DNA of 64,000 nucleotides from assembly GCF_014203225.1 (NCBI RefSeq), contig NZ_JACHIO010000025.1, forward strand, positions 1 through 64,000. The letters are read 5' to 3'. This document shows, in pieces, positions 1-64,000 of this stretch (position 1 is the stretch's first letter; each line of letters starts with the position of its first letter). The stretch comes from Granulicella mallensis (lineage in GTDB: Bacteria; Acidobacteriota; Terriglobia; Terriglobales; Acidobacteriaceae). The notes beneath the pieces are model-generated. The model had not been told where the DNA came from. It ran no database searches and saw only the letters and a list, made by a program, of their open reading frames with translations. The translations under genes and the position numbers were made by a program.

Positions 1-94
1 TTCTCCCGCTTCGAGAAACTGGACGTACTCTTTATCGGCTTCCTCCACTTCGCACTCCTCGTCGAAGCGCTCAGATAGCGTGAACACGCCCTAA
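1..94 (+). mobile_element. 3' end of an insertion sequence (IS5-like transposase C-terminus and right end)
   Basis: Frame 1 from the window edge encodes a short peptide (FSRFEKLDVLFIGFLHFALL, then VEALR) ending at TAG 76-78. A basic/aromatic stretch followed by a hydrophobic helix is typical of DDE (IS5-type) transposase C-termini. The right terminus probably lies near position 90 (GAACACGCCC, which would be the inverted repeat). The next four bases, CTAA, fit the YTAR target duplication usual for IS5-group elements. Homology to the sugar isomerase begins exactly there, in the same frame (LIYATTYALSS). The family assignment is inference from a short stretch; the left part of the element is outside the window. 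Confidence 0.45.
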
Positions 95-1299
95 TCTATG
101 CAACGACTTATGCATTGTCCTCCACGGTGCTTCCGGTGATCACGCGCGCCAAGGTCCCTGTTCTTTTGTTGAACCTGCAGCCTGCTGCGGCGATCAACTA
201 TCAGCGCTTGAACAGCATGACAAGCCGCACCGCGATGACCGGTGAGTGGCTTGCATACTGCAGCTCCTGTGCGATTCCGGAGATCGCCAATGTGCTGGTG
301 CGACTCGGCATCCCATTTCACCAGATCACTGGCATGCTGTATGGGGATCAGCATGTGCAAGATGAGTTGGAGACGTGGCTGCAGGCTGCAGGCGTTGCGA
401 AGGCTCTAAGCCATAGTCGGCTTGGTCTTATGGGCCACTACTATAGCGGCATGCTCGATATCGCAACCGATCTTACCCAGATAAGCGGGCGTTTCGGGGT
501 ACACATTGAGCAGATCGAGGTGGACGAACTTGTCGCTCTGCGAAGGCACGTGAATGAAGCGGAAGTCGTAGCGAAACAAGCGGCGATTGAAAAATTCTTC
601 GACGTGGATCAGGGATGCACGGGCGTAGAACTCAGTCGCGCTGCAAGAACCGCTGTGGCTCTCGATGCACTCATTGATCACAACAACCTGGACATGATGG
701 CGTACTACTACAAGGGAGTCGGCATCCCGGAGAACGAGGACGTGTTGAGTTCTATTATCGTGGGTACATCAATGCTGACCGCTTCGCATGTTTCCGTCGC
801 GGGCGAGTACGAAGTGAAGAACGTCATTGCGATGAAGATCATGGACCTGCTCGGTGCAGGTGGCTCATTTACGGAGTACTACGCCATGGACTTCGACGCG
901 GACATAGTCATCATGGGGCACGATGGTCCAGGTCATCTTAAGATCGCCGAGGATCGGATCAAGCTCCGTCCGCTGCAGGTGTATCACGGAAAGGTAGGCA
1001 GCGGGCTTTCGGTGGAGATGTCGGTCAAGCATGGTCCCGTCACACTGCTCTCAGTGGTTGAAAGCAACAAGACGGGTTTGATGTTGCTCATCGCGGAGGG
1101 GCTATGTGTTCCCGGCGCGGTCCTCGAGATTGGTAACACAAACAGTTTTTATCGCTTTCCGCTCGGCTGCCGGCGCTTCGTCGAAGCGTGGAGCGCACAT
1201 GGGCCCGCGCACCACTGTGCGATTGGCGTAGGTCACCTTGCGAAGGTACTGGAGAAGCTGGCAAAAGTTCTCGAGTTGGAGTTAGTGCAAGTATGTTGA
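91..1299 (+). pseudogene. L-arabinose/L-fucose isomerase-like protein, N-terminus removed by IS insertion
   Basis: This is the C-terminal three quarters of a sugar isomerase of the AraA/FucI fold, which interconverts aldoses and ketoses in the cytoplasm using Mn2+. Counting from a TTG at 115 (394 aa), the presumed metal ligands are present: Glu in VAGEYEVKN (~231), Glu in GGSFTEYYAMDF (~254), His in MGHDGPGH (~269) and His in GPAHHC (~366). The family is usually about 470-500 aa, so roughly 100 N-terminal residues are missing. Codons 91-114 (LIYATTYA) still read as isomerase, and an in-frame TAG sits just upstream at 76-78, where the insertion sequence ends. The TTG at 115 has no clear ribosome-binding site, so the gene is probably dead or translated only as a fragment. 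The neighbouring GH78 rhamnosidase suggests a role in deoxysugar or pentose use. Confidence 0.7.
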
Positions 1300-1456
1300 A
1301 TCGCTTTGAGGAAGATCGTGTTGTCGATTGCGCGCAGAGTGCTCCGGCCTCTGTGGGCACAGCTACGTGCAAAGCTTACGACCCGAATCTCCCTGCTGCA
1401 GGATCGATCATCGTCGTGCGGAGCCTTAACTGCTCAAAGGACAAAAGCTACAAATC

Positions 1457-4219
1457 ATGACACTTCTCAAGGCTATCCTCAAGGCTGTCTCGCTTCTTTC
1501 GCTGCCCCTGATCGTGCCTGCTTCAGAGTGCCAGGTCGCACTGGTGGCCCATCTGCAAACGGGTGACACAACCGCGGCGCGGCTTCGCCTTGCATGGTCG
1601 CTTGATCCGGAAAAGGCACCGCGGGCCGTGCACGAGATCGCTTATGAAGTTCGCGTCGCGACCACGGCACAACTTCTCGCACAGAACAAGCCGGACCTTT
1701 GGGATTCCGGGAGAATCACCTCGCGTTCGATGAACGCGGTCTACATAGGGAAGCCGCTTCCCGGCGGTACGTCGGTCGTATGGCAGGTCAGATCGTGGCA
1801 GACCTGGATAGGACAACCCAGGTCTCAGGCATCCCAATGGTCCGTTCCGGCGACGTTTGAGACGGGACTCGTGAGTTGGTCGGCAAGGTGGATTGCCGCG
1901 ACGCCAGACGCACTTCCGAAGTCACCCCTCGGAGTGGCCAACGACGTAACCTTGCCGATCTTCCGGCATACCGTCAGCCTTCGTCGTCAGCCTTCGTCGG
2001 CCATGCTTTTTGTCTCGGGTCTAGGTCAGTATGAGTTCCGGATCAATGGCCACAACATCATGCCCGATGTCCTCACCCCGGGGTGGACTGACTACGGTAA
2101 GCACATTCTGTATGACAGCTACGATGTAACCGCGATGCTTCGTTCGGGGCAGAATGCGCTGGCCGTACTCCTCGGCAATGGCATGTACAACGCACTTGCG
2201 GTCAAAGGGCGCTACAGCAAATTTTCCAACTCCTATGGTCAGCCGAAGCTCATCGCAGAGCTGCACCTGACGTTTTCCGATGGCACGAAGCAGACCATCG
2301 TCACCGACGAGAACTGGCGTACGACCTCCGGGCCCATCACCTTCTCGAACACGTACGGCGGCGAAGACTTCAATGGTTCGCTCGAGCGCTCCCGTTGGGA
2401 TCAGCCGTCCTTTGACGACATCTCCTGGGCGAATGCTTTAGTTGTCTCATCTCCTGGAGGGGACCTGGTCCTAGACCAGATGCCGCCTATTCGCATCGTC
2501 GCCCGCTACAAGACGGTCTCCATCACCCATCCCCGCGCCGGCATCACCGTGTACGACCTAGGCCAGAATTTTGCAGGCTGGCCCGACGTGACAGTTAGCG
2601 GCCCCCGAGGCTCCTCCGTGCGGATGCTATGCGGTGAGTTGCTCGACAAGGACGGCCTTGTCACACAGCGATCCGCCAACGCGTTCGCGAATGATCCTGC
2701 CTTGTTTAGTTACACACTCCGGGGTACAGGAGAGCCCGAACAGTGGCACCCCCGCTTCAGCTACTACGGCTTCCGCTATGTGCAGGTGGAGACAACTTCT
2801 CCCGAAGTCGCAATCGTTTCGTTGACCGGTGAAGCCATTCGTCAAAACGACACGCAGACGGGAGAATTCAGCTCTTCGAATGAGCTACTTGAACGCATTC
2901 ACCACTTGATTCTGAATGCTCTGAGCAGCAACCTGATGAGCATTCTCACGGACTGCCCGCACCGTGAGAAGCTCGGATGGCTGGAGCAGACTCACCTCTT
3001 CGCTGCGTCGCTGATGTCCAACTACGACGTGGAGGCGCTCTACCGGAAGATGGAAGATGATATAGCGGATTCCCAGATCGCATCCGGCCTGGTGCCTTCG
3101 ATTGCGCCCGAAATCACGAAGTTCGTTGACGCAAACGGTCGCTCGTCTGACTTTCGCGACTCACCGGAGTGGGGCTCTGCGGTTGTGCTTAGTCCATGGG
3201 TGGCCTACCAATCTTACGGTGACTCCGAACCGCTGCGCGAGCACTACAGCTCGATGCAGCGTTACGTCGCGTTTCTCGAGGCGAAGACCGACAACCATTT
3301 GCTCGACTATGGACTGGGCGATTGGTACGATATGGGACCTGCCACTCCGGGATACTCCCAACTGACGAGTAAGCGAGTGACCGCTACCGGTATTCTCTAT
3401 CAGGATCTAACAACCCTGGCGAAGATCGCCTCCATTCTCGGCAAACCAAAGGATGCGCGTACCTACAGGGAGCACGCGGATGCTGTGCGGGACGCGTTCA
3501 ACGCCGCACTCTTTCATCCCGCAACACAAAGCTATGACCGCAATAGTCAGACAGCAAACGCTATGCCTCTGGCGCTCGGGATCGTTCCACCAGACTCGCG
3601 AACGGCCGTCTTAAACAGCCTCGTTCGCGATATAGAGTCGCACGGCTATCACGTCACTGCAGGCGATATAGGGTTCCACTACGTCGTACGTGCTCTAACG
3701 GATAGTGCCCGTTCGGATGTTCTCGCCAGGATGCTGGAGGTGACGTCAAGCCCGAGCTACGGTTATCAAGTGTTCCATGGGGCAACCACGCTCACCGAGG
3801 CATGGGACTCGAACCCGGACTCGTCGCAAAACCACTTCATGCTCGGTCATGCCGAGGAGTGGTTTTACCGCGGACTGGCAGGAATCGACTTCGACCTGAG
3901 CCGGACGCCGGGAGAGCAGATTCGCATAGCCCCGTACGCTCCTGATACGCCTGACCTGACCATCCACAAAGCAGCTGCATCCATGCTGACGCCCCTCGGG
4001 TTGATTTCCTCCGCATGGACGCAAGCCGACGGGCTTATCACCGTTGAGATTACGGTTCCGCCGAATAGCTCCGCCATCGTCGAACTGCCGTCGCGCTATG
4101 AAGGATGGACAGAGTCGGCGCATTCTCTCGAGCATGCGCCGGGTCTGCGTCTGATGGGAGGCAGAAGGATTGAGGCTGAGTCTGGAAGCTATCGGTTCGA
4201 GGGACATTCGATCCGGTGA
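1457..4219 (+). CDS. Secreted alpha-L-rhamnosidase, GH78 family (920 aa)
   Basis: Predicted to hydrolyse terminal alpha-L-rhamnose from plant or bacterial glycans outside the cytoplasm. A hydrophobic signal peptide (about residues 1-25) precedes N-terminal beta-sandwich domains (about 30-450) and the (alpha/alpha)6 catalytic barrel. The GH78 signature DCPHREKLGWLEQTH starts at Asp499 and includes the expected acid Glu504. A second conserved block, TTLTEAWDSNPDSSQNHFMLG, carries Glu781. The C-terminus is the usual all-beta domain. Length and domain order match complete bacterial GH78 enzymes. It starts at ATG 157 nt after the isomerase remnant on the same strand; the gap shows no recognisable signal. 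The gene appears intact although its upstream neighbour is broken. Confidence 0.9.
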   Translation: MTLLKAILKAVSLLSLPLIVPASECQVALVAHLQTGDTTAARLRLAWSLDPEKAPRAVHEIAYEVRVATTAQLLAQNKPDLWDSGRITSRSMNAVYIGKPLPGGTSVVWQVRSWQTWIGQPRSQASQWSVPATFETGLVSWSARWIAATPDALPKSPLGVANDVTLPIFRHTVSLRRQPSSAMLFVSGLGQYEFRINGHNIMPDVLTPGWTDYGKHILYDSYDVTAMLRSGQNALAVLLGNGMYNALAVKGRYSKFSNSYGQPKLIAELHLTFSDGTKQTIVTDENWRTTSGPITFSNTYGGEDFNGSLERSRWDQPSFDDISWANALVVSSPGGDLVLDQMPPIRIVARYKTVSITHPRAGITVYDLGQNFAGWPDVTVSGPRGSSVRMLCGELLDKDGLVTQRSANAFANDPALFSYTLRGTGEPEQWHPRFSYYGFRYVQVETTSPEVAIVSLTGEAIRQNDTQTGEFSSSNELLERIHHLILNALSSNLMSILTDCPHREKLGWLEQTHLFAASLMSNYDVEALYRKMEDDIADSQIASGLVPSIAPEITKFVDANGRSSDFRDSPEWGSAVVLSPWVAYQSYGDSEPLREHYSSMQRYVAFLEAKTDNHLLDYGLGDWYDMGPATPGYSQLTSKRVTATGILYQDLTTLAKIASILGKPKDARTYREHADAVRDAFNAALFHPATQSYDRNSQTANAMPLALGIVPPDSRTAVLNSLVRDIESHGYHVTAGDIGFHYVVRALTDSARSDVLARMLEVTSSPSYGYQVFHGATTLTEAWDSNPDSSQNHFMLGHAEEWFYRGLAGIDFDLSRTPGEQIRIAPYAPDTPDLTIHKAAASMLTPLGLISSAWTQADGLITVEITVPPNSSAIVELPSRYEGWTESAHSLEHAPGLRLMGGRRIEAESGSYRFEGHSIR

Positions 4220-4506
4220 TCGTTTCGAGATCCATCGCCCGGAGACGAGGAAAGAAGGATCAGCATGCGTAGCGATCAAGTTACATTTGCGCTGAGGATG
4301 AGAGTCAGGACTGTTCTCCGGATCCGGGCCGCTTGGATAACGGTTTCCTCTCGGGGCCACGCTTGGCTAGAAGCTTGCAAAACCTCTTTTGCTGATTTAA
4401 AGGTGGGAAGATCAGAGAAACGGTACGTGCATCAATCCGATCTTGCCTGGCGATTTAGTGATATGGATGTGGGGAGTTTCCCTTCGACATGCTTGGCGAT
4501 AGCGGT

Positions 4507-5076
4507 CTAGTCCATAACGACATAGTCTGTTTTCTCTCCAAGTTTTACATGGCACGACTCACATTGCTGTCGTGGCCGGGCGTTAGCTGTGCTGGGAAAG
4601 TTGGAACCGTTTGGCAGAAAGGCGTAGTAGGACCAGTTGCCGGGCGCGCCCGGAAAACGCTCGCTGCTCTTGACCATCAAGCCTATCCCCTTCTTGCCGG
4701 TCTTGACCACGCTGAATTCGTTGACGATCGTCGTGCCGTCGCGCCATTGTCCTGTCTTCTTAAAATAAGCGAAGGCAGACGGCTCGACGTAGGCTCCCTT
4801 TAAGGTAACGATGTCTGTCCCGTCCAACACCGCTTTATCAATCGGAGTAGACGGCTCTCCCATATGCTTCCATTGCTCGTAGCCGACAGGCAGACGGGCA
4901 CTTCCATCGCGATCGAAGAGCTCCTGGGATGAACTCGAGGCTCGCGAACTCTGAGCCGCGACGCTGACTGTGCCATGCCATTCAGTGATCACGATGAGCA
5001 TAAGGATAGCGGCACCACCAGCGACTCCTAGCGAAATTCCTCGTCCCCGCAGGAAAACAATCAAAGACTTTGTCAT
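4507..5076 (-). CDS. Cytochrome P460 family protein (copy 1, 189 aa)
   Basis: A membrane-anchored or exported c-type cytochrome of the P460 fold, known in other bacteria for oxidising hydroxylamine or nitric oxide with an unusual cross-linked haem. An N-terminal signal anchor (about residues 13-32) is followed by the P460 domain, with conserved blocks LPVGYEQWKHMG, GNWSYYAF and the single haem-binding motif CESCH near the C-terminus, ending in DYVVMD. The start is supported by GAGAGG nine bases upstream. A paralogue lies at 22432-23130. The substrate cannot be inferred. A copy of the 18-bp palindrome common to this region lies in the upstream intergenic DNA (5287-5304), shared with the divergent kinase. 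Confidence 0.85.
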   Translation of the reverse strand: MTKSLIVFLRGRGISLGVAGGAAILMLIVITEWHGTVSVAAQSSRASSSSQELFDRDGSARLPVGYEQWKHMGEPSTPIDKAVLDGTDIVTLKGAYVEPSAFAYFKKTGQWRDGTTIVNEFSVVKTGKKGIGLMVKSSERFPGAPGNWSYYAFLPNGSNFPSTANARPRQQCESCHVKLGEKTDYVVMD

Positions 5077-5286
5077 TCAGGTTGACCTCTCTAAATAGCA
5101 ATCGCGCGCGTTTGGGCATTGGGAAATGTTCGAAGAACAATCTTCTAATCATTTCCTTCCTGTCCGGATCACAACCCCTCTGAAACTTCAGCTGAATACC
5201 CATCACTTTCTTCAGGTCTTCTATCCAGACGCCCCGCATTTGACCCGATTCGATAAGCTCAACGACTCGATAATTCGATGCGACGT

Positions 5287-5304
5287 ACTAGAGCTTTCTA
5301 TAGT
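5287..5304. promoter_or_regulatory. Palindromic site j (ACTAGAGCTTTCTATAGT)
   Basis: One member of the recurring 18-bp motif. It lies between the divergent P460 gene (start 5076) and the propeller kinase (start 5426), 122 bp upstream of the kinase. The remainder of the 5077-5425 gap shows no gene. Confidence 0.55.
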
Positions 5305-5425
5305 CGACTGAACAACCCTTACAACTAAACTTGGGACGCCCTCTGTGTGTCTAACGATGCGCTGAGTAATCTTTCCTGCAGTTCCGAATCCTGCGGCTGC
5401 CATTCCACTTCACGAGCAGAATGAT

Positions 5426-8400
5426 TTGTTGCTTTATGACCAAGTGATGCGCGCTGTCCGGCCGCAGTTCCTGCGTTCTTCGGAAATTTCGTGCTCGGAG
5501 CTCCGCTTCACCGGTCTGAAGAGAAAGCTGGCGTACAGAAAAGTCGAGGCCCCTGTGTCGTCGCTCGTCACACTGGCAGTCTGTTGTTTCTTCTTCTGGT
5601 GTGCTCCCAACGCTAACGGTCTTGAGCCTTCTACGCAGATCGCACAATATGGCCATACAGCGTGGCCAACAGGACGCAGTGGATTGACCAGCCCTCCAAG
5701 GGCAATTGCTCAAACGAGCGACGGGTACATCTGGATAGGAACTGACGATGGCCTCTTTCGCTTCGATGGGGTCCACTTCGTTCGCTGGAATCCACCGAAG
5801 GGCGAAGGCCTTCCCAGCCAGAACATTACCTACCTTTTCGGCGCCCACAATGGCAGTTTGTACATAGGAACCGAACTTGGCATGGCACGACTAACCAAGG
5901 ACGCTTTCTATATCTATTCAGATCGCCAGAGAGCATCGGGCCCGTTTGCGGAGGATGCCCAGGGGAACGTCTGGGTAGGGCAGTCCTCGCCCTCAAGCGA
6001 ATCAGGCAGTCTATGTAAAGTCGGCGAAACCAATTTGGAATGCCACGGCGACGGACTCGGGTGCCAGCGTAGCTCCGCTGTCTTGTCAGAAAGATCCGGT
6101 TCTGTGTGGTTGGGGTGCGACGCGCGCATCGCGCATTGGCAGCTGAACAAGCCACCCGAGTCTTACCCTCTTCCCGCACTGAAGCCTCTCGGCATCATCC
6201 ACGCATTGGCTATGGATCAAGAGGGGTCGCTTTGGGCAGGAGCTACTTGTATCGGGTCTGGCTGCGGTTTACTTAAATTCTCTGATGGCGCATGGCATAC
6301 GTTCAGAACGCCACAGGTCGATGGCAGAAAGCTCTTCGTCCAGTCCCTGTTGCTTGATTACCGCAACAATATGTGGATCGGAACCGATCGAGGGCTTTAT
6401 AAGTTCGACCAGGGAAATCTTGATCACTACTACACAACGGATGGCCTTACTGGCAAGTTGGTCCATCAGATCTTTGAAGATAAAGAACGGAATCTTTGGG
6501 TTGTGACGAGCGCCGGCCTCGACATGTTCCGCGATCTCCCAGTCGTCTCCTTTACAACTCGCCAGGGATTATTGGACGACAACGCGAGCGCTATCGAAGC
6601 GAATCGGGATGGGAGTGTATGGATCGGAACGCCAGGTTTCATCAACATCCTTCGCGGCCAACGCTTCTCCTATCTCAAGGTGCCACACGCAGGGAACCCT
6701 GGTAACGTTTCGATCATCTTTCGAAACTCCCAAGATCAGATGTGGATCGTCGATGATGGGCAGGTCTTTCTCTATCGCAACGGTCGCTTCGATCCCTTGA
6801 TCGGCTGGCAGAATGTGGCCAACCATGATGTGGTTTGCATAGCGGAAGACGTTCACCACCAGACATGGCTTCTCGATCACATTACGGGAACGCTGCACTA
6901 CAGTCTCGTTCGCCTCAAGGGGACAACCGTTGCGGAGACGCTTTTGGTCCCCCACGCCCTTTCTCAAATCGAGCCCGACCTACGTGACGGTTTTTGGGCT
7001 TCTGGCTTACTTGGCGGCCTATTTCGGTTCCACGATGGTGCTCTGGACCGTCTGCCCCTGATCGAGAGCAACGAGAGAATTCTTTACATGAAAGCCGATG
7101 CCGAGGGCGCACTTTGGTTCGGAGGTGCGCAGAGCGGCATCGTTCGCTATTTCGAGGGACGCGTCCAAAGGCTGACAAGCAGGAACGGTTTACCTTGCGA
7201 CGCTGGCTACGATACAGCCGATGATGGCCAGGGATCGCGTTGGTTCTATATGCGATGCGGCATAGTACGAGTCCCGAACAGTGAGCTTGCCCGTTGGTGG
7301 CGAGACTCTTCTTATCATGTCCAATCAACAATCTTTAACGGGTACGACGACTATAAACTGCAGAGCTACCAGGATGAGGTCGCGGCCTACTTCCCCTCCA
7401 GCGGTCGCCTTTGGTCGGTGAGTGGAACCGGAGCCCAGAGGATCGACCCTAGCCATCTGCCTTCGAACGCAGAGCCTCCACCAGTTCACATCGAGGGTCT
7501 TCTCGTTAACCATAAAGAATTTTTGTTGAACGGCAAGCATAACATCCCTGCAGCACCAAGAGAGGTTGAAGTGGACTACACAGCTTTAAGTTACGTCGTA
7601 CCAGGCAGGGTGCGATTCCGCTATCGGCTGCTGGGTCACGACAAAGACTGGACGGATGCGGGTTCGCGCCGGCAGGCTTTTTACACTGATCTCAAACCTG
7701 GCCACTATACGTTCCAGGTGATTGGATGCAACAACGATGGTGTCTGGAACAACCGGGGGGCCCTACTCGGCTTTGTTGTTCTGCCCACCTGGTATCAGAC
7801 GCCGTGGTTCCGGCTCACCTGCGTATCGATTGGCTTCGTTCTGGTCTACTCGCTCTATCAGCTGCGAATCCAGCGGTATTCGAGAGCCATGAAAATGCGT
7901 TTCGACGAAAGGCTCGAAGAGCGTATGCGCTTGGCTCGGGATCTTCACGACACTTTGCTGCAAACCATACAAGGCATAAAGATGGTTGCTGACCAGGCAA
8001 AGGAGAGCGCATATGAGCCTGCTGCCGCAAGCGCATTCGCCAATCGCATCTCCGAATGGTCGGAACGCGCTTCATTGGAGGGTCGAGCGGCACTTGATTC
8101 CCTTCGCAACTCGACAACAGAGGGAAACGACTTGGCAGCAGCATTTCGTCGGTCATTTGAAAACTATGTCAACGACGGAACGACAAGCGTCAACCTATCA
8201 GTGACCGGCAAAAGTAAAGACATGCATCCAATCGCACGGGACGAAGTATATCGGATCGGCGATGAGGCAATTCGGAATGCCTGTCTCCACTCTGGTGGTC
8301 AGCGGATCGACATTGAACTCGTCTACGACGAAAATATGTTGCTCCGCGTTCGCGACAATGGCAAAGGTATCGATCCGATGACTCTGCAGGCCGGAAAAGC

Positions 8401-8560
8401 CGGTCACTACGGTCTGACCGGGATGCGCGAGAGGGCGACGCGTATCGGAGCCAAACTGGCAATATCGAGCTCCACGCAGGGAACACAACTGGTACTGAGC
8501 GTTCCAGGAAGGGCGATCTATGCGTCGCCGCCTCTTCGAACCAAGTGGCGAGGGCGATAA
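5426..8560 (+). CDS. Beta-propeller sensor histidine kinase (Reg_prop/Y_Y_Y/HisKA_3), copy 1
   Basis: A one-piece sensor kinase of 1044 aa. A hydrophobic export segment (about residues 44-68) leads to a periplasmic double beta-propeller with many blades of the type DGYIWIGTDDGLFRFDG and NMWIGTDRGLYKF (about 75-670). A Y_Y_Y domain follows (VDYTALSYV...CNNDGVWN, about 705-785), then one transmembrane helix (about 795-815), a HisKA_3 DHp domain with the phospho-acceptor in RDLHDTLLQTIQG (His841) and a HATPase domain (NACLHS N-box, RDNGKGI, GHYGLTGMRER). It probably senses an extracytoplasmic ligand, possibly an oligosaccharide as in Bacteroidetes hybrid systems. There is no receiver domain and no regulator next to it. 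The TTG start is uncertain; ATG at 5447 is an alternative. It is very close to the copy at 54215-57349. Confidence 0.9.
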   Translation: MLLYDQVMRAVRPQFLRSSEISCSELRFTGLKRKLAYRKVEAPVSSLVTLAVCCFFFWCAPNANGLEPSTQIAQYGHTAWPTGRSGLTSPPRAIAQTSDGYIWIGTDDGLFRFDGVHFVRWNPPKGEGLPSQNITYLFGAHNGSLYIGTELGMARLTKDAFYIYSDRQRASGPFAEDAQGNVWVGQSSPSSESGSLCKVGETNLECHGDGLGCQRSSAVLSERSGSVWLGCDARIAHWQLNKPPESYPLPALKPLGIIHALAMDQEGSLWAGATCIGSGCGLLKFSDGAWHTFRTPQVDGRKLFVQSLLLDYRNNMWIGTDRGLYKFDQGNLDHYYTTDGLTGKLVHQIFEDKERNLWVVTSAGLDMFRDLPVVSFTTRQGLLDDNASAIEANRDGSVWIGTPGFINILRGQRFSYLKVPHAGNPGNVSIIFRNSQDQMWIVDDGQVFLYRNGRFDPLIGWQNVANHDVVCIAEDVHHQTWLLDHITGTLHYSLVRLKGTTVAETLLVPHALSQIEPDLRDGFWASGLLGGLFRFHDGALDRLPLIESNERILYMKADAEGALWFGGAQSGIVRYFEGRVQRLTSRNGLPCDAGYDTADDGQGSRWFYMRCGIVRVPNSELARWWRDSSYHVQSTIFNGYDDYKLQSYQDEVAAYFPSSGRLWSVSGTGAQRIDPSHLPSNAEPPPVHIEGLLVNHKEFLLNGKHNIPAAPREVEVDYTALSYVVPGRVRFRYRLLGHDKDWTDAGSRRQAFYTDLKPGHYTFQVIGCNNDGVWNNRGALLGFVVLPTWYQTPWFRLTCVSIGFVLVYSLYQLRIQRYSRAMKMRFDERLEERMRLARDLHDTLLQTIQGIKMVADQAKESAYEPAAASAFANRISEWSERASLEGRAALDSLRNSTTEGNDLAAAFRRSFENYVNDGTTSVNLSVTGKSKDMHPIARDEVYRIGDEAIRNACLHSGGQRIDIELVYDENMLLRVRDNGKGIDPMTLQAGKAGHYGLTGMRERATRIGAKLAISSSTQGTQLVLSVPGRAIYASPPLRTKWRGR

Positions 8561-8633
8561 AGCTCCAGCGATAACATACATTCCCCGATTGAGGTTTTGC
8601 GGACAATTCGATAGTCGAAGCGGCCTCGATACG

Positions 8634-9143
8634 TTAGCCAACTCGCTTTGGAAGGGTCCAATTCGGTCTGATGAAATGGCAGGTATATCCGTTGGGGATT
8701 CGTTCCAGATAGTCTTGGTGCTCCGGCTCGGCCTGCCAGAATGCAGTTGCAGGGACAACCTCGGTCACAACTCTGCCGGGCCATAATCCAGAGGCATTGA
8801 CGTCAGCAATCGTATCTTCTGCGACCTGTTTCTGTTCATCGGTCGTATAAAAGATGGCTGAACGATAACTTGTCCCAGTATCGTTTCCCTGCCGGTTGGA
8901 CGTTGTTGGATCATGAATCTGAAAGAAGAACTCCAAGAGTCGTCGATAGGCTAATTGATTCGGATCGAAAACGACTTCGATCGCCTCGGCATGCCCATCG
9001 TGATTGCGATACGTCGCGTTCGAGACGTCGCCTCCCGTATACCCGACTTGGGTCGAAATTACACCAGGGTATCGGCGCAGAAGGTCCTGCATACCCCAAA
9101 AGCAACCGCCGGCAAGCACTGCACGCTCATTCGATGAGGCCAT
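8634..9143 (-). CDS. msrA: Peptide-methionine (S)-S-oxide reductase MsrA (169 aa)
   Basis: Reduces the S-epimer of methionine sulfoxide in oxidised proteins. The catalytic motif GCFWG is at residues ~12-16, followed by the family blocks [32 protein letters not shown] and EPEHQDYL. The chosen ATG (9143) gives the usual ~170-aa length; a longer reading to 9314 would overlap msrB. It lies 4 nt downstream of msrB on the same strand, so the two form an operon. No signal peptide is visible, so it is cytoplasmic. Confidence 0.95.
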
Positions 9144-9147
9144 ATCG

Positions 9148-9603
9148 TTACTTTTGCTCCTTTGCTTCAAACAGACGGAGATAGTCACCGTAGCCTTCGC
9201 CTTCGAGCTCATCGAGCGGGATGAAACGGAGCGAGGCGGAGTTGATGCAATAGCGCAGACCGCCGGCGTCCTTTGGACCATCACCAAAGAGGTGACCCAG
9301 ATGGCTGTCGCCATGGCTTGATCGGACTTCCGTTCGGCTCATGCCATGACTGCCGTCAGGCCGTTCTTCCACGTGAGCCGGTTCAACCGGCTTCGTGAAA
9401 CTCGGCCAACCGCAGCTGCTGTCGAACTTGTCCAACGACGAAAACAGCGGCTCACCTGAAACAATGTCTACATAGATTCCAGGCTCGTCATGATCCCAAT
9501 AGGCATTCTCGAAAGGGCGCTCGGTCCCGTTTCGCTGGGTGACTTGAAACTCCTCGGGGGACAGGCGAGAGATGGCCTCTGCATTTTTGGTGTATTGCGA
9601 CAT
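9148..9603 (-). CDS. msrB: Peptide-methionine (R)-S-oxide reductase MsrB (151 aa)
   Basis: Reduces the R-epimer of methionine sulfoxide, complementing MsrA. Visible family blocks are [38 protein letters not shown] (resolving Cys), [10 protein letters not shown] and [11 protein letters not shown] (catalytic Cys). The two zinc CxxC pairs found in some MsrB proteins are absent, as in the non-zinc class. The ATG at 9603 is preceded by GAGGAGCAAAT. First gene of the msrB-msrA operon. Confidence 0.95.
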
Positions 9604-9747
9604 ATTTGCTCCTCGCAAGGAAAGCTAAAGCTCAATCTTACAGTGCCGTCGCTCGATCGATCAGAGCGGAGCGGCAGACGTCTCATCCTCTGTTGGAGGA
9701 GTGCCACACCACGAAGCTGCTCTTGCAGAAGCAGCGCTTCGCTGCCC

Positions 9748-11463
9748 TTAGTCGATCTTGCATGAACCAGAACGCGCGCCGTCACTCATTACCCATTGCC
9801 ATCCGGGCTGTGGAGGCCCGTAGGGTGAGAAGTTGAATGTGAGCGGCTGGCCGGCACGTATGACTTTCATCTCCATCATCTCGCCGGCCGTCTTCTCCAG
9901 AACACGCTTTGCGGTCATTGAGACGATCAGGTCGCCCTCCTTGACGCCGGCTTTGGCTGCTGGTGAGTCGCCAAGTAGGTTGCTCACAATGGCGAGCCTC
10001 ATGGGGTCGAAGCCGGGATCGTATCTCGGCAGTTCGACGGGTTCGGGATGAAAACAAGGGCCGAAGCTATTGACCGAAGGTGCCTCAGTTTTGCCAGCAA
10101 CCATCGCTTCGTATTGCTGCCTGCCTTCGGGACCGAGCTCTTTCTCCACGAGATTCAACCAGTCCCGAAGTCCCACCTTCTCCCCGTGTCGTTGCCGGTC
10201 CGTGAGTTCAACGACGAGCGTATCTACACTACGCTGGCCGTTCGACTTTGCCCTAATCTCTGCATCGACGAAGGCAAGATACATGAAGCCGCGAGCGTAA
10301 GGAACCTTCTCCGCAGCGTCATCTATCCATGCTTTGGCCGCAGCCTCCTTGTTACTCTTCCCGCGGTACGGGCTCGTGTAATACACCTGGGCGTGGTCGT
10401 TGATCAGCGAAAGGAAGTCCGCGCTTGAAATGATGCCGGCACGCAGCGGAAGAACGGCTGAGAAATAATCGGCCGTTCCCTCCGCGTACCAGGCTGTATC
10501 GCTATACTCGTCGCTATCGAGCGAGGGCCAGTTATGCACCATCTCGTGGGCGATATACGTCCGAACGCGGGAAGGGTCCGTTCCACCTTTCTCTGAATAG
10601 CCATACATGAACGAGTGCGCCAACGCAGTCCCGCCAAAACCGGGGTATGGATTGGATCGGATGAAGATGCGATACGAGGATTGCTCATCGTGGAAGAACT
10701 TTGCCAAGTACGAGTGGACGGCTTGGAGTTGCATGGCCGTTGTCTTTACATCCGGGGGTGCTAAGCCCATCCAATAAAAGGTGAACTTCGAGTCGCCGGC
10801 TTTCGGCTCGCTATGGACAATACCAGCTGCATAGTAGGATCGAGCCAGAATCTCCGCTGGAGCGACGGTGTGCTGCGTGCCTTCGCCCAGGCTCCAGACG
10901 CCGCGAGAGCCAGCCGGCATGTGCGAAAGGTCCCAACGCAACGTGATGTTGTACGTCAACGTGGTGGCGACATCCGCAATGAAGTAGTAGCCCGCTCCCA
11001 TCATGCCGTCAGACTGCGCGCGAAGGTCGTAGAGAGGTCCGTTGCGTGTGGCGAGGGAGACGGGGCGCGGCGGTGTGCCGTACCGCACGGAAACATCGCC
11101 AACGGTGGCCCGATCGACGATCCAGTGACGCATCGTGTCATGCGGAGTCGCCGGTTCGTCCACCGAAGTCAGATGCAGAGCCCCCTTTGTATCGCTGGCA
11201 TGGATGTCGATTGTGGAATAAGCCGCCGACGGACATCCCACGAGGATTAGAGGCATGCGAAGGAACGTATCTCCGGCAGCCAGATGAGGACTCTGAATCT
11301 GCATCTTCACCTCGATGCGCTTAAACGCAACATCATCGCCAATCGGCGTCAGTGTGACGAAGAGATGCGGCGCTCCCGGATGTTGCGTTCTGGGCGAGGA
11401 CGCATGCGCCCGTGGTATCAACCCCAGGAGCAGTACCCAAGCAAATATTCGTATCCGCTGCAT
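9748..11463 (-). CDS. Secreted M61-family (glycyl aminopeptidase-like) metallopeptidase with PDZ domain (571 aa)
   Basis: A signal peptide (about residues 1-22) is followed by an N-terminal beta domain and a gluzincin catalytic domain with HEMVHNW and a downstream Glu in AEGTADYF, the expected HExxH...E zinc site. A C-terminal PDZ domain contains DSPAAKAGVKEGDLIVSM. This arrangement matches M61 peptidases, which remove N-terminal small residues in the periplasm. It is the only one of three M61-like proteins in the window with a clear PDZ domain. The start at ATG 11463 gives an intact signal sequence. The gene is alone on its strand. Confidence 0.85.
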   Translation of the reverse strand: MQRIRIFAWVLLLGLIPRAHASSPRTQHPGAPHLFVTLTPIGDDVAFKRIEVKMQIQSPHLAAGDTFLRMPLILVGCPSAAYSTIDIHASDTKGALHLTSVDEPATPHDTMRHWIVDRATVGDVSVRYGTPPRPVSLATRNGPLYDLRAQSDGMMGAGYYFIADVATTLTYNITLRWDLSHMPAGSRGVWSLGEGTQHTVAPAEILARSYYAAGIVHSEPKAGDSKFTFYWMGLAPPDVKTTAMQLQAVHSYLAKFFHDEQSSYRIFIRSNPYPGFGGTALAHSFMYGYSEKGGTDPSRVRTYIAHEMVHNWPSLDSDEYSDTAWYAEGTADYFSAVLPLRAGIISSADFLSLINDHAQVYYTSPYRGKSNKEAAAKAWIDDAAEKVPYARGFMYLAFVDAEIRAKSNGQRSVDTLVVELTDRQRHGEKVGLRDWLNLVEKELGPEGRQQYEAMVAGKTEAPSVNSFGPCFHPEPVELPRYDPGFDPMRLAIVSNLLGDSPAAKAGVKEGDLIVSMTAKRVLEKTAGEMMEMKVIRAGQPLTFNFSPYGPPQPGWQWVMSDGARSGSCKID

Positions 11464-12166
11464 AGTTATTGAGTCTCACTCAGTTGAAATTTCTTGCTGC
11501 GCGATCGGGTGAGTCTTATTGGCGACGTCGACGGTGGAGGCGATGCACTCTCGCGATTTCGACGGAAGCCGGGTCTCGGTCGACGGAGTGCGTCGATGAA
11601 GGATGCGCCAGTATCATCATTGGTGACACAGCTACTGCGCAGCTGACGGAGGAGGCAGACCAGGGATCGCTACGTCGCGCGCCATCTTCCATCCTGAGGA
11701 GATCTTTACCCCTTCGATCAGGATCAAGAATGTTTTGGGAACCGCCTGCAGTCCACCGTGGCCAACAGTAATCTGCACGGGCAAATAAGTCTCGGCGACA
11801 TCTGCGCTAAGCAGGCTTCGCCCTCGTGTAATCAGAATCGATGCGAGAGGGACCGCCGTAGATAACCTCGTGGAGATGCTTTACTACAACGTCGTGTCGC
11901 CAGAAACCGGCCCAGATGAGTGCGGGGCTATCAGGATGCGATGTGACTACGGTAAAAGCAATCTCTCCGCGAGAAGTGTTTGGCATCGGGATACTCCGAA
12001 AACCTTGCAAGCCTCAACCAGGTTTGCTACACGACGGCATACACAATCGGTGCTGGTCATTATGGCCTCGTCCATTGTCTAAAGGTGATGCCAGTTGGAG
12101 GTGAATCGCCCGAACAACATTCTTATAATCCTCCGCAAGCCCGATGCTCCTCAACTCCAGTTCGAC
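11464..12166. other. Non-coding or decayed stretch with relic reading frames
   Basis: No intact gene. On the minus strand, 11807-12010 reads as a 67-aa fragment (RGEIAFTVVTSHPDSPALI...). A second frame overlaps and extends it across about 11650-11880 (SLLSADVAETYLPVQITVGH, then GGLQAVPKTFLILIEG). Both read like protein, but they are in different frames and have no credible start. This is consistent with a gene broken by a frameshift. The family was not recognised. Confidence 0.4.
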
Positions 12167-13546
12167 TTAAGGAGCCAACGGCTGTAGGGTCTGGAAGACT
12201 GTCGGGATCAATTCTGCCACCGTGGGATGGATGTGAACCGAACGCGCGAGTAGAGAGGCTGGCTGGCGTGCGTACATCGCCGTCGCGATGCAATGGATCG
12301 CCTCATCGCCACCGACGCCCAGAATAGTGCCTCCAAGAATCTCCTGGGTCTCTGCGTCTACGAGAACTTTCATGAAACCATAAGTCTCGCCTTTCTCGAT
12401 CGCCCTCCCGATGGTTGACATCTGTCGCATGCCGATGAGCGCGGGCCTGCCCCGCTCGCGAACCTGTCGCTCGTTCATCCCCACTTGAGCTAGCGGAGGG
12501 TCGGTGTAGAGAGCATGAATTGGAATACGATCTGTGACGCGTCGAGAGCCGCCATCAATCAGGTCTGCGGCGACGACATCAGCGTCGTTATAGGAGGTAT
12601 GCGTAAACCCACCGCGGCCATTGCAGTCTCCCAGAGCCCATATTCCTTCGACCGGGGTCCGAAGCTGGTCATCTACCTCGACAAAGCCTTGGCTATTCAC
12701 GGATAGTCCCGCATGCTCCAAGCCGAGATCGTCGGTGTTTGGATCGCGTCCCACAGCCAGAAGGACATGAGACCCGTGGATTTCTGGGCTGCCATCCTTA
12801 CATCCAACCCGAACGACGACGCCCGATGGTCCGCGCTCAAGAGCAAGGCACTCTGCATGAAAACGAAGAGTAATATCTTCAGCTTGGAGGATTTCTGTTA
12901 TGCCTGCGCAAACGTCGGCATCTTCATGCCCCAGGAGCGTCGCCCCTTTTTCAACAACAGTTACCTTCGACCCAAAGCGTCGGAACATCTGCGCGAACTC
13001 GAGGCCCACATAACTGCCACCTATTACGATGAGGTGCTCGGGAAGCACCTCGAGATCGAGAATGGTCGTACTCGTTAAGAATGGAACATCCTCAGTTCCG
13101 GGCATCATGGGGATTCTGGGGCGGGCTCCAACATTTAGAAAGAAATGCCTCGAGCAAAGCACGTCATCCCCGACTCGTAACCTATCAACCGCTTCAAAGC
13201 GCCCAACGCCATGAAACAGCGTGCAACCCTTCATACCCGCAACCGCCGCTTCGTTCTTCGCTCGAAAATTCAGGACGATCGCGTCTTTTCGTGCCTTGAC
13301 TTTTCTGAGGTCAACACGAACACCTCCGTCGCTGAGCACCCCGAACTCATCAGTGTGAGCAGCGACATAGGCTGCTTTCGCGCTAGCGACCATGGCCTTC
13401 GTAGGCGTGCAACCGACATTGACACAGTTTCCTCCGAGCCATTTCTTTTCGACCAGAGCCACTGTCCAACCTGCTTTGGTCAACCGTCCAGCGAGCGACG
13501 CGGCCTGGCCCGCTCCCACGATCACTGCGTCAAATGAATGCTCCAT
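12167..13546 (-). CDS. FAD-dependent pyridine nucleotide-disulfide oxidoreductase (RclA/MerA-like, 459 aa)
   Basis: A cytoplasmic flavoprotein with the FAD-binding GxGxxxS motif (VIVGAGQAAS), the redox-active disulfide GGNCVNVGCTPTK, the NAD(P)H motif GGSYVGLEFAQMFRRFGS, the second FAD motif GIWALGDCN and a C-terminal dimer domain with HIHPTVAELIPTV. It belongs to the dihydrolipoamide dehydrogenase/mercuric reductase superfamily. It lacks both the N-terminal HMA domain and the C-terminal Cys pair of true MerA. It more closely resembles RclA-type (reactive chlorine/copper) or uncharacterised members. ATG at 13546 is chosen over 13591 because GATGAGG lies just upstream. Substrate unknown. Confidence 0.8.
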   Translation of the reverse strand: MEHSFDAVIVGAGQAASLAGRLTKAGWTVALVEKKWLGGNCVNVGCTPTKAMVASAKAAYVAAHTDEFGVLSDGGVRVDLRKVKARKDAIVLNFRAKNEAAVAGMKGCTLFHGVGRFEAVDRLRVGDDVLCSRHFFLNVGARPRIPMMPGTEDVPFLTSTTILDLEVLPEHLIVIGGSYVGLEFAQMFRRFGSKVTVVEKGATLLGHEDADVCAGITEILQAEDITLRFHAECLALERGPSGVVVRVGCKDGSPEIHGSHVLLAVGRDPNTDDLGLEHAGLSVNSQGFVEVDDQLRTPVEGIWALGDCNGRGGFTHTSYNDADVVAADLIDGGSRRVTDRIPIHALYTDPPLAQVGMNERQVRERGRPALIGMRQMSTIGRAIEKGETYGFMKVLVDAETQEILGGTILGVGGDEAIHCIATAMYARQPASLLARSVHIHPTVAELIPTVFQTLQPLAP

Positions 13547-13635
13547 ACGAACCTCATCCTCACTAGAAACATGTCCGAGTGTTGTCGGCACGACAAAGAC
13601 GCACCTCGAAACACTGGATTCATCTTCATTAGTTT

Positions 13636-13674
13636 GGGTAGCAGAAGCGAGCCGATTGCTCGCTTCTGCTACCC
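13636..13674. terminator. Perfect 17-bp stem, 5-nt loop hairpin
   Basis: The arms GGGTAGCAGAAGCGAGC (13636-13652) and GCTCGCTTCTGCTACCC (13658-13674) are perfectly complementary around the loop CGATT. There is no T-tract on either side. It lies 90 bp upstream of the flavoprotein start, so it is not that gene's own terminator. It may be a processing or insulator hairpin, or the relic of a palindromic repeat. Confidence 0.45.
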
Positions 13675-13735
13675 CAACCTCACGCAGGCTACCATGTCAA
13701 CGTTGGCCAATGAAGTGGCTTTCAACAGGCAACAT

Positions 13736-13753
13736 CCTGTAGATATCTCTAGC
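13736..13753. promoter_or_regulatory. Palindromic site q (CCTGTAGATATCTCTAGC)
   Basis: A near-ideal copy of the 18-bp motif (CTGTAG-ATAT-CTCTAG). It lies in the divergent gap 13547-14035, 190 bp upstream of the flavoprotein and 283 bp upstream of the M61 peptidase. Confidence 0.55.
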
Positions 13754-14035
13754 TGCAATCCGCGCAAAACGCGGGACAATAATTTGATTTCGATTTGATC
13801 GCGAGGTCGTCGGGTCGTTGTCGCTAGCTAGGCAAAGCTCAGAGAAAAGATTAATCGCACCTCCGGTTGCGTTGGCACCGGCACAAAATGACCCTTAACT
13901 CTTGAAGAAATGATCAACAGAAAACTGTCCCTGACCCCACGTTGGCGCATTTCTCGTCTGCCCCTTTGGTTGATTAAAGTCATATACAGAATCGCCGACG
14001 TGTCCTGAGCGGAATCGTCAGAAATGTAGAGTGTT

Positions 14036-15625
14036 ATGCGTAGTGAGAACTCGACAAAGGTCTCGATCATCGCATCACGGCGTTCGCTGTGCCGCACCTC
14101 CGGTTTTTTGCTTATATTTGCGTTCGGAGTTGGACCCTTTATGAGTCTTGGTCGAAATGCTGGGCTGGCGCAGGAGGCGAGTGCTTTAGTCGTAGTGGTA
14201 AAGCCAGTCCGCGCCGCCGACGGGACGGTCTCCGCCCTCGAGATTCGGGAACAGTTGCAGTCGTCCACGCGGGATGGCGCCCCCCTTAGCTTGAAGGCCG
14301 CTCTTTCCGCCATTACCGTGAAGCACATTGCCGACAGCATCACGAACCTTCAAGTTACTGACGCTCAGGGTAGCGTCCCACTCACCACAACCGACGACCC
14401 CCCGGTGACCAGCGATGATTCTGCCTATCGTCATTGGAAGGCAACACGTCAGACGAACTCACCAATAGCGATCAGCTATCGTTTCCCGACAAATCCGACT
14501 GTCGCTCGCCGTGGACCTCCTCTTGGCATGGAAAGGGCTGGGCAAGGCGTTGCAGGGAGTGGCATCGGGTTCTTCTTGCTTCCCGAAAATTCAACCTCGG
14601 AGACGACGAGACTATCCTGGGATCTCTCGGACATGCCAACGGATTCGGTCGGCGTAACCACAGCCGGAGGAGGGCAGGTGAACATTGCCGGACCTCCGTC
14701 AGAGCTCTTCAAGTTATGGGTTCTCGCTGGCCCGGCGCTTGCTGTTCACGCCCCCCCGCCCTCGGGCTTTAGCGCCTATCTGGTTGGCACACCACCGTTC
14801 GACGGTACAGAGATGTTGAAGTGGGCAAGCAAAGCCTATAGTTCCATCGGTTCCAGCTTTCAATACATGGGTTTGCCCAAATATAACCTGATGATTCGGG
14901 CACTTGACGGCGAATCTCTTGGAACCGGGACGGCTGGCGAAGGACGTGGTGCAAGTCTCATCAATGTGGGCAAGACTTACTGGCCAGATCAGGACCGAAC
15001 GTACTTCCGGAACACCATCTTTCATGAGATGACGCATCAATGGGTTGGGCTGATCAAGGACCGAGCAAGCTGGTACGAGGAGGGACTGACGGTGTATGTT
15101 ACCGCAACCCTACCCTGCGAGTCGCACCTGCTCAGTCCTGCCGAATGCGCCGATGACCTAAACCGAACTCTAGAAAGCTATTACACAAGCGAGGGACGAA
15201 ATTGGTCTCAGCAGAAGATAACTGATTCGCCCTTTCTAAACGAAGGCGTTCGCGATGTGCCTTACGGACGCGGCGCTCTTTACTTCGCAAACCTGAACTC
15301 GCAGCTACTGACCAAATCGCATGGGCGGCGCGACCTCGAAACAGCGCTTCATCCTCTGCTCGTCGCTCGTCGCGATGGCAGCGGTCTTGATCAAGCAGAC
15401 TTCGAGGCTATGCTTCGCCGTGAACTCGGTCGCGTTGCGGTCACTGAGTTCCATGAGGAGGTCATCGACGGAACCAAGGAAATTGTCCCACCATCGAACG
15501 CCTTCGGGCCATGCCTCATGCGGGTAAGAGTGACCTTTCCCTCCGAGAAAGGTGGCAACTCTGTGAACGGGTATGTGTGGCACCCGATAGGGAAGGGAGC
15601 GCCGGCTCTATGTAACATCCCGTAA
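14036..15625 (+). CDS. Secreted M61-like metallopeptidase, copy 2 (529 aa)
   Basis: An exported gluzincin. The N-terminal hydrophobic segment (about residues 22-45) ends in GLAQEAS, a plausible signal-peptidase site. The zinc motif is HEMTHQW with a downstream Glu in SWYEEGLTVY. A conserved block GTGTAGEGRGASLINVG lies upstream of the active site. No PDZ is evident in the C-terminal part, which ends FGPCLMRVRVTF...YVWHP. It is closely similar to 58686-60242 throughout and more distantly similar to 9748-11463. The specific peptide substrate is unknown. The ribosome-binding site is weak (GAG before ATG). Confidence 0.75.
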   Translation: MRSENSTKVSIIASRRSLCRTSGFLLIFAFGVGPFMSLGRNAGLAQEASALVVVVKPVRAADGTVSALEIREQLQSSTRDGAPLSLKAALSAITVKHIADSITNLQVTDAQGSVPLTTTDDPPVTSDDSAYRHWKATRQTNSPIAISYRFPTNPTVARRGPPLGMERAGQGVAGSGIGFFLLPENSTSETTRLSWDLSDMPTDSVGVTTAGGGQVNIAGPPSELFKLWVLAGPALAVHAPPPSGFSAYLVGTPPFDGTEMLKWASKAYSSIGSSFQYMGLPKYNLMIRALDGESLGTGTAGEGRGASLINVGKTYWPDQDRTYFRNTIFHEMTHQWVGLIKDRASWYEEGLTVYVTATLPCESHLLSPAECADDLNRTLESYYTSEGRNWSQQKITDSPFLNEGVRDVPYGRGALYFANLNSQLLTKSHGRRDLETALHPLLVARRDGSGLDQADFEAMLRRELGRVAVTEFHEEVIDGTKEIVPPSNAFGPCLMRVRVTFPSEKGGNSVNGYVWHPIGKGAPALCNIP

Positions 15626-15796
15626 TACGCCGGAGATATGACTACGAGCAACATCCTGAGCGACGCGTAGAAATCAATCCATCACTTCAGAGATCATGGA
15701 TTTCTGGATTTGGCGCTTAAAGGGTCCGCAATGTTGATACAAAGCAATCCACGATCGCTTTGAACTGAACGCACTATTGATACAAGAGGAAAAATT

Positions 15797-16345
15797 GTGA
15801 TTCTGGGAATGAGTCGATCTACTTTCGTTGTCGTCCACACCTCCCTAAGTGTGGTTGCCATCATAGGGGGATTTTTCGTAGTCTTCACTTTCTTGAACGG
15901 GACACTGTCCAGGCTATGGAACGCAGTCTTTCTTCTGACCACGACCCTCACCAGCGCCAGCGGTTTCCTGTTCCCTCGCACCAGGGTGACGCCAGGGATC
16001 GTTCTTGGCATCCTCTCAGTGACACTTCTCTGTATTGCTATTGTCGCCCTGTACGGTTTCCGTCTCCGTAGCCATTGGCGCCGCATCTACGTCATTTCCG
16101 CGCTGATCCCTTTTTATTTTAACCTCGTCGTTCTACTCGCCATCATGTTCGCAAGGATCTCGGTGCTCCAGATGCTAGCTTCTGCAACGAGGGGAGCAGC
16201 CTTCTCGATCGCCCAAGTTCTTCTGCTCATTCTTGCCATAGGTGTCATCGCGATCGCAGTCAAGAAATTCTGCTTAACGCCCTCATCGGATCTCTGGAAG
16301 TGGAATAGAGTGGAAGGCTTGCCGCGAGACGCGGGGGGATCGTAG
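15797..16345 (+). CDS. Small integral membrane protein of unknown function (182 aa)
   Basis: Four to five hydrophobic helices are visible (about residues 8-30, 38-55, 65-87, 97-120 and 133-155), with a soluble, basic C-terminus. No catalytic motif was recognised. The GTG start is preceded by AAGAGGAAAAATT. It stands 170 bp after the M61 gene on the same strand and 36 bp before the GH13 remnant. The upstream gap 15626-15796 holds no recognised signal. Its hydropathy is convincing as a real protein, but no function can be named. Confidence 0.6.
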   Translation: MILGMSRSTFVVVHTSLSVVAIIGGFFVVFTFLNGTLSRLWNAVFLLTTTLTSASGFLFPRTRVTPGIVLGILSVTLLCIAIVALYGFRLRSHWRRIYVISALIPFYFNLVVLLAIMFARISVLQMLASATRGAAFSIAQVLLLILAIGVIAIAVKKFCLTPSSDLWKWNRVEGLPRDAGGS

Positions 16346-16381
16346 AACCCTCACCCCGACCATCCAGAAAGGAAATCAAAT

Positions 16382-17238
16382 TTGATAGACCGCCGTACCT
16401 TTTCCAAATATCTCGGCGCTTCAGCGGGCTTCGCATTGATGCCTCAAGGCTCAAATGCGGCTGCGGGTCTTATCCCTGTGCCGAATGACGCAGGCGAAGC
16501 ATGGTGGAAGACTGCCGTTCTCTATCAGATTTATCCACGCCCCTTTCAAGATTCGAGTGGAAATGGTCTCGGGGATTTCCCGGGGATGACCTCACGGCTG
16601 AGCTATTTGCAGGATCTGGCATTGACGCCGTTTGGATCACAGCCTGCTTCGATTCGCCGAATGCGGATAACGGCTACGATGTCCGCCACTACCGACGCAT
16701 CCACCCCGACTTTGGCACCATGGACGACTTTGAGCACTTCATGGCTGAAGCCAAGAAATGCAATATCCGAGTCATCGTCGACATGGTCTTCAATCATTCG
16801 AATGACGAGCACGATTGGTTCAAGCAGAGTCGGTCTTCGCGAGACAATCCTTACCGGGACTTCTATTTTTGGAGGGATCCGGTCGATGGAGGACCACCGA
16901 ATAACTGGCCATCTTTCTTCGGCAGCTCCGCTTGGGTGTTCGATCGAGCGACGGGTCAGTATTATCTTCATCACTACGCAGTCAAGCAGCCCGATCTCAA
17001 CTGGGAGAATCCGAGGGTTCGCAAAGAGCTCTATGCTGTCTTGAACTTCTGGGCGGCCAAAGGGGTCAGCAGATTCCGTTTTGATTGCGTCGGCGAAATC
17101 TCCAAACCACTGCCTTTTCGTGACATGACATCAGCCGAATGTGCCGGGGTCAGAACCCGCCCTGGCGGGCACGCTTCACCTTCTGCTGTGGCAAGCGACG
17201 ATGTTCGCGTAGGAGCGCTGGGAGAATCTAAAAAATGA
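16382..17238 (+). pseudogene. GH13 alpha-glucosidase/amylase-type gene, frameshifted and truncated
   Basis: The reading frame opens with TTG (AAAGGAAATCAAA upstream) and a Tat-like signal (MIDRRTFSKYLGASAGFALM). It then gives the GH13 start AVLYQIYPRPFQDSSGNGLG. Near 16618 one base is missing: homology continues one frame over as GIDAVWITACFDSPNADNGY, DMVFNHSNDEHDWFK and NWENPRVRKEL, up to the region II motif FRFD with the nucleophile Asp. It stops being recognisable after about 17125. The general-acid Glu, the third catalytic Asp and more than half of the usual ~550 aa are absent, and the tail runs into the 3' end of the convergent porin gene. An inactive relic of a maltodextrin-type enzyme. 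Confidence 0.85.
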
Positions 17239-18544
17239 TCCGCATCCTCGCGCTGGGCAGAACGCTCGTGTAAGCCTTCGCAGCATACGTCGGATGGATC
17301 GTCACTTGAAGGTCAGGCCCTACTTCGATGCTGTTCGTCAGTCGCAGTCGATAGAAGGTTTCAAAAAGACTTTCGTGGTGTCTGCCAGTGTGGTTTGGCT
17401 CGGTGTAGTTCATCGCAACGCCAAACATATCTCCTCGTCGTCCAAATGGTCTTATGTTCGTTACACCAAGCGAGGCCGCCCGCTTGATCAGTCCCCCCGT
17501 ATCTGTTGCAAAGCCAACTCGTCCCAAAGGTGCCCAGCCGTTGCGGTATTCGTGGTCGAAACCAAAACCAACTCCAAAACCACTCCCAAGATCCTTCGTA
17601 TCGTCACGCCAAAATGCAAGGCGAAGACTTTGAAAGCCACTTCCGGGCTTACCTGTGAACCAACCCAACTCAGTAGCTTCGAAATATTTCTTGTCTACCA
17701 ATGTCGCAATGCCATCTTGGGGTCCCCCCACTGTATCCACGGCCACACTATGCAGATATAGGTGTGGAGTGAATTGGTACTCTACCGCCGCACCACCCGC
17801 AAACGCACCAGCGTAAGGAACGGTGAGGTTGCCATTATCTACGCCATTCAGGAACTGCGTCGTCTCATCGTCGTTATATAGACTCAGGCCGATGTGTTGA
17901 TTTGGATGCACCTTGCCTACATAGATCGAAAGCCGCTTATGAAGAAAATCCTGTCTCCAGTAAAGAATATTGAGCGTGATCGGCTGCTGTTCGCCGCCAC
18001 CTTGCAGTGAATTCAAAAAGACTCCCGACCCCATCGCGTCACTCAAATTAAACTGCTGGCTCATACCGATATTCGTGCCGGAACGTGCCAGTAGCCCGAT
18101 CGACCCACTCGTGCTCTCGCCGTCATACACTGCCAGGTTTCCATTGAAATCGAGACGTCCACTCACCTGATCGTGCCGCACATCAGGAGGGGTTTCCGTC
18201 GCATACTGGTTAATGACGGTGTATGTGGCACCCAAACGCAATCGTGAGGCCTTCTCCAGCCAACTCACACCATTATCGCTCGGTCGCGTGATGAATCCCA
18301 AAGGATCACCATTCAAAAGTGGATCTGCTGGAACCATTGCGAGAGCCACCTCCACTGTATCCAGTTCCTGCATCACGCCCGGCGACATCTTCAACAGAGG
18401 CGGCATCGCATACGGCTCCATCTGGCTGGTCCTCGTACTGTCTCCAGTGATGCCACTCGATGCCGTGCTCTGAGCCGCGAGGATAGCAGGTGTTCCTACC
18501 AGGGCAATCACAATCAACCTTCTTAGGTACTTGCCGATCTTCAC
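17228..18544 (-). CDS. OprB-like carbohydrate-selective porin (438 aa)
   Basis: An outer-membrane beta-barrel. A signal peptide (about residues 1-24, ending ILAAQ) is followed by alternating strands with OprB-family features (LRLGATYTVINQYATE, RLDFNGNLAVYDGE, NILYWRQDFLHKRLSIYVGK). The last residue is the aromatic Phe typical of barrel proteins (RMRIIF). The probable role is passive uptake of sugars. The GTG start is preceded by AAGGAG at 18554-18549. The 3' end overlaps the GH13 relic by 11 nt on the other strand. Confidence 0.8.
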   Translation of the reverse strand: MKIGKYLRRLIVIALVGTPAILAAQSTASSGITGDSTRTSQMEPYAMPPLLKMSPGVMQELDTVEVALAMVPADPLLNGDPLGFITRPSDNGVSWLEKASRLRLGATYTVINQYATETPPDVRHDQVSGRLDFNGNLAVYDGESTSGSIGLLARSGTNIGMSQQFNLSDAMGSGVFLNSLQGGGEQQPITLNILYWRQDFLHKRLSIYVGKVHPNQHIGLSLYNDDETTQFLNGVDNGNLTVPYAGAFAGGAAVEYQFTPHLYLHSVAVDTVGGPQDGIATLVDKKYFEATELGWFTGKPGSGFQSLRLAFWRDDTKDLGSGFGVGFGFDHEYRNGWAPLGRVGFATDTGGLIKRAASLGVTNIRPFGRRGDMFGVAMNYTEPNHTGRHHESLFETFYRLRLTNSIEVGPDLQVTIHPTYAAKAYTSVLPSARMRIIF

Positions 18545-18941
18545 TCAACTCCTTATGAGACTTTTCTCATGGCTTGCCTTAAGACGTAATCTCAACGAGG
18601 TCTTAGGCGATCGAGAGTCAGTCACGATTCAGCGGCCTCATGCAAAGAAAGCGGTGAATCGACATGAAAATGTCAGCGATTCATCCGGCGCTTCAATGGT
18701 CTAGACGAGGATCGCTGCCGTGCTCGATTAGTGTTGCAAAGGGGAGCGAAATCGCGCCTGTAGAAAAGTGCAGTGGAATGCCCCACAAAATTGCCGCCGA
18801 AACCGACGGCCAGCATCTTGCCGGCGCTTCCGCTCTCTGAGGTGCTTGGTCTGGACGCGTGCGCTACGCACACCGCTCTTACTGTGGATGAATAGCGGGA
18901 AAGCTGCTTGCCGCACATCATGGGGCGCAACCAAGGCAAGC
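18545..18941. other. Intergenic stretch with leader hairpin next to the porin Shine-Dalgarno
   Basis: No credible gene. Directly adjoining the porin ribosome-binding site (18549-18554) is a small inverted repeat ATGAGA/TCTCAT (18555-18560 and 18565-18570, loop of 4). In the porin mRNA this would form a hairpin just 5' of the Shine-Dalgarno and could influence its access. The remaining ~370 bp toward the TonB receptor stop shows nothing recognised. Confidence 0.35.
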
Positions 18942-21900
18942 TTAGAAGTTGATCTTTACGGCCAACTGTCCGAATCGCCGTTCTTCGCTCGTCGCGCCGT
19001 TCACCCCACCCTTCGAAGCCAGGATCTCCGGATTAGAAGGATAGTAGTTCGCTGCGTTCGCCAACGCCTGCTGGACATACAGGTTGTGATGGTTCAGCAG
19101 ATCGAAGCCCTCCGCTCGCAGCTCAATGTTGGCTTCTTTCCAGACATAGAACTTTTTACTCAGAGCTAAGTCTATGTTCCACGCCCCAGGTCCAACGAAC
19201 GAGTTCCGCTGGGGCGCGTATGTCGGAAAGGTCCAATTTGAGTATCCGCCCAGTTTCTGATTCACGATTTTTTGGCCAACCGGCAGGCTTGACGTTAAGT
19301 AGTACCGATTAACGCCCGCATTTACTTGTCCCCTTGACTTCGTATATTTCCAGCGCGTGACCGGCGTGGAGGGAACGTATCGGGCAATGTTGAAGAACGT
19401 CCCATCGTTGTTCGTCGAATCATAGTAGGTGAACGACGTTCCGGTTCGTGCCGTGTAGATGCCCGTTACTTGCCAGCCGCCTAATGCTTGGCCTTTCACC
19501 CCGTGAGCGCCCTTGAACCAAGGCGTCTGGTAGATCGACGCAATCACCAGGCGCTGCCGGACATCCAGGTCGCCTGTGCCGCGGTCGTACCCCGGGTCGA
19601 ACGGATTGGTATATCCCAAGTTGTATCCGACGCCATTTGCATTAGTCTCCGATAGGGTCGAACTCAAATCGTCGATCTGGTGACCCCACGTGTAGTTTGC
19701 GGTCAGCCCCAGGCCCATCCGATGCAAGTCCACGGTTTTGAATCGCAGGTTAGTAGCTTCATAGTAAGAATCGCCGTCCGAGCCGCGGTTGTTGATATCC
19801 GAATACGTCGCATTCAGCCGAGTGAGCCCAGCATAGTTTGCACCTGGGTCCGGGTCGCCCAGCAGGTAGTTACCCGAGCCGAGCCCGTTGATATTCTTGA
19901 TATCGTACAGGTGCGTACCACGCGCGCCCACGTACTCCACCGCGACTACCGTGTTTGGGGCAACTTGCTGCTCGACCGCAAGGTTCCAGAATTGGGTCTG
20001 CGACGTCTTAATATCCTGCGAGACAGTCCGGAGGCTGGTGCTTGGAAGTATTACGGGGCCGATCGAACTCCCCAGGTCTCCTAGGTTTGTCGTTGTCACC
20101 TGTACCTTGTTCTGCACAATCACGCCATAGTTGGGCGGATTCTGGATCACGTTGTACGTCACATTGCCGAAGTTCCGCTCATAACTGATTCCGTAACCAC
20201 CACGAACCGAGGTCGTGCCCTTACCTGAAATATCGTAGGCGAACCCAAGCCGCGGGCTCACCGCGCCATAGCTCGGCTTCCACAACTCGTGGATCGGACT
20301 CTGTGGAGCCGTATATACTGCGCCGGTCCGCACCTGTTGCGGCAGACCATTACCCGGTCCCCAGTAGAAGTTAGAGTCAAGATCCTGCCTGTTGTTATGT
20401 TGCACACCGAAGTATTCGTATCGGACGCCGTAGTTCACTGTCAGCTTCGACGTCGCGCGCCAACCATCCTGTCCGTACACCGCCCAATCATGGAACCGGT
20501 CACTGCGTGCAAAGTTCGGCTGCGTTGCCGGCGTAGTAATTGTCTGACCGGGATAAGCTCCTTCCGGGTTTATCGCAGTGGAAAACGTTCCCAGAGTTCC
20601 TGAAAACAGGCCCGGATACCCGGTCGTGTCACCGGTGACTGAGCCGGCCAGTTGCTCTGTCGCCTGCGCATAGGCTCCGAAGGTCCTGTTCTCCTGGATG
20701 TACAGAACCTGCGAACCGAACTGCAACGAGTGGGCCTTCTTCGACCAGTTCACATCCTGGTTCCACTGAATCACATTCTGCGGTCCGCCAAACGGTAAGG
20801 GGAATCCTGTACCCGACAGCGCTACAGCCACACCACCAATATTTGCGTTCGCTCCAAGAAACAGATTTGGCGTCGTGACGGCAATCGGTGTCGAGTCATT
20901 ATTGAGATTGATCCGGCTGAACGCAACCCGGGCATTCGTTACGAGCGACGTCGAGAAGCTGTGCGTAACGCCAGCCAGAGCGGAGTAATCCTTCTGAGTC
21001 GTACCTATATCGTAGTTCGAGTATGGGGTATATGCGATCGCACCCAGCGGTTCCGACAGCTTATATCCGATATAGCGTCCGAAGATACTTGTCTTATCCG
21101 AATAGGTATAGTCCCCGCGCAAGGTGAAGTTGTACGAGTTCACCGGCACCCCCCCGCCTGCATCCTGGGGAACGGTGTAATTCACCAAGCCCAGCACCGG
21201 CGTTGTCGCTGGAACACCGGAAAACAATGGAGAAGGATTCGGATTGCTGGGGTCCGAGGCCGTGCCCGCCTGTGCATTCGTCAGCGTTCTCGCAAAGTTG
21301 AACGTTTGGCCGTACTGTGTCAGAAATGACTGCACTGTCGGTGCCAGGTAGCTTTGTACCTGTGGCGTCAGAATATAGGCCTGAATGTTTGCGCTGCTAC
21401 GCACGCGCAACCACTCCGTGCCTGTGGCGAAGAACAGCTTGTCCTTCACCACTGGCCCGCTCACAAAAAAGCCGAACTGGTTTCGCGTATATCCACCTCT
21501 CGGCTGCCCACTCAGAGCACCCGTCACACTGTTGGCCGTATACGCTGCAAGGCGGTTGAATTCCGTGAGCGTCCCATGAATCTGGTTGGTGCCGCTTGCT
21601 GTCACCACATTCACAACCCCACCTGAGGCACGTCCATACTGCGGTCCAAAGTTGCTCGTCGTCACCCGTACCTCGGCGATCGAGTCGATCGGAACCGGGA
21701 GACCCACCACATCGTCGAACAGTTCCGTATTCTCAATACCGTCCAGCAGAATCTCCGTACCACTCGAACGCTGCCCATTAATGGAGTAGCCGACGCCGAG
21801 GCTGGCTGAATTCTGCGCATGGCCCTGCGCCGCGTCGCCGTTTGAGATATTGCCAGAGATCGCTACAAAGTCGTATACATTCCGCGTCAAGCTCGGTAAT

Positions 21901-22361
21901 TCGCTTACCTGCTGCGGACTGATAATCTCCGAGATTTCCTGCGAGTCTGTATTCACCTGGGACCCGCCCAGCGACTCCACCTCCACTGTCTGAATAACAC
22001 CCGCGGCTGAGAGTTTTACATCGAGCGGCGCATGGCCACCCACCGTCACCTCAACCGCAGCCTTCAACGCCTCAAAGCCGACTGCCGTCACAGAAACCCT
22101 GTACACGGCGGCAGAGAGATTTCCTAACTGGTAGGTGCCATTGGCCGCCGTCTTCACCGTGTGAGCAGCATTCGTGCCTGCGTTGAAGGCCGTCACCGTC
22201 GCCCCGACAACTGCTGCACCCGTTGCATCCGTCACTATGCCCGAGAGCACGCCGGTATCGACCTGGCTGAACGCGGTTCCCACGGAAACTGTAAACACGA
22301 AGACCAATACGAACAGGCGCTTGAGCACTGAGACCCCCAATGGTGATACAGAGAAGCGCAA
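18942..22361 (-). CDS. TonB-dependent receptor, Oar-like, with N-terminal carboxypeptidase-regulatory domain (1139 aa)
   Basis: An outer-membrane active transporter. A signal peptide (about residues 8-32) is followed by a CarboxypepD_reg-like beta-sandwich (about 34-115; SGIVTDATGAAVVGATVTAFNAG), a plug domain (about 140-260, with GYSINGQRSSGTEILLDG and YGRASGGVVNVVTASGTNQIHG) and a large 22-strand-type barrel with repeated aromatic-ended strands, ending LAVKINF. This architecture and length are characteristic of the large receptor family of Terriglobia acidobacteria. The ligand is not inferable, although the neighbouring porin and glycosidases suggest carbohydrate. The gene is single, in the same direction as the porin, with an intact frame throughout. 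Confidence 0.92.
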   Translation of the reverse strand: MRFSVSPLGVSVLKRLFVLVFVFTVSVGTAFSQVDTGVLSGIVTDATGAAVVGATVTAFNAGTNAAHTVKTAANGTYQLGNLSAAVYRVSVTAVGFEALKAAVEVTVGGHAPLDVKLSAAGVIQTVEVESLGGSQVNTDSQEISEIISPQQVSELPSLTRNVYDFVAISGNISNGDAAQGHAQNSASLGVGYSINGQRSSGTEILLDGIENTELFDDVVGLPVPIDSIAEVRVTTSNFGPQYGRASGGVVNVVTASGTNQIHGTLTEFNRLAAYTANSVTGALSGQPRGGYTRNQFGFFVSGPVVKDKLFFATGTEWLRVRSSANIQAYILTPQVQSYLAPTVQSFLTQYGQTFNFARTLTNAQAGTASDPSNPNPSPLFSGVPATTPVLGLVNYTVPQDAGGGVPVNSYNFTLRGDYTYSDKTSIFGRYIGYKLSEPLGAIAYTPYSNYDIGTTQKDYSALAGVTHSFSTSLVTNARVAFSRINLNNDSTPIAVTTPNLFLGANANIGGVAVALSGTGFPLPFGGPQNVIQWNQDVNWSKKAHSLQFGSQVLYIQENRTFGAYAQATEQLAGSVTGDTTGYPGLFSGTLGTFSTAINPEGAYPGQTITTPATQPNFARSDRFHDWAVYGQDGWRATSKLTVNYGVRYEYFGVQHNNRQDLDSNFYWGPGNGLPQQVRTGAVYTAPQSPIHELWKPSYGAVSPRLGFAYDISGKGTTSVRGGYGISYERNFGNVTYNVIQNPPNYGVIVQNKVQVTTTNLGDLGSSIGPVILPSTSLRTVSQDIKTSQTQFWNLAVEQQVAPNTVVAVEYVGARGTHLYDIKNINGLGSGNYLLGDPDPGANYAGLTRLNATYSDINNRGSDGDSYYEATNLRFKTVDLHRMGLGLTANYTWGHQIDDLSSTLSETNANGVGYNLGYTNPFDPGYDRGTGDLDVRQRLVIASIYQTPWFKGAHGVKGQALGGWQVTGIYTARTGTSFTYYDSTNNDGTFFNIARYVPSTPVTRWKYTKSRGQVNAGVNRYYLTSSLPVGQKIVNQKLGGYSNWTFPTYAPQRNSFVGPGAWNIDLALSKKFYVWKEANIELRAEGFDLLNHHNLYVQQALANAANYYPSNPEILASKGGVNGATSEERRFGQLAVKINF

Positions 22362-22431
22362 AAATCGGCATAGTCACCGGAAATTGCTATTACCCTGAGG
22401 ATCGTAGGCATCGCAAGTGCCGGCTGACAAA

Positions 22432-23130
22432 TCAGGTCCCAACGTCGTTATTGCGAATTGCCCGGTAACAGCCCAATGTGTGTGCTCGAAAAGACATAGT
22501 CGTATTCGACGAGAGCCTCATATGGCAGGACGCGCACTGCTGCTGAGGGCGGACCGTGGCAGTCGTTTGATACATCGATCCGTTTGATCGGAATGCGAAA
22601 TAGCCCCAGTTGCCGGGTGCAGACGGAAAGTGTTTGCTGTCTTTCACCATCATTCCCATTCCGATATAGCTAGCCTGAAAGATCCCCGACCCAAACGATG
22701 TGGAACAGACAAAAGTGTTTTTATCGCAGTCTTTTCCAGTCTTGATAAGGCTGATCTCTTTAACGATCTGTGTGCCGTCCGGCCAGATCCCATTCTTCTT
22801 GAAGAACTCGAACGCTGCAGGAGCGATGTATGTATCCATCACTTGCGGTGTCGTGATCTGGGAGCCGTCAAGAACGCTACGTCCGTCGGGCTTGATTCGG
22901 GTGCCTACATGTTCCCATTGCCGATAGCCGGCGGGAAGGCGAAGGCTTCCGTCCTCTTCGAAAACTGCAGAACGAACAGGAGATGCCGATTCTGACTGAA
23001 AAGCCAGCACGTAATTTCTAGCCCAGCCTTCGGTCGTGACAATCATGACCACCAAGGCTGCAAAAGCTCCCAGCGCAATTCCTATGAGGCGGAGACGAAT
23101 GGTGACTTTTAACAGCCTGGTATTCATCAT
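22432..23130 (-). pseudogene. Cytochrome P460 family protein (copy 2), frameshifted just after the haem motif
   Basis: A paralogue of 4507-5076: signal anchor (about residues 10-35), blocks LPAGYRQWEHVG, GNWGYFAF and the haem motif CASCH. After CASCHM the frame gives an unrelated tail (RLSSNTTMSFRAHTLGC...). Restoring one base at about 22519-22525 instead reads EALVEYDYVFSSTHIGLL and ends at TAA 22450-22448, which matches the DYV-type ending of copy 1. A single-base deletion, or a sequencing error, has therefore replaced the last ~22 residues. The haem-binding CxxCH is upstream of the lesion, so partial function is possible. ATG at 23130 is preceded by CAGGAG. Two kinds of palindrome lie upstream. 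Confidence 0.75.
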
Positions 23131-23199
23131 GGAAAACTCCTGTCCAAATACCGTTCGATCCTTCATGCGGCTGGTTGTCGAATCGAGAATCTACGATAT

Positions 23200-23221
23200 C
23201 GATGATAGATATCTATCATCG
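23200..23221. promoter_or_regulatory. Perfect 22-bp palindrome (core TGATAGATATCTATCA)
   Basis: Positions 23200-23221 read identically on both strands. It lies 70 bp upstream of the P460 copy 2 start, between it and Dps. A 14-base core is matched at 13 of 14 positions (TGATAGATAYCTAT) upstream of the metal-type operon at 53011-53026. Probably an operator; too AT-rich for a terminator. Confidence 0.55.
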
Positions 23222-23243
23222 GCGTCTGCAGGAGCGCTCGGTA

Positions 23244-23283
23244 CCCTATAGAACACGGGCCCAGACCTGTATTTTTCTATAGG
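23244..23283. promoter_or_regulatory. Palindromic site a (CCTGTATTTTTCTATAGG, 23266-23283) with an extra inverted half-site
   Basis: The 18-bp motif occupies 23266-23283, 136 bp upstream of P460 copy 2. A further half-site CCTATAGAA (23245-23253) is the exact reverse complement of TTCTATAGG (23275-23283). The two are centred 30 bp apart, about three helical turns. Confidence 0.55.
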
Positions 23284-23377
23284 TTCTTCTTTGCGTCGAC
23301 AATACAGCTGGAACTTCAAGTTGCCCGGGAACCGCATCGGGCAGAACAACTGCCAATTGCAGTTCCTGGGAAAAATG

Positions 23378-23800
23378 CTATTCGCTGCGAGTCGCCTCGA
23401 ACAGAAACCACCCACGCCGTTGGGCTTGATCGATCCAGTTCTCGAGGAGGCTGGCCGAAGCTATATCGCCCGCTTCGTCGCAGAGTGTATGTACGGCACG
23501 CATTCGCAAAACTAATGCCTTCTCTTCTTCATGAAGCTCGCTCAACATGTCGACCGGGGTGACGAAGTCGGCATCGTTGTCGGCGCCCCCTTGTAAACGC
23601 GCGATTTGTCCAATCGAGCGAATGGTATTCCCACTGATCTTTCGGACGCGCTCAGCGATATCGTCAGTCATCGCAAAGATCTGGTCCGCATGATCGTCCA
23701 GTAGAAGGTGGTCGTCGCGGAAATGCGGGTCACTCATATGCCAATGAAAATTCTTCGTCTTCACGTAGAGCCCGAAGGCATCAGCGAGAAGTGCATTCAT
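23378..23800 (-). CDS. dps: Dps-family ferritin-like DNA protection protein, N-terminus probably damaged
   Basis: A Dps/miniferritin that binds DNA and oxidises iron with peroxide. Residues 1-140 cover most of the four-helix bundle, with the ferroxidase segment KTKNFHWHMSDPHFRDDHLLLDDHADQIFAM and DDIAERVRKI, and the C-terminal WFLFEA. Family members are usually 160-185 aa. In the same frame upstream of ATG 23800, codons to about 23876 still read like a Dps N-terminus (TLALDTSSDIDSKSISEITAA) but contain no ATG, GTG or TTG. A TGA (about 23877) closes the frame, and a GTG with AGGAAAGATC in front (23897) is in another frame. A small frameshift has probably separated start and body. Confidence 0.75.
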   Translation of the reverse strand: MNALLADAFGLYVKTKNFHWHMSDPHFRDDHLLLDDHADQIFAMTDDIAERVRKISGNTIRSIGQIARLQGGADNDADFVTPVDMLSELHEEEKALVLRMRAVHTLCDEAGDIASASLLENWIDQAQRRGWFLFEATRSE

Positions 23801-23987
23801 AGCAGCGGTGATCTCTGATATGGATTTGGAATCGATGTCGGATGACGTATCCAGTGCGAGAGTTGCGGAGAGCGATCAGTTCAGACCTGTCGGACACGAT
23901 CTTTCCTTTCGTTTTCTGGAAAATGGGAAGACAACTGACTACCTGTAATAGGCGTTCAGGATGTTGGGGTTTTGACGAAGGTTGTGC

Positions 23988-24026
23988 TACCCCGCAGCTT
24001 CTGGCATCGCCTTCAGCTGCGGGGTA
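23988..24026 (-). terminator. 12-bp perfect stem downstream of the 24040-25215 gene
   Basis: TACCCCGCAGCT (23988-23999) pairs with AGCTGCGGGGTA (24015-24026) around a 15-nt loop, 14 nt after the stop codon of the minus-strand secreted protein. There is no clean T-run, so it is a likely but not classical terminator. Confidence 0.45.
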
Positions 24027-24039
24027 TCCGGCGTGTGAC

Positions 24040-25215
24040 TCAACGAGCCGGCAACTCGGGGTGAGCAATCACTGGGCAGTTGATGATCAGACCTGAAGGA
24101 TGCAGGCCACCGACGAAGGCATTGGATGGTGAGGAGTCGTCACCTGTGCCGCTCGTCAAGTAGCCATCAGCGATCAACTGCTTCTGCTCATCCATCGAAA
24201 GAATCCGATGGACTTTGCCTTCCTGTATTGCCTTGGGTGTCCACGCACTCACGTGGGCGTCCCACAGTGGGCTGTAGTTGTTCGATTCCGAGCTGTTGTC
24301 GTTGTCCGGGCCGAGGGGGAAAACATTGATGGGGTCGATACCACCGTTCGAAAGCGAGGCGGCAAATCCCTGCTCTTGGCCGGAATCGAGCTTCGTCACA
24401 CCGTTGGCGTTCGGAGAGAATCCGAGCAGCGCGGAATTATCTGTTGGTTCGGATTTACCGAATGCGGGCAGCATCGCTAGACGAGGCGCAAAGACTCCCT
24501 TCTCAAGCACCGCCGGCAGGCTGTCCGATGCGTCGGTGACGAGATGATAGAAGTACTGTTTGCCGCCTTGGACACCATCAAGTATCGACAGTGTGACGGT
24601 GCGGTGTTTAATGTCAATACTCACAAGGCGATCATGGGTGCCCGTCTTGTTATCCACAATCTGAGCATTGATCACGATACCGCTCGGCAGGACCACAATC
24701 GACGACCAATCCGCGTCGGCGACTGCGCCAGGCTCAGCAACGGCTGGAGGGAAGGGGTTGGGCGAGCCTGGGACTACTTTGTAAACCGGGGAAAAGTCGA
24801 CCTTTCCCTTGAAGGTGATCAGGCCGTCTTTAATCGTTGCAGTCTGGGCACCTGGGCTGCCGGCCGCCTTGCGGAGCTTCGGCGCATAGTTGATCCCCAT
24901 CGCCTTCGCGAAAGCGAAGTCTGATGCATCGGTCAGAATGTAATAGACCGATTCACCGCTTGGGTCCATACCGCGAAAGAGGGGCAACGTGACGTTGGCT
25001 TTGCGATACGTGAAGTCCACCGCGAGTGCGCTCTGAACAAATACGTGGTCGCTCAGTTTGAACTTCGAGGGTGCGTCAGGGCTATATGCAGGACGATGGC
25101 TTTCCCGCGCCTCGAATTTGCTGAGAGCAGTGGCTTCGGAACTTGTTTGTGCGAGGACAACAGCCGGCGCACAGAGTGCCAGCAACAGCAGGATCGATTT
25201 ACTGTACATTTTCAT
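24040..25215 (-). CDS. Secreted protein of unknown function with a duplicated domain (391 aa)
   Basis: I do not recognise a named enzyme. A clear signal peptide (MKMYSKSILLLLALCAPAVVLAQ) starts at ATG 25215, preceded by GAAAGGTC. The mature protein contains two related halves, each with a strand-rich block ending in a TDASD motif followed by APKL or APRL. The first is VYYILTDASDFAFAKAMGINYAPKL, the second YFYHLVTDASDSLPAVLEKGVFAPRL. The C-terminal quarter has Asn/Ser/Gly-rich loops and the ending GLIINCPVIAHP. The residues suggest an extracellular all-beta protein. A motif site (25454-25471) lies between it and the divergent DsbA-like pseudogene. A stable hairpin follows the stop. Confidence 0.65.
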   Translation of the reverse strand: MKMYSKSILLLLALCAPAVVLAQTSSEATALSKFEARESHRPAYSPDAPSKFKLSDHVFVQSALAVDFTYRKANVTLPLFRGMDPSGESVYYILTDASDFAFAKAMGINYAPKLRKAAGSPGAQTATIKDGLITFKGKVDFSPVYKVVPGSPNPFPPAVAEPGAVADADWSSIVVLPSGIVINAQIVDNKTGTHDRLVSIDIKHRTVTLSILDGVQGGKQYFYHLVTDASDSLPAVLEKGVFAPRLAMLPAFGKSEPTDNSALLGFSPNANGVTKLDSGQEQGFAASLSNGGIDPINVFPLGPDNDNSSESNNYSPLWDAHVSAWTPKAIQEGKVHRILSMDEQKQLIADGYLTSGTGDDSSPSNAFVGGLHPSGLIINCPVIAHPELPAR

Positions 25216-25453
25216 GACCTTTCGTCGTGTTAGGCCATTCTCTTCATATGGAGAATGACGGAGTTGAACTGCAATCAAGGAGTCGCATTGATCGTTCACA
25301 TCACCGCTCTTACCTGTTTGCAGACTCTTCGTCAGTGCCTAGCTGGGCATTCTTGAGAAGCCGCTTGCCGTAAAGGCGTGAGCGTACCGCTTCGGTACCT
25401 TGATGTTCTCTGAGACGCGACATTTGAGAACCATCCCGTGCGACAGCAGAGGC

Positions 25454-25471
25454 CCTGTATCTTTCTCTAGG
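25454..25471. promoter_or_regulatory. Palindromic site b (CCTGTATCTTTCTCTAGG)
   Basis: An 18-bp motif copy in the divergent gap 25216-25511. It is 41 bp upstream of the original start of the DsbA-like gene and 239 bp upstream of the secreted protein. Nothing else was recognised in this gap. Confidence 0.6.
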
Positions 25472-25511
25472 TGAACGCCAGTTTGTAAACCTGGCATGGG
25501 AAGATTGAGTA

Positions 25512-26460
25512 ATGTCAATTTCGTCCAAGCTATTTCGAAGCGCGGTGCTTTCCTGTTAGACCTTTGTTGGCGCGGGTACAAGCCGCGCTGAAGACATCAA
25601 GGCACCGCCTCAGAATCAACTACTTTCGCCACAACTGAAATGGGGAGTCGAAGCCATCTTTCGCTCTCACGCGGAGTTGCCTCCTGAGTCCACGGTCGAC
25701 ATTGGTCCAAGAACGGCAAGTCCAGTGCCTGGCTATGATCAAGTTGAGATCTCTTAATATTGCGAATGGTGTTCGATCAAAGCCTGTCGATCTGCTCCTA
25801 TCAAAGGACGGCACAAAGATGGCTCAGTTCCGTGAATTGGACATGCCGCTCACAACCCTTACGTCTGCCTCTGATGAAACTAGGCCAGGACGCGGTGGAC
25901 CTTCAACGGCACCCGTGCGAGTTGTCGTCTTTGATGATCTGGAGTGTCCTTTTTTTTGCGCGCGTCTCAACCAGACTCTCTTTCCTGATCTCCTCAACAG
26001 GTACGGCAATCAAGTCCATTTCGTGTACCAAGACATGCCCCTCGACGAGCATCTAAGGGCGGTCAGAGCAGCGGTCGATACGAATTGCCTGGCGAAGTAC
26101 AGTGCGCCTGCTTATTGGGAGGCAGTCGACCAGATCCATAAGGTGTCGAGTGACTTAGGCGGACCGGAGCGAATCCTAGCTAAGGCCAACGAAGAGATCG
26201 ACGCAATGGTGCTTGGAATCGCAAACCAACGTCAGCTGGACGTCTCCGCGATGGACGCTTGCGTCGCAAAACAAGATGCCGGCGTTATCAAACAATCACA
26301 AGTGGAAGCGGAAACTCTGGGTGTCGTGAGAACTCCAACGCTCTTTATCAACGGAGTGAAGATAGAAGGTGCAGTGCCGCTACCGTTTCTCTTTCAAATA
26401 ATCGACGACGCCCTCCGTTCACAGGGTATACAGTTCCCTGTCGTCGCGATCACAAAGTGA
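25512..26460 (+). pseudogene. DsbA-like thioredoxin-fold protein with nonsense codon, frameshift and CxxxC active site
   Basis: Reconstructed from two frames. ATG 25512 begins a signal peptide (MSISSKLFRSAVLSC) interrupted by TAG 25557-25559. The same frame continues past it as TFVGAGTSRA, QLKWGVEAIFRSHAELPPES and VDIGPRTASPVPGYDQVEIS, to a stop at 25755-25757. A shifted frame then carries NIANGVRSKPVDLLLSKDG and the thioredoxin_4/DsbA domain (VVVFDDLECP..., VRTPTLFING with the cis-Pro) to 26460. The active site reads CPFFC instead of CPFC, because a run of eight T adds one Phe codon. Three independent abnormalities make it a pseudogene. The family oxidises or isomerises disulfides in exported proteins. 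Confidence 0.8.
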
Positions 26461-26468
26461 TTCTTGGG

Positions 26469-27530
26469 TTAGATGTCTTTGGCGGCCAAGTCAAGACTGT
26501 CGAACCTGCGCCATTTGTAAAACCCGATGGAAACGATCCAACTCACAGCAAACAGCAAGACGATGCAGTATCCGAGAGTGCCAAAGTTCCCATTGAGTTC
26601 CGTCACGAATTCCCAGAAGACTCCAGTGAGTTGGAAACGTCCCGCCAGCAAACCAAGAGCTTCGATCCCTCCAACCGCAAAGGCCACGACGACCGATATG
26701 AACGTAATCGTGAGGTTGTAGTAAAGCTTTCGAATTGGCTTCACGAAAGCCCAGCCGTACGCTCCCAACATAAGGATGTTATCGGTGGTATCAATGAGTG
26801 TCATTCCCGCAGCGAAAAGAGCTGGAAAGACAAGGATCGAAGACAGGGACAAGCCCTTGGAGGCTTCTGCCGCCGAAATGCCGAGCAAGCCAATTTCGGT
26901 TGCAGTATCGAATCCAAGGCCGAACAACAGGCCCAGCGGATACATATGCCAACTGGCTCGGATCAAGCGGAACATGGGGCGAAAAAGACGGGCGAGCAAC
27001 CCGCGACTGCCAAGCAGCATGTCAAAGTCTTCTTCAACATACGAAGCACCGCGACGAACTCGCTGGAAAGCCTCGTAAATAGATCGAAGCACGATCAGGT
27101 TGATCCCCGCGATTACGAACAGGAAGGTGGTCGATATCAATGTTCCGATGAGCCCTCCAATATCCCTGAATCCGTCTAAGCGATGATGCATAGCAAGCGT
27201 GGTGGCGGCAATAGCGATAGAACCGACTACAACCACCGTTGAATGCCCGAGTGAGAACATGAGACCAACCGTAACGGGACGTTTGCCATCTTGCATCAAC
27301 TTTCGGGTGACGTTGTCGATGGCCGCGATATGATCGGCATCGACTGCATGGCGAAGGCCAAAACCATATGCCAAAAAGGCGCTACCGAGGAGAACCGGAT
27401 AGTGGCGGAACGCGAGGAACGCCCAGAACCAGGCGGCGAGATTAAATACGATTAAGCCACAGTAAATGCCTATCACTTTCCCTTTCGTGCTGCCTCGCTC
27501 ATCGATTAATCTTCTTAGTAAACCTGTCAT
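26469..27530 (-). CDS. Nickel/cobalt transporter, NiCoT family (353 aa)
   Basis: An inner-membrane high-affinity Ni2+/Co2+ permease with eight predicted helices. The signature HAVDADHIAAIDNVTRKL (helix II, HX4DH metal site) is complete, as are LMFSLGHSTVVV and LGFDTATEIGLL. The length agrees with HoxN/NixA-type proteins. ATG at 27530 is favoured (AGAGAGACGA upstream); ATGs at 27548 and 27587 would add a polar tail. Its stop lies 8 nt from the end of the convergent DsbA-like pseudogene. TlpA-like 27621-28433 lies 90 bp upstream in the same direction, so the two may be co-transcribed. No hydrogenase, urease or cobalamin gene is nearby to say which metal enzyme is served. Confidence 0.9.
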   Translation of the reverse strand: MTGLLRRLIDERGSTKGKVIGIYCGLIVFNLAAWFWAFLAFRHYPVLLGSAFLAYGFGLRHAVDADHIAAIDNVTRKLMQDGKRPVTVGLMFSLGHSTVVVVGSIAIAATTLAMHHRLDGFRDIGGLIGTLISTTFLFVIAGINLIVLRSIYEAFQRVRRGASYVEEDFDMLLGSRGLLARLFRPMFRLIRASWHMYPLGLLFGLGFDTATEIGLLGISAAEASKGLSLSSILVFPALFAAGMTLIDTTDNILMLGAYGWAFVKPIRKLYYNLTITFISVVVAFAVGGIEALGLLAGRFQLTGVFWEFVTELNGNFGTLGYCIVLLFAVSWIVSIGFYKWRRFDSLDLAAKDI

Positions 27531-27620
27531 TCGTCTCTCTATTCGCATCGTTTGTGTGGAGAAGATCTGGCCAGCGTTCTCATCCATTTACAGGCTCGCG
27601 CCTCCTGGCAAGAATTGGCT

Positions 27621-28433
27621 TCATGCGTGCCTTCTATTGTCGTCTTGCACTAACTTCGCAATGATGGAAGCAAGATGATTCTCGGTGCCCCCTGCTTGCA
27701 TGTAGGCGATTTCACCTCCAGGTCTCAAAATGGCAGTGACTGGGACACCAAGACGGCCACCGGGCACAAGGAGACCATAGCGCCGCAATACTGGGGAACT
27801 TTTGTCCCCCGCCTTCGCAACTGGATAAGGCAGAGGATGTTTTCGGAGAAATGACAGGATATCCGAATTTTCGTCCATCACTGCGAGACCCACTACATTG
27901 ATCCTGGGTGTCCGGGTGCGCGCAATGGATTCCATCTCCGGCAACTCAACTATGCAAGAACCGCACCAGGTTCCCCAGAAATTCACGACTGTCCAATACT
28001 TTCGATTTTCCGAGAGTGAGACCGTCTTGCCATCCGGGGATTTGAGAGAAAAGTCTGGAGCCTTGAAGCTCCTGCTGACGGTTGGGGAGATCGGCTTAGG
28101 CCTTGGGCTGGGACCCTCTCCACTCCAAAAGGTAAGCTTGACGGGGGTGTCGCCCCGCTTCACCGTCAATCTGACTGATTGGGGGTCTGCGGAAGCGAAA
28201 ATCGACAAAATTGCAGGGGGACCAACCCGCGACGACGGTATACCACCGATGACTTGAATCAGATCATCATCAAGAAGTCCTCCAAATTGCCTCGCGCTAC
28301 GGTCGAGGTGGATACGCCATCCCTCTCTTTCGAAGACAAGTTGCCCCCGATCAAACCTGACGGTGCTATGTTGTGCCAATAGTGGAAGACTCGTGAGGCT
28401 GAAGAGGCATATTAAAACACTCAAAAGTGTCAT
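27621..28433 (-). CDS. Exported TlpA-like thiol-disulfide oxidoreductase (270 aa)
   Basis: A signal peptide (MTLLSVLICLFSLTSLPLLAQ) is followed by a ~100-residue N-terminal region of unknown fold and a TlpA/ResA-type thioredoxin domain. The domain has FKAPDFSLKSPDGKTVSLSE, the active site NFWGTWCGSC and the cis-Pro loop GVPVTAILRPGGEI. It probably reduces disulfides, for example of apocytochromes, on the periplasmic side. This fits the P460 and other redox genes nearby. ATG at 28433 is preceded by AAGGGATCAATC; an earlier ATG at 28448 lacks a ribosome-binding site. A motif site (28561-28578) lies 128 bp upstream. Confidence 0.85.
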   Translation of the reverse strand: MTLLSVLICLFSLTSLPLLAQHSTVRFDRGQLVFEREGWRIHLDRSARQFGGLLDDDLIQVIGGIPSSRVGPPAILSIFASADPQSVRLTVKRGDTPVKLTFWSGEGPSPRPKPISPTVSRSFKAPDFSLKSPDGKTVSLSENRKYWTVVNFWGTWCGSCIVELPEMESIARTRTPRINVVGLAVMDENSDILSFLRKHPLPYPVAKAGDKSSPVLRRYGLLVPGGRLGVPVTAILRPGGEIAYMQAGGTENHLASIIAKLVQDDNRRHA

Positions 28434-28560
28434 GATTGATCCCTTCATGACACGGTTATCGCTCGAAGCGAGATTAGAGGTCGGCCGCAGCGCGATGTTC
28501 ATAGCCTTGAGCGTACTGGTGCAAGAGCGTAGGCGCGACCATCGAATCTGGAGTGAAGAG

Positions 28561-28578
28561 ACTATAGGTTTCTACAGT
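28561..28578. promoter_or_regulatory. Palindromic site p (ACTATAGGTTTCTACAGT)
   Basis: An 18-bp motif copy in the gap 28434-28695, 128 bp upstream of the TlpA-like gene. Its reverse complement ACTGTAGAAACCTATAGT nearly equals site c upstream of the kinase at 36199. Confidence 0.55.
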
Positions 28579-28695
28579 TACGACTTTGGAGGCACTGATA
28601 TCAGTGCACATCAGCCTAGAAGCAGAGTCTCGTAGCAACCGTTGGCTAGACTGTAAATGCAGAGGTGGGAGAGGAAAAGAGATGGGTATATCGAG

Positions 28696-30405
28696 TCATT
28701 CATGGATAGGTGCGCAGTCGAAGACTTTCAGCTTCTCCAGGTAATGATGCACATCCGAAATGACTACAGATCCTTCGCCTACGGCGGAGGCAACGCGTTT
28801 CACGGACCCGGCTCTCACATCGCCAATCGCGAAGATCCCTGGTCTACTCGTAGCGAAACGCGATTGCATTTCCCATTCAGCTCTGCCTGTCTCGACAAAG
28901 CCATTGTGATCGAGGTCGAGATGCTCCTTGAGCCAACTCGTATTAGGATCTGCCCCGATCATGACAAAAATGTTAGTGACGTTGAAGGCACTTCTTGCTC
29001 CTGAGGCACGGTCTCGCACCTGAACAGCGTGCAGTCGGTCGTCGCCCAGAACGGCATCGATTTCAGAATGGAGATGCAGCTTGATCTTGGGGGAGCAGAT
29101 AATACGTTGTACTAGATAGTCCGACATCGTTGCTTCGAGAGTCACTCCACGCACGACGAGATGCGTGCAACCTGCATCCTTAGCCAGATGCAGCGCAGCC
29201 TGTCCAGCTGAATTGCCTCCACCTACCACGACTACATCTTGGCCAAGACAGCGGGTCGTTTCGATTGGTGTGGCAGCATAGTGGATGTTTGTCAGTTCAT
29301 ACCGCTCATAACCGGGAACCAGTAGCTTGCGATATCGAGCTCCCGTCGCAATCACGACGGTGCGGGAGGTTACCATACGACCACCCGCAAGACAGAGCCT
29401 ATGCAGCTTAGAGGAGCTGCTTAGGCCAACCACATTCCGAGCGACCTCAAGACGTGCTCCGAAGCGCTGCGCCTGAATTTCAGCACGCGAAGCAAGTTCC
29501 TGTCCGGTTATGCCTGTTGGGAAACCGAGGTAGTTTTCGATCTTGGAACTGGTACCTGCTTGCCCCCCAGGAGCAGTGCCTTCCAGCACAACGGTCGCGA
29601 GGCCTTCTGAAGCGGCATAGACTGCGGCCGCCAGACCCGATGGTCCAGCACCCACAATGGCAACATCGAAGATCTCCTCGGTCTCAAACACCTTACTGAT
29701 TCCCAACTCGTCCGCTAGCACCGTATTGCTTGGATTTTTCAGGACACGCTGATCGGGTAGGAAAACCACCGGCATCTCCGATGGATCCAGATTGAGCCCG
29801 TCGAGCAGTAACTGCGCGGTTGGATTCGACTCGGCCTCAATAAGCTTGTTGGGATAACCGTTGCGAACCAGGAATTGGTGCATCCGCATGGTCTCTGCGT
29901 CATGACTATGTCCAATCACAATAACGCCTCCATGGGATCGCTGCATGAGAGTTGCCCGCCGTTCGATCCACGCACGGACGATCACGTCCGCGATGTCCAA
30001 CTCTGTGCGCATTAGGGTTTGCAGTGCGTGAGCATCGATGCGGAGAATTCTGCTCCCTCTCGCCGTTCGGCCGCTCAACAGCCCATCCCGTCCGCTAAGC
30101 AGATCCAATTCGCCACTGAATTGGCCCTTTGTTAGGGTCGCCAACGCAACACCGGGGTGCCCTGGCTTATCTTCAAAGAGCTCTATCCTGCCCCTGATGA
30201 CGACAAACATATCGCCACCTCGAGACCCTCTTTCGAACAGAGTCAGGCTTGCGTCAAACGTCTGAGTCTCTCCATACATTTCGAGGCGTTGAATCATTTC
30301 CTGTGTGAGAATCGGCGGCGCGGCTCCCTGCGTAGTGCTCCCCGCGTATCTGGAGGTGTCATCCTGATTAGGTTGACGAGGTGCTCTTCGATTAAGTGCC
30401 ATCGT
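28696..30405 (-). CDS. Cyclic-nucleotide-binding domain fused to thioredoxin-reductase-like flavoprotein (569 aa)
   Basis: Residues ~40-150 form a cNMP/CRP-like beta-barrel (TLFERGSRGGDMFVVIRGRIELFED, LTKGQFSGELDLLSGRDGL). Residues ~165-240 resemble a small thioredoxin/glutaredoxin-like linker without cysteines. The rest is a TrxR-type FAD/NAD(P)H protein with VGAGPSGLAAAVYAASEGL, GGQAGTSSKIENYLGFP, GGGNSAGQAALHLAKDAG and GIFAIGDVRAGSVKRVASA. The CxxC pair of classical thioredoxin reductase is absent (YAATPIETTRCLGQ occupies that zone), as in related fused proteins. It therefore cannot reduce thioredoxin in the classical way. Possible electron acceptors are unknown. ATG at 30405 has GAGGACACGACG upstream. 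It is 118 bp downstream of NDH-2, same strand. Confidence 0.85.
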   Translation of the reverse strand, partial: TMALNRRAPRQPNQDDTSRYAGSTTQGAAPPILTQEMIQRLEMYGETQTFDASLTLFERGSRGGDMFVVIRGRIELFEDKPGHPGVALATLTKGQFSGELDLLSGRDGLLSGRTARGSRILRIDAHALQTLMRTELDIADVIVRAWIERRATLMQRSHGGVIVIGHSHDAETMRMHQFLVRNGYPNKLIEAESNPTAQLLLDGLNLDPSEMPVVFLPDQRVLKNPSNTVLADELGISKVFETEEIFDVAIVGAGPSGLAAAVYAASEGLATVVLEGTAPGGQAGTSSKIENYLGFPTGITGQELASRAEIQAQRFGARLEVARNVVGLSSSSKLHRLCLAGGRMVTSRTVVIATGARYRKLLVPGYERYELTNIHYAATPIETTRCLGQDVVVVGGGNSAGQAALHLAKDAGCTHLVVRGVTLEATMSDYLVQRIICSPKIKLHLHSEIDAVLGDDRLHAVQVRDRASGARSAFNVTNIFVMIGADPNTSWLKEHLDLDHNGFVETGRAEWEMQSRFATSRPGIFAIGDVRAGSVKRVASAVGEGSVVISDVHHYLEKLKVFDCAPIHE

Positions 30406-30523
30406 CGTGTCCTCTCGTAAGTCCCACGGACCCACGTCTCGTCTTGCTGCTATGTCGTGCCCATCGTTATCGAAAAGCCAGGGCAGAAATCAGAAGTGCC
30501 GCACCTCTAAGCGTCGATACGTC

Positions 30524-31864
30524 TCACTCGGCTTGAGAGTTTGAAGCACTGACATTACTCGCTGAGGTGTCCAAAGAGCATTTCGCTGGAATGCCTTGAC
30601 CAGGTGCCCGAAAGGACATGAACTGAACAGTGTCCTTGGAAAAGATCAGGTCAAAAAACCAGTCCAATGCAACATGAATACGTTTCTCCCATCGTGGGAG
30701 TTTGGTGAGATACACGGTTCTCCACATGAACCACGCTACAAATCCGGAACACTTGTATCCCAGGATTTGGGCAACTCCACTGCGACGACCAATTGAAGCC
30801 ATCTGGCCGATTGTGTTGAAAGTGAATTCCTTCGTCGGTCGACCGTCCAAGGAAGCAGCCAGATTTTCTGCAAGTACCCTTGCTTGTCGCAAAGCATGCT
30901 GGGCTGTAGGTGGATAGTAACCACCATTCCCATCAGGAATCCGTGCGCAGTCACCTAAGGCCCACACATTGGGATGACCCTCTATCAGCATCGTTCTGGT
31001 GGTTATTACTCTCGCGCCGTCCGATGCGACTGTGAGGTGCACAAGTTCGGGTGGCGCGGCGTTTCCTCCAGTCCATACAACGAACTTCGTCGGAATGAGT
31101 CTTCCATCATCGAGCGTGACATCCTCGGCAGTGACGGCTGTCAGTTTCTTGTTTAGGAGAACTTCGATGCCGCGTGAGACCAGCTTATCCTTGGTGAAGG
31201 TGCCAAGTTCTGCTCCGAGTTCCGGGAGAAGGTGCGAACCTGCGTGGATGAGTACTACCCGGAGCATTGAAGGCGAAAGATTCGGATAGGACTGCACGGC
31301 TGATTCCATGAAGTCGTAAATCCCGGATACGGTCTCTACTCCAGCGAATCCTCCCCCCGCAACAACCATCGTAAGCATCGCATCTCGCGTAATCTCCGAG
31401 CAATCCGGGTCGGCCTCTTCCAAGTGGGCGATCATCCGGTTCCGAAGTGTGATGGCATCTTCCAGAGTCTTCATGGTCATCGCATTCTGTTCCAAGCCAG
31501 TGATTCCGCGGAAGTGCGGAACGGAGCCTAACGCAAGGACGACATGGTCATAGCCGAGAAGGTGGGTATGCCGGTCGATCCCATGCGTAATCGTCACGGT
31601 CTGTTCAATCAGGTCGATCGAGTTCACGTCTGCGGCTATAAACTCGGTGCGACGGACCATCTTTCGAATCGGATTCACGATGGTCGTAATATCCAGGTCG
31701 CTGGCGGCTACCTCATGCAGCATAGGAGTGAACAGGAGAAAGTTGTCCCTGCTTACGAGACGAATCTCCGCGTCTCGTGGCTCTAACAGTCGCTCCAAAA
31801 CCCGAGCTACCTCTACGCCTGCGAAGCCTCCGCCAAGGATAAGGATTCTAGTTTTACGCGACAC
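30524..31864 (-). CDS. ndh: Type II NADH dehydrogenase (NDH-2-like), 446 aa
   Basis: A membrane-associated, non-proton-pumping NADH:quinone oxidoreductase. The FAD motif ILGGGFAGVEVARVL is at the N-terminus, LLFTPMLHEVAAS is the quinone-site-proximal block, MVVAGGGFAGVETVSGIY is the NADH motif, and HPNVWALGDCARIPD and QHALRQARVLAENLAA are the C-terminal FAD contacts. A C-terminal amphipathic region (about residues 365-410, FVAWFMWRTVYLTKLP) should bind the membrane. Its start gives a clean Rossmann N-terminus. Site d of the palindromic motif is 242 bp upstream. Together with the cNMP-TrxR-like gene it forms a likely two-gene redox operon. Confidence 0.88.
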   Translation of the reverse strand: MSRKTRILILGGGFAGVEVARVLERLLEPRDAEIRLVSRDNFLLFTPMLHEVAASDLDITTIVNPIRKMVRRTEFIAADVNSIDLIEQTVTITHGIDRHTHLLGYDHVVLALGSVPHFRGITGLEQNAMTMKTLEDAITLRNRMIAHLEEADPDCSEITRDAMLTMVVAGGGFAGVETVSGIYDFMESAVQSYPNLSPSMLRVVLIHAGSHLLPELGAELGTFTKDKLVSRGIEVLLNKKLTAVTAEDVTLDDGRLIPTKFVVWTGGNAAPPELVHLTVASDGARVITTRTMLIEGHPNVWALGDCARIPDGNGGYYPPTAQHALRQARVLAENLAASLDGRPTKEFTFNTIGQMASIGRRSGVAQILGYKCSGFVAWFMWRTVYLTKLPRWEKRIHVALDWFFDLIFSKDTVQFMSFRAPGQGIPAKCSLDTSASNVSASNSQAE

Positions 31865-32105
31865 GTTTCTCTCCTATTTTTGTAGCTTCCGGGTGTTCAG
31901 TTGCTGCTGCGGCGGCCAATAGCGTTCGAAGAGTGACGTTAGTGCACTTGCACTAACGGGCGGCGTGATGGCAGTGCTGCTGGACGTCTATACGAGCAGG
32001 GCCTGGTTACCTCTCCCTGCAATTGAAGGGAGTACGCGCCGATCAGCTAGCATTATTGTGTCGATTCTGGCGCGGGAGCGAACTAGCATTCGCTACGGTC
32101 GGAAG

Positions 32106-32123
32106 ACTATCGTTTTCTTTAGG
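32106..32123. promoter_or_regulatory. Palindromic site d (ACTATCGTTTTCTTTAGG)
   Basis: An 18-bp motif copy in the gap 31865-32241, upstream of NDH-2 and downstream of the response regulator. The rest of this gap contains no recognised gene. Confidence 0.5.
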
Positions 32124-32241
32124 TGAAGTCTTGAGTCCTGGAATATTCGAGCTCACGTGATTGAGTGAGGACTTGGCAGGAAGGGGGACTCACGACACAA
32201 CGATCGCGCGGAAGGCGTTGGAGCAACCTCGCTATGGCAGT

Positions 32242-32871
32242 CTATATGTTCAAAATGCCTCTGCGAATAGCGATAGATATGGCGTGTGCTCGGTCGTTGG
32301 CCTGCAGCTTATCCATGACATTCTTAACGTGAAAGTTTACTGTATTTTCCGATAGAGAGAGCTGTTCAGCGATCTGCTTATTCCGATTACCACTCTGAAT
32401 CAATCTGAGCACTTCCATCTCGCCCTCCGTGAGATTCTCTTGACCTAAATGTTCGGCAAGACGGCAGGCTACTCCGGTCGGAATATGCGTGCGCCCGGTA
32501 TGCACCGAGCGGATGATCGAAAACAATTCCTCCGACGGCGTGCTTTTCAAGACATAAGCTGAAGCGCCCGCGCAAAGAGCGCCCTTGATTTCGACGTCAC
32601 CTTCCGACGTGGTCAACATGATCACGCGAGCGGCGGCGAACTCCTTCCGAATTGCCACCAGGGCGCTTGTTCCGGTCTGGCCAGGAAGTCGTTGGTCCAT
32701 AAGCGTGATATCGGGTTTATGACGGCGGAACTCTTCGACTGCCTCTAATGAGGTCCCCGCCTGAGCTACTACCTGCATATCTGATTGCGACGCGATAATG
32801 ATGTTCAGCCCCTGTCGGAAGAGTGGATGATCCTCGACGACCATGATGCGGATTGGGTCGGATGACTGCAT
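32242..32871 (-). CDS. NarL/FixJ-family response regulator (copy 1, 209 aa)
   Basis: A receiver domain (residues ~5-125) with acidic pocket EDH, phospho-acceptor Asp59 in LMDQRLPG and Lys in VLKSTPSEE, then a LuxR-type helix-turn-helix (NLTEGEMEVLRLIQSGNRNKQIAEQLSLSENTVNFHVKNVMDKLQ). It is expected to bind palindromic DNA as a dimer when phosphorylated. ATG at 32871 has GGGAG eight bases upstream. It follows the kinase at 32999-36199 by 127 bp on the same strand and is its obvious partner. It is highly similar to the regulator at 40588-41217, particularly in the recognition helix, so the two could share DNA sites. Confidence 0.92.
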   Translation of the reverse strand: MQSSDPIRIMVVEDHPLFRQGLNIIIASQSDMQVVAQAGTSLEAVEEFRRHKPDITLMDQRLPGQTGTSALVAIRKEFAAARVIMLTTSEGDVEIKGALCAGASAYVLKSTPSEELFSIIRSVHTGRTHIPTGVACRLAEHLGQENLTEGEMEVLRLIQSGNRNKQIAEQLSLSENTVNFHVKNVMDKLQANDRAHAISIAIRRGILNI

Positions 32872-32998
32872 TGGGTTTGCTCCCTCTAGAGTTATGACAC
32901 GTGCCATGACTCCGGAAATGAATCGTGAATATGTGGATGAGGCCAGACGTGAAAGCAACATTTCATCGAGCCCACTCTGATCCTTGACGGTCCAATGC

Positions 32999-35900
32999 TT
33001 AATTGTGAGCACCACCTCCCGAGCCGTTATGGTGGGACGAATCCTGACCGAGGGCAAACAGCTTCAACAGTTGCGACCGTTTTGTAGGTCTATAGGTCTT
33101 GAAAACCACTGAGCCGGGAACAAGGAGGATTACCTCGGTTCCATTATTGGATGCCGTTCGCACTGAGAGCTTGGCGCCAATACGGTCCGCTCTTTCCCGC
33201 ATGCCCTCTAACCCAAAGTGTCCGGTCTTACCGGACTGTAAGGTCTTTTCTCCAATGCCCTTGCCGTTGTCTCTGATCCTCAGCTGAACATTGTGGTTAT
33301 AGGTGAGTTCAACCGTAACGAGACTTCCTCCAGAATGGACGCAGGCGTTATTGATGGCTTCGTATCCGATCCGGTAAATCTCATCTCTCACAATGGGATG
33401 CATGTCGCTGCTTGTCCCGCTGAGGACGTGGGATACCTGGATCGTGCTACCGATACGACAGTCTTCTGCTGCATGGCGAAAGGCCGCAGCTAGGTCGTTG
33501 GTGTCGACCGTCGAACTCCTCAGGGAGTTTAGAGCTGCTCGTCCCTCGAGTGTGGCTCGTTCCAACCACGTCGACACCAGATCGAGAGCCTTGTGCATGC
33601 GGGCAGAGTCGGTCGGTCGCTCAAGAGCATTGTCTGCAACCATCTTGCTGCCTTGAATTGTCTGGAGCAGCGTATCGTGCAGATCGCGAGCCAACCGCGT
33701 TCGCTCTTCGATCCGTTCGTCAAATCTGACCTTCAGCATGGTTGCATACTGTCTCATCCGGAATTGATAGAGACTGTAAGCAAGCATCGCCGCAACAACA
33801 ACGCATAGGAGCTTGAACCAGATAGTCTGATACCACGCTGGAGGAATCATGAAACCGATAGTGGCTTCGTGTGTGTTCCATACTCCATCGTTATTGCACG
33901 CAATCACTCGGAAGGTGTAATAGCCAGGACTAAGATCGTTATAAAAGGCCTGACGGCGCGTCCCCGAGTCGGTCCATTCCCTATCGTGGCCAGCCAGCTG
34001 GTAACGGAAGCGTACCTTAGCGGACGCAACATAGCTCAGTCCCGCATAGTCGACCTCAACCACTTGTGGAGATACAGGAAGAGTAAGACTACCGACTAAG
34101 GGATGGTCGGTGTGGCCGACGAGCAAATGTTCAATATGAACCGGCGGCGGCAGAGCATTTGATGGAAGTCGCCGTGGGTCGATCATCTGAAGAGCGCTTC
34201 CATTGACGGACCACAGCCGCCCATCCGGGCTGAAAAACGGCCGTTCACCACGAAGTCGGGGTAATGCGCCATCGGAGAGGGTGAAGGTCGTAATCGTAAG
34301 CTGACTCGTAGCGTTGCTCCACCAGCGGGAGATTTCACTGTCGCGGATGCGCAAAATTCCGCACTGCATAAAGAGCCAGTGGGCACCAACTCGGTCGTTT
34401 ATTACACTTAGGACGTTCTCGCAAGGAAGACCGTTCGAGCTCTTTATCGCTTGGGCCCTTCCATCCATGTAACGAATGGCACCTTGCGAGGTTGCAATCC
34501 AAAGCGCCCCGTCAGGGTCCGACGTCATATCGGCGACACGGCCGTCAAAGCCGGCGGGCTTGATCTGATCAAATGCTCCATTGTGGAACCGATACAAACC
34601 GTGAGAATACCCTGCAACCCACAGGCCCCCGCCAGGCTCCGGTGCAAGAACATTCAGTATCTGGTGGTCCGCCAGTGCGGGCGACGGAAAGCTTTCTGCT
34701 ACACGCAGGTTCTGGATACGAATGAGCGCGTTTCCTCGCTGATCAGCCAGGTTTTGGACGGATGCCCACAGTCGGTGACGAGAATCTTCCTCCATCTCTA
34801 TGACTTCGCCAACTCTGTCACCATATCGATCAGTGACAGGTGTGAATCGGCCGTGCTCGTATAGAAGGAGTTGTTGGCCTGCCCCCACCCAAATCCGATC
34901 ATGTGAATCGGAAAAGAGGTAGTGGATTTCACGCTTCAGGAATGGATCGGTGAAGTGGAGAAACTGCCCCTTGTCGAGAAGATTCAGCGTGTGACTCGCC
35001 CCAATCCACACGTCCCCGCTTCGGGACGTGGTTATTTGATTCGGCGCACCGGAAAGGCCTTCACGCGAGGTGAAGCTAATCACGGGAAGATCACGAAGGC
35101 TGTCGATGCCCCGGTCCGTCACAACCCACAGAGTGTGCTCCCGGTCTTCGAAAATCTGCTTGACTGCATCGCCGCTCAAACCGTCGGTCGTATCGAAGTG
35201 TTCAAGTTTCCCCTCGCTCAACCGGTAAAGCCCCTGCGATTCAGTCCCGATCCACAAGTCGCCACTACTATCAGTGCATAGAGATCTGACTGCAAGCTTC
35301 CGCCCATCCACTTGTGGCGTTACAAAGGTCTTCCACTTCTTTCCAGTGAGTTTAAGTAGTCCCGCATCTTGCCCTGTCGTCGATATACCACCCCAGATGG
35401 AACCTTCCTTATCGACTGCCATTGCTAGAACTGAGTGGTCTGACCTTCCGTGAGAAGGCAGGAGGTAATTCTCCGGAGGGGCATTTTCTCGCCACCGACA
35501 AATCCCCTGAGGGCCGCCGATCCAAATTGATCCAGTTTTTTCAGACGTTAAGGAATAGCTGTACATACAACTAAATCCATCTTTCATGCCCTGACAGGAG
35601 AGGTGGGTTTCTCCAACCGCGCAGAGCGTGCTCGAAGTCGACAGATTGCCCCAGTCGCCCGTCCAGATGCGCCCTTGGCCGTCCTCAAGTAGCGGTCCTG
35701 CCCACCGCAGGCTCTCGGGATAGCTGTAAACGCGTCCGTTGGTTATCCGGGCTACGCCGGCTTCGGTTGCTACGTAGAGACTGCCGTTTCGCGCTCCCAG
35801 TACAGATCGAATCGCCGCATTGATTAGAGATTCACCGGCAAGAGGAGTCCATTTGGTCAAGCGAATGCCATCGAATCGGAACAAGCCATCGGTAGTTCCG

Positions 35901-36199
35901 ACCCAGAGGTAACCGTCGCTAGATTGAGTGATCGAAGTTGGCAGGCCATCTAGTCCGCTCTCTCCGAGCCGCCAAGCTGTATGACCGTATTGTGAGATAT
36001 GCGTTGAGGGATCTAAACCATATGCCACTCGTCCACAGAAAAGGAACATGCAACACAATGCCACCGCAATCATCGATTGTACGGCGAGTCTCCAACGCGT
36101 CGCATCTGCGCTGTCTTCGCGACACTCTGGACGCTCCGAACCAAGCGAGGTGAATCGAGATGTAGTGTTAGGCCCGATCCAACTATCCCTTTTCCACAT
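32999..36199 (-). CDS. Beta-propeller sensor histidine kinase, copy 2 (1066 aa)
   Basis: Same architecture as the kinase at 5426: export helix (IAVALCCMFLFCGRVAYG), about 14 propeller blades (DGYLWVGTTDGLFRFDG, DLWIGTESQGLYRL, TLWVVTDRGIDSL), Y_Y_Y domain (VDYAGLSYV...CNNDGVWN), one transmembrane helix (LLCVVVAAMLAYSLYQFRM), HisKA_3 with RDLHDTLLQTIQGSK (His841 from this start) and HATPase (NACVHS, RDNGKGI, GHFGLEGMRER). ATG 36199 has GAAGG upstream; ATG 36274 is a longer alternative. The NarL-type regulator directly follows, so this is a complete two-component pair. A motif site lies 92 bp upstream, suggesting autoregulation. Confidence 0.9.
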   Translation of the reverse strand: MWKRDSWIGPNTTSRFTSLGSERPECREDSADATRWRLAVQSMIAVALCCMFLFCGRVAYGLDPSTHISQYGHTAWRLGESGLDGLPTSITQSSDGYLWVGTTDGLFRFDGIRLTKWTPLAGESLINAAIRSVLGARNGSLYVATEAGVARITNGRVYSYPESLRWAGPLLEDGQGRIWTGDWGNLSTSSTLCAVGETHLSCQGMKDGFSCMYSYSLTSEKTGSIWIGGPQGICRWRENAPPENYLLPSHGRSDHSVLAMAVDKEGSIWGGISTTGQDAGLLKLTGKKWKTFVTPQVDGRKLAVRSLCTDSSGDLWIGTESQGLYRLSEGKLEHFDTTDGLSGDAVKQIFEDREHTLWVVTDRGIDSLRDLPVISFTSREGLSGAPNQITTSRSGDVWIGASHTLNLLDKGQFLHFTDPFLKREIHYLFSDSHDRIWVGAGQQLLLYEHGRFTPVTDRYGDRVGEVIEMEEDSRHRLWASVQNLADQRGNALIRIQNLRVAESFPSPALADHQILNVLAPEPGGGLWVAGYSHGLYRFHNGAFDQIKPAGFDGRVADMTSDPDGALWIATSQGAIRYMDGRAQAIKSSNGLPCENVLSVINDRVGAHWLFMQCGILRIRDSEISRWWSNATSQLTITTFTLSDGALPRLRGERPFFSPDGRLWSVNGSALQMIDPRRLPSNALPPPVHIEHLLVGHTDHPLVGSLTLPVSPQVVEVDYAGLSYVASAKVRFRYQLAGHDREWTDSGTRRQAFYNDLSPGYYTFRVIACNNDGVWNTHEATIGFMIPPAWYQTIWFKLLCVVVAAMLAYSLYQFRMRQYATMLKVRFDERIEERTRLARDLHDTLLQTIQGSKMVADNALERPTDSARMHKALDLVSTWLERATLEGRAALNSLRSSTVDTNDLAAAFRHAAEDCRIGSTIQVSHVLSGTSSDMHPIVRDEIYRIGYEAINNACVHSGGSLVTVELTYNHNVQLRIRDNGKGIGEKTLQSGKTGHFGLEGMRERADRIGAKLSVRTASNNGTEVILLVPGSVVFKTYRPTKRSQLLKLFALGQDSSHHNGSGGGAHN

Positions 36200-36290
36200 G
36201 GGGCAACCTTCGCAAGCACTCTGGCACGGGTTTCGATTTCCGATCCGCGTGCCATGCGCTTCCAGTGTAGACACGGGTGATTGAGATTCC

Positions 36291-36308
36291 CCTGTAGAAC
36301 CCTATAGG
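36291..36308. promoter_or_regulatory. Palindromic site c (CCTGTAGAACCCTATAGG)
   Basis: An 18-bp motif copy 92 bp upstream of the kinase start at 36199. The two half-sites CTGTAG and CTATAG are both near-ideal. Confidence 0.6.
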
Positions 36309-36434
36309 TGGCCCCACAAAGATTTATGTTTCCCAATCTCAATCGCTGTCGCAACGAGCGCGAGCTTTCACCTGAACTTGACCAACTGAGCGCACTCACG
36401 CTGTGGTCAGTGATCCGGACACTCACTCTTAGCC

Positions 36435-38438
36435 TTAGCTACGCCGTGCTGTCACATGATTCGCAAGTCGAAGAATTTCTGCAACACTCCAGGCCTGGGC
36501 AATACACCCGCGAGGAAAAAACGGATGGTCTCCATCGAAGATTTCCGAGACCTGCCCAAGTCCGGCATCGCGCAAGTGGGGGGTAAAGCCATCGAGCCAA
36601 CGTTCGATCTGGCTCATCGTCGCAGCCGACGATGAGCTCACCGCTAGCTTCGCAAAGAAGAACGGCCCAGCGAGCCAGGGCCACACTGTTCCCTGGTGGT
36701 AGGCACTGTCACGGCTCCAACCATCTCCCTGGTAGTTACCTCGATATTGAGGGTCATCCCGCGATAGCGTCCGTAGACCGTATGGAGTCAATAGCTCTTC
36801 TTCTACTCTTTGGATGACCCGTGCCGCCGGCTGTCCGGTCAGGAGTGGATAGTGAAGACTCATTGCAAAGATCTGATTGGGACGGAGAGACGAGTCACGC
36901 TCGTCACTCCTCGCGACGTCAAATAGGCATCCGCGCTGCTCGTTCCAGAAGACGCCGAGAAAGTTCTCTTGCAGGCGATCTGCAAGGGCGTTATATTCCT
37001 CGGCCGCACTCTGATCTCCCAACAAAATTGCGAAGGAAGCGATCGTACGCAATGCGTTGTACCAAAGAGCTTGAATTTCGACTGGTCGTCCGTGCCGCGG
37101 TGTGAAGGCGACATCGCCATCCTTGGCATCCATCCACGTGAGCTGCGTGCCTGGATCGCCCGCCCACAGGAAACCCTGTTCATCAGCATGGATTCCATAG
37201 CGCGTACCCTCCCGATGAAACCGGATGATCTCTTTGAGTGGGACGTACAAGTGTTCCTTGAGTAATGTGGTCGCTTGCGACTGCCATGTGGGGCAATTCT
37301 CATAGAAAATATACTGCCGGATCGCTTCAAAGAACCACAGAGTCGCATCCACCGTGTTGTACTCGGGCTGTTCGCCGGCGTCGGGGAACCGATTCGGAAG
37401 CATGCCCCGATCGACATACTGCACGTAGTGAAGCAGAATCTCCCTCGCCAACTGATGCTTCCCCGTAGCAAGCATCAGACCGGGCAATGAGATCATCGTA
37501 TCTCTGCCCCAATCTCCAAACCAGTGATAGCCGGCGATCGTTGATGTGAATGGTGTTCTGGTGATGGTGAACTGTCCCGCTGCTCTTTCAAGAAGAGAAG
37601 TCAAGTCAGAACGCACAGTTTTTTGAGCAGCTGTAATTGGGGACTTCCATCCACGTGTGAGATCTACCTGCTTGTATTGAGCCAATCTTGAGATGGGTTG
37701 GCGATCAGTCGAAGCGATAAGGCTAAAACAACCCTCACTGTCCAGAGTTGCTGTTAGGCGCAACGGACTGAACAGGTCTTCTTCATGATCAAGCCCCCTC
37801 TCTCGCTCGCGCTCGTATTCAAATCGTCGATACCAATAACCATCTACTTGCACTTCAGCGGGGTCATGAGCGATGTACAACTTTGGTAGACCTTGGTATG
37901 GTTGCAGCGTTAGAACCCCGTCCCTCTGCTCGACCGCGCGATTTATGGCTTGATTCTCATGGGTGGTTGCGTGATAACCACGAAAGGCAATGAGAGGTCT
38001 TACTTCGAGAAAGAAGTGCTTTCCGGAGCCTCTCTTGCCAAGTGCGTATTCGATGATGGTGGTGCTTTGACCTTGAACCATCGATACCGTTCGCGTAATC
38101 TCCCACTGTCCGTTGCTATAGGTGAAGACCGGATCCGGATCGAGTCGGAAGCCTATCAGGTTTAGATAGCCGGGAGGATGAACAACATTCTCCGAATAAA
38201 GGTTGGTGGATAAGGGGAACCGCACTCCATCGACGACAAGGGTATCTTCCAACTGCGACAGGAGGACAAGTCTTCCTAGAGGAGCCTCCATCGAAGCCAC
38301 AAGCAAACCGTGATATCGCCGGGTGTTCATCCCCGCGACCGTGCCAGCCGCATAGCCACCCAGACCATTCGTTACCAACCACTCCTTCGTCCTCAGGCTA
38401 TCCAGATCGGAGCACTCATTCGAATCGAATTTGATCAC
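36435..38438 (-). CDS. Amylo-alpha-1,6-glucosidase / bacterial glycogen debranching enzyme (GH133-like, 667 aa)
   Basis: Hydrolyses alpha-1,6 branch points of glycogen or related glucans, probably cytoplasmic (no signal peptide). The N-terminal domain has EWLVTNGLGGYAAGTVAGMNTRRYHGLLVA. The C-terminal (alpha/alpha)6 domain has GYHWFGDWGRDTMISLPGLML, NTVDATLWFFEAIRQY, DEQGFLWAGDP and YHQGTVWPWLAGPFF. GTG at 38438 (GGAAAAGCC in front) is preferred, since the frame can be read back to 38729 only by overlapping the DM13 gene. It follows the DM13 pair on the same strand. Together with the GH15 gene and the GH13 relic it forms a scattered alpha-glucan set. Confidence 0.85.
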   Translation of the reverse strand: MIKFDSNECSDLDSLRTKEWLVTNGLGGYAAGTVAGMNTRRYHGLLVASMEAPLGRLVLLSQLEDTLVVDGVRFPLSTNLYSENVVHPPGYLNLIGFRLDPDPVFTYSNGQWEITRTVSMVQGQSTTIIEYALGKRGSGKHFFLEVRPLIAFRGYHATTHENQAINRAVEQRDGVLTLQPYQGLPKLYIAHDPAEVQVDGYWYRRFEYERERERGLDHEEDLFSPLRLTATLDSEGCFSLIASTDRQPISRLAQYKQVDLTRGWKSPITAAQKTVRSDLTSLLERAAGQFTITRTPFTSTIAGYHWFGDWGRDTMISLPGLMLATGKHQLAREILLHYVQYVDRGMLPNRFPDAGEQPEYNTVDATLWFFEAIRQYIFYENCPTWQSQATTLLKEHLYVPLKEIIRFHREGTRYGIHADEQGFLWAGDPGTQLTWMDAKDGDVAFTPRHGRPVEIQALWYNALRTIASFAILLGDQSAAEEYNALADRLQENFLGVFWNEQRGCLFDVARSDERDSSLRPNQIFAMSLHYPLLTGQPAARVIQRVEEELLTPYGLRTLSRDDPQYRGNYQGDGWSRDSAYHQGTVWPWLAGPFFFAKLAVSSSSAATMSQIERWLDGFTPHLRDAGLGQVSEIFDGDHPFFPRGCIAQAWSVAEILRLANHVTARRS

Positions 38439-38583
38439 GGCTTTTCCGTTTCTCTGTTGCGGCAATGGCCAGCTCTTCTGGAGGAATGATAAAAATGGCG
38501 TGCTGCCTCCGTATCCGACGGAGTCTGAATTGCTTGCCCAGCGAAGAAGCAATTCCTCTCGAATCAGAACGCCATTGTCGGCT

Positions 38584-39090
38584 TTAGAAATTTTCAAGTT
38601 TCGCCGTACCGAAGTTGGCGTGAAAGCGTTCACAATAAATCGATACCGTACCGAACTTCTTGAAATCAACATCCTTGGGCACCGTATAGTCTTGATCTCC
38701 TTGATTTCCTTTGAGATCGCCAAGATCAACGTTCTTCACGGCCGCCAGAGCAAAGTCTTTCGTGGGGTCGGTGGACGTCCCGTCTATCAACAAAACGTGC
38801 ACGGCGGGTCCGTTGGAAGTAGAAAAGTCAGTCAATCGCAAAACACGGCTGCCGTCCGCTTGCTGATACACGGTAGCGCGGCCAGAAGTCTTATGGACCT
38901 CTCCCACAAATCGGCCCGTCAACTGCGGTGTCAGTTGACCTGAGGCCTGGGCGGGAGGGGCTTCGTTCACCTTCTTATTAATGAAGAGCTTCTCGGGGCG
39001 AAAGGCAAACCAAAGCCCCGCGAGAATGACCACTCCGATAACACTTAGAACAATTCGTTTTGGTGTAGCGTTCGTCGAGGAAGACTTCAT
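38584..39090 (-). CDS. DM13-domain protein, membrane-anchored (168 aa)
   Basis: An N-terminal transmembrane anchor (IVLSVIGVVILAGLWFAF) is followed by a DM13 domain (about residues 60-165) with GEVHKTSGRATVYQQADGSRVLRLTDFSTSNGPAVHVLL and the conserved Cys in IYCERFHANFGTA. DM13 domains in eukaryotic and bacterial proteins are proposed redox or electron-transfer modules. ATG at 39090 has AGGAGATCCAAT upstream. It is a tandem duplicate of the next gene upstream (60 nt away), differing mainly in having an uncleaved anchor and a longer linker. Confidence 0.85.
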   Translation of the reverse strand: MKSSSTNATPKRIVLSVIGVVILAGLWFAFRPEKLFINKKVNEAPPAQASGQLTPQLTGRFVGEVHKTSGRATVYQQADGSRVLRLTDFSTSNGPAVHVLLIDGTSTDPTKDFALAAVKNVDLGDLKGNQGDQDYTVPKDVDFKKFGTVSIYCERFHANFGTAKLENF

Positions 39091-39150
39091 ATTGGATCTC
39101 CTGATGGGATTGTCGGGGGAATAGAGCGATCGTGCTACACGCATGGCGAT

Positions 39151-39567
39151 CTACTTTTCGAGTGGTGCAGTTCCAAAGTTGGCATTGAAGCGCTCGCAGA
39201 AGATTGCAACAGATTTATACTTCGCAAGATCGATTTTTGCCGGAAGAACATAGTTCTGATCGCCCTCATTGCCTTTCAGTGGTCCCAGATCAATTCGATC
39301 GACTTTTTCGGTGAGAAAATTTTCGTCGTCCTTCGCGTCAGCCGCCGCGATGAGCAAAACGTGTACGTTCGGACCATTTGAGGTCGAGAAATGGGTAAGG
39401 CGGAGCACGTTTCCACCTGTCGCCTGGTATACCGTCGCCCGGCCTGAGGTCTTGTGAACGGCACCGTGAAAAGTTCCGGTCGCTAGGATCGCGCCCGACT
39501 GAGCTAGAGAGGACATCGCAGGCAACGCCAGAACAGCCGACATTGCAATGATTCTGTGAATCTTCAT
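39151..39567 (-). CDS. DM13-domain protein, secreted (138 aa)
   Basis: A cleavable signal peptide (ending AMSSLAQ) precedes a complete DM13 domain with GAVHKTSGRATVYQ, LRLTHFSTSNGPNVHVLL and the conserved Cys in IFCERFNANFGTA. ATG 39567 has GGAGAAAAAAACT upstream. First gene of a two-gene DM13 operon. A palindromic motif (39695-39712) is 128 bp upstream. Function is presumably extracytoplasmic redox, by family analogy only. Confidence 0.85.
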   Translation of the reverse strand: MKIHRIIAMSAVLALPAMSSLAQSGAILATGTFHGAVHKTSGRATVYQATGGNVLRLTHFSTSNGPNVHVLLIAAADAKDDENFLTEKVDRIDLGPLKGNEGDQNYVLPAKIDLAKYKSVAIFCERFNANFGTAPLEK

Positions 39568-39694
39568 AGTTTTTTTCTCCGGTGCAATGTGCTCGAAGGA
39601 AACAAGCGAGTCCGTCGGCGGGGTGGATCACTGTGCTGAGGTAAGCATCGACTCTGCGTGGATGAAACACCCCCCCGGATCGAAGAGTGCCAAA

Positions 39695-39712
39695 CCTGTT
39701 CTTTTCTACAGG
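39695..39712. promoter_or_regulatory. Palindromic site f (CCTGTTCTTTTCTACAGG)
   Basis: One of the most symmetrical copies of the 18-bp motif (outer CCTGT/ACAGG), 128 bp upstream of the secreted DM13 gene. Confidence 0.6.
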
Positions 39713-40003
39713 CCCCAAAGATTCGATTTGATCCCTGACAGCTGGTTTGGGACATAAAGATGCAAGCATCGTGAACTTCAGCGCATTCTCAGGAAGGTCA
39801 AGAGCTTCGTTCCAGGGGATGGATACGCAACCATAATTTGGTTGCGTATCCCAAAACGCCACGCCATCTACAGTTCGATGAGTAGGGATGAACTGCTATT
39901 GTCACTCGGATTCGGCGGACGCCGAATCCAGTCTCCCTGGTCAGACAGGCAATCCAGCCCTGAGGACTGCGCAAATAGGGTTTAGGATTTCGGTAAGGCT
40001 GGG

Positions 40004-40021
40004 ACTATGGAGAACTATAGG
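40004..40021. promoter_or_regulatory. Palindromic site i (ACTATGGAGAACTATAGG)
   Basis: An 18-bp motif copy 182 bp upstream of the DHp-only gene that heads the regulator/kinase operon. Confidence 0.5.
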
Positions 40022-40202
40022 CAGAACACTGTGGAAAGTGACTTTGCGGCCTTCTAACGACACTATACGCTTGGTCGTAATGATTCCTTGGTCGTGATGA
40101 TTCACTGTGTCGGTGTTCAATTTCGGAAGCGTGGCTCTCCTTCTGTGAGACCACGGATCTGCCTGGACTGGCGAAATTCGAAGTCGCTAGGGGGTTCGGA
40201 CA

Positions 40203-40625
40203 ATGGAAACGCTTCATATCTCTATCTTCGTCTTGTACTCCGTCGGGATCTCTCTAGTTGCCGCCCTCGGCTCGGGCCTGCATGTGATGTACCGGCGCGG
40301 TGTTCGCCGTCACGAACGGGTACTCGACGATACCTATTCTCAACGTTTTGAGCAGCGCACGCTGGTAGCCAAGTCCGTCCACCCACATTTAGAGCAGATG
40401 ATTCGTCGCAGTAAATCCGTCATTGATCAGGTACAACGGAAAGCAGATGGGCCAGAGACCACGGATGCCCTGAATCAGGTGTCAGAGTGGCTTGCTGGAG
40501 CGGCAGGAGAGAGTGATCGCGCGCTCAGATCACTTGAAAGTGGTTCTGCTACAGCGTTCAATAATGGTTACATCGCGAAAGGAGAACATGCCTACACCCA
40601 GACAAATTCGCATCATGGTCGTTGA
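40203..40625 (+). CDS. Membrane-anchored DHp-like protein lacking kinase domain (140 aa)
   Basis: One transmembrane helix (about residues 7-29) and a helical region (about 48-115) resembling only the dimerisation/histidine segment of the neighbouring kinases. AKSVHPHLEQMIRRSK aligns with ARDLHDTLLQTIQGSK (His60 keeps the phospho-acceptor position), and ALNQVSEWLAGAAGESDRALRSLES aligns with ALDRLSEWLDRASIEGRAALEALRS. The acidic residue after His is Pro, and there is no ATPase domain. The reading frame is open and overlaps the regulator start (40588) by 38 nt, implying translational coupling. It may be a degenerate kinase remnant or a dedicated partner, such as a decoy or phosphotransfer module, of the regulator. 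Confidence 0.6.
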   Translation: METLHISIFVLYSVGISLVAALGSGLHVMYRRGVRRHERVLDDTYSQRFEQRTLVAKSVHPHLEQMIRRSKSVIDQVQRKADGPETTDALNQVSEWLAGAAGESDRALRSLESGSATAFNNGYIAKGEHAYTQTNSHHGR

Positions 40626-41217
40626 AGATCATCCCGTATTCCGTGAAGGGCTAAATATGATCATTGCAGCCGAAGCGGATATGGAGACCGTGGCTCAAGC
40701 ATCGACCGCCGAGGAGGCACTTCAGGAATATCGCCGGACCAGGCCAGATGTGATCCTGATGGATCAGAGGTTGCCTGGTGCAAGTGGCACGGAAGCCTTG
40801 ATTGCCATCCGAAGCGAGTTTCCTCACGCCAAGATTATGATGCTCACAACCTCAAGCGGGGATATCGAAATTCAGCGTGCTCTCCGCGCGGGCGCTACCG
40901 CGTATGTCCTTAAAAGCACGCCGAAGAATGAGTTGCTAAGGATCATCCGGACCGTGTCGATGGGGCGTAAGCATATCCCATCCGACGTAGGCAGTAGTTT
41001 GGCGGAGCACATGGGGCAGGAGGACCTGACGCCGCGCGAGTTGGAAGTCCTTGAACTGATCCGCGAAGGAAACAAGAACAAGCAGATCGCCGATCAGTTG
41101 GGTATCTCGGAGACCACCGTCAACTTTCACATCAAAAATATCGTTGACAAACTGCAAGCGAATGACAGGACGCACGCGGTCACGATCGCCTTGCGGCGGG
41201 GTTTGCTCCAGATTTGA
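40588..41217 (+). CDS. NarL/FixJ-family response regulator (copy 2, 209 aa)
   Basis: A receiver domain with EDH, phospho-acceptor Asp59 (LMDQRLPG) and Lys in VLKSTPKNE, then a LuxR-type HTH (DLTPRELEVLELIREGNKNKQIADQLGISETTVNFHIKNIVDKLQANDRTHA). ATG 40588 is preceded by AGGAGAAC inside the DHp-only gene. The stop TGA lies close to the start of the kinase at 41253, so DHp protein, regulator and kinase form an operon. It is nearly superimposable on the regulator at 32242-32871. The matching recognition helices suggest overlapping DNA targets. Confidence 0.92.
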   Translation: MPTPRQIRIMVVEDHPVFREGLNMIIAAEADMETVAQASTAEEALQEYRRTRPDVILMDQRLPGASGTEALIAIRSEFPHAKIMMLTTSSGDIEIQRALRAGATAYVLKSTPKNELLRIIRTVSMGRKHIPSDVGSSLAEHMGQEDLTPRELEVLELIREGNKNKQIADQLGISETTVNFHIKNIVDKLQANDRTHAVTIALRRGLLQI

Positions 41218-41252
41218 GCCACCTTCACCCAGAACGGACACAGTGTCAGAGT

Positions 41253-44200
41253 ATGAACGTCCAGGCAAACGCGAACTTATCACGTCATCTGGCTCTCCTG
41301 GCCGCAGTACTGCTGCTGATCTTCGCGCCCCCCACAGCACAGTCTGTCGAACCTACGACAAGGCTGACACAGCTTGCCCATCGGGCCTGGCGCACGGGCG
41401 ATGCCGGTTTGATGGGTACGCCGCAGGCTCTCACTCAAACCACGGATGGCTACATTTGGGTAAGTACGGAGAATGGCCTGTATCGCTTTGACGGCATGCG
41501 GTTCACCAAATGGACTTCACTAGCCGGTGAGTCTCTTCCCAGCATCTCTTTGTGGCATCTATTCGGAGCCCGTGACGGATCGCTTTATGTGAGCACTGAC
41601 CGAGGTCTCGCGAGGATCAGAGGGGGCCACGTTTACACATATCCCGGAAGCCCGCGCTGGCCGGGTCCATTCGTCGAGGACCGTAACGGCGGGCTATGGA
41701 TGGGCATCAGTGGAGCTCACAACAATCCAAGTGCGCTCTGTGAGGTGGGTGAGACAGATCTCACCTGCTTCGGAAAGAGTGAAGGATTCTCCTGCGTCAG
41801 GGGAGTCTCGAATACGACGAGCTCCGACGGCTTTCTTTGGGTGGGAAGCGCCGAGGGCATCTGCCGCTGGAAGCCCGGAACGAGACCCGTTACCGAACTT
41901 GTTCCATCACTCTCAAATGGTAGAGGGTTAAGCTCGATCACCAGCATGGCCAGTACCACGGATGGCGAGCTCTGGGCTGGGCTGAAAAAAAGGGGGCACG
42001 GGGCCGGTCTCCTTCGTCGAAAAAACGGACACTGGATCTCCTACACGGCTCCAGGAGTTGACGGCCGTATCTTCTCGGTATCCGCGCTCCTTCCAGACGA
42101 AAATGGAGCTCTATGGATTGGAACGGCCGACAAGGGTCTCTATCGAATTGTCGGCGGGCGTTTGGATCACTTTGACGCGATTGATGGTCTTAGCGATCGC
42201 AACGTTCTTTCGATCTTCGAGGACCACGAACGAGGAATTTGGGTTGTCACCCCGAAGGGCATTGATCACTTCAGGGATTACGCCGTTCTAAGTTTCACGG
42301 CAAGTGAAGGCTCGCTCGCGGACCATGCAAACGGTGTTGCGGTGGATCGCAGAGGATCGGTCTACTTGGGGAGCCACACACTGGCTCAACTATCGGGAAA
42401 GTCTCTGATTCAACTAAGGGACGATAAAGGCCGGCTACTGGAAGATGTGCAATTCCTTTTCACGGATTCGCGAGACAACGTCTGGATTGGATCTGGGGAT
42501 CGGCTCTTTGTAAAGCGAGATCAGCGGATTGCTTCCGAAGTATCTGGATTTCCGGTTGGAAAAGGCGAATACGTAGCTTACATCACGGAAGACCACACGC
42601 ATGACATCTGGGCATCTGTAGAAAACCTGGGTAACCAGGAATCCAGCCTGATTCAGATTCGCAACTATCGGGTGATCGACCGAATCGAAGTCTCCTCCGT
42701 TGTGGGAAAGCAGGTCATGAATGCACTTGCGCCGAACGCCGCGGGAGGCATTTGGATAGGCGGATCTGTGCATGGCCTGTTCTCGTTTCGTAACGGCCGA
42801 CTTGAACGGGTAGCCGCGGGCGGCTTCAATGACAGAGTCGAGAACCTCATGGAGGATTCAGACGGCGCTCTCTGGATCGTGACGCAGCAAGGCTTTATTC
42901 GATACTTCGAGGGTCAGGCTAGAAGTTTGACCACCGCCTCCGGGATGCCGTGCGATAGCGGGGTCAACATCCACGACGATGGCCGCGGATTCAAGTGGTT
43001 CTATCTCCATTGCGGTATAGTGCGTGTATCCGACTCCGATCTTGCCGCGTGGTGGAAGAATCCTACCGAGCGTGTTCATGGCCGTGTCTTTGATGCGCTC
43101 GAAGGAGCACGCCCAAATCTCTCAAATGGAAATCCGGCGCAAACTTCTGATGGCAAGATATGGTCCGCCAGCGATTATGACTTCCAAGTCATCGATCCGC
43201 AACGCTTGCCCTTCAATGAAATGCCCCCACCGGTGAAGCTCGAACGGTTAATCGTCGATGGTAACGAAGTTTCATTCGGTCAACATCTGAAACTGCCTAT
43301 GCACACGCGTCAGATCGAACTTGACTACGCTGCTCTGAGCTACGTGATCCCCGAACGAGTACACTTTCGTTACCGTCTGGATGGCCATGATTCCAACTGG
43401 ACAGAGGTTGGCCGAAGGCGCCAGGCATTCTACAACGATTTGAAGCCGGGTCCTTACATATTTCACGTTACCGCTTGCAACAATGACGGGGTATGCAACT
43501 GGCGGGGCACAGAGCTTGCTTTCACCGTGCCGCCCGCATGGTTCCAAACTCTTTGGTTCCGCGCCTTGGCAGCGCTCTTATTTTTTGTGATCGTATTTTT
43601 CGCATATGTGTATCGGTTGCGTAGGTTCGCCAAGACTCTTAGACAGCGTTTCGACGAACGATTACAGGAGCGGATTAGACTTGCACGGGATCTTCACGAC
43701 ACACTCCTCCAAACGATTCAAGGTAGCAAGATGGTTGCAGACAATGCGCGGGAACACTTGGATGACTCACGTATAACGGGTCGCGCATTGGATCGCCTTT
43801 CGGAGTGGCTTGACCGTGCGAGCATAGAGGGCAGAGCTGCATTGGAAGCCCTGAGAAGCTCCTCCGTAGAGGCCAATGATTTGGTAGGAGCACTTCATCG
43901 CGTGGCCGATGATTGCATTATGGGCGCCAGGACGGCTGTCAGCATTTCAACGGTAGGCGCGATTCGGGAGATGCATCCGATTGCGCGCGATGAGGTGTAT
44001 CGCATAGCCTATGAGGCCATCCGTAACGCCTGTGCCCACTCTGGAGCGCGTGATTTATGGGTCGAACTAGAATACAAGAGACGCTTCCACCTCACGGTCC
44101 GAGACAACGGGCGCGGTGTCGATGAGGACGTCCTGCGAAGCGGCAAATCGGGGCATTTTGGCTTGGCAGGGATGCGCGAGCGAGCGCTGTTTATGGGTGG

Positions 44201-44357
44201 CAGTTTCAACATATCGAGCTCCCCTCAGAGTGGTACGGTTGTGTCCGTTGTCATACCGGGGCAGGCAATCTACAGGAATCCGTCCAGGAGACTTCGCGAA
44301 TGGCTAGTTGAGCCCTTCCAATCGAAAGCTGATCCCCACAAAGACAAGTTGCTCTAG
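41253..44357 (+). CDS. Beta-propeller sensor histidine kinase, copy 3 (1034 aa)
   Basis: Signal/anchor (HLALLAAVLLLIFAPPTAQS), periplasmic propellers (DGYIWVSTENGLYRFDG, ALWIGTADKGLYRI), Y_Y_Y domain (LDYAALSYVIPERVHFRYRLDG), a transmembrane helix (ALAALLFFVIVFFAYVYRL), HisKA_3 with RDLHDTLLQTIQGSK (His815 from this start) and HATPase (NACAHS, RDNGRGVDE, GHFGLAGMRER). ATG 41253 is assumed; a TTG overlapping the regulator stop (41214) would add 13 residues. It is co-transcribed with the regulator 40588-41217, its probable partner. The cytoplasmic half is closest to the kinase at 32999-36199. Confidence 0.9.
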   Translation: MNVQANANLSRHLALLAAVLLLIFAPPTAQSVEPTTRLTQLAHRAWRTGDAGLMGTPQALTQTTDGYIWVSTENGLYRFDGMRFTKWTSLAGESLPSISLWHLFGARDGSLYVSTDRGLARIRGGHVYTYPGSPRWPGPFVEDRNGGLWMGISGAHNNPSALCEVGETDLTCFGKSEGFSCVRGVSNTTSSDGFLWVGSAEGICRWKPGTRPVTELVPSLSNGRGLSSITSMASTTDGELWAGLKKRGHGAGLLRRKNGHWISYTAPGVDGRIFSVSALLPDENGALWIGTADKGLYRIVGGRLDHFDAIDGLSDRNVLSIFEDHERGIWVVTPKGIDHFRDYAVLSFTASEGSLADHANGVAVDRRGSVYLGSHTLAQLSGKSLIQLRDDKGRLLEDVQFLFTDSRDNVWIGSGDRLFVKRDQRIASEVSGFPVGKGEYVAYITEDHTHDIWASVENLGNQESSLIQIRNYRVIDRIEVSSVVGKQVMNALAPNAAGGIWIGGSVHGLFSFRNGRLERVAAGGFNDRVENLMEDSDGALWIVTQQGFIRYFEGQARSLTTASGMPCDSGVNIHDDGRGFKWFYLHCGIVRVSDSDLAAWWKNPTERVHGRVFDALEGARPNLSNGNPAQTSDGKIWSASDYDFQVIDPQRLPFNEMPPPVKLERLIVDGNEVSFGQHLKLPMHTRQIELDYAALSYVIPERVHFRYRLDGHDSNWTEVGRRRQAFYNDLKPGPYIFHVTACNNDGVCNWRGTELAFTVPPAWFQTLWFRALAALLFFVIVFFAYVYRLRRFAKTLRQRFDERLQERIRLARDLHDTLLQTIQGSKMVADNAREHLDDSRITGRALDRLSEWLDRASIEGRAALEALRSSSVEANDLVGALHRVADDCIMGARTAVSISTVGAIREMHPIARDEVYRIAYEAIRNACAHSGARDLWVELEYKRRFHLTVRDNGRGVDEDVLRSGKSGHFGLAGMRERALFMGGSFNISSSPQSGTVVSVVIPGQAIYRNPSRRLREWLVEPFQSKADPHKDKLL

Positions 44358-44639
44358 CGGTCAACCGTCTCACACCAGTTCACATCTTCCTTGACTGGAT
44401 TAACGTTGCAACCGTAGGGGTGCGGGCGTTCGTCTCCGGAAGCTTTTAGTTCCCATCCGGCCCGCATGGATCATGGATCGCACGAATCCCACAGAGCAAC
44501 CATCACCGCTACGCGGATGCAGCGATTGCTTTGCTACAGCACGTAGAGACGGATCGCACGACAATTTCGTTGCGTTTGCTGCGTCACCGCCAATTTGAAA
44601 ACTGGTTAGATATGGCAGACAAGGTGTAAAAGAGGTCTC

Positions 44640-47600
44640 ATGAGCGTTGAGATTTGCCGACCACGCGATGATGATCGAAAGCGCCATGCCCACGATCCTT
44701 CGCGCGCGCTTGTATTGAGCTTCTGTTGGATGTGGCTTATTTCAGTCCTATCTGTTCCCGCCAGGGCCCTTGACCCCAACATGAATGTTTCTCAGTTCGC
44801 CCACGCCGCATGGCTGACTCAGGATGGATACTTTAGTGGGCCGCCCAGCGTGATTGCCCAGACCAGCGATGGTTACCTTTGGATCGGCACAGGATCCGGT
44901 CTAATGCGCTTTGACGGTTCACGGTTTCTGCCATGGGCATCCCCGGATGGGAAACGCTTGCCATCGAACTGGATAACCTCTCTGCTCGGGGCAAGGGATG
45001 GAAGTCTCTGGATTGGGACACTAGCCGGCCTTGCGCACTTCGTGGACGGGAAACTGGTCCAGTTTCCCAATTTTGGCGACGCGGTATTTTCGCTCTTTGA
45101 GGACCCTGCAGGGAAAATCTGGTTTACGCGTGATGGCGTACAGAGATCGCCCCCACTTTGTGAAGCTTCAGGCACCCTCATTCATTGTCTAGACAAAACA
45201 GATGGCGTCTCGGTTACGGGCCTTTCAGCTACGCTCATAAGGGATATATCAGGAAATCTATGGGCGGGCACAGATCGTGGCCTCTTCCGCTGGCAGTCGA
45301 ATTCTTTCGCGAACTATCTTTCGCCTGGACTTGAGAACTCAGAGGGGCATGACGGCGTGACGGCCCTCGCGCAGGGTCCGGATCGATCGCTATGGGTTGG
45401 AATGGCTTGGACTGGTAGAGGCCGGGGACTTCAGCAGTTCAGAGACGGAATTTGGAAGCCCTTGATCGAGCCGGGTTTGGATAGCTCAACCTTGAGCGTA
45501 ATCGCCATGTTGCTCGACCGCATGGGGAACTGTGGGTGGGAACGGCAAACCAGAGGATTTATCACATCCACGGCAGCCATGTAGATCGATTTCGCTCGGA
45601 AGACGGCCTCTCTGTGAACAAAGTCAGGAGTTTCTATGAGGACCATGAAGGCGGGATTTGGGCTGTTACGACGCGTGGTATTGAGAGTTTCCATCGACCG
45701 CAGGTCGTTACATTTTCAACGCGAGAAGGGCTCAGCGTAGACAACGTGGTGTCCGTCGTTGTCTCTTCGGACGACACAGTTTGGCTTGCCAATGGCAATA
45801 GCCTGGACTCGATAAAGGACGGCCATATATCGTCCGTTCGATCGGGCGCAGGTCTGCCTGGCAACGAGGTGACTGCGCTCTTCGCAGATCACGCCGGTCA
45901 ATTGTGGGTGGGCGTCGATTATGATCTGTTTTTGTACAAACAAGGCCGGTTCAGCCGCGTCGTTCGGAGCGATGGAAGTTCGACCCGGTTCATCGTAGGG
46001 ATGACCGAAGATATAAACCATGACATTTGGGCTGAAGTCAGTGGGTCGGATAAAGAGTTGATCCGTATCCGAAACTTGAAGGTGGTTGAGGAATATCCAG
46101 CGGCCGTGATTCCGTCCGCGCGCCTTCTCGCAGCTGATTCACATGGCGCAATCTGGTTGGGACTTCGAGATGGCAACTTGGCAAGATTCCGCAACGGCCA
46201 AGCTGATGTATTTGCTTTTCCGCACTCGGAATCGGATGAGGTCCGCCAGGTCGCTGTCAATTCCGACGACTCCGTATTTGCCGCAACGGCATATGGCTTG
46301 ATTGCATGGCGAAATGGCAAGACTCAAACCCTGACCTCTCGCAACGGCCTGCCCTGCGATGCCGTTATCGGAATGAATTGGGATCATCAAGGGGCGCTGT
46401 GGCTCTATATGGAGTGCGACTTGGTTCGAATAGATAAAGAAGAGGTTCAAAAATGGTGGAATGCCCCGACAGCTAGAGTCATCACAAGGGTCTTCGATTC
46501 ATTCGATGGCCTACAGTCTGGAAAGGCCGACAACAACCCGACCGGACAATCAAGCGATGGAAGACTCTGGTTCGCGAATAAAGTTGTCTTGCAAATGATC
46601 GATCCGAGTCACCTGTTTCGCAATGAAATCCCACCCCCGGTGCATGTGGAGAGCGTAGCAGTAGATGGAAAGCAGTTTCTGCCGCGGGGACAGTTCGTCT
46701 ACCGCCCCTGGTACGTGATTTAGAAATCGACTATACGGCATTAAGTTTCGTTAACCCACGATGAGTAAGGTTTCGTTACCGGCTTGAAGGTCGAGATGCA
46801 TCCTGGCAGGAAGCAGGCACGCGTCGGCAGGCGTTCTACAACGACCTGGGTCCTGGGCAATATCGGTTCCATGTGATCGCTTGCAACAATGATCAGGTTT
46901 GGAACGAAGCCGGAGCAACTCTAGTCTTCAACATTCCGCCCGCGTGGCACCAGACCAACTGGTTCAGAGCGTTGTGTGTGGTTGTGCTGATATGGCTGAC
47001 TTCTGTGCTGTATCTCGTAAGGATGAATAGGTATGCCAAATCCATGAAAGTGAGATTTGATGAGCGATTAGGCGAGCGAACGAGACTAGCTCGTGAACTG
47101 CATGACACGCTGTTACAGACAATTCAGGGAAGCAAGCTGGTGGCTGACGGAATAGAGGAATACCTGGATGATCCCCTCAGGGCGAAGCAGTCTTTAGCGA
47201 AGCTTTCGCAGTGGCTTTCGCAGGCGATGGATGAAGGTCGAGCCGCTCTCGAATCTCTTCGTAATGCGGCGTCATCCGAAGAGCTATCCGAGGCTCTTCG
47301 GCATATCGCGAATGAATGCGCTCCCAACTCTATGCGGGTATTTCTGACAGTTACCGGCAATGTCTGCCCCCTCCATCCCGTCGCCAGAGATGAAGTGTGT
47401 TGCATAGCATTTGAAGCGATTCGAAATGCCTGTGCTCATTCCAGCGGGTCAGCGATGACGATAGCCGTGAGCTACGATCGCGACCTTAAGATTCAGGTTG
47501 ACGATAACGGACGCGGTATCGATCCAGACCTGATACAAACAGGTAAACCAGGTCACTTCGGAATTACAGGCATGAAAGAGCGTGCATCCAAGATCGGCGC

Positions 47601-47739
47601 GCGTCTGCTGCTGCGGACGTCCATAAAGGATGGAACGAAGTTCTCGCTCCTCGTTCCGGGACACGTAATCTTCCGATCTTCTGCGCGCCGTTGGTCGCGG
47701 CTCCTATATAAACTCACATTCCCATTTACGAAGAAATAG
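44640..47739 (+). pseudogene. Beta-propeller sensor histidine kinase, copy 4, inactivated by two frameshifts and a stop
   Basis: Three frames together reconstruct one ~1030-aa kinase. 44640-45526 gives the export helix and first propeller. At 45524-45527 (GGGG) one base is missing, after which ELWVGTANQRIYH continues. At 46705-46708 (CCCC) another base is missing, after which LVRDLEIDYTALSFVNPR begins the Y_Y_Y domain. An in-frame TGA at 46762-46764 then interrupts it. The last part (to 47739) has the transmembrane helix, REL-H-DTLLQTIQGSK and a complete ATPase domain. Both frameshifts are in homopolymers, so sequencing error is possible for those, but not readily for the TGA. No palindromic motif was found upstream, unlike the intact copies. 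Confidence 0.85.
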
Positions 47740-48266
47740 ATAACGCCAGGAAGGTCAATGGTGACGCATGAACGCGGCAGAGACAGCGATTTGCGCCCGG
47801 AGAAACGCCTGCTCACTCGGATTCTCCTGAGGCGGTTGTTAGCGCAACTTCAAGGCACTGGCGTGGGCACAGTTCATTGATCGGAGCAGTGCTGGATTTG
47901 CTCTAACCAACTTTTGAACCCCGAAACCGCGGTTAAGAACAAGCCACTACTAGATTATGCAGGCAAAAGCCCTAATTTTTGGGGGTGCTCCACAGGACAT
48001 AAAGACCAACAATGGAAGTATGGTCTGTGACTGGATGATCGGAATCGTTCTAGCGAAGATCCTCTTGGCCCGTGTATGGGATCCAGCTTTCGTGTGCTCG
48101 CGCAAGGTGACGAGTAGTACGACGGAATCGGAATTCTCGAATTCTCGCGCCATCGCGAAACCGGCTCCCTCCGGAATCCTTGTGGCTAGGTTTCTGCATC
48201 AATCCAGCACTTCACCGAAGCACTAAAACCTTTATGACCGTAGTCTTCCACTCGAGCGAGGGCAAT
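47740..48266. other. Intergenic stretch, no supported gene
   Basis: About 530 bp between the kinase pseudogene and the retropepsin. A 67-codon minus-strand frame (48153-47950) and an 89-codon plus-strand frame (47957-48226) overlap each other and match nothing I recognise. A 10-bp palindrome AACCGCGGTT occurs near 47923. No motif site was seen. Confidence 0.35.
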
Positions 48267-49178
48267 ATGAAACCGTTTGTGATGGCCATGATCGTGATTA
48301 CGAGTGCATCTATCTATAGTCCCGGGCAGTCGCAGTCGACATTGCGGCCCGTGCTTCCTCGCGAACATGAGACGTCAATCCCTTTCCATCTCAAGGCAGG
48401 CGGTTTCATGATGGTAGATGGAAGTGTGAACGGAGTTGGAGGCGAGTTCATGTTTGATACAGGGTCTCCATTTTCGTTCTTCTTGAACGACCATCGACTG
48501 GATCTTGGACCGGGAAAGGTTCTATCGCATGGAGGCGCCGCATCTGGGCAGAGTATTACCGTCATGCTCCATCAGGGCGAGACCAAAATCACGGTGGCCA
48601 ACGATATAAGGATTGAAGGCGTTGAAGAAGTTCGCGTTTCGAATTTCGATTTTGTCGAAAAGGAAGTGGAATCCGATTTCCTCGGATTTATGGGGCGCGA
48701 CCTGGTGAGAGGCGGAGCCATGTTGGTCGATTATGACACGAGCAAACTTGTCGTCCTTAAACGCGGCGCGGACTTGTCCATATATGGCACGGGGATCGTT
48801 CTTCACTTCGCTCCCAATGCAGCAGCACCTTCAGTGACGTTTCACATCAAGGACGTTTCAATCACAGGGAGTTTCGACACGGGCAGTCTTGGAGAGTTCG
48901 TCCTCACGAAGGAAACGCGACATCAGCTTCTCCAAAGCGGCGCGCTTCGGGAAGAAAAGCCAGGAGCGGCAAATACTACCTATGTCTTGAGTGGGCTTAC
49001 GTATGAGGGGTCAATGATCACGTTGCGCGGATTGTCCCTGAAAACCGGCAATACCAATCGGATCAGCGGCTATATGTTTCTGAAGAATTTCCGGGCTCTC
49101 TGGAACCTTGATGAAGGCACGATCAGCCTTCTGGAACGCGAGGTTCCTCTTGACGCACACTCTGTTGCTCGTCTATGA
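48267..49178 (+). CDS. Exported aspartic protease-like protein with two retropepsin-type DTG motifs (303 aa)
   Basis: A signal peptide (MKPFVMAMIVITSASIYSPGQS) precedes two retropepsin-like repeats: FMFDTGSPFSFF (about residue 65) and GSFDTGSLGEFVL (about 205). Each lies in a beta-rich ~120-residue unit with downstream hydrophobic-Gly flaps (FLGFMGRDLVRGGAMLVDYD and ISGYMFLKNFRALWNLDEGT). Two DTG lobes in one chain would allow an intramolecular pepsin-like active site, whereas bacterial members usually have one or two copies of unclear activity. ATG 48267 has GAGGG upstream. It stands alone and precedes the convergent metal-type operon. The proteolytic role is family inference. Confidence 0.75.
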   Translation: MKPFVMAMIVITSASIYSPGQSQSTLRPVLPREHETSIPFHLKAGGFMMVDGSVNGVGGEFMFDTGSPFSFFLNDHRLDLGPGKVLSHGGAASGQSITVMLHQGETKITVANDIRIEGVEEVRVSNFDFVEKEVESDFLGFMGRDLVRGGAMLVDYDTSKLVVLKRGADLSIYGTGIVLHFAPNAAAPSVTFHIKDVSITGSFDTGSLGEFVLTKETRHQLLQSGALREEKPGAANTTYVLSGLTYEGSMITLRGLSLKTGNTNRISGYMFLKNFRALWNLDEGTISLLEREVPLDAHSVARL

Positions 49179-49269
49179 TCCCCGAGCACCCAGAGAGCAA
49201 TAATCCGGAGGCATTGGTAGGCGTTACTTAGGGCACCAGCCAACAAGTCCCGTTGGATCCACGCAATAC

Positions 49270-50259
49270 TTACTTAGAAACGATCTCCGCTAACGTGAGA
49301 CTGTACAAATAGTCTGCGTCTGACCATTCTTTGATGGGCGTGAAGCCAGCTTGAAGGAGCCAAGAACCCATCATTGCAGATGAGAACTTGTAGCTGTTCT
49401 CAGTATGGATCGTTTCGCCACGAACAAATTGAATCTCCAACTGAGGGTTCTCAGGACTTGCTGGAATGCGAACCTGCTGCGAGATCTTGGATTCGAGGTG
49501 CATCTCAATGCGGGATTCGGTGGGGTTCCATACTGTCAGATGCTTAAAGTTACTTAGCCGAAAATCTGTACCGATCTCGCGATTCAGTCGCCGAAGCACA
49601 TTGAGGTTGAAAGCAGCCGTCACTCCTGCCGTATCGTCATATGCTGAGACGAGTGTCGCCTTGTCCTTGACGCGATCTGCGCCAATAAGAATCAGGTCTC
49701 CTAGCAATAGCTCTCCGCGAAGTTTCAACAGTAGATCGAGGGCGTCTGGCGGTGAGAAATTGCCGATGCTCGAACCGAGGTACATCAAAAGGACCCGCGT
49801 GTCCGGAGGCCGAGCGTAATTGAGAGCTTCAACCGTATAGTCGGTTATCTGTGGCGAAACAGTTATGCCCGGAATGGACGCTTCGATGTTCAATCGTGCC
49901 GCCCTCAGCGCCGTCGCTGATACATCAATGGGATGATAGGAGACCGTACCCTGGCGCCGAGCAAGCTCCGACAGGAATATGCCTGTCTTGACGGCTGTTC
50001 CAGCTCCGAGTTCCACGACCATCACTCGATGCCTTCCAAAAGCTAGCGACACGATCTTGGGGGCGTAGTCGGTCAAAATCTTCCGCTCCGTCCGGCTGAG
50101 ATAATACTCTGGCAAAGCTGTAATTTGTTCAAAGAGGAGCGACCCTTCCGCATCGTAGAAGAGCCAAGGGGCTAGGGTCTTAGGCTGACCGAGCAATCCT
50201 TTGATTGCCTCGGCCACGACCGCTCCGCAATAATCAACGACGTTAGAGTTTGTTGACAT
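49270..50259 (-). CDS. egtD: L-histidine N-alpha-methyltransferase EgtD-like (329 aa)
   Basis: A SAM-dependent enzyme that trimethylates histidine to hercynine, the first step of ergothioneine synthesis. The family blocks are clear: PKTLAPWLFYDAEGSLLFEQITALPEYYLSRTE, VVELGAGTAVKTGIFL (SAM site), YLGSSIGNFSP, AYDDTAGVTAAFNLNVL and the substrate-binding C-terminal FVRGETIHTENSYKFS. Length matches EgtD (~320 aa). None of the genes for the later steps (EgtB sulfoxide synthase, EgtE lyase) is in the window. It lies 40 bp downstream of the MerT-kinase fusion on the same strand, so it appears to be the last gene of the metal-type operon, an unexpected context for EgtD. Confidence 0.9.
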   Translation of the reverse strand: MSTNSNVVDYCGAVVAEAIKGLLGQPKTLAPWLFYDAEGSLLFEQITALPEYYLSRTERKILTDYAPKIVSLAFGRHRVMVVELGAGTAVKTGIFLSELARRQGTVSYHPIDVSATALRAARLNIEASIPGITVSPQITDYTVEALNYARPPDTRVLLMYLGSSIGNFSPPDALDLLLKLRGELLLGDLILIGADRVKDKATLVSAYDDTAGVTAAFNLNVLRRLNREIGTDFRLSNFKHLTVWNPTESRIEMHLESKISQQVRIPASPENPQLEIQFVRGETIHTENSYKFSSAMMGSWLLQAGFTPIKEWSDADYLYSLTLAEIVSK

Positions 50260-50298
50260 CGATCCTCACTTGAAAATATGTACAGCAATCAGACCAGA

Positions 50299-51447
50299 TC
50301 AGGCGAGGAAGATCGCCTGGCCAGGCACGAACAGGGTGACGATCGTGCCTGTTGCCGAACTGACAACCGTGAGCTTTGCTCCGATGCGAGCAGCCCGCTC
50401 GCGCATACCGATCAGCCCGTAATGACCCGATCTGCCGGCTTGCAGGATGTGCGGGGCGATGCCTTCGCCATCGTCCTGGATACTCAAGAGCATATTTTGA
50501 TCGTAGACAAGCTCGACGATGAGGCGGTTACCTCGGGAATGGTTGCAGGCATTCAATATGGCCTCATGTCCAATCTTGTAAACCTCATCTCGAGCGATTG
50601 GATGCATTTCCCTGCTCTCCCCGATAACCACCAATTCCAAATCCATCTGAGCATTACAGCCGTTGAAAGCCTCTCGTAAAGATCCGGCGAGGTGATTGTT
50701 CTCGGTTGTAGAAGCACGAAGAGAGTCTAAAGCAGCTCTACCTTCAAGGACAGCGCGCTCCAGCCAAGAGGAGAGGCGGTGAAGGGCAATCTTGGCCGCG
50801 GGCTCTTGCACATTATTCCGTTCATTGTCAGCCACTAGTTTTCCGCTTTGAATGGTTTGTAGCAACGTATCGTGCAGATCGCGCGCTAGACGGGCCCTCT
50901 CTTCGAGCCGTTCGTCAAAGCGCATCTTCATTGATGCCGCCTTGAGGCGGAGTCGATACAGATATAGCGAGCAGCCAATCGCAATCACCAGAAAGCCACA
51001 TAACAGGCGAAACCATACAAATTGGTACCACTCGAGTATGTCCCCCAGGACATAGGCCATGAAGAAGCCGAATGACCAGATCGTAGCCGATCCCCATAGG
51101 AGCATACGGCTGAACTTACTCACCCGCCCGCACATGGTCGGATCATCTTCTATGCAAACTTCCCCTTCCTTGATCCGAGGAGCCATCCAATACGTCATCA
51201 TGAAGCTCATGCTAATAAGCGCGGCGGCGATAGCGAACGTCCACACTTTATGCTTCGACATAGTCACAAGCCATGGAGCGACTGAGAGCGCGGAAGCTAC
51301 AGAGGCTCCCATCCCCATCAATACGAGCAATGACGGTAAGGCGCAGCAAAGGAGCGTGCTGAAGGATCCAAACAGTGACACATAGTTCATCAGTGACGCC
51401 TGACGAACCCGCTTGATCGCTGGCATTGGAAGCGAAGAAGCTGTCAT
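50299..51447 (-). CDS. MerT-like metal-transporter domain fused to a sensor histidine kinase (382 aa)
   Basis: Residues ~20-138 are a MerT-like membrane protein: helix I with the vicinal pair Cys34-Cys35 in STLLCCALPSLLVLMG, further helices at ~68-88 and ~115-137, and a loop with a second Cys pair (Cys98, Cys106). At residue ~139 the sequence switches to the end of a propeller-type kinase: WYQ..WFRLLC plus transmembrane helix (~145-165), MRFDERLEERARLARDLHDTLLQTIQ (His192), N-box HEAILNACNHS, ATPase G-boxes QDDGEGI and GHYGLIGMRERAARIG. The propeller and Y_Y_Y domains are replaced by the MerT unit. It overlaps the upstream HMA gene by 4 nt (ATGA). It probably couples metal uptake or binding to phosphorylation of an unlinked regulator. 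Confidence 0.88.
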   Translation of the reverse strand: MTASSLPMPAIKRVRQASLMNYVSLFGSFSTLLCCALPSLLVLMGMGASVASALSVAPWLVTMSKHKVWTFAIAAALISMSFMMTYWMAPRIKEGEVCIEDDPTMCGRVSKFSRMLLWGSATIWSFGFFMAYVLGDILEWYQFVWFRLLCGFLVIAIGCSLYLYRLRLKAASMKMRFDERLEERARLARDLHDTLLQTIQSGKLVADNERNNVQEPAAKIALHRLSSWLERAVLEGRAALDSLRASTTENNHLAGSLREAFNGCNAQMDLELVVIGESREMHPIARDEVYKIGHEAILNACNHSRGNRLIVELVYDQNMLLSIQDDGEGIAPHILQAGRSGHYGLIGMRERAARIGAKLTVVSSATGTIVTLFVPGQAIFLA

Positions 51448-51935
51448 TTGGACACCGCGATCGTCTTGTATCGAAGGGTGACCGGAACCTTACCTCTCGC
51501 CGACTGAGGTAATACACCTTGTACGATTACAGATTTTCCCATTAGGGACGCAACATCGACTCCTTGAGCGAACGGCACTAATGCATAGCGATCGTTCGTG
51601 CCTGTTACCTGCAGGAGCGGTGCTTTCGACGAGCCTGATAGAACACCCTCGACAAGCACATCTGCATCTTGATGTGCGAAGCCGTTCTTTTCCACGGCCT
51701 CGTTGAACTGTCTCAGTTCAGCTGTACTTCCAGCCGTCAATTTGATCGTTACCAGCCCCTTGTTCAGGTCGACATCAACGCCGCTGACCCCACGGACGTT
51801 CTTCATAGAGAGCCGGATTGCGAAGGCGCACGGAGGACAGTCCATTCCGAAGACCGTCATATTGATCTGCTTGTACTGGCCCTGAGCGGTCAGCGCACAC
51901 ATTCCAAGGATTCCGGCAATTGCAATCTTCTTCAT
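51444..51935 (-). CDS. Exported heavy-metal-associated (MerP-like) protein with C-terminal extension (163 aa)
   Basis: A signal peptide (MKKIAIAGILGMCALTAQGQ) precedes an HMA ferredoxin-like fold with FGMDCPPCAFAIRLSMKNVRGVSGVDVDL, a GMxCxxC site (Cys33, Cys36) of the MerP/CopZ type. A second ~70-residue beta-rich domain follows (VLVEGVLSGSSKAPLLQVTG...VTLRYKTI), not found in plain MerP. ATG 51935 is 11 nt after the stop of the outer-membrane protein. Its own stop overlaps the start of the MerT-kinase fusion, so it would hand metal ions to the MerT-like domain. The metal is unknown (Hg, Cu or another thiophilic ion). Confidence 0.85.
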   Translation of the reverse strand: MKKIAIAGILGMCALTAQGQYKQINMTVFGMDCPPCAFAIRLSMKNVRGVSGVDVDLNKGLVTIKLTAGSTAELRQFNEAVEKNGFAHQDADVLVEGVLSGSSKAPLLQVTGTNDRYALVPFAQGVDVASLMGKSVIVQGVLPQSARGKVPVTLRYKTIAVSK

Positions 51936-51946
51936 CACCAATCTCT

Positions 51947-52822
51947 TCAACGAGAGCGACTCCGCGACGAGTATTTGAGGTAGCTGAGGTTGATTCCGAA
52001 ACGAATGCGCTCACGGCCATAAATGGCATCCGATTCATCACGAATGATTGGACCCTGGACGCCAGCCTCGACTGCGAATTCCTTAAAGATCCCCAAGACT
52101 GAAGGTCCCAGCCACGCCGTAGTGGAACTGCTGTTTGGCAGAATGGTTCCGCCGCTTTTCACCCCTCCGGTATGCTCGCCAGTTAACTCGACAAACCCGC
52201 GGTAATCCCATTGGTCCACGCCTCGACGCAGTTTAGATGGGCGGTAGCCATATGTCACACTCCATGAGGTCGTGTCTGGTCTCCGGTCGTGTGAGGCTTC
52301 GGCAAACCGGGTGTAACCGCTGCCGACCCAAAGATATTGACTCCGCGAAGTCATCCCCGCGGCTAAGGATCCCGCGACACCCGGTGCTCGATGCAGATTG
52401 CCAAGTACGCCCGTGGCAGATTGTGGACCTGGAGCAACCGCGCTTAGAGACACTGTTGACTCCAACCGGCGCCCCACACCTCTGCCTGAGTCGAGAAAGC
52501 GCCAAGACGTGCCAGCTGCCCACTCTGAACCGCTCATGATTCGGCTTTCTGGCAGATCGCCTGTTCCGAACATGGCAGGTAGAAAGGCGTTGAGGGTAAC
52601 GTGCGGCCTAAGTCCATACCCAAACCCCGAGCCAGTTGAAAATTGAGTTCCCCCAGATCCGGTACGGCCAAAGAGTCCAGTGTCAAAACTGAACTCCCCT
52701 TCAGCATTAACAGGCGTCGCGTAACTGAACAAGGGGCTATGATCTGCTGCGTACGCTGAAGATGACATGATCATAGAGCACACGCAAAATAATGCGAATC
52801 GCGTCCACGTTTTTTCGATCAA
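51947..52822 (-). CDS. Putative outer-membrane beta-barrel protein of the metal-type operon (291 aa)
   Basis: A signal peptide (RFALFCVCSMIMSSSAYAA) and a Gly/Ser/Tyr/aromatic-rich body with alternating strands (FSTGSGFGYGLRPHVTLNAFLP, YLWVGSGYTRFAEA, WSVTYGYRPSKL) and no helices point to a small barrel. The C-terminus is basic (SYLKYSSRSRSR) and lacks the usual terminal Phe. A TTG start at 52822 places the signal peptide correctly; the frame continues open to 53014. The stop is 11 nt from the HMA gene, so it is the first structural gene of the operon. I do not recognise a named family; a metal-loaded porin or efflux channel role is inference. Confidence 0.6.
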   Translation of the reverse strand: MIEKTWTRFALFCVCSMIMSSSAYAADHSPLFSYATPVNAEGEFSFDTGLFGRTGSGGTQFSTGSGFGYGLRPHVTLNAFLPAMFGTGDLPESRIMSGSEWAAGTSWRFLDSGRGVGRRLESTVSLSAVAPGPQSATGVLGNLHRAPGVAGSLAAGMTSRSQYLWVGSGYTRFAEASHDRRPDTTSWSVTYGYRPSKLRRGVDQWDYRGFVELTGEHTGGVKSGGTILPNSSSTTAWLGPSVLGIFKEFAVEAGVQGPIIRDESDAIYGRERIRFGINLSYLKYSSRSRSR

Positions 52823-53004
52823 ATCACGTGTACTACGGAGTCGTACCTTGGACCTGTGCCAAGCGACCGCATTTTTACCTTCGCGCTGCCCCAAGCTTCT
52901 GATGCACCCAAGACGCGTATCGAGAGGCCTCCAGCGTGATTTGGCAGACGCGTAAGCATTGCACATTCGATAAGCATATGTGGCGTGAGGAATTTGCCGC
53001 CCAT

Positions 53005-53034
53005 AGAAAAACATAGGTATCTATCAGTTTTTCT
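53005..53034. promoter_or_regulatory. Inverted repeat upstream of the metal-type operon, related to 23200-23221
   Basis: AGAAAAAC (53005-53012) and GTTTTTCT (53027-53034) flank a core whose minus-strand reading TGATAGATACCTAT matches the palindrome upstream of P460 copy 2. It lies in the 380-bp gap 52823-53202 between the sigma factor and the outer-membrane protein gene. Probably an operator for the operon. Confidence 0.5.
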
Positions 53035-53202
53035 CACGTAGAATAATGTGGACCTAAACGCAAGTTACGTCTCAGCAAGCGTGATCGAATCATCGCTGCA
53101 TATCGGTTCGTCTTGTGTCTGTGAGCGGGTTGGTTGAGGCGAAGATCTTCCAATTCCCTTTCCAATTCCGAGCGGCAAAGGTCTCTGGCAGACAACGCCC
53201 GT

Positions 53203-53889
53203 TCAACAATCACCGCAGGCGTGGAAGGTCTTCTCCCGAGTCCTATGTGCATTGAACCGTCTCTGAAGCATCCGGCGGGCACGGTGAAGCCGGGCTTTGA
53301 TGACCCCTTCCGTTGACATAAGCGCCTGCGCCGTACAGCGGACACTACATTCATCGATAAGGCGCATCTGCAACACTTCTCGGTAAATCGTTGGAAGATC
53401 CGCTATGGCTCGCTGCAAATGAGATCGCAACTCAGTCCGCTCCAGACGTAGTAGAGCACTTTCCTGTTTGTCGCAGATGTATCGAGCGGGTAGCGGCGCC
53501 GTCTGACTCGAAAGAGAATCCAAAGAAACGGCAACCCCGTTTTTGCGACGCCGTAAACAGGCCCGCGCCTCGTTCAGGACAATGCTGGTGAGCCAGGTGC
53601 TGAATTTAGATTCAGATCGAAAACTTGCTAACTTACGATATGCCCGCAGAAAGCTCTCCTGAGCGGCATCTTCAGCATCGGCTTCGTTCCGAAGCATCAC
53701 GAATGCCATGCGGTAGACAAGCGCCTCGTAGGGTCGGACGAGATCATGGTAAAGATTCGTATCCCCGGCGAGGATCGATTCGATTATCTGTGTCTCATCG
53801 CGGATTGCTGACGAATAGTCCGTGCATCTGATGAGAACCGGTGACGACTGACTTTGGGACGAAGCGATTACGGGTCGAAGGGTTTCCAT
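53203..53889 (-). CDS. ECF sigma factor with C-terminal HxCxxC motif (228 aa)
   Basis: A sigma-70 family extracytoplasmic-function factor. Region 2 is YHDLVRPYEALVYRMAFVMLRNEADAEDAAQESFLRAYRKLASFRSESKFSTWL; region 4 is LQRAIADLPTIYREVLQMRLIDECSV...STEGVIKARLHRARRML. ATG 53889 follows GGAGGT with proper spacing. After region 4 a ~20-residue tail ends in HACGDC, and further Cys occur in RYICDK and DECSVRC. No anti-sigma gene is adjacent. Some ECF factors (CorE type) sense metals directly through a C-terminal Cys-rich tail, so a similar role upstream of the metal-type operon is a reasonable inference. The promoter it recognises cannot be read with confidence. Confidence 0.85.
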   Translation of the reverse strand: METLRPVIASSQSQSSPVLIRCTDYSSAIRDETQIIESILAGDTNLYHDLVRPYEALVYRMAFVMLRNEADAEDAAQESFLRAYRKLASFRSESKFSTWLTSIVLNEARACLRRRKNGVAVSLDSLSSQTAPLPARYICDKQESALLRLERTELRSHLQRAIADLPTIYREVLQMRLIDECSVRCTAQALMSTEGVIKARLHRARRMLQRRFNAHRTREKTFHACGDC

Positions 53890-54161
53890 GGTGGTCATAC
53901 CTCCAGTCAAAAGGGCCGGCGCAAAGCGTTGTTACCGCGTTGAACCTTAATTTCAAGGATTTCGTCCGCTTCAGGAAGATTAGAAGCAACAGGACTGGAG
54001 CTACATATTTCTGCAGGTCTGTCCGGCACAGCGGGCAGACTGCGAACTCAATCAACAGAGTTGCAAGTGTTCTCTGAGTGACGAAAAGCAGAATGCTCTT
54101 GTCTTTGCCAACTCGCCAAAGATTTTGCGAGTCGACGGAGCGTCTCGCTAAATCGTCGATA

Positions 54162-54179
54162 GCTAGAGTTATCTACAGG
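54162..54179. promoter_or_regulatory. Palindromic site g (GCTAGAGTTATCTACAGG)
   Basis: An 18-bp motif copy 36 bp upstream of the GTG start of the propeller kinase, the closest of all sites to a start codon. It lies in the divergent gap 53890-54214 shared with the sigma factor; nothing else was recognised there. Confidence 0.5.
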
Positions 54180-54214
54180 TTGGCCAACCGCCAGGATGCT
54201 TAGGATTAGGAACT

Positions 54215-57200
54215 GTGGAGAACCTGCGTTTATGGCCAGCTGTTCGGATCACAAACGGAGCGAACACATCGATTGATGTGGCACTTTCGTGTCCTCCGTC
54301 ACGGCTGGGAGCTAAGCTCGTAGCCCTGTGCCTCCTTCTGGCCTGTAGTGGCCCGGCACATGCGCTGAACCCATCGACCCGGATTGCGCAGTATGGACAC
54401 AAGGTTTGGCGCATTGGCGAGAGTGGCCTCGATAGCTCCCCCAAGGCGATTGCCCAGACAACAGACGGCTATATCTGGGTTGGGACAGCCAATGGCCTGT
54501 TTCGATTCGATGGTATTCGCTTCACCCATTGGACTCCTCCGGTCGGCGAGCGACTTCCCGGTCAGGATGTCTCACAGGTGTTTGGCGCGCGCGATGGCAG
54601 TTTGTATGTGGGAACAGAGTTGGGGCTGGCGCGGGTGACCAACGGTCATGTCTATGACTATCCAGAGAAGCAGAGGCTACCTGGGCCATTTCTCGAAGAC
54701 TCGCACAATGAAATCTGGATGGGGCAAGGCGACTGGGAAGCCGGCGGTCAGCCGAGGATGTTCTGCAAAATAGGTGATCTGCACATCTCCTGCATCAGCA
54801 AGCGAGACGGATTTGGATGTACACGCGGATTCTCTATTGCGTCGGAAAAGCCAGGGTCGATATGGGTCGGCAGCGAAGACAGCATCTGCCATTGGCAAGC
54901 GGGGGCGAAGCCTCAGACGTACCGTCTGCCAAATATGGGTTATTCGAAGTCATTCAACTATGTGCTGGCGCTCGTTGCGGATCAAGATGGGACGATATGG
55001 GCGGGCCGGCGGGACAGCGGTCCCTCAGGCGGGTTACTGCAATTCTCCAATGGACAATGGAAGAGTTATGTAGCCCCGGAAGTTGACGGTAAAACACTTT
55101 CTGTAAGCTGTCTCTTCTTCGATCATAACCATTCGATGTGGATTGGGAGTCAATCCAAAGGTCTTTACAAGCTCAGCGACGGGAGACTCGATCACTACGA
55201 CACAACGAACGGCCTTAGCGGCAACTACTTGCGTAGCATCTTTGAAGATAGAGAAGGTGATCTTTGGGTAGCGACAAGCGGCGGAGTTGGCGAATTTCGC
55301 GATCTTCCGGCTATCTCCTTCACTTCAAACCAAGGGTTATCGGGTGAAGACGCTTCCAGTATTGCGGCAGCCGCGGACGGACATGTTTGGGTTGGGATGT
55401 ACCATGGCATCGATGTTTACCAGGGTCAGGATTTCTCGCATTTGAAATCTTCGGCTTCTTACACCGACTTGCTCTACAACGATTCACAAGGAAGAATGTG
55501 GGCCTCAGCCGGGCAGAAACTACTGACGCACCTTGGCGGAAACGTTATCGAAGTGACGGGCCCGGAGGGTATGAAAATCCACTATGCTGCAGCGATTGCG
55601 CAGGATACCCATCACCAGATATGGATATCGGACATCGATCAGCATTCACGCGAGAAGGCTCTCTATCGCCTGGATGGAACCCGCGTGGTTGCTAAATTTC
55701 CCACGCCCGAAAATCAGACGCTATTTTTAGCTCCCAACCCCCAAGGCGGTTTGTGGGCCGGTGGTTATGTTCACGGTTTGTTCTGGTTCCGCGATGGACA
55801 ATTCGAGCCCGTCAAAGGCTATGACGGAAGTGTCTACGGCCTGACATCAGACCCAGATGGCACTCTATGGATCTCGAGCGTTGAACATACGTTCTACCGA
55901 TTTCAGAATGGAGAGGTGCGAAGCTTAACGACGAAAGACGGAATGCCCTGTGATACCGGATTTTCAATCGTTGATGATCGCGTAGGTTCACACTGGTTCT
56001 ATATGACTTGCGGCATCATAAAGGTTAGTGACGAGGAGCTTGCACAGTGGTGGCGCAAACCCAGTCACCTTCTGCGAACGACCGTCTTTGATTTCCGCGA
56101 CGGCGTCAGGCCGGGGCTCGGAGGCGGTAGCACGTCCGTGACGATCGCTCCAGACGGCCGCCTCTGGTCGACTAACGGCAGTATCGTCCAAGTGGTCGAT
56201 CCTCACAATATTCCATACAACTCGATTGCTCCACCCGTTCATATCGAGCGGATCATCGTCGATCGCGAGGATCTGCCGCTGAGTACTAGCCTCCGATTCC
56301 CGATCTCGCCGCGAGACACTGAAATTGACTATGCGGGATTGAGCTATGTTTTGCCGGAGAAGGTGAGATTTCGCTATCGTCTGGTTGGACATGACAGAGA
56401 CTGGATCGATGCTGGAATGCGCCGTCAGGCCTTTTACAGCGACCTTCGCCCGGGCCACTACACGTTTCAGGTAATCGCCTGCAACAACGATGGAGTGTGG
56501 AATCTTGTCGGAACTCTATTCCGATTCACAGTACCTCCTGCCTGGTACCAGACGGTTTTGTTTCGATTGTTGTGCGTTCTCTTGTCGTTGGCGTCGACAT
56601 ACTCCATCTATCTGATGAGGATACGGCAGTATCGAGCGGCAATGAAAGTACGGTTCGATGAACGGTTGGAAGAACGCACACGACTTGCGCGCGATCTGCA
56701 CGATACCTTGCTGCAAACTATCCAAGGGATGAAGATTGTTGCAGATCAGGCGAATGAGACCATCTACGAGCCAACCGCTAAAAAGTTTGCACAACGTATC
56801 TCCGAATGGTCAGAGCGGGCTTCAAGGGAGGGCCGGGCGGCGCTAGACTCGCTCCGCAACTCAACGACGGAAGGAAATGACCTCGCAACAGCCCTTCGCG
56901 GTTCTTTTGAGGACTGTGCAATCAATCGCGCCATCGCCGTGAATCTATCGGTAATGGGCAAGAGTAAAGAAATGCATCCGATTGCGCGGGATGAGGCCTA
57001 TCGGATAGGCGATGAAGCGATTCGCAATGCTTGCCTTCATTCGAATGGTCATCGAATCGACATCGAACTCGTCTACGACGACAACCTTCTGCTTCGCATT
57101 CGCGACGACGGAAGAGGAATTGATTCGACCATCTTGAAAAGCGGGAAGGCTGGCCACTATGGTTTGACCGGCATGCGCGAACGCGCCGCTCACATCGGTG

Positions 57201-57349
57201 CCAAACTCGTGGTGTCCGGTTCATCAGACGGGACGGAGATCGTCTTGCGAATCCCCGGGAACACGATCTTCAAGAAAGCTTCTGCAAGTCTTGTGACGCG
57301 CCTTCTTAGGCTAATTCGACGGATGACAAAGGGGCCTCTGTCCGATTGA
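54215..57349 (+). CDS. Beta-propeller sensor histidine kinase, copy 5 (1044 aa)
   Basis: Export helix (LVALCLLLACSGPAHA), two propellers (DGYIWVGTANGLFRFDG, SMWIGSQSKGLYKL, DLWVATSGGVGEF), Y_Y_Y domain (IDYAGLSYVLPEKVRFRYRLVG...CNNDGVWN), a transmembrane helix (LLCVLLSLASTYSIYLMRI), HisKA_3 with RDLHDTLLQTIQGMK (His829) and HATPase (NACLHSNG, RDDGRGID, GHYGLTGMRERAAHIG). The GTG start has AGGATTAGGAACT upstream. It is an orphan kinase, with no regulator beside it. It is the closest relative of 5426-8560, sharing TTEGNDLA and RIDIELVYD in the catalytic part. The MerT-kinase fusion has the same type of transmembrane/DHp/ATPase module. Confidence 0.9.
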   Translation: MENLRLWPAVRITNGANTSIDVALSCPPSRLGAKLVALCLLLACSGPAHALNPSTRIAQYGHKVWRIGESGLDSSPKAIAQTTDGYIWVGTANGLFRFDGIRFTHWTPPVGERLPGQDVSQVFGARDGSLYVGTELGLARVTNGHVYDYPEKQRLPGPFLEDSHNEIWMGQGDWEAGGQPRMFCKIGDLHISCISKRDGFGCTRGFSIASEKPGSIWVGSEDSICHWQAGAKPQTYRLPNMGYSKSFNYVLALVADQDGTIWAGRRDSGPSGGLLQFSNGQWKSYVAPEVDGKTLSVSCLFFDHNHSMWIGSQSKGLYKLSDGRLDHYDTTNGLSGNYLRSIFEDREGDLWVATSGGVGEFRDLPAISFTSNQGLSGEDASSIAAAADGHVWVGMYHGIDVYQGQDFSHLKSSASYTDLLYNDSQGRMWASAGQKLLTHLGGNVIEVTGPEGMKIHYAAAIAQDTHHQIWISDIDQHSREKALYRLDGTRVVAKFPTPENQTLFLAPNPQGGLWAGGYVHGLFWFRDGQFEPVKGYDGSVYGLTSDPDGTLWISSVEHTFYRFQNGEVRSLTTKDGMPCDTGFSIVDDRVGSHWFYMTCGIIKVSDEELAQWWRKPSHLLRTTVFDFRDGVRPGLGGGSTSVTIAPDGRLWSTNGSIVQVVDPHNIPYNSIAPPVHIERIIVDREDLPLSTSLRFPISPRDTEIDYAGLSYVLPEKVRFRYRLVGHDRDWIDAGMRRQAFYSDLRPGHYTFQVIACNNDGVWNLVGTLFRFTVPPAWYQTVLFRLLCVLLSLASTYSIYLMRIRQYRAAMKVRFDERLEERTRLARDLHDTLLQTIQGMKIVADQANETIYEPTAKKFAQRISEWSERASREGRAALDSLRNSTTEGNDLATALRGSFEDCAINRAIAVNLSVMGKSKEMHPIARDEAYRIGDEAIRNACLHSNGHRIDIELVYDDNLLLRIRDDGRGIDSTILKSGKAGHYGLTGMRERAAHIGAKLVVSGSSDGTEIVLRIPGNTIFKKASASLVTRLLRLIRRMTKGPLSD

Positions 57350-57520
57350 CCGATTTGAGTGGTCATTCCACGGGTGTATGCAGCTCTCTTTGCGGGCGAA
57401 TCACCTGACAGATGGTTGTTATAGATGCCGGTTCCACCCGGCTTTGGGTCATGCCATTCGCAATAGCCGCGACATAAAAGTGTGATGTCTGCGGCGAGCC
57501 GATACCAGCGGGCGATTGCC

Positions 57521-57538
57521 CCTATAGATAAATAGAGG
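57521..57538. promoter_or_regulatory. Palindromic site h (CCTATAGATAAATAGAGG)
   Basis: An 18-bp motif copy, in opposite orientation (reverse complement CCTCTATTTATCTATAGG), 158 bp upstream of the alpha/beta hydrolase. The rest of the gap 57350-57695 shows no gene. Confidence 0.55.
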
Positions 57539-57695
57539 CACTTCGCCATTGAATCACCGTGTCATTCGCAGTTCGATCTCCTTAGGATTATTGTTCTATC
57601 TATGCGCCTGAATGTTGCACGATCTTAAGTTCACACAAAATCGATAGCCAACTCATGGAATAGGGACCGGAAGGTCAGGATCGGAGAACACTCAC

Positions 57696-58559
57696 GTGCC
57701 ATATACCTCCACTCATTATGTTCAAGTAGATGGCGTAAAGGTCTTCTATCGTGAAGCAGGCCAAAAGGACGCCCCCATCCTCCTCCTGCTGCATGGGTTC
57801 CCAGCATCGTCCTTTCAGTATCGCGAGTTGATTCCAATATTGGCCAACAAGTACCGAGTTATAGCTCCCGATATGCCTGGCTTCGGGTTCACCGAAGTTC
57901 CACTGGAGAGAGCCTATAAGTACACCTTCGATGCTCTCGCGACAACGATGCTAGCTTTCACACAGGCTCTGCAACTGGAACGATACACAATGTATGTCTT
58001 CGATTACGGCGCGCCGACTGGTTTCCGTATGGCAATGGCACACCCCGAACGCATTCTCGCTATAATCTCTCAAAACGGAAACGCTTATGAGGTTGGCCTG
58101 GGAGAAGCGTGGATTCCAATTCAGCGCTATTGGAAAGAACCTTCGTTGGAGAATCGCTTGGCATTACAGCCAGCGCTCAGTCTCGAGGGAATTCGTTCAC
58201 AGTACATCGACGGAGTCCCGCATCCTGAGCGTGTTAAGCCTGAAAGCTATACTTTGGACACAGCGCTGATCGCTCGCCCCGGCAACAAAGATATCCAGTT
58301 GGATCTCTTCCTTGACTACGCGAATAATGTGAATCTCTACCCTGAGTTCCAGAGGTACTTCAGGCAATTCAAGCCGCCTCTGCTCGCCATATGGGGTAAA
58401 TTTGATGCCTTCTTCCTGCCAGCAGGAGCAGAAGCGTTCTCGCGTGATGATCCGAACGCTATATCTCATCTTCTCGAAGCCGGTCACTTCGCTCTGGAAA
58501 CTGATGTAGAAGAGATTGCATGTAAGATACTGGAGTTTCTTGCAACGATAATTAACTAA
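57696..58559 (+). CDS. Alpha/beta hydrolase of the epoxide hydrolase/haloalkane dehalogenase type (287 aa)
   Basis: A cytoplasmic alpha/beta hydrolase with the oxyanion block LLLHGFPASSFQYRELIP, a nucleophile elbow VFDYGAPTG in which the nucleophile is Asp (the epoxide hydrolase/dehalogenase type rather than Ser), a cap domain and the acid/base pair in WGKFDAFF and EAGHFALETD. The physiological substrate cannot be told; many such enzymes in soil bacteria detoxify epoxides or halides. The GTG start has GGAG nine bases upstream. A motif site lies 158 bp upstream. Confidence 0.85.
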   Translation: MPYTSTHYVQVDGVKVFYREAGQKDAPILLLLHGFPASSFQYRELIPILANKYRVIAPDMPGFGFTEVPLERAYKYTFDALATTMLAFTQALQLERYTMYVFDYGAPTGFRMAMAHPERILAIISQNGNAYEVGLGEAWIPIQRYWKEPSLENRLALQPALSLEGIRSQYIDGVPHPERVKPESYTLDTALIARPGNKDIQLDLFLDYANNVNLYPEFQRYFRQFKPPLLAIWGKFDAFFLPAGAEAFSRDDPNAISHLLEAGHFALETDVEEIACKILEFLATIIN

Positions 58560-58685
58560 CCAATCATCATTTAGCTCGCGTTCCAGCCGTATTGGCTCTT
58601 CATCAAGTTGCCTCACAACTTGTTTGATATTTCTATCGTCAGCTTTGTAGTGGAAGCAGACTCGGCACGAATCACGCCCTAACCC

Positions 58686-60242
58686 TTAGGGTTCTTTGCA
58701 GGATGCAGGCGCACCATCAACGATCGGTCTCCATTCGTATCCCTTAACCGCTACGTGGCCATCCTTGAGTACGCTAGTTACAGTGACGCGTGCTAGACAG
58801 GGACCGAATGCCCCAGAAGGAGGAACGATCTCCTCCGTACCTTCGATCGTAGTCGCGCGAAACTCCGCGACTGCCTTCTGGCCCAGCTCACGCCGTAGCA
58901 TTTCCTCAAAATCATCCTGAGAAAGACCCTTGCCGTCACGACGAACGACGAACAGCGGATAGAGCGCCTCCTTGAGCCCGCGAGTTCCCTTCGACTTCGC
59001 AAGCAACTGAGAGTTCAGATTCGCAAAGTAGAGGGCGCCTCTCGCGTATGGTACTTCCCTCGCCGCCTCATCTGAGAAAGGTGTGTTGTCGATTCGCTTT
59101 TGTGACCATTTTTTGGCCTCAGAGGCGTAGTAATTTCGAAGATTGCGATTGAGGTCGTGAGCACATTCTTCGGGCGTCGACAAATGCGCCTCACACGGCA
59201 GCGTTGCTGTCATATAGACGGTCAGGCCCTCTTCAAACCAGCTTGCTCGGCCTTGAATCAGACCGACCCATTGGTGGGTCATTTCATGGAAGATGGCGCT
59301 ACGGAAATAAGCGCCATCTTGCCCCGGCCAGTAGGCAGGACCAACATTGATGAGACTTCCACCACGCCCCTCACCCGCAGTACCGGTTCCAAAAGAAGGG
59401 ATGTTGATGGCTCTCACGAGAAGGTTGTAATCGGGAAGACCCAGATACCTAAACCATGCGCCTAGGGCGCTGTACGACCTATCTCCAAATTCCAGCATCT
59501 GTCTGCCTTCAAAAGGCGGTGTACCCACGAGATACGCATGGAAGCCAGACGGACGGTCAAAGTTCACACTGAGCGCCGGACCCGCAAGCACCCACTGTTT
59601 GAACATCTCCGACGGAGGCCCGTTCACATTTATATCTCCTCTCCCAGAGGTAACGACACCCACCGATCCAGCCGGCATGCTCGACAAATCCCACATCATT
59701 CTGGTCACGTTGGATGCCGTGTTCTCGGGTAGTAGGAGGAAGCCTATGCCGCAACCTGCCACGCCCTTTCCCGCTGCGGCCATTCCGAGTGGAGGTCCAT
59801 GTTTGGGAGCCGGCGTGATCGGGATACGGTAGCTAACGGAAACCCTTGATGACGTCGGTCGTTTCGCTCGCAAATGACGAAAGGCCGAGTCATAGCCTGT
59901 CACCGGAGGATCGTCGCTGGTCTCGAGGGGGACAATCCCGTGAGCGTCCTTTACCTCAAGATCAATAAGGCTGTCAGCGATGTGCTGAACGGTGATCGCT
60001 GAGAGAGCCGCCTTGAGGCTGAGCGGTGCGCCGTCACGTGTCGCGCCTGGGAATTCCTCTCGTACTTCGAGCATTGTCACGGTGCCATCCGAGCCCAGGA
60101 CAGGCTTCACTTTGAGAATCAGCTCGTTCCCAGTTTGAGATATGTTTTGACCGGAGCTGCTGACGACTCCGCACACGAATAAAGCTGCGAATTGGCAGAT
60201 CATCCCCAATCGACGGTTACATGCAGTTCCCATTAGCTTCAT
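58686..60242 (-). CDS. Secreted M61-like metallopeptidase, copy 3 (518 aa)
   Basis: A signal peptide (MICQFAALFVCGVVSSSGQ region) precedes an N-terminal domain with the block LKVKPVLGSDGTVTMLEVREEFPGATRDGAPLSLKAALS. The zinc site is HEMTHQW with Glu in SWFEEGLTVYM, and the C-terminus has FGPCLARVTVTS...GYEWRPIVDG. It is colinear with 14036-15625 over its whole length, clearly a duplicate, and lacks a PDZ domain. It lies alone between convergent and same-strand genes. The specific substrate is unknown. Confidence 0.75.
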   Translation of the reverse strand: MKLMGTACNRRLGMICQFAALFVCGVVSSSGQNISQTGNELILKVKPVLGSDGTVTMLEVREEFPGATRDGAPLSLKAALSAITVQHIADSLIDLEVKDAHGIVPLETSDDPPVTGYDSAFRHLRAKRPTSSRVSVSYRIPITPAPKHGPPLGMAAAGKGVAGCGIGFLLLPENTASNVTRMMWDLSSMPAGSVGVVTSGRGDINVNGPPSEMFKQWVLAGPALSVNFDRPSGFHAYLVGTPPFEGRQMLEFGDRSYSALGAWFRYLGLPDYNLLVRAINIPSFGTGTAGEGRGGSLINVGPAYWPGQDGAYFRSAIFHEMTHQWVGLIQGRASWFEEGLTVYMTATLPCEAHLSTPEECAHDLNRNLRNYYASEAKKWSQKRIDNTPFSDEAAREVPYARGALYFANLNSQLLAKSKGTRGLKEALYPLFVVRRDGKGLSQDDFEEMLRRELGQKAVAEFRATTIEGTEEIVPPSGAFGPCLARVTVTSVLKDGHVAVKGYEWRPIVDGAPASCKEP

Positions 60243-60358
60243 GCCTCGCTTCGAGCCCTCTTTACAAACTGTGTCCAGCGATCAAACACGTGATCTGCCG
60301 TGTGCGATCAGAAGCTGTCGCAAGACCTTAAGGCTTGTTCTTATGAAAAACAGGATGA

Positions 60359-60898
60359 CTAATTCTTGAGCTGTTTGAGCAGGCCTTGGAGGTCTTCGAC
60401 AGTCAGAAGATCAGTAAGCTTTCCATCCCTGTTGAAGGTAAGGTATTCGATCCCATCCACCTCGATATGCTTATTGGTTGCATGAATGACGCCTCCAGGG
60501 ATTGCAAAGTCCCCTTTCTGAGTTCCCGTTATCACAAACCGGATCGACGCCATATTGCCATCAACCACGATAGAGAGATCTTTAATCGTGACATCGGGGA
60601 AAGGTCCTACAAACCTCGAAATAGCCTTTATGTATGCGTCAGTTCCCCGAAGCTCTGTGCCGTTGGAGTCAACATGTAGGTCATCGGCGATCAATGCCCT
60701 GTTCTTCTCAAACTCATGGTGGTTGAAGTTCCGATGGAATGTCGAGGCGTTCTCATAAACAAGTTGCTCGTAGGGAGTGTAGTGATGGGCCCTGTGCTCC
60801 AGTCTCTTTGCTTCGGCCTGTGCATAGGAGTACGAGGGAATCGCAATCTGGCAAGCCAATGCAATGGTTCCGAATAGGCCGATCATTTGAAGTTTCAT
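60359..60898 (-). CDS. Exported SnoaL-like/NTF2-fold protein (179 aa)
   Basis: A signal peptide (MKLQMIGLFGTIALACQIAIPSYSYAQA) is followed by a cone-shaped NTF2-like domain typical of SnoaL-like polyketide cyclase/ester cyclase relatives, with FEKNRALIADDLHVDSNGTELRGTDAYIKAISRFVGPFPDVTIKDLSIVVDGNMASIRFVITGTQKGDF and HIEVDGIEYLTF. Such proteins are frequent in soil bacteria, usually without a known substrate. ATG 60898 has GGAG and good spacing. It lies 45 bp upstream of the GH15 stop region on the same strand; co-transcription is unproven. Confidence 0.75.
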   Translation of the reverse strand: MKLQMIGLFGTIALACQIAIPSYSYAQAEAKRLEHRAHHYTPYEQLVYENASTFHRNFNHHEFEKNRALIADDLHVDSNGTELRGTDAYIKAISRFVGPFPDVTIKDLSIVVDGNMASIRFVITGTQKGDFAIPGGVIHATNKHIEVDGIEYLTFNRDGKLTDLLTVEDLQGLLKQLKN

Positions 60899-60943
60899 GG
60901 TCAATACTCCGCCCTTTTATCCGTCGAAGAAGTCCGGCCCTTA

Positions 60944-62806
60944 CTACTGTGCCATTGTGGAGGTTCTGGTCGTGATATCGTGCTCATCTTCAGACGCTCC
61001 ATTCTCACGCTGAAAGATCGCCCATGCGGCATTTACCAGTCCGATGTGGCTGAACGCTTGCGGAAAATTGCCCAAGAGTTCCTTCGTATCTGGAAGGATC
61101 TCTTCCGAGAGCAAACCAACGTCATTGGCAAAGCCGATAGCTTTGACGAAGGTCTCCTTCGCTCGATCTAACTGGCCTGACATCGCTTGTGCCTGTGCAA
61201 GCCAGAAGGTGCAGAGAAGAAAAGATCCTTCCTTACCAGACAAGCCATCTTGTGCAATATAGCGAAAGACGAGACCATGCTGGTCCGTGAGGTGTGCGAC
61301 AGTTGCCTCGATGGTGGAGAGAACCCTCGCATCGTCCGCCGGCAGAAAACCGACGATGGGAATCATCAAAGAGGACGCATCCAGGTTGTCTGTCCCAAAT
61401 GCTTGCGAGAAAGATCCGGCCTTTTGGCTCCAACCTTGCGAAAGAATTGCTTCGCGAATCTCCTCTCGAGTCTGTTTCCAAGACGATACCCTATCTCCAG
61501 TTTGCAAGAATTCGGCCATTTGGATGCCTCTATCCAGAGCAACCCAGCACATTAGCTTGGAATAGAGAAAGTGTCGCGGCTCACCGCGGATCTCCCAAAT
61601 TCCCTGGTCTTTTTGCTGCCAGCGCGATGCCGCTGCGTCTACGATATTGACCAGGAACTCGCGGGTGACCTCGTCCAGATCGTTGAGATGTTGCCTGAGC
61701 AAAAAAACGGCACCCATCAATTCACCATAAACGTCCAACTGGCGCTGGTTCCATGCGCCATTGCCTATGCGGACCGGGCTGCTATCGCGCCATCCGCGCA
61801 TTTGAGGCAGCGTCCGTTCGGTGAGGTCGTGCTCACCACGAATTCCAAACATGATCTGCAGGTCCGCTCCTTTGCGGACCTGCGTCAGGGCTGCTTCCGC
61901 AAGGAAATTGAAGAACTTCAGAGCTTCATCCGGACAGGCCGCAACCCACAGAGCCTCCAGCGTAAAGCTGGCATCTCGAACCCAGGTGAAGCGATAGTCC
62001 CAGTTCCGGTCCCCGCCAACCGATTCCGGCAAAGAGGTCGTGGGCGCCGCAACAATGGCCCCGGTTGGAAAGTATGTAAGAGCCTGGAGCACACGACCGC
62101 TATGAGCGACGAGTTCCTTCCAGGGCCCCTGATAGTTCTGGTGCAACTGAGACCACGTTTGCCAGCCCTCCACTGTATCGGCCGAGTGATCAGCAATCTC
62201 CGTTTGGCTCCACGAAGACAGAGGTTCGTCGAGAACCGAACGATGCTGTAAGGAAAAGTGAACAGCTTGACCTGAGGTGAGCATGAACTCGGTGCGCGCA
62301 GCGCTCTCCACTAGCTCCAAATCGATTGGCGTGGAAAGGAGAAACATGCTTGATCCTCCGCGGCTTTCCAATCCTCCGCTGACCCGCTTCAGAATCGGAA
62401 GCACAAGCCCGTATTCTGGGCGTGGAAAGTATTCAAAGTCGACATGTACGTGACCGTCCGTGCAAACAACTGAGCGTAACAGAGCATGTGGAGATCGACG
62501 GCCAAGATCGTGTCCTCGCTCGCCCTTTCCAAGTGCCATTGCATCCGTAACAACTGCCGTCCCTGATTTCGCGACGAATGTTGTCTCTAAAACCATCGCT
62601 TCTTTCAGATATTTTCGACTTATCTGCACGATATCCCTTGGACAGATAGACCAATGACCGCAGTCCGCATCGAGGAGTCGGCCGAAGACAGACTGAGAAT
62701 CGAAGTCTGGCATGCACAACCAGTCGATTGAACAGTGCAAGCTCACGAGAGCAGAGGAGCGGCAATCGGACAAGAGGGCGTATTCCGCGATCGGTGTACT
62801 TTGCAA
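60944..62806 (-). CDS. Glycoside hydrolase family 15 protein (glucoamylase/trehalase-like, 620 aa)
   Basis: A cytoplasmic GH15-type (alpha/alpha)6 enzyme that cleaves alpha-glucosides such as glucan ends or trehalose. The start has the typical PIAEYALLSDCRSSALVSLHCSIDWLCMPDFDS block. The catalytic part has RDSSPVRIGNGAWNQRQLDVYGE, KLMCWVALDRGIQMA and the second acid segment LSEEILPDTKELLGNFPQAFSHIGLVNAAW. Length is normal for GH15 without a starch-binding domain. TTG 62806 is favoured because GGGAGG lies eight bases before it; a TTG at 62821 is an alternative. Two motif sites (62940-62957 and 62972-62989) are upstream, suggesting joint control with the other motif-bearing genes. Confidence 0.88.
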   Translation of the reverse strand: MQSTPIAEYALLSDCRSSALVSLHCSIDWLCMPDFDSQSVFGRLLDADCGHWSICPRDIVQISRKYLKEAMVLETTFVAKSGTAVVTDAMALGKGERGHDLGRRSPHALLRSVVCTDGHVHVDFEYFPRPEYGLVLPILKRVSGGLESRGGSSMFLLSTPIDLELVESAARTEFMLTSGQAVHFSLQHRSVLDEPLSSWSQTEIADHSADTVEGWQTWSQLHQNYQGPWKELVAHSGRVLQALTYFPTGAIVAAPTTSLPESVGGDRNWDYRFTWVRDASFTLEALWVAACPDEALKFFNFLAEAALTQVRKGADLQIMFGIRGEHDLTERTLPQMRGWRDSSPVRIGNGAWNQRQLDVYGELMGAVFLLRQHLNDLDEVTREFLVNIVDAAASRWQQKDQGIWEIRGEPRHFLYSKLMCWVALDRGIQMAEFLQTGDRVSSWKQTREEIREAILSQGWSQKAGSFSQAFGTDNLDASSLMIPIVGFLPADDARVLSTIEATVAHLTDQHGLVFRYIAQDGLSGKEGSFLLCTFWLAQAQAMSGQLDRAKETFVKAIGFANDVGLLSEEILPDTKELLGNFPQAFSHIGLVNAAWAIFQRENGASEDEHDITTRTSTMAQ

Positions 62807-62939
62807 GTGAATGCCTCCCAATCAATAAGAGCGGTTGGGCTGCAAAACCCGATCTTTTGGGCTTAGCGACATTTCCGCACTCACAGCTATCTGATACCCG
62901 TTTCAGGGATCGCGCGTAGGCAATCTCTTCAGGCTATCG

Positions 62940-62957
62940 CCTAGAGATTTCTTTAGG
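62940..62957. promoter_or_regulatory. Palindromic site e (CCTAGAGATTTCTTTAGG)
   Basis: An 18-bp motif copy upstream of the GH15 gene, in the divergent gap to MarC (62807-63236). Confidence 0.55.
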
Positions 62958-62971
62958 TGAGCACTTGTGAC

Positions 62972-62989
62972 CCTAGAGAAAAGTACAGT
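62972..62989. promoter_or_regulatory. Palindromic site m (CCTAGAGAAAAGTACAGT)
   Basis: A second motif copy in the same gap, in the opposite orientation, with its centre 32 bp (about three helical turns) from site e. This is the only promoter region with two full 18-bp sites. Confidence 0.55.
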
Positions 62990-63236
62990 GCAGGGGCTGC
63001 AGTCTATGGGCTGTCGTTGTAGCGCTCTCCTCAACGATGATCACAGTTAGGTCAGATTGGCTCGGACCCTCGAGAGGTTTCGTCCGAACGTTGTTGTCAA
63101 CTCCAATGCATGCGTCCCTAACGAAGAGGTCAGCGAAAGGGCCCCGAGGATTTGGTCGCGGCTACGTGAGGACTGCCGTCGCACTGGTTCGTTCGCGATG
63201 CGAAGCAATCTTACAGGTGTTCCAGAGGGTGCAAAT

Positions 63237-63917
63237 GTGTTGTTCTCAAAGTCTTTTATTCTCGCGCTGACCGCGCTTCTCCCGCTCATTAATCCAATTG
63301 GATCTGCGCTGGTCTTCCTTGGGTTGGTGAGGGACGAGCCTGCGGCGGTCTATCGTCAATTGGCGCGGAAGATCGCGTTCTCGACGTTTGGATTTCTCAT
63401 CGTCATCGAATTTCTGGGTTCTTTACTCCTCGCCTTCTTTGGTATATCCCTTCCCATCGTTCAGGTCACAGGGGGGATCGTCATTGCAGCGACGGCATGG
63501 GCACTTCTTTTCGAGAAGGATGCCAACGCCTCAAACCGTGCGAAACATCAAGAAATCGAGGGGAGCGCCCCCACAGAAGATGAAGATCTTAATGACAAGA
63601 TCTTCTATCCCTTCACCTTCCCCATCACGGCCGGGCCAGGGACTCTGGTAGTGACCATCACGCTCAGTGCACACGCTACGGCTAGCAGCCTGATTGAAAA
63701 GGGTGAAGCCTATGGTGGAATAGCCTTAGCCGCAGCGGTTCTGAGCGCATCGGTCTACCTTTGTTATGGCTATGCGCCGAAGCTGATTAAGGCGGTCTCA
63801 CCGGCCACGGTGCACGGGATTTTGCGCGTCATGGCCTTCATCCTGATGTGTATCGGGGTGCAGATTGCCTGGAACGGCATGTCTCTCTTGGGGATGGTGC
63901 TGCCGGTGCATCATTGA
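63237..63917 (+). CDS. MarC-family integral membrane protein (226 aa)
   Basis: Six predicted helices with the MarC pattern: LPLINPIGSALVFLGLV near the N-terminus, FGISLPIVQVTGGIVIAATAWALLF, FPITAGPGTLVVTITLSAHA and the C-terminal GILRVMAFILMCIGVQIAWNG. The GTG at 63237, preceded by GAGGGTGCAAAT, gives the normal MarC length; reading back to 63057 would add a non-homologous polar tail. MarC proteins were once linked to multiple antibiotic resistance, but their function is unknown. Upstream it shares a divergent region with GH15 that carries two motif sites. Confidence 0.9.
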   Translation: MLFSKSFILALTALLPLINPIGSALVFLGLVRDEPAAVYRQLARKIAFSTFGFLIVIEFLGSLLLAFFGISLPIVQVTGGIVIAATAWALLFEKDANASNRAKHQEIEGSAPTEDEDLNDKIFYPFTFPITAGPGTLVVTITLSAHATASSLIEKGEAYGGIALAAAVLSASVYLCYGYAPKLIKAVSPATVHGILRVMAFILMCIGVQIAWNGMSLLGMVLPVHH

Positions 63918-64000
63918 TCCCAATGTCTGTCATTTGTCCCATCGAAGTCGCACTCCACTCATAAACTTTCTTCTGTCAGGCGCGCGGTTGTGGACAAAAT

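Follow-up and report, generated by a model that had tools for sequence, protein, structure and literature searches.

A MerT-like membrane domain fused to a HisKA_3 sensor kinase in Granulicella mallensis and four further genomes

The locus and its fusion gene

The window, by which we mean the whole 64,000-nucleotide stretch of DNA analysed here (Granulicella mallensis, contig NZ_JACHIO010000025.1, positions 1 to 64,000), contains a minus-strand operon in which a MerT-like membrane domain and a sensor histidine kinase are encoded as one protein. The first gene of the operon (51947-53014, minus strand) is conserved and barrel-like, has no Pfam match and, judging from its sequence, probably encodes an outer-membrane barrel; its first ~70 codons may be over-called, the counterparts in operons with a stand-alone MerT-like gene having 281-305 aa. 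Next comes a gene for a MerP-like HMA protein (51444-51950, minus strand) with a CxxC motif at residues 38-41 and a C-terminal extension, the stop codon of which overlaps the start of the fusion gene (ATGA). No other HMA match in this genome reaches E ≤ 0.001, and 13 of 14 control genomes have a match above the cut-off. Upstream of the operon lie an ECF sigma factor gene (53203-53910, minus strand) and, divergently oriented, a Reg_prop/Y_Y_Y sensor kinase gene (54215-57349, plus strand). The order propeller kinase, sigma factor, barrel-like gene, MerP-like gene and fusion is the same at all five known fusion loci (the sigma factor being present in 5/5), and near stand-alone MerT-like genes only distant relatives of the sigma factor were seen. 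Behind the fusion gene the window holds an intact EgtD-type histidine methyltransferase gene (49270-50259; 317.4 bits, cut-off 290.9), which we rejected as a part of the system since in the other four genomes no more than short remnants of it were found in this place.

The fusion gene itself (50299-51447, minus strand) reads as one frame of 382 aa with no internal stop, and its coordinates, frame and strand held as given in a preliminary description of this DNA. Residues 1-139 (51031-51447, minus strand) form the MerT-like input half, with three predicted helices, recognized from stand-alone homologues and a MerT profile comparison. Residues 140-382 (50302-51030, minus strand) form the kinase half, in which Pfam, an alignment, a tree and a structure model place a fourth transmembrane helix (TM4), a HisKA_3 domain with His192 and a HATPase_c domain. 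In Pfam searches HisKA_3 (residues 183-246) scores 32.2 bits against a cut-off of 24 and HATPase_c (288-375) 34.6 bits against 26.4, and residues 1-139 give no match above cut-off. With these two domains, the phospho-acceptor His192 (in HDTLLQ) and the motifs at residues 294, 325 and 341, which we take to be the N, G1 and G2 boxes, the product is a HisKA_3 sensor histidine kinase, and with a transporter-family domain N-terminal to the kinase it is also a transporter-kinase fusion. It does not belong to the Reg_prop/Y_Y_Y kinases, as Pfam finds no propeller and no Y_Y_Y domain in its 382 residues and only the C-terminal end is common to both. Four cysteines, Cys34-Cys35 in predicted TM1 and Cys98 and Cys106 in the TM2-TM3 loop, are all present in the sequence, as are the intact catalytic motifs that had been described with them.

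Hydropathic segments lie within residues 22-63, 66-90, 115-138 and 137-168, and lysines plus arginines in the five stretches outside the helices number 3/1/5/0/9, with the helix limits set by hand and Lys67 one residue outside the first loop. The predicted topology has the N-terminus inside, four transmembrane helices and the C-terminus inside, so that the Cys98/Cys106 loop and the kinase would both be cytoplasmic.

Origin of the two halves and of their join

The input half is a remote relative of MerT. At E ≤ 1 the window protein gives no match to the Pfam MerT model (PF02411, cut-off 32.9 bits), its own genome gives none at E ≤ 10, and three of 17 aligned MerT-like members match weakly (best E 0.032); the NCBIfam model MerT_CopZ_Se matches the MerT-like protein at E 0.34. 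Profile-profile comparison by hhalign with six annotated plasmid MerT-family proteins gives 87.4% over nearly the whole length and, with 34 rows, a probability of 94.2% (E 1.1e-7, 96 columns); a control family of cation-efflux membrane proteins from neighbouring loci reaches 0.3% against the MerT-like profile and 0.1% against MerT. The profile of alignment A1, which excludes L045 and L046, also finds intermediates to MerT, namely a MerT-MerP fusion (L130, E 3.3e-4), which passes the Pfam MerT cut-off with 43.4 bits, and a stand-alone relative (L128, E 3.5e-21), which scores 31.2 bits against the same model when its in-frame TGA is read as selenocysteine. Homology to MerT is thus found both by profile and through intermediate sequences, and like MerT of the Tn21/Tn501 type the fusion has a vicinal cysteine pair in TM1, a second pair before TM3, in a loop predicted from the charge pattern to be cytoplasmic, and a MerP-like partner. 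In contrast to MerT, it stays below the Pfam cut-off, is encoded in the order barrel-MerP-MerT, carries a kinase and has no MerA above cut-off in its genome, where the MerA model gives 17 matches, all below cut-off (one of 14 control genomes has a match above it). An ordinary mer operon is therefore not supported, and on these comparisons the input half represents a distant MerT subfamily that falls outside MerT proper. What had been called a complete MerT-like unit is MerT-like by profile-profile comparison, yet as a distant relation that Pfam does not place in the family.

Below-cut-off matches to DUF4149 in five of the 17 members (best E 7.2e-4) were dismissed as noise from membrane helices; the two of them that were displayed in detail span ~50 residues. 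In L128 (positions 1483-1854, genome G440) the TGA codon takes the place of the second vicinal cysteine (IC-TGA-TLP versus LCCALP) and probably codes for selenocysteine, a residue also found in the NCBIfam family of MerT/CopZ selenoproteins.

Elsewhere in the family the MerT-like gene stands alone and mostly encodes 137-147 aa. A typical stand-alone protein ends in YLLGPILER-MDR and a stop, and the fusion reads YVLGDILE followed directly by WYQFVWFRLL, a loss of only some four residues from the end of the stand-alone protein. WYQFVWFR starts at residue 140, and W140 aligns with W777 of the adjacent propeller kinase (54215-57349), whose Y_Y_Y match ends at 773, so that the join lies four residues past the equivalent Y_Y_Y end, just where the preliminary description had put it. 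The best matches of the kinase half in the genome are this adjacent kinase (61%) and the kinase at 5426-8560 (60%), and the tree places it as sister to the clade that these two form, with support of 93/85 on an unstarred branch. The proposed capture of the domain from the kinase family expanded in the window is supported by this placement; a direct copy of the adjacent kinase is not, as the fusion branches outside the clade. Like the Reg_prop/Y_Y_Y kinases (54215-57349 and others), the fusion has a TM-DHp-CA end of the donor type, in contrast to which the propeller and Y_Y_Y input have been replaced by the MerT-like unit.

The fused MerT-like halves group in one clade (100/100), which has a stem of 0.77 and is nested among stand-alone sequences from the Edaphobacter group; because this stem is long the function of the fused clade may have shifted. 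In an alignment of 17 sequences, that of the window and 16 stand-alone ones, C34 and C106 are invariant and C35 and C98 almost so. Among the positions that 90% or more of 28 stand-alone sequences share, seven vary in at least one fused copy (16, 23, 63, 75, 92, 136 and 141); none is a cysteine, 141 belongs to the lost tail, and 136, where the proline is replaced by Asp or Gly, adjoins the join. As part of our best overall explanation, the fusion probably arose once, at the end of the third helix of a MerT-like protein, onto the TM-DHp-ATPase end of an island kinase. The Y_Y_Y domain of such donor-type kinases is periplasmic. Because the three MerT helices would end on the same, periplasmic side and the donor helix re-enters the cytoplasm, the join preserves the topology of both parents, and it would illustrate a straightforward way in which a transporter becomes a receptor, through a single join at the membrane boundary.

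Recurrence, selection and transfer

The same domain pairing, sought in other genomes as had been suggested, is present in four besides the window (G000), namely Edaphobacter lichenicola X5P2 (L002, also referred to as G306), E. lichenicola M8UP22 (L003, also referred to as G221), G150 and G308; the fusion of a MerT-like domain with a kinase is therefore real, as had been claimed from the single frame. Three of the further copies are full-length and 96, 96 and 92% identical to that of the window, and the copy in M8UP22 is 92% identical over residues 1-366 and has a frame change in the last ~17 codons; the MerP-like gene of M8UP22 is interrupted as well. The preliminary description had named a frameshift or assembly junction at 51000-51060 in read data, or a lack of homologous fusions combined with an inactive kinase, as what would speak against it. 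Homologous fusions exist, and a frameshift or assembly error is rejected because the same fusion occurs in five genomes, in G308 on a 5.6-Mb contig. The searches sampled 300 genomes from the family and 396 from the phylum, and two of them scored 6 and 10 first-look candidates per genome. Matches were found in 23 of the 300 family genomes, with the fusion in three (G000, G150 and G221), and no fusions beyond the five were found in either sample (in the phylum with 10 candidates scored per genome). By genus, the fusion is found in 4 of 62 genomes of that of G150 and in 1 of 28 of that of the window. In G311 and G339, long open frames (388 and 449, respectively) were rejected as further fusions, being out-of-frame upstream extensions of genes that end in DR and a stop. 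Truncated or fragmentary copies (G073, G264 and G146, and a second fragment in G101) were excluded from alignments and neighbourhood counts.

All five fused copies retain the four cysteines and the kinase motifs, and purifying selection acts on both halves: dN/dS for residues 1-139 and 140-366 is 0.166 and 0.060 between the window and X5P2, 0.085 and 0.088 between the window and G150, and 0.079 and 0.082 between X5P2 and G150. The fusion could instead be neutral or decaying, in which case it would be a transporter whose tail has no use and which travels with the island. The altered end of the M8UP22 copy, the interruption of the adjacent propeller kinase in G150 and G221 and an island kinase that lies in three pieces in the window (44640-47739) would fit such decay. 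However, the values of 0.06-0.09 for the kinase half hold over dS up to 0.58 and the motifs are intact in all five copies, and we regard this explanation as very improbable.

The window from 12 to 64 kb is largely collinear, in inverted orientation, with G308, where several genes are absent, and is less collinear with G221. Taking rpoB as the single yardstick gene, the fusion differs between the window and G308 by a dS of 0.18 and rpoB (a 2.3-kb part) by 0.61, and between G308 and G150 by 0.52 and 0.26, respectively. Because the dS of the fusion is low relative to rpoB and the gene occurs in so few genomes of the window's genus, sequence divergence suggests that at least the fusion gene moved between genera after the fusion had arisen. 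The genes of the block vary widely in dS (0.13-0.56); between the window and X5P2 the values are 0.19 for the barrel-like gene, 0.35 for the MerP-like gene, 0.36 for the sigma factor and 0.56, near the rpoB value, for the adjacent propeller kinase, and this mixture speaks against the whole block having moved in one recent event.

Proposed sensing mechanism and signalling partner

MerT is reported to take Hg(II) over from MerP at Cys24/25 and to relay it to Cys76/82 (PMC5715351). In the model that we favour, with a probability of about 0.6, the fusion is a thiophilic-metal sensor kinase that receives its metal from the MerP-like protein and has a NarL-type regulator from the island as its signalling partner. 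The product would be a four-helix membrane sensor kinase, as charge and hydropathy predict; the MerP-like partner would hand a soft metal ion through its CxxC to Cys34/Cys35 in TM1, from where the ion would pass to Cys98/Cys106 in the cytoplasmic loop, and occupancy of the site would shift TM3 against TM4. Because TM4 and the DHp form one helix in the AlphaFold model (residues 141-212), this movement would tip the balance between kinase and phosphatase activity at His192, from where the phosphate would go to the regulator. In favour of this model are the recurrence of the fusion together with its neighbours in five genomes, the purifying selection on both halves, the retained cysteines, the charge pattern, the overlap of the MerP-like gene with the fusion start, the relay reported for MerT and the precedent of Ks-Amt5, in which a transporter was recruited as kinase input. 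Against it are the poor modelling of the MerT half, the operon's lack of a regulator, the lack of a MerA or heavy-metal P-type ATPase above cut-off in the genome, the altered C-terminal end of one of five copies and the long fused stem.

The two models of the MerT half are of low confidence (mean pLDDT 60.8 in one of them), because of which the coupling geometry is not reliably modelled, and for this half neither Foldseek nor a PDB sequence search found a PDB chain. For the kinase half, VraS and DesK rank first among 1000 chains ranked by Foldseek (VraS 4gt8, Z 17.3, rmsd 2.0, 126 aligned; DesK 5iuk_D, Z 17.3, rmsd 11.1, 209 aligned). That these are its nearest solved structures, and that DesK is reported to sense with its transmembrane helices alone (PMC8534201), would suit a quite unlikely alternative in which the MerT half is a mere membrane anchor or dimer scaffold and the kinase senses the membrane state, as DesK does, or another protein. 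DesK, with five transmembrane helices and no extracytoplasmic sensor domain, resembles the fusion in having a small membrane input that leads straight into the DHp. It differs in that its reported signal is temperature, sensed through the membrane state (PMC8534201); cysteine pairs or a MerP partner are not known for it. A mere anchor, however, would have no use for four conserved cysteines or for an overlapping, conserved MerP-like gene, nor does it sit well with a dN/dS of 0.079-0.17 for the MerT half.

The metal-sensor model supposes that the kinase reads occupancy. It could also read flux, if the protein were a transceptor, in which a MerP-fed MerT-type carrier still moves a soft metal inward and its transport cycle sets the attached kinase, reporting to a regulator common to the island kinases. 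Such a protein would be expected to keep all four cysteines under strong constraint, as observed. In addition, the matches listed for four of the five fusion genomes (the window's, G150, G221 and G306) include no stand-alone copy, so that the fused copy is probably the sole member of the subfamily there; the G306 matches are listed down to E 2.6e-29, and nearly all complete stand-alone copies score better. However, G308 carries a stand-alone copy alongside its fusion, the fused clade has its long stem and has lost the conserved proline at the end of TM3, and in Ks-Amt5, which joins a histidine kinase to an ammonium transporter domain, the recruited domain is reported to bind ammonium without moving it and so to have lost transport (PMC5764959). 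We consider the transceptor a possible but unlikely reading; because stand-alone and fused versions coexist in the same genus, sensing of occupancy and of flux can be separated by experiment.

Transporter-kinase fusions are already known, and what appears new here is the MerT-like input, for which, as a kinase fusion, no report was among the papers listed by the literature searches (a search for propeller kinases in Acidobacteria gave none either). Ks-Amt5 is similar in that a transporter domain was recruited as kinase input with no HAMP, PAS or STAC linker in between (PMC5764959); it differs in combining a trimeric Amt with a HisKA-type kinase, in contrast to three predicted helices and HisKA_3. 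The SLC5/STAC kinases CbrA, CrbS and RpuS likewise join a transporter domain to a histidine kinase, with a 13-helix symporter and STAC (and PAS) linkers as described in PMC9100948, neither of which Pfam finds in the fusion, and 5TMR kinases are reported to have the same fold as ECF S-components (PMC11109136). With three predicted helices and four cysteines, the MerT-like half would be the smallest transporter-derived kinase input known to us.

Stand-alone loci bear on the identity of the ligand. Barrel-like and MerP-like genes lie upstream at 17 of 19 such loci, the exceptions being L046 (neither gene found) and L048 (a MerP-like fragment only). A gene for a small Cys-rich protein (CCxxMxGxC..CC), which from its sequence likely binds metal, occurs in the operons at 10 loci and heads many of them (e.g. 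L034:12003-12359, whose product has no Pfam match, and L036:16868-17221); at fusion loci it gave chance-level matches only. Metal genes near stand-alone loci include a P-type ATPase family scored as copper-type (3 loci), a cation-efflux-related protein (5 loci) and a CusA/CzcA-type pump (1 locus). Because of the Cys-rich genes and these copper-type ATPase and efflux neighbours, and because the genome has no MerA above cut-off, our guess is a soft metal such as copper; mercury is possible. No heavy-metal P-type ATPase in the window's genome exceeds the cut-off (296 bits versus 346; 13 of 14 control genomes are above), and the sole match (L143, G000:C6:146681-148279) lies inside an open frame of 1279 codons.

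The fusion operon has no response regulator gene, and two NarL-type regulators in the window are candidate partners. The first (40492-41217, plus strand) matches its counterparts in G308 and G221 at 98% and 94% identity, respectively, and no window gene that matches over at least 90% of its length shows a higher value; the second lies at 32242-33057 (minus strand). HDTLLQTIQ is identical in seven aligned kinases of the contig, including two that adjoin regulators, which fits, without proving, a regulator common to these kinases. The propeller kinase that occupies three ORFs in the window is a single frame of 1033 aa in X5P2 (L002, 7967-11068).
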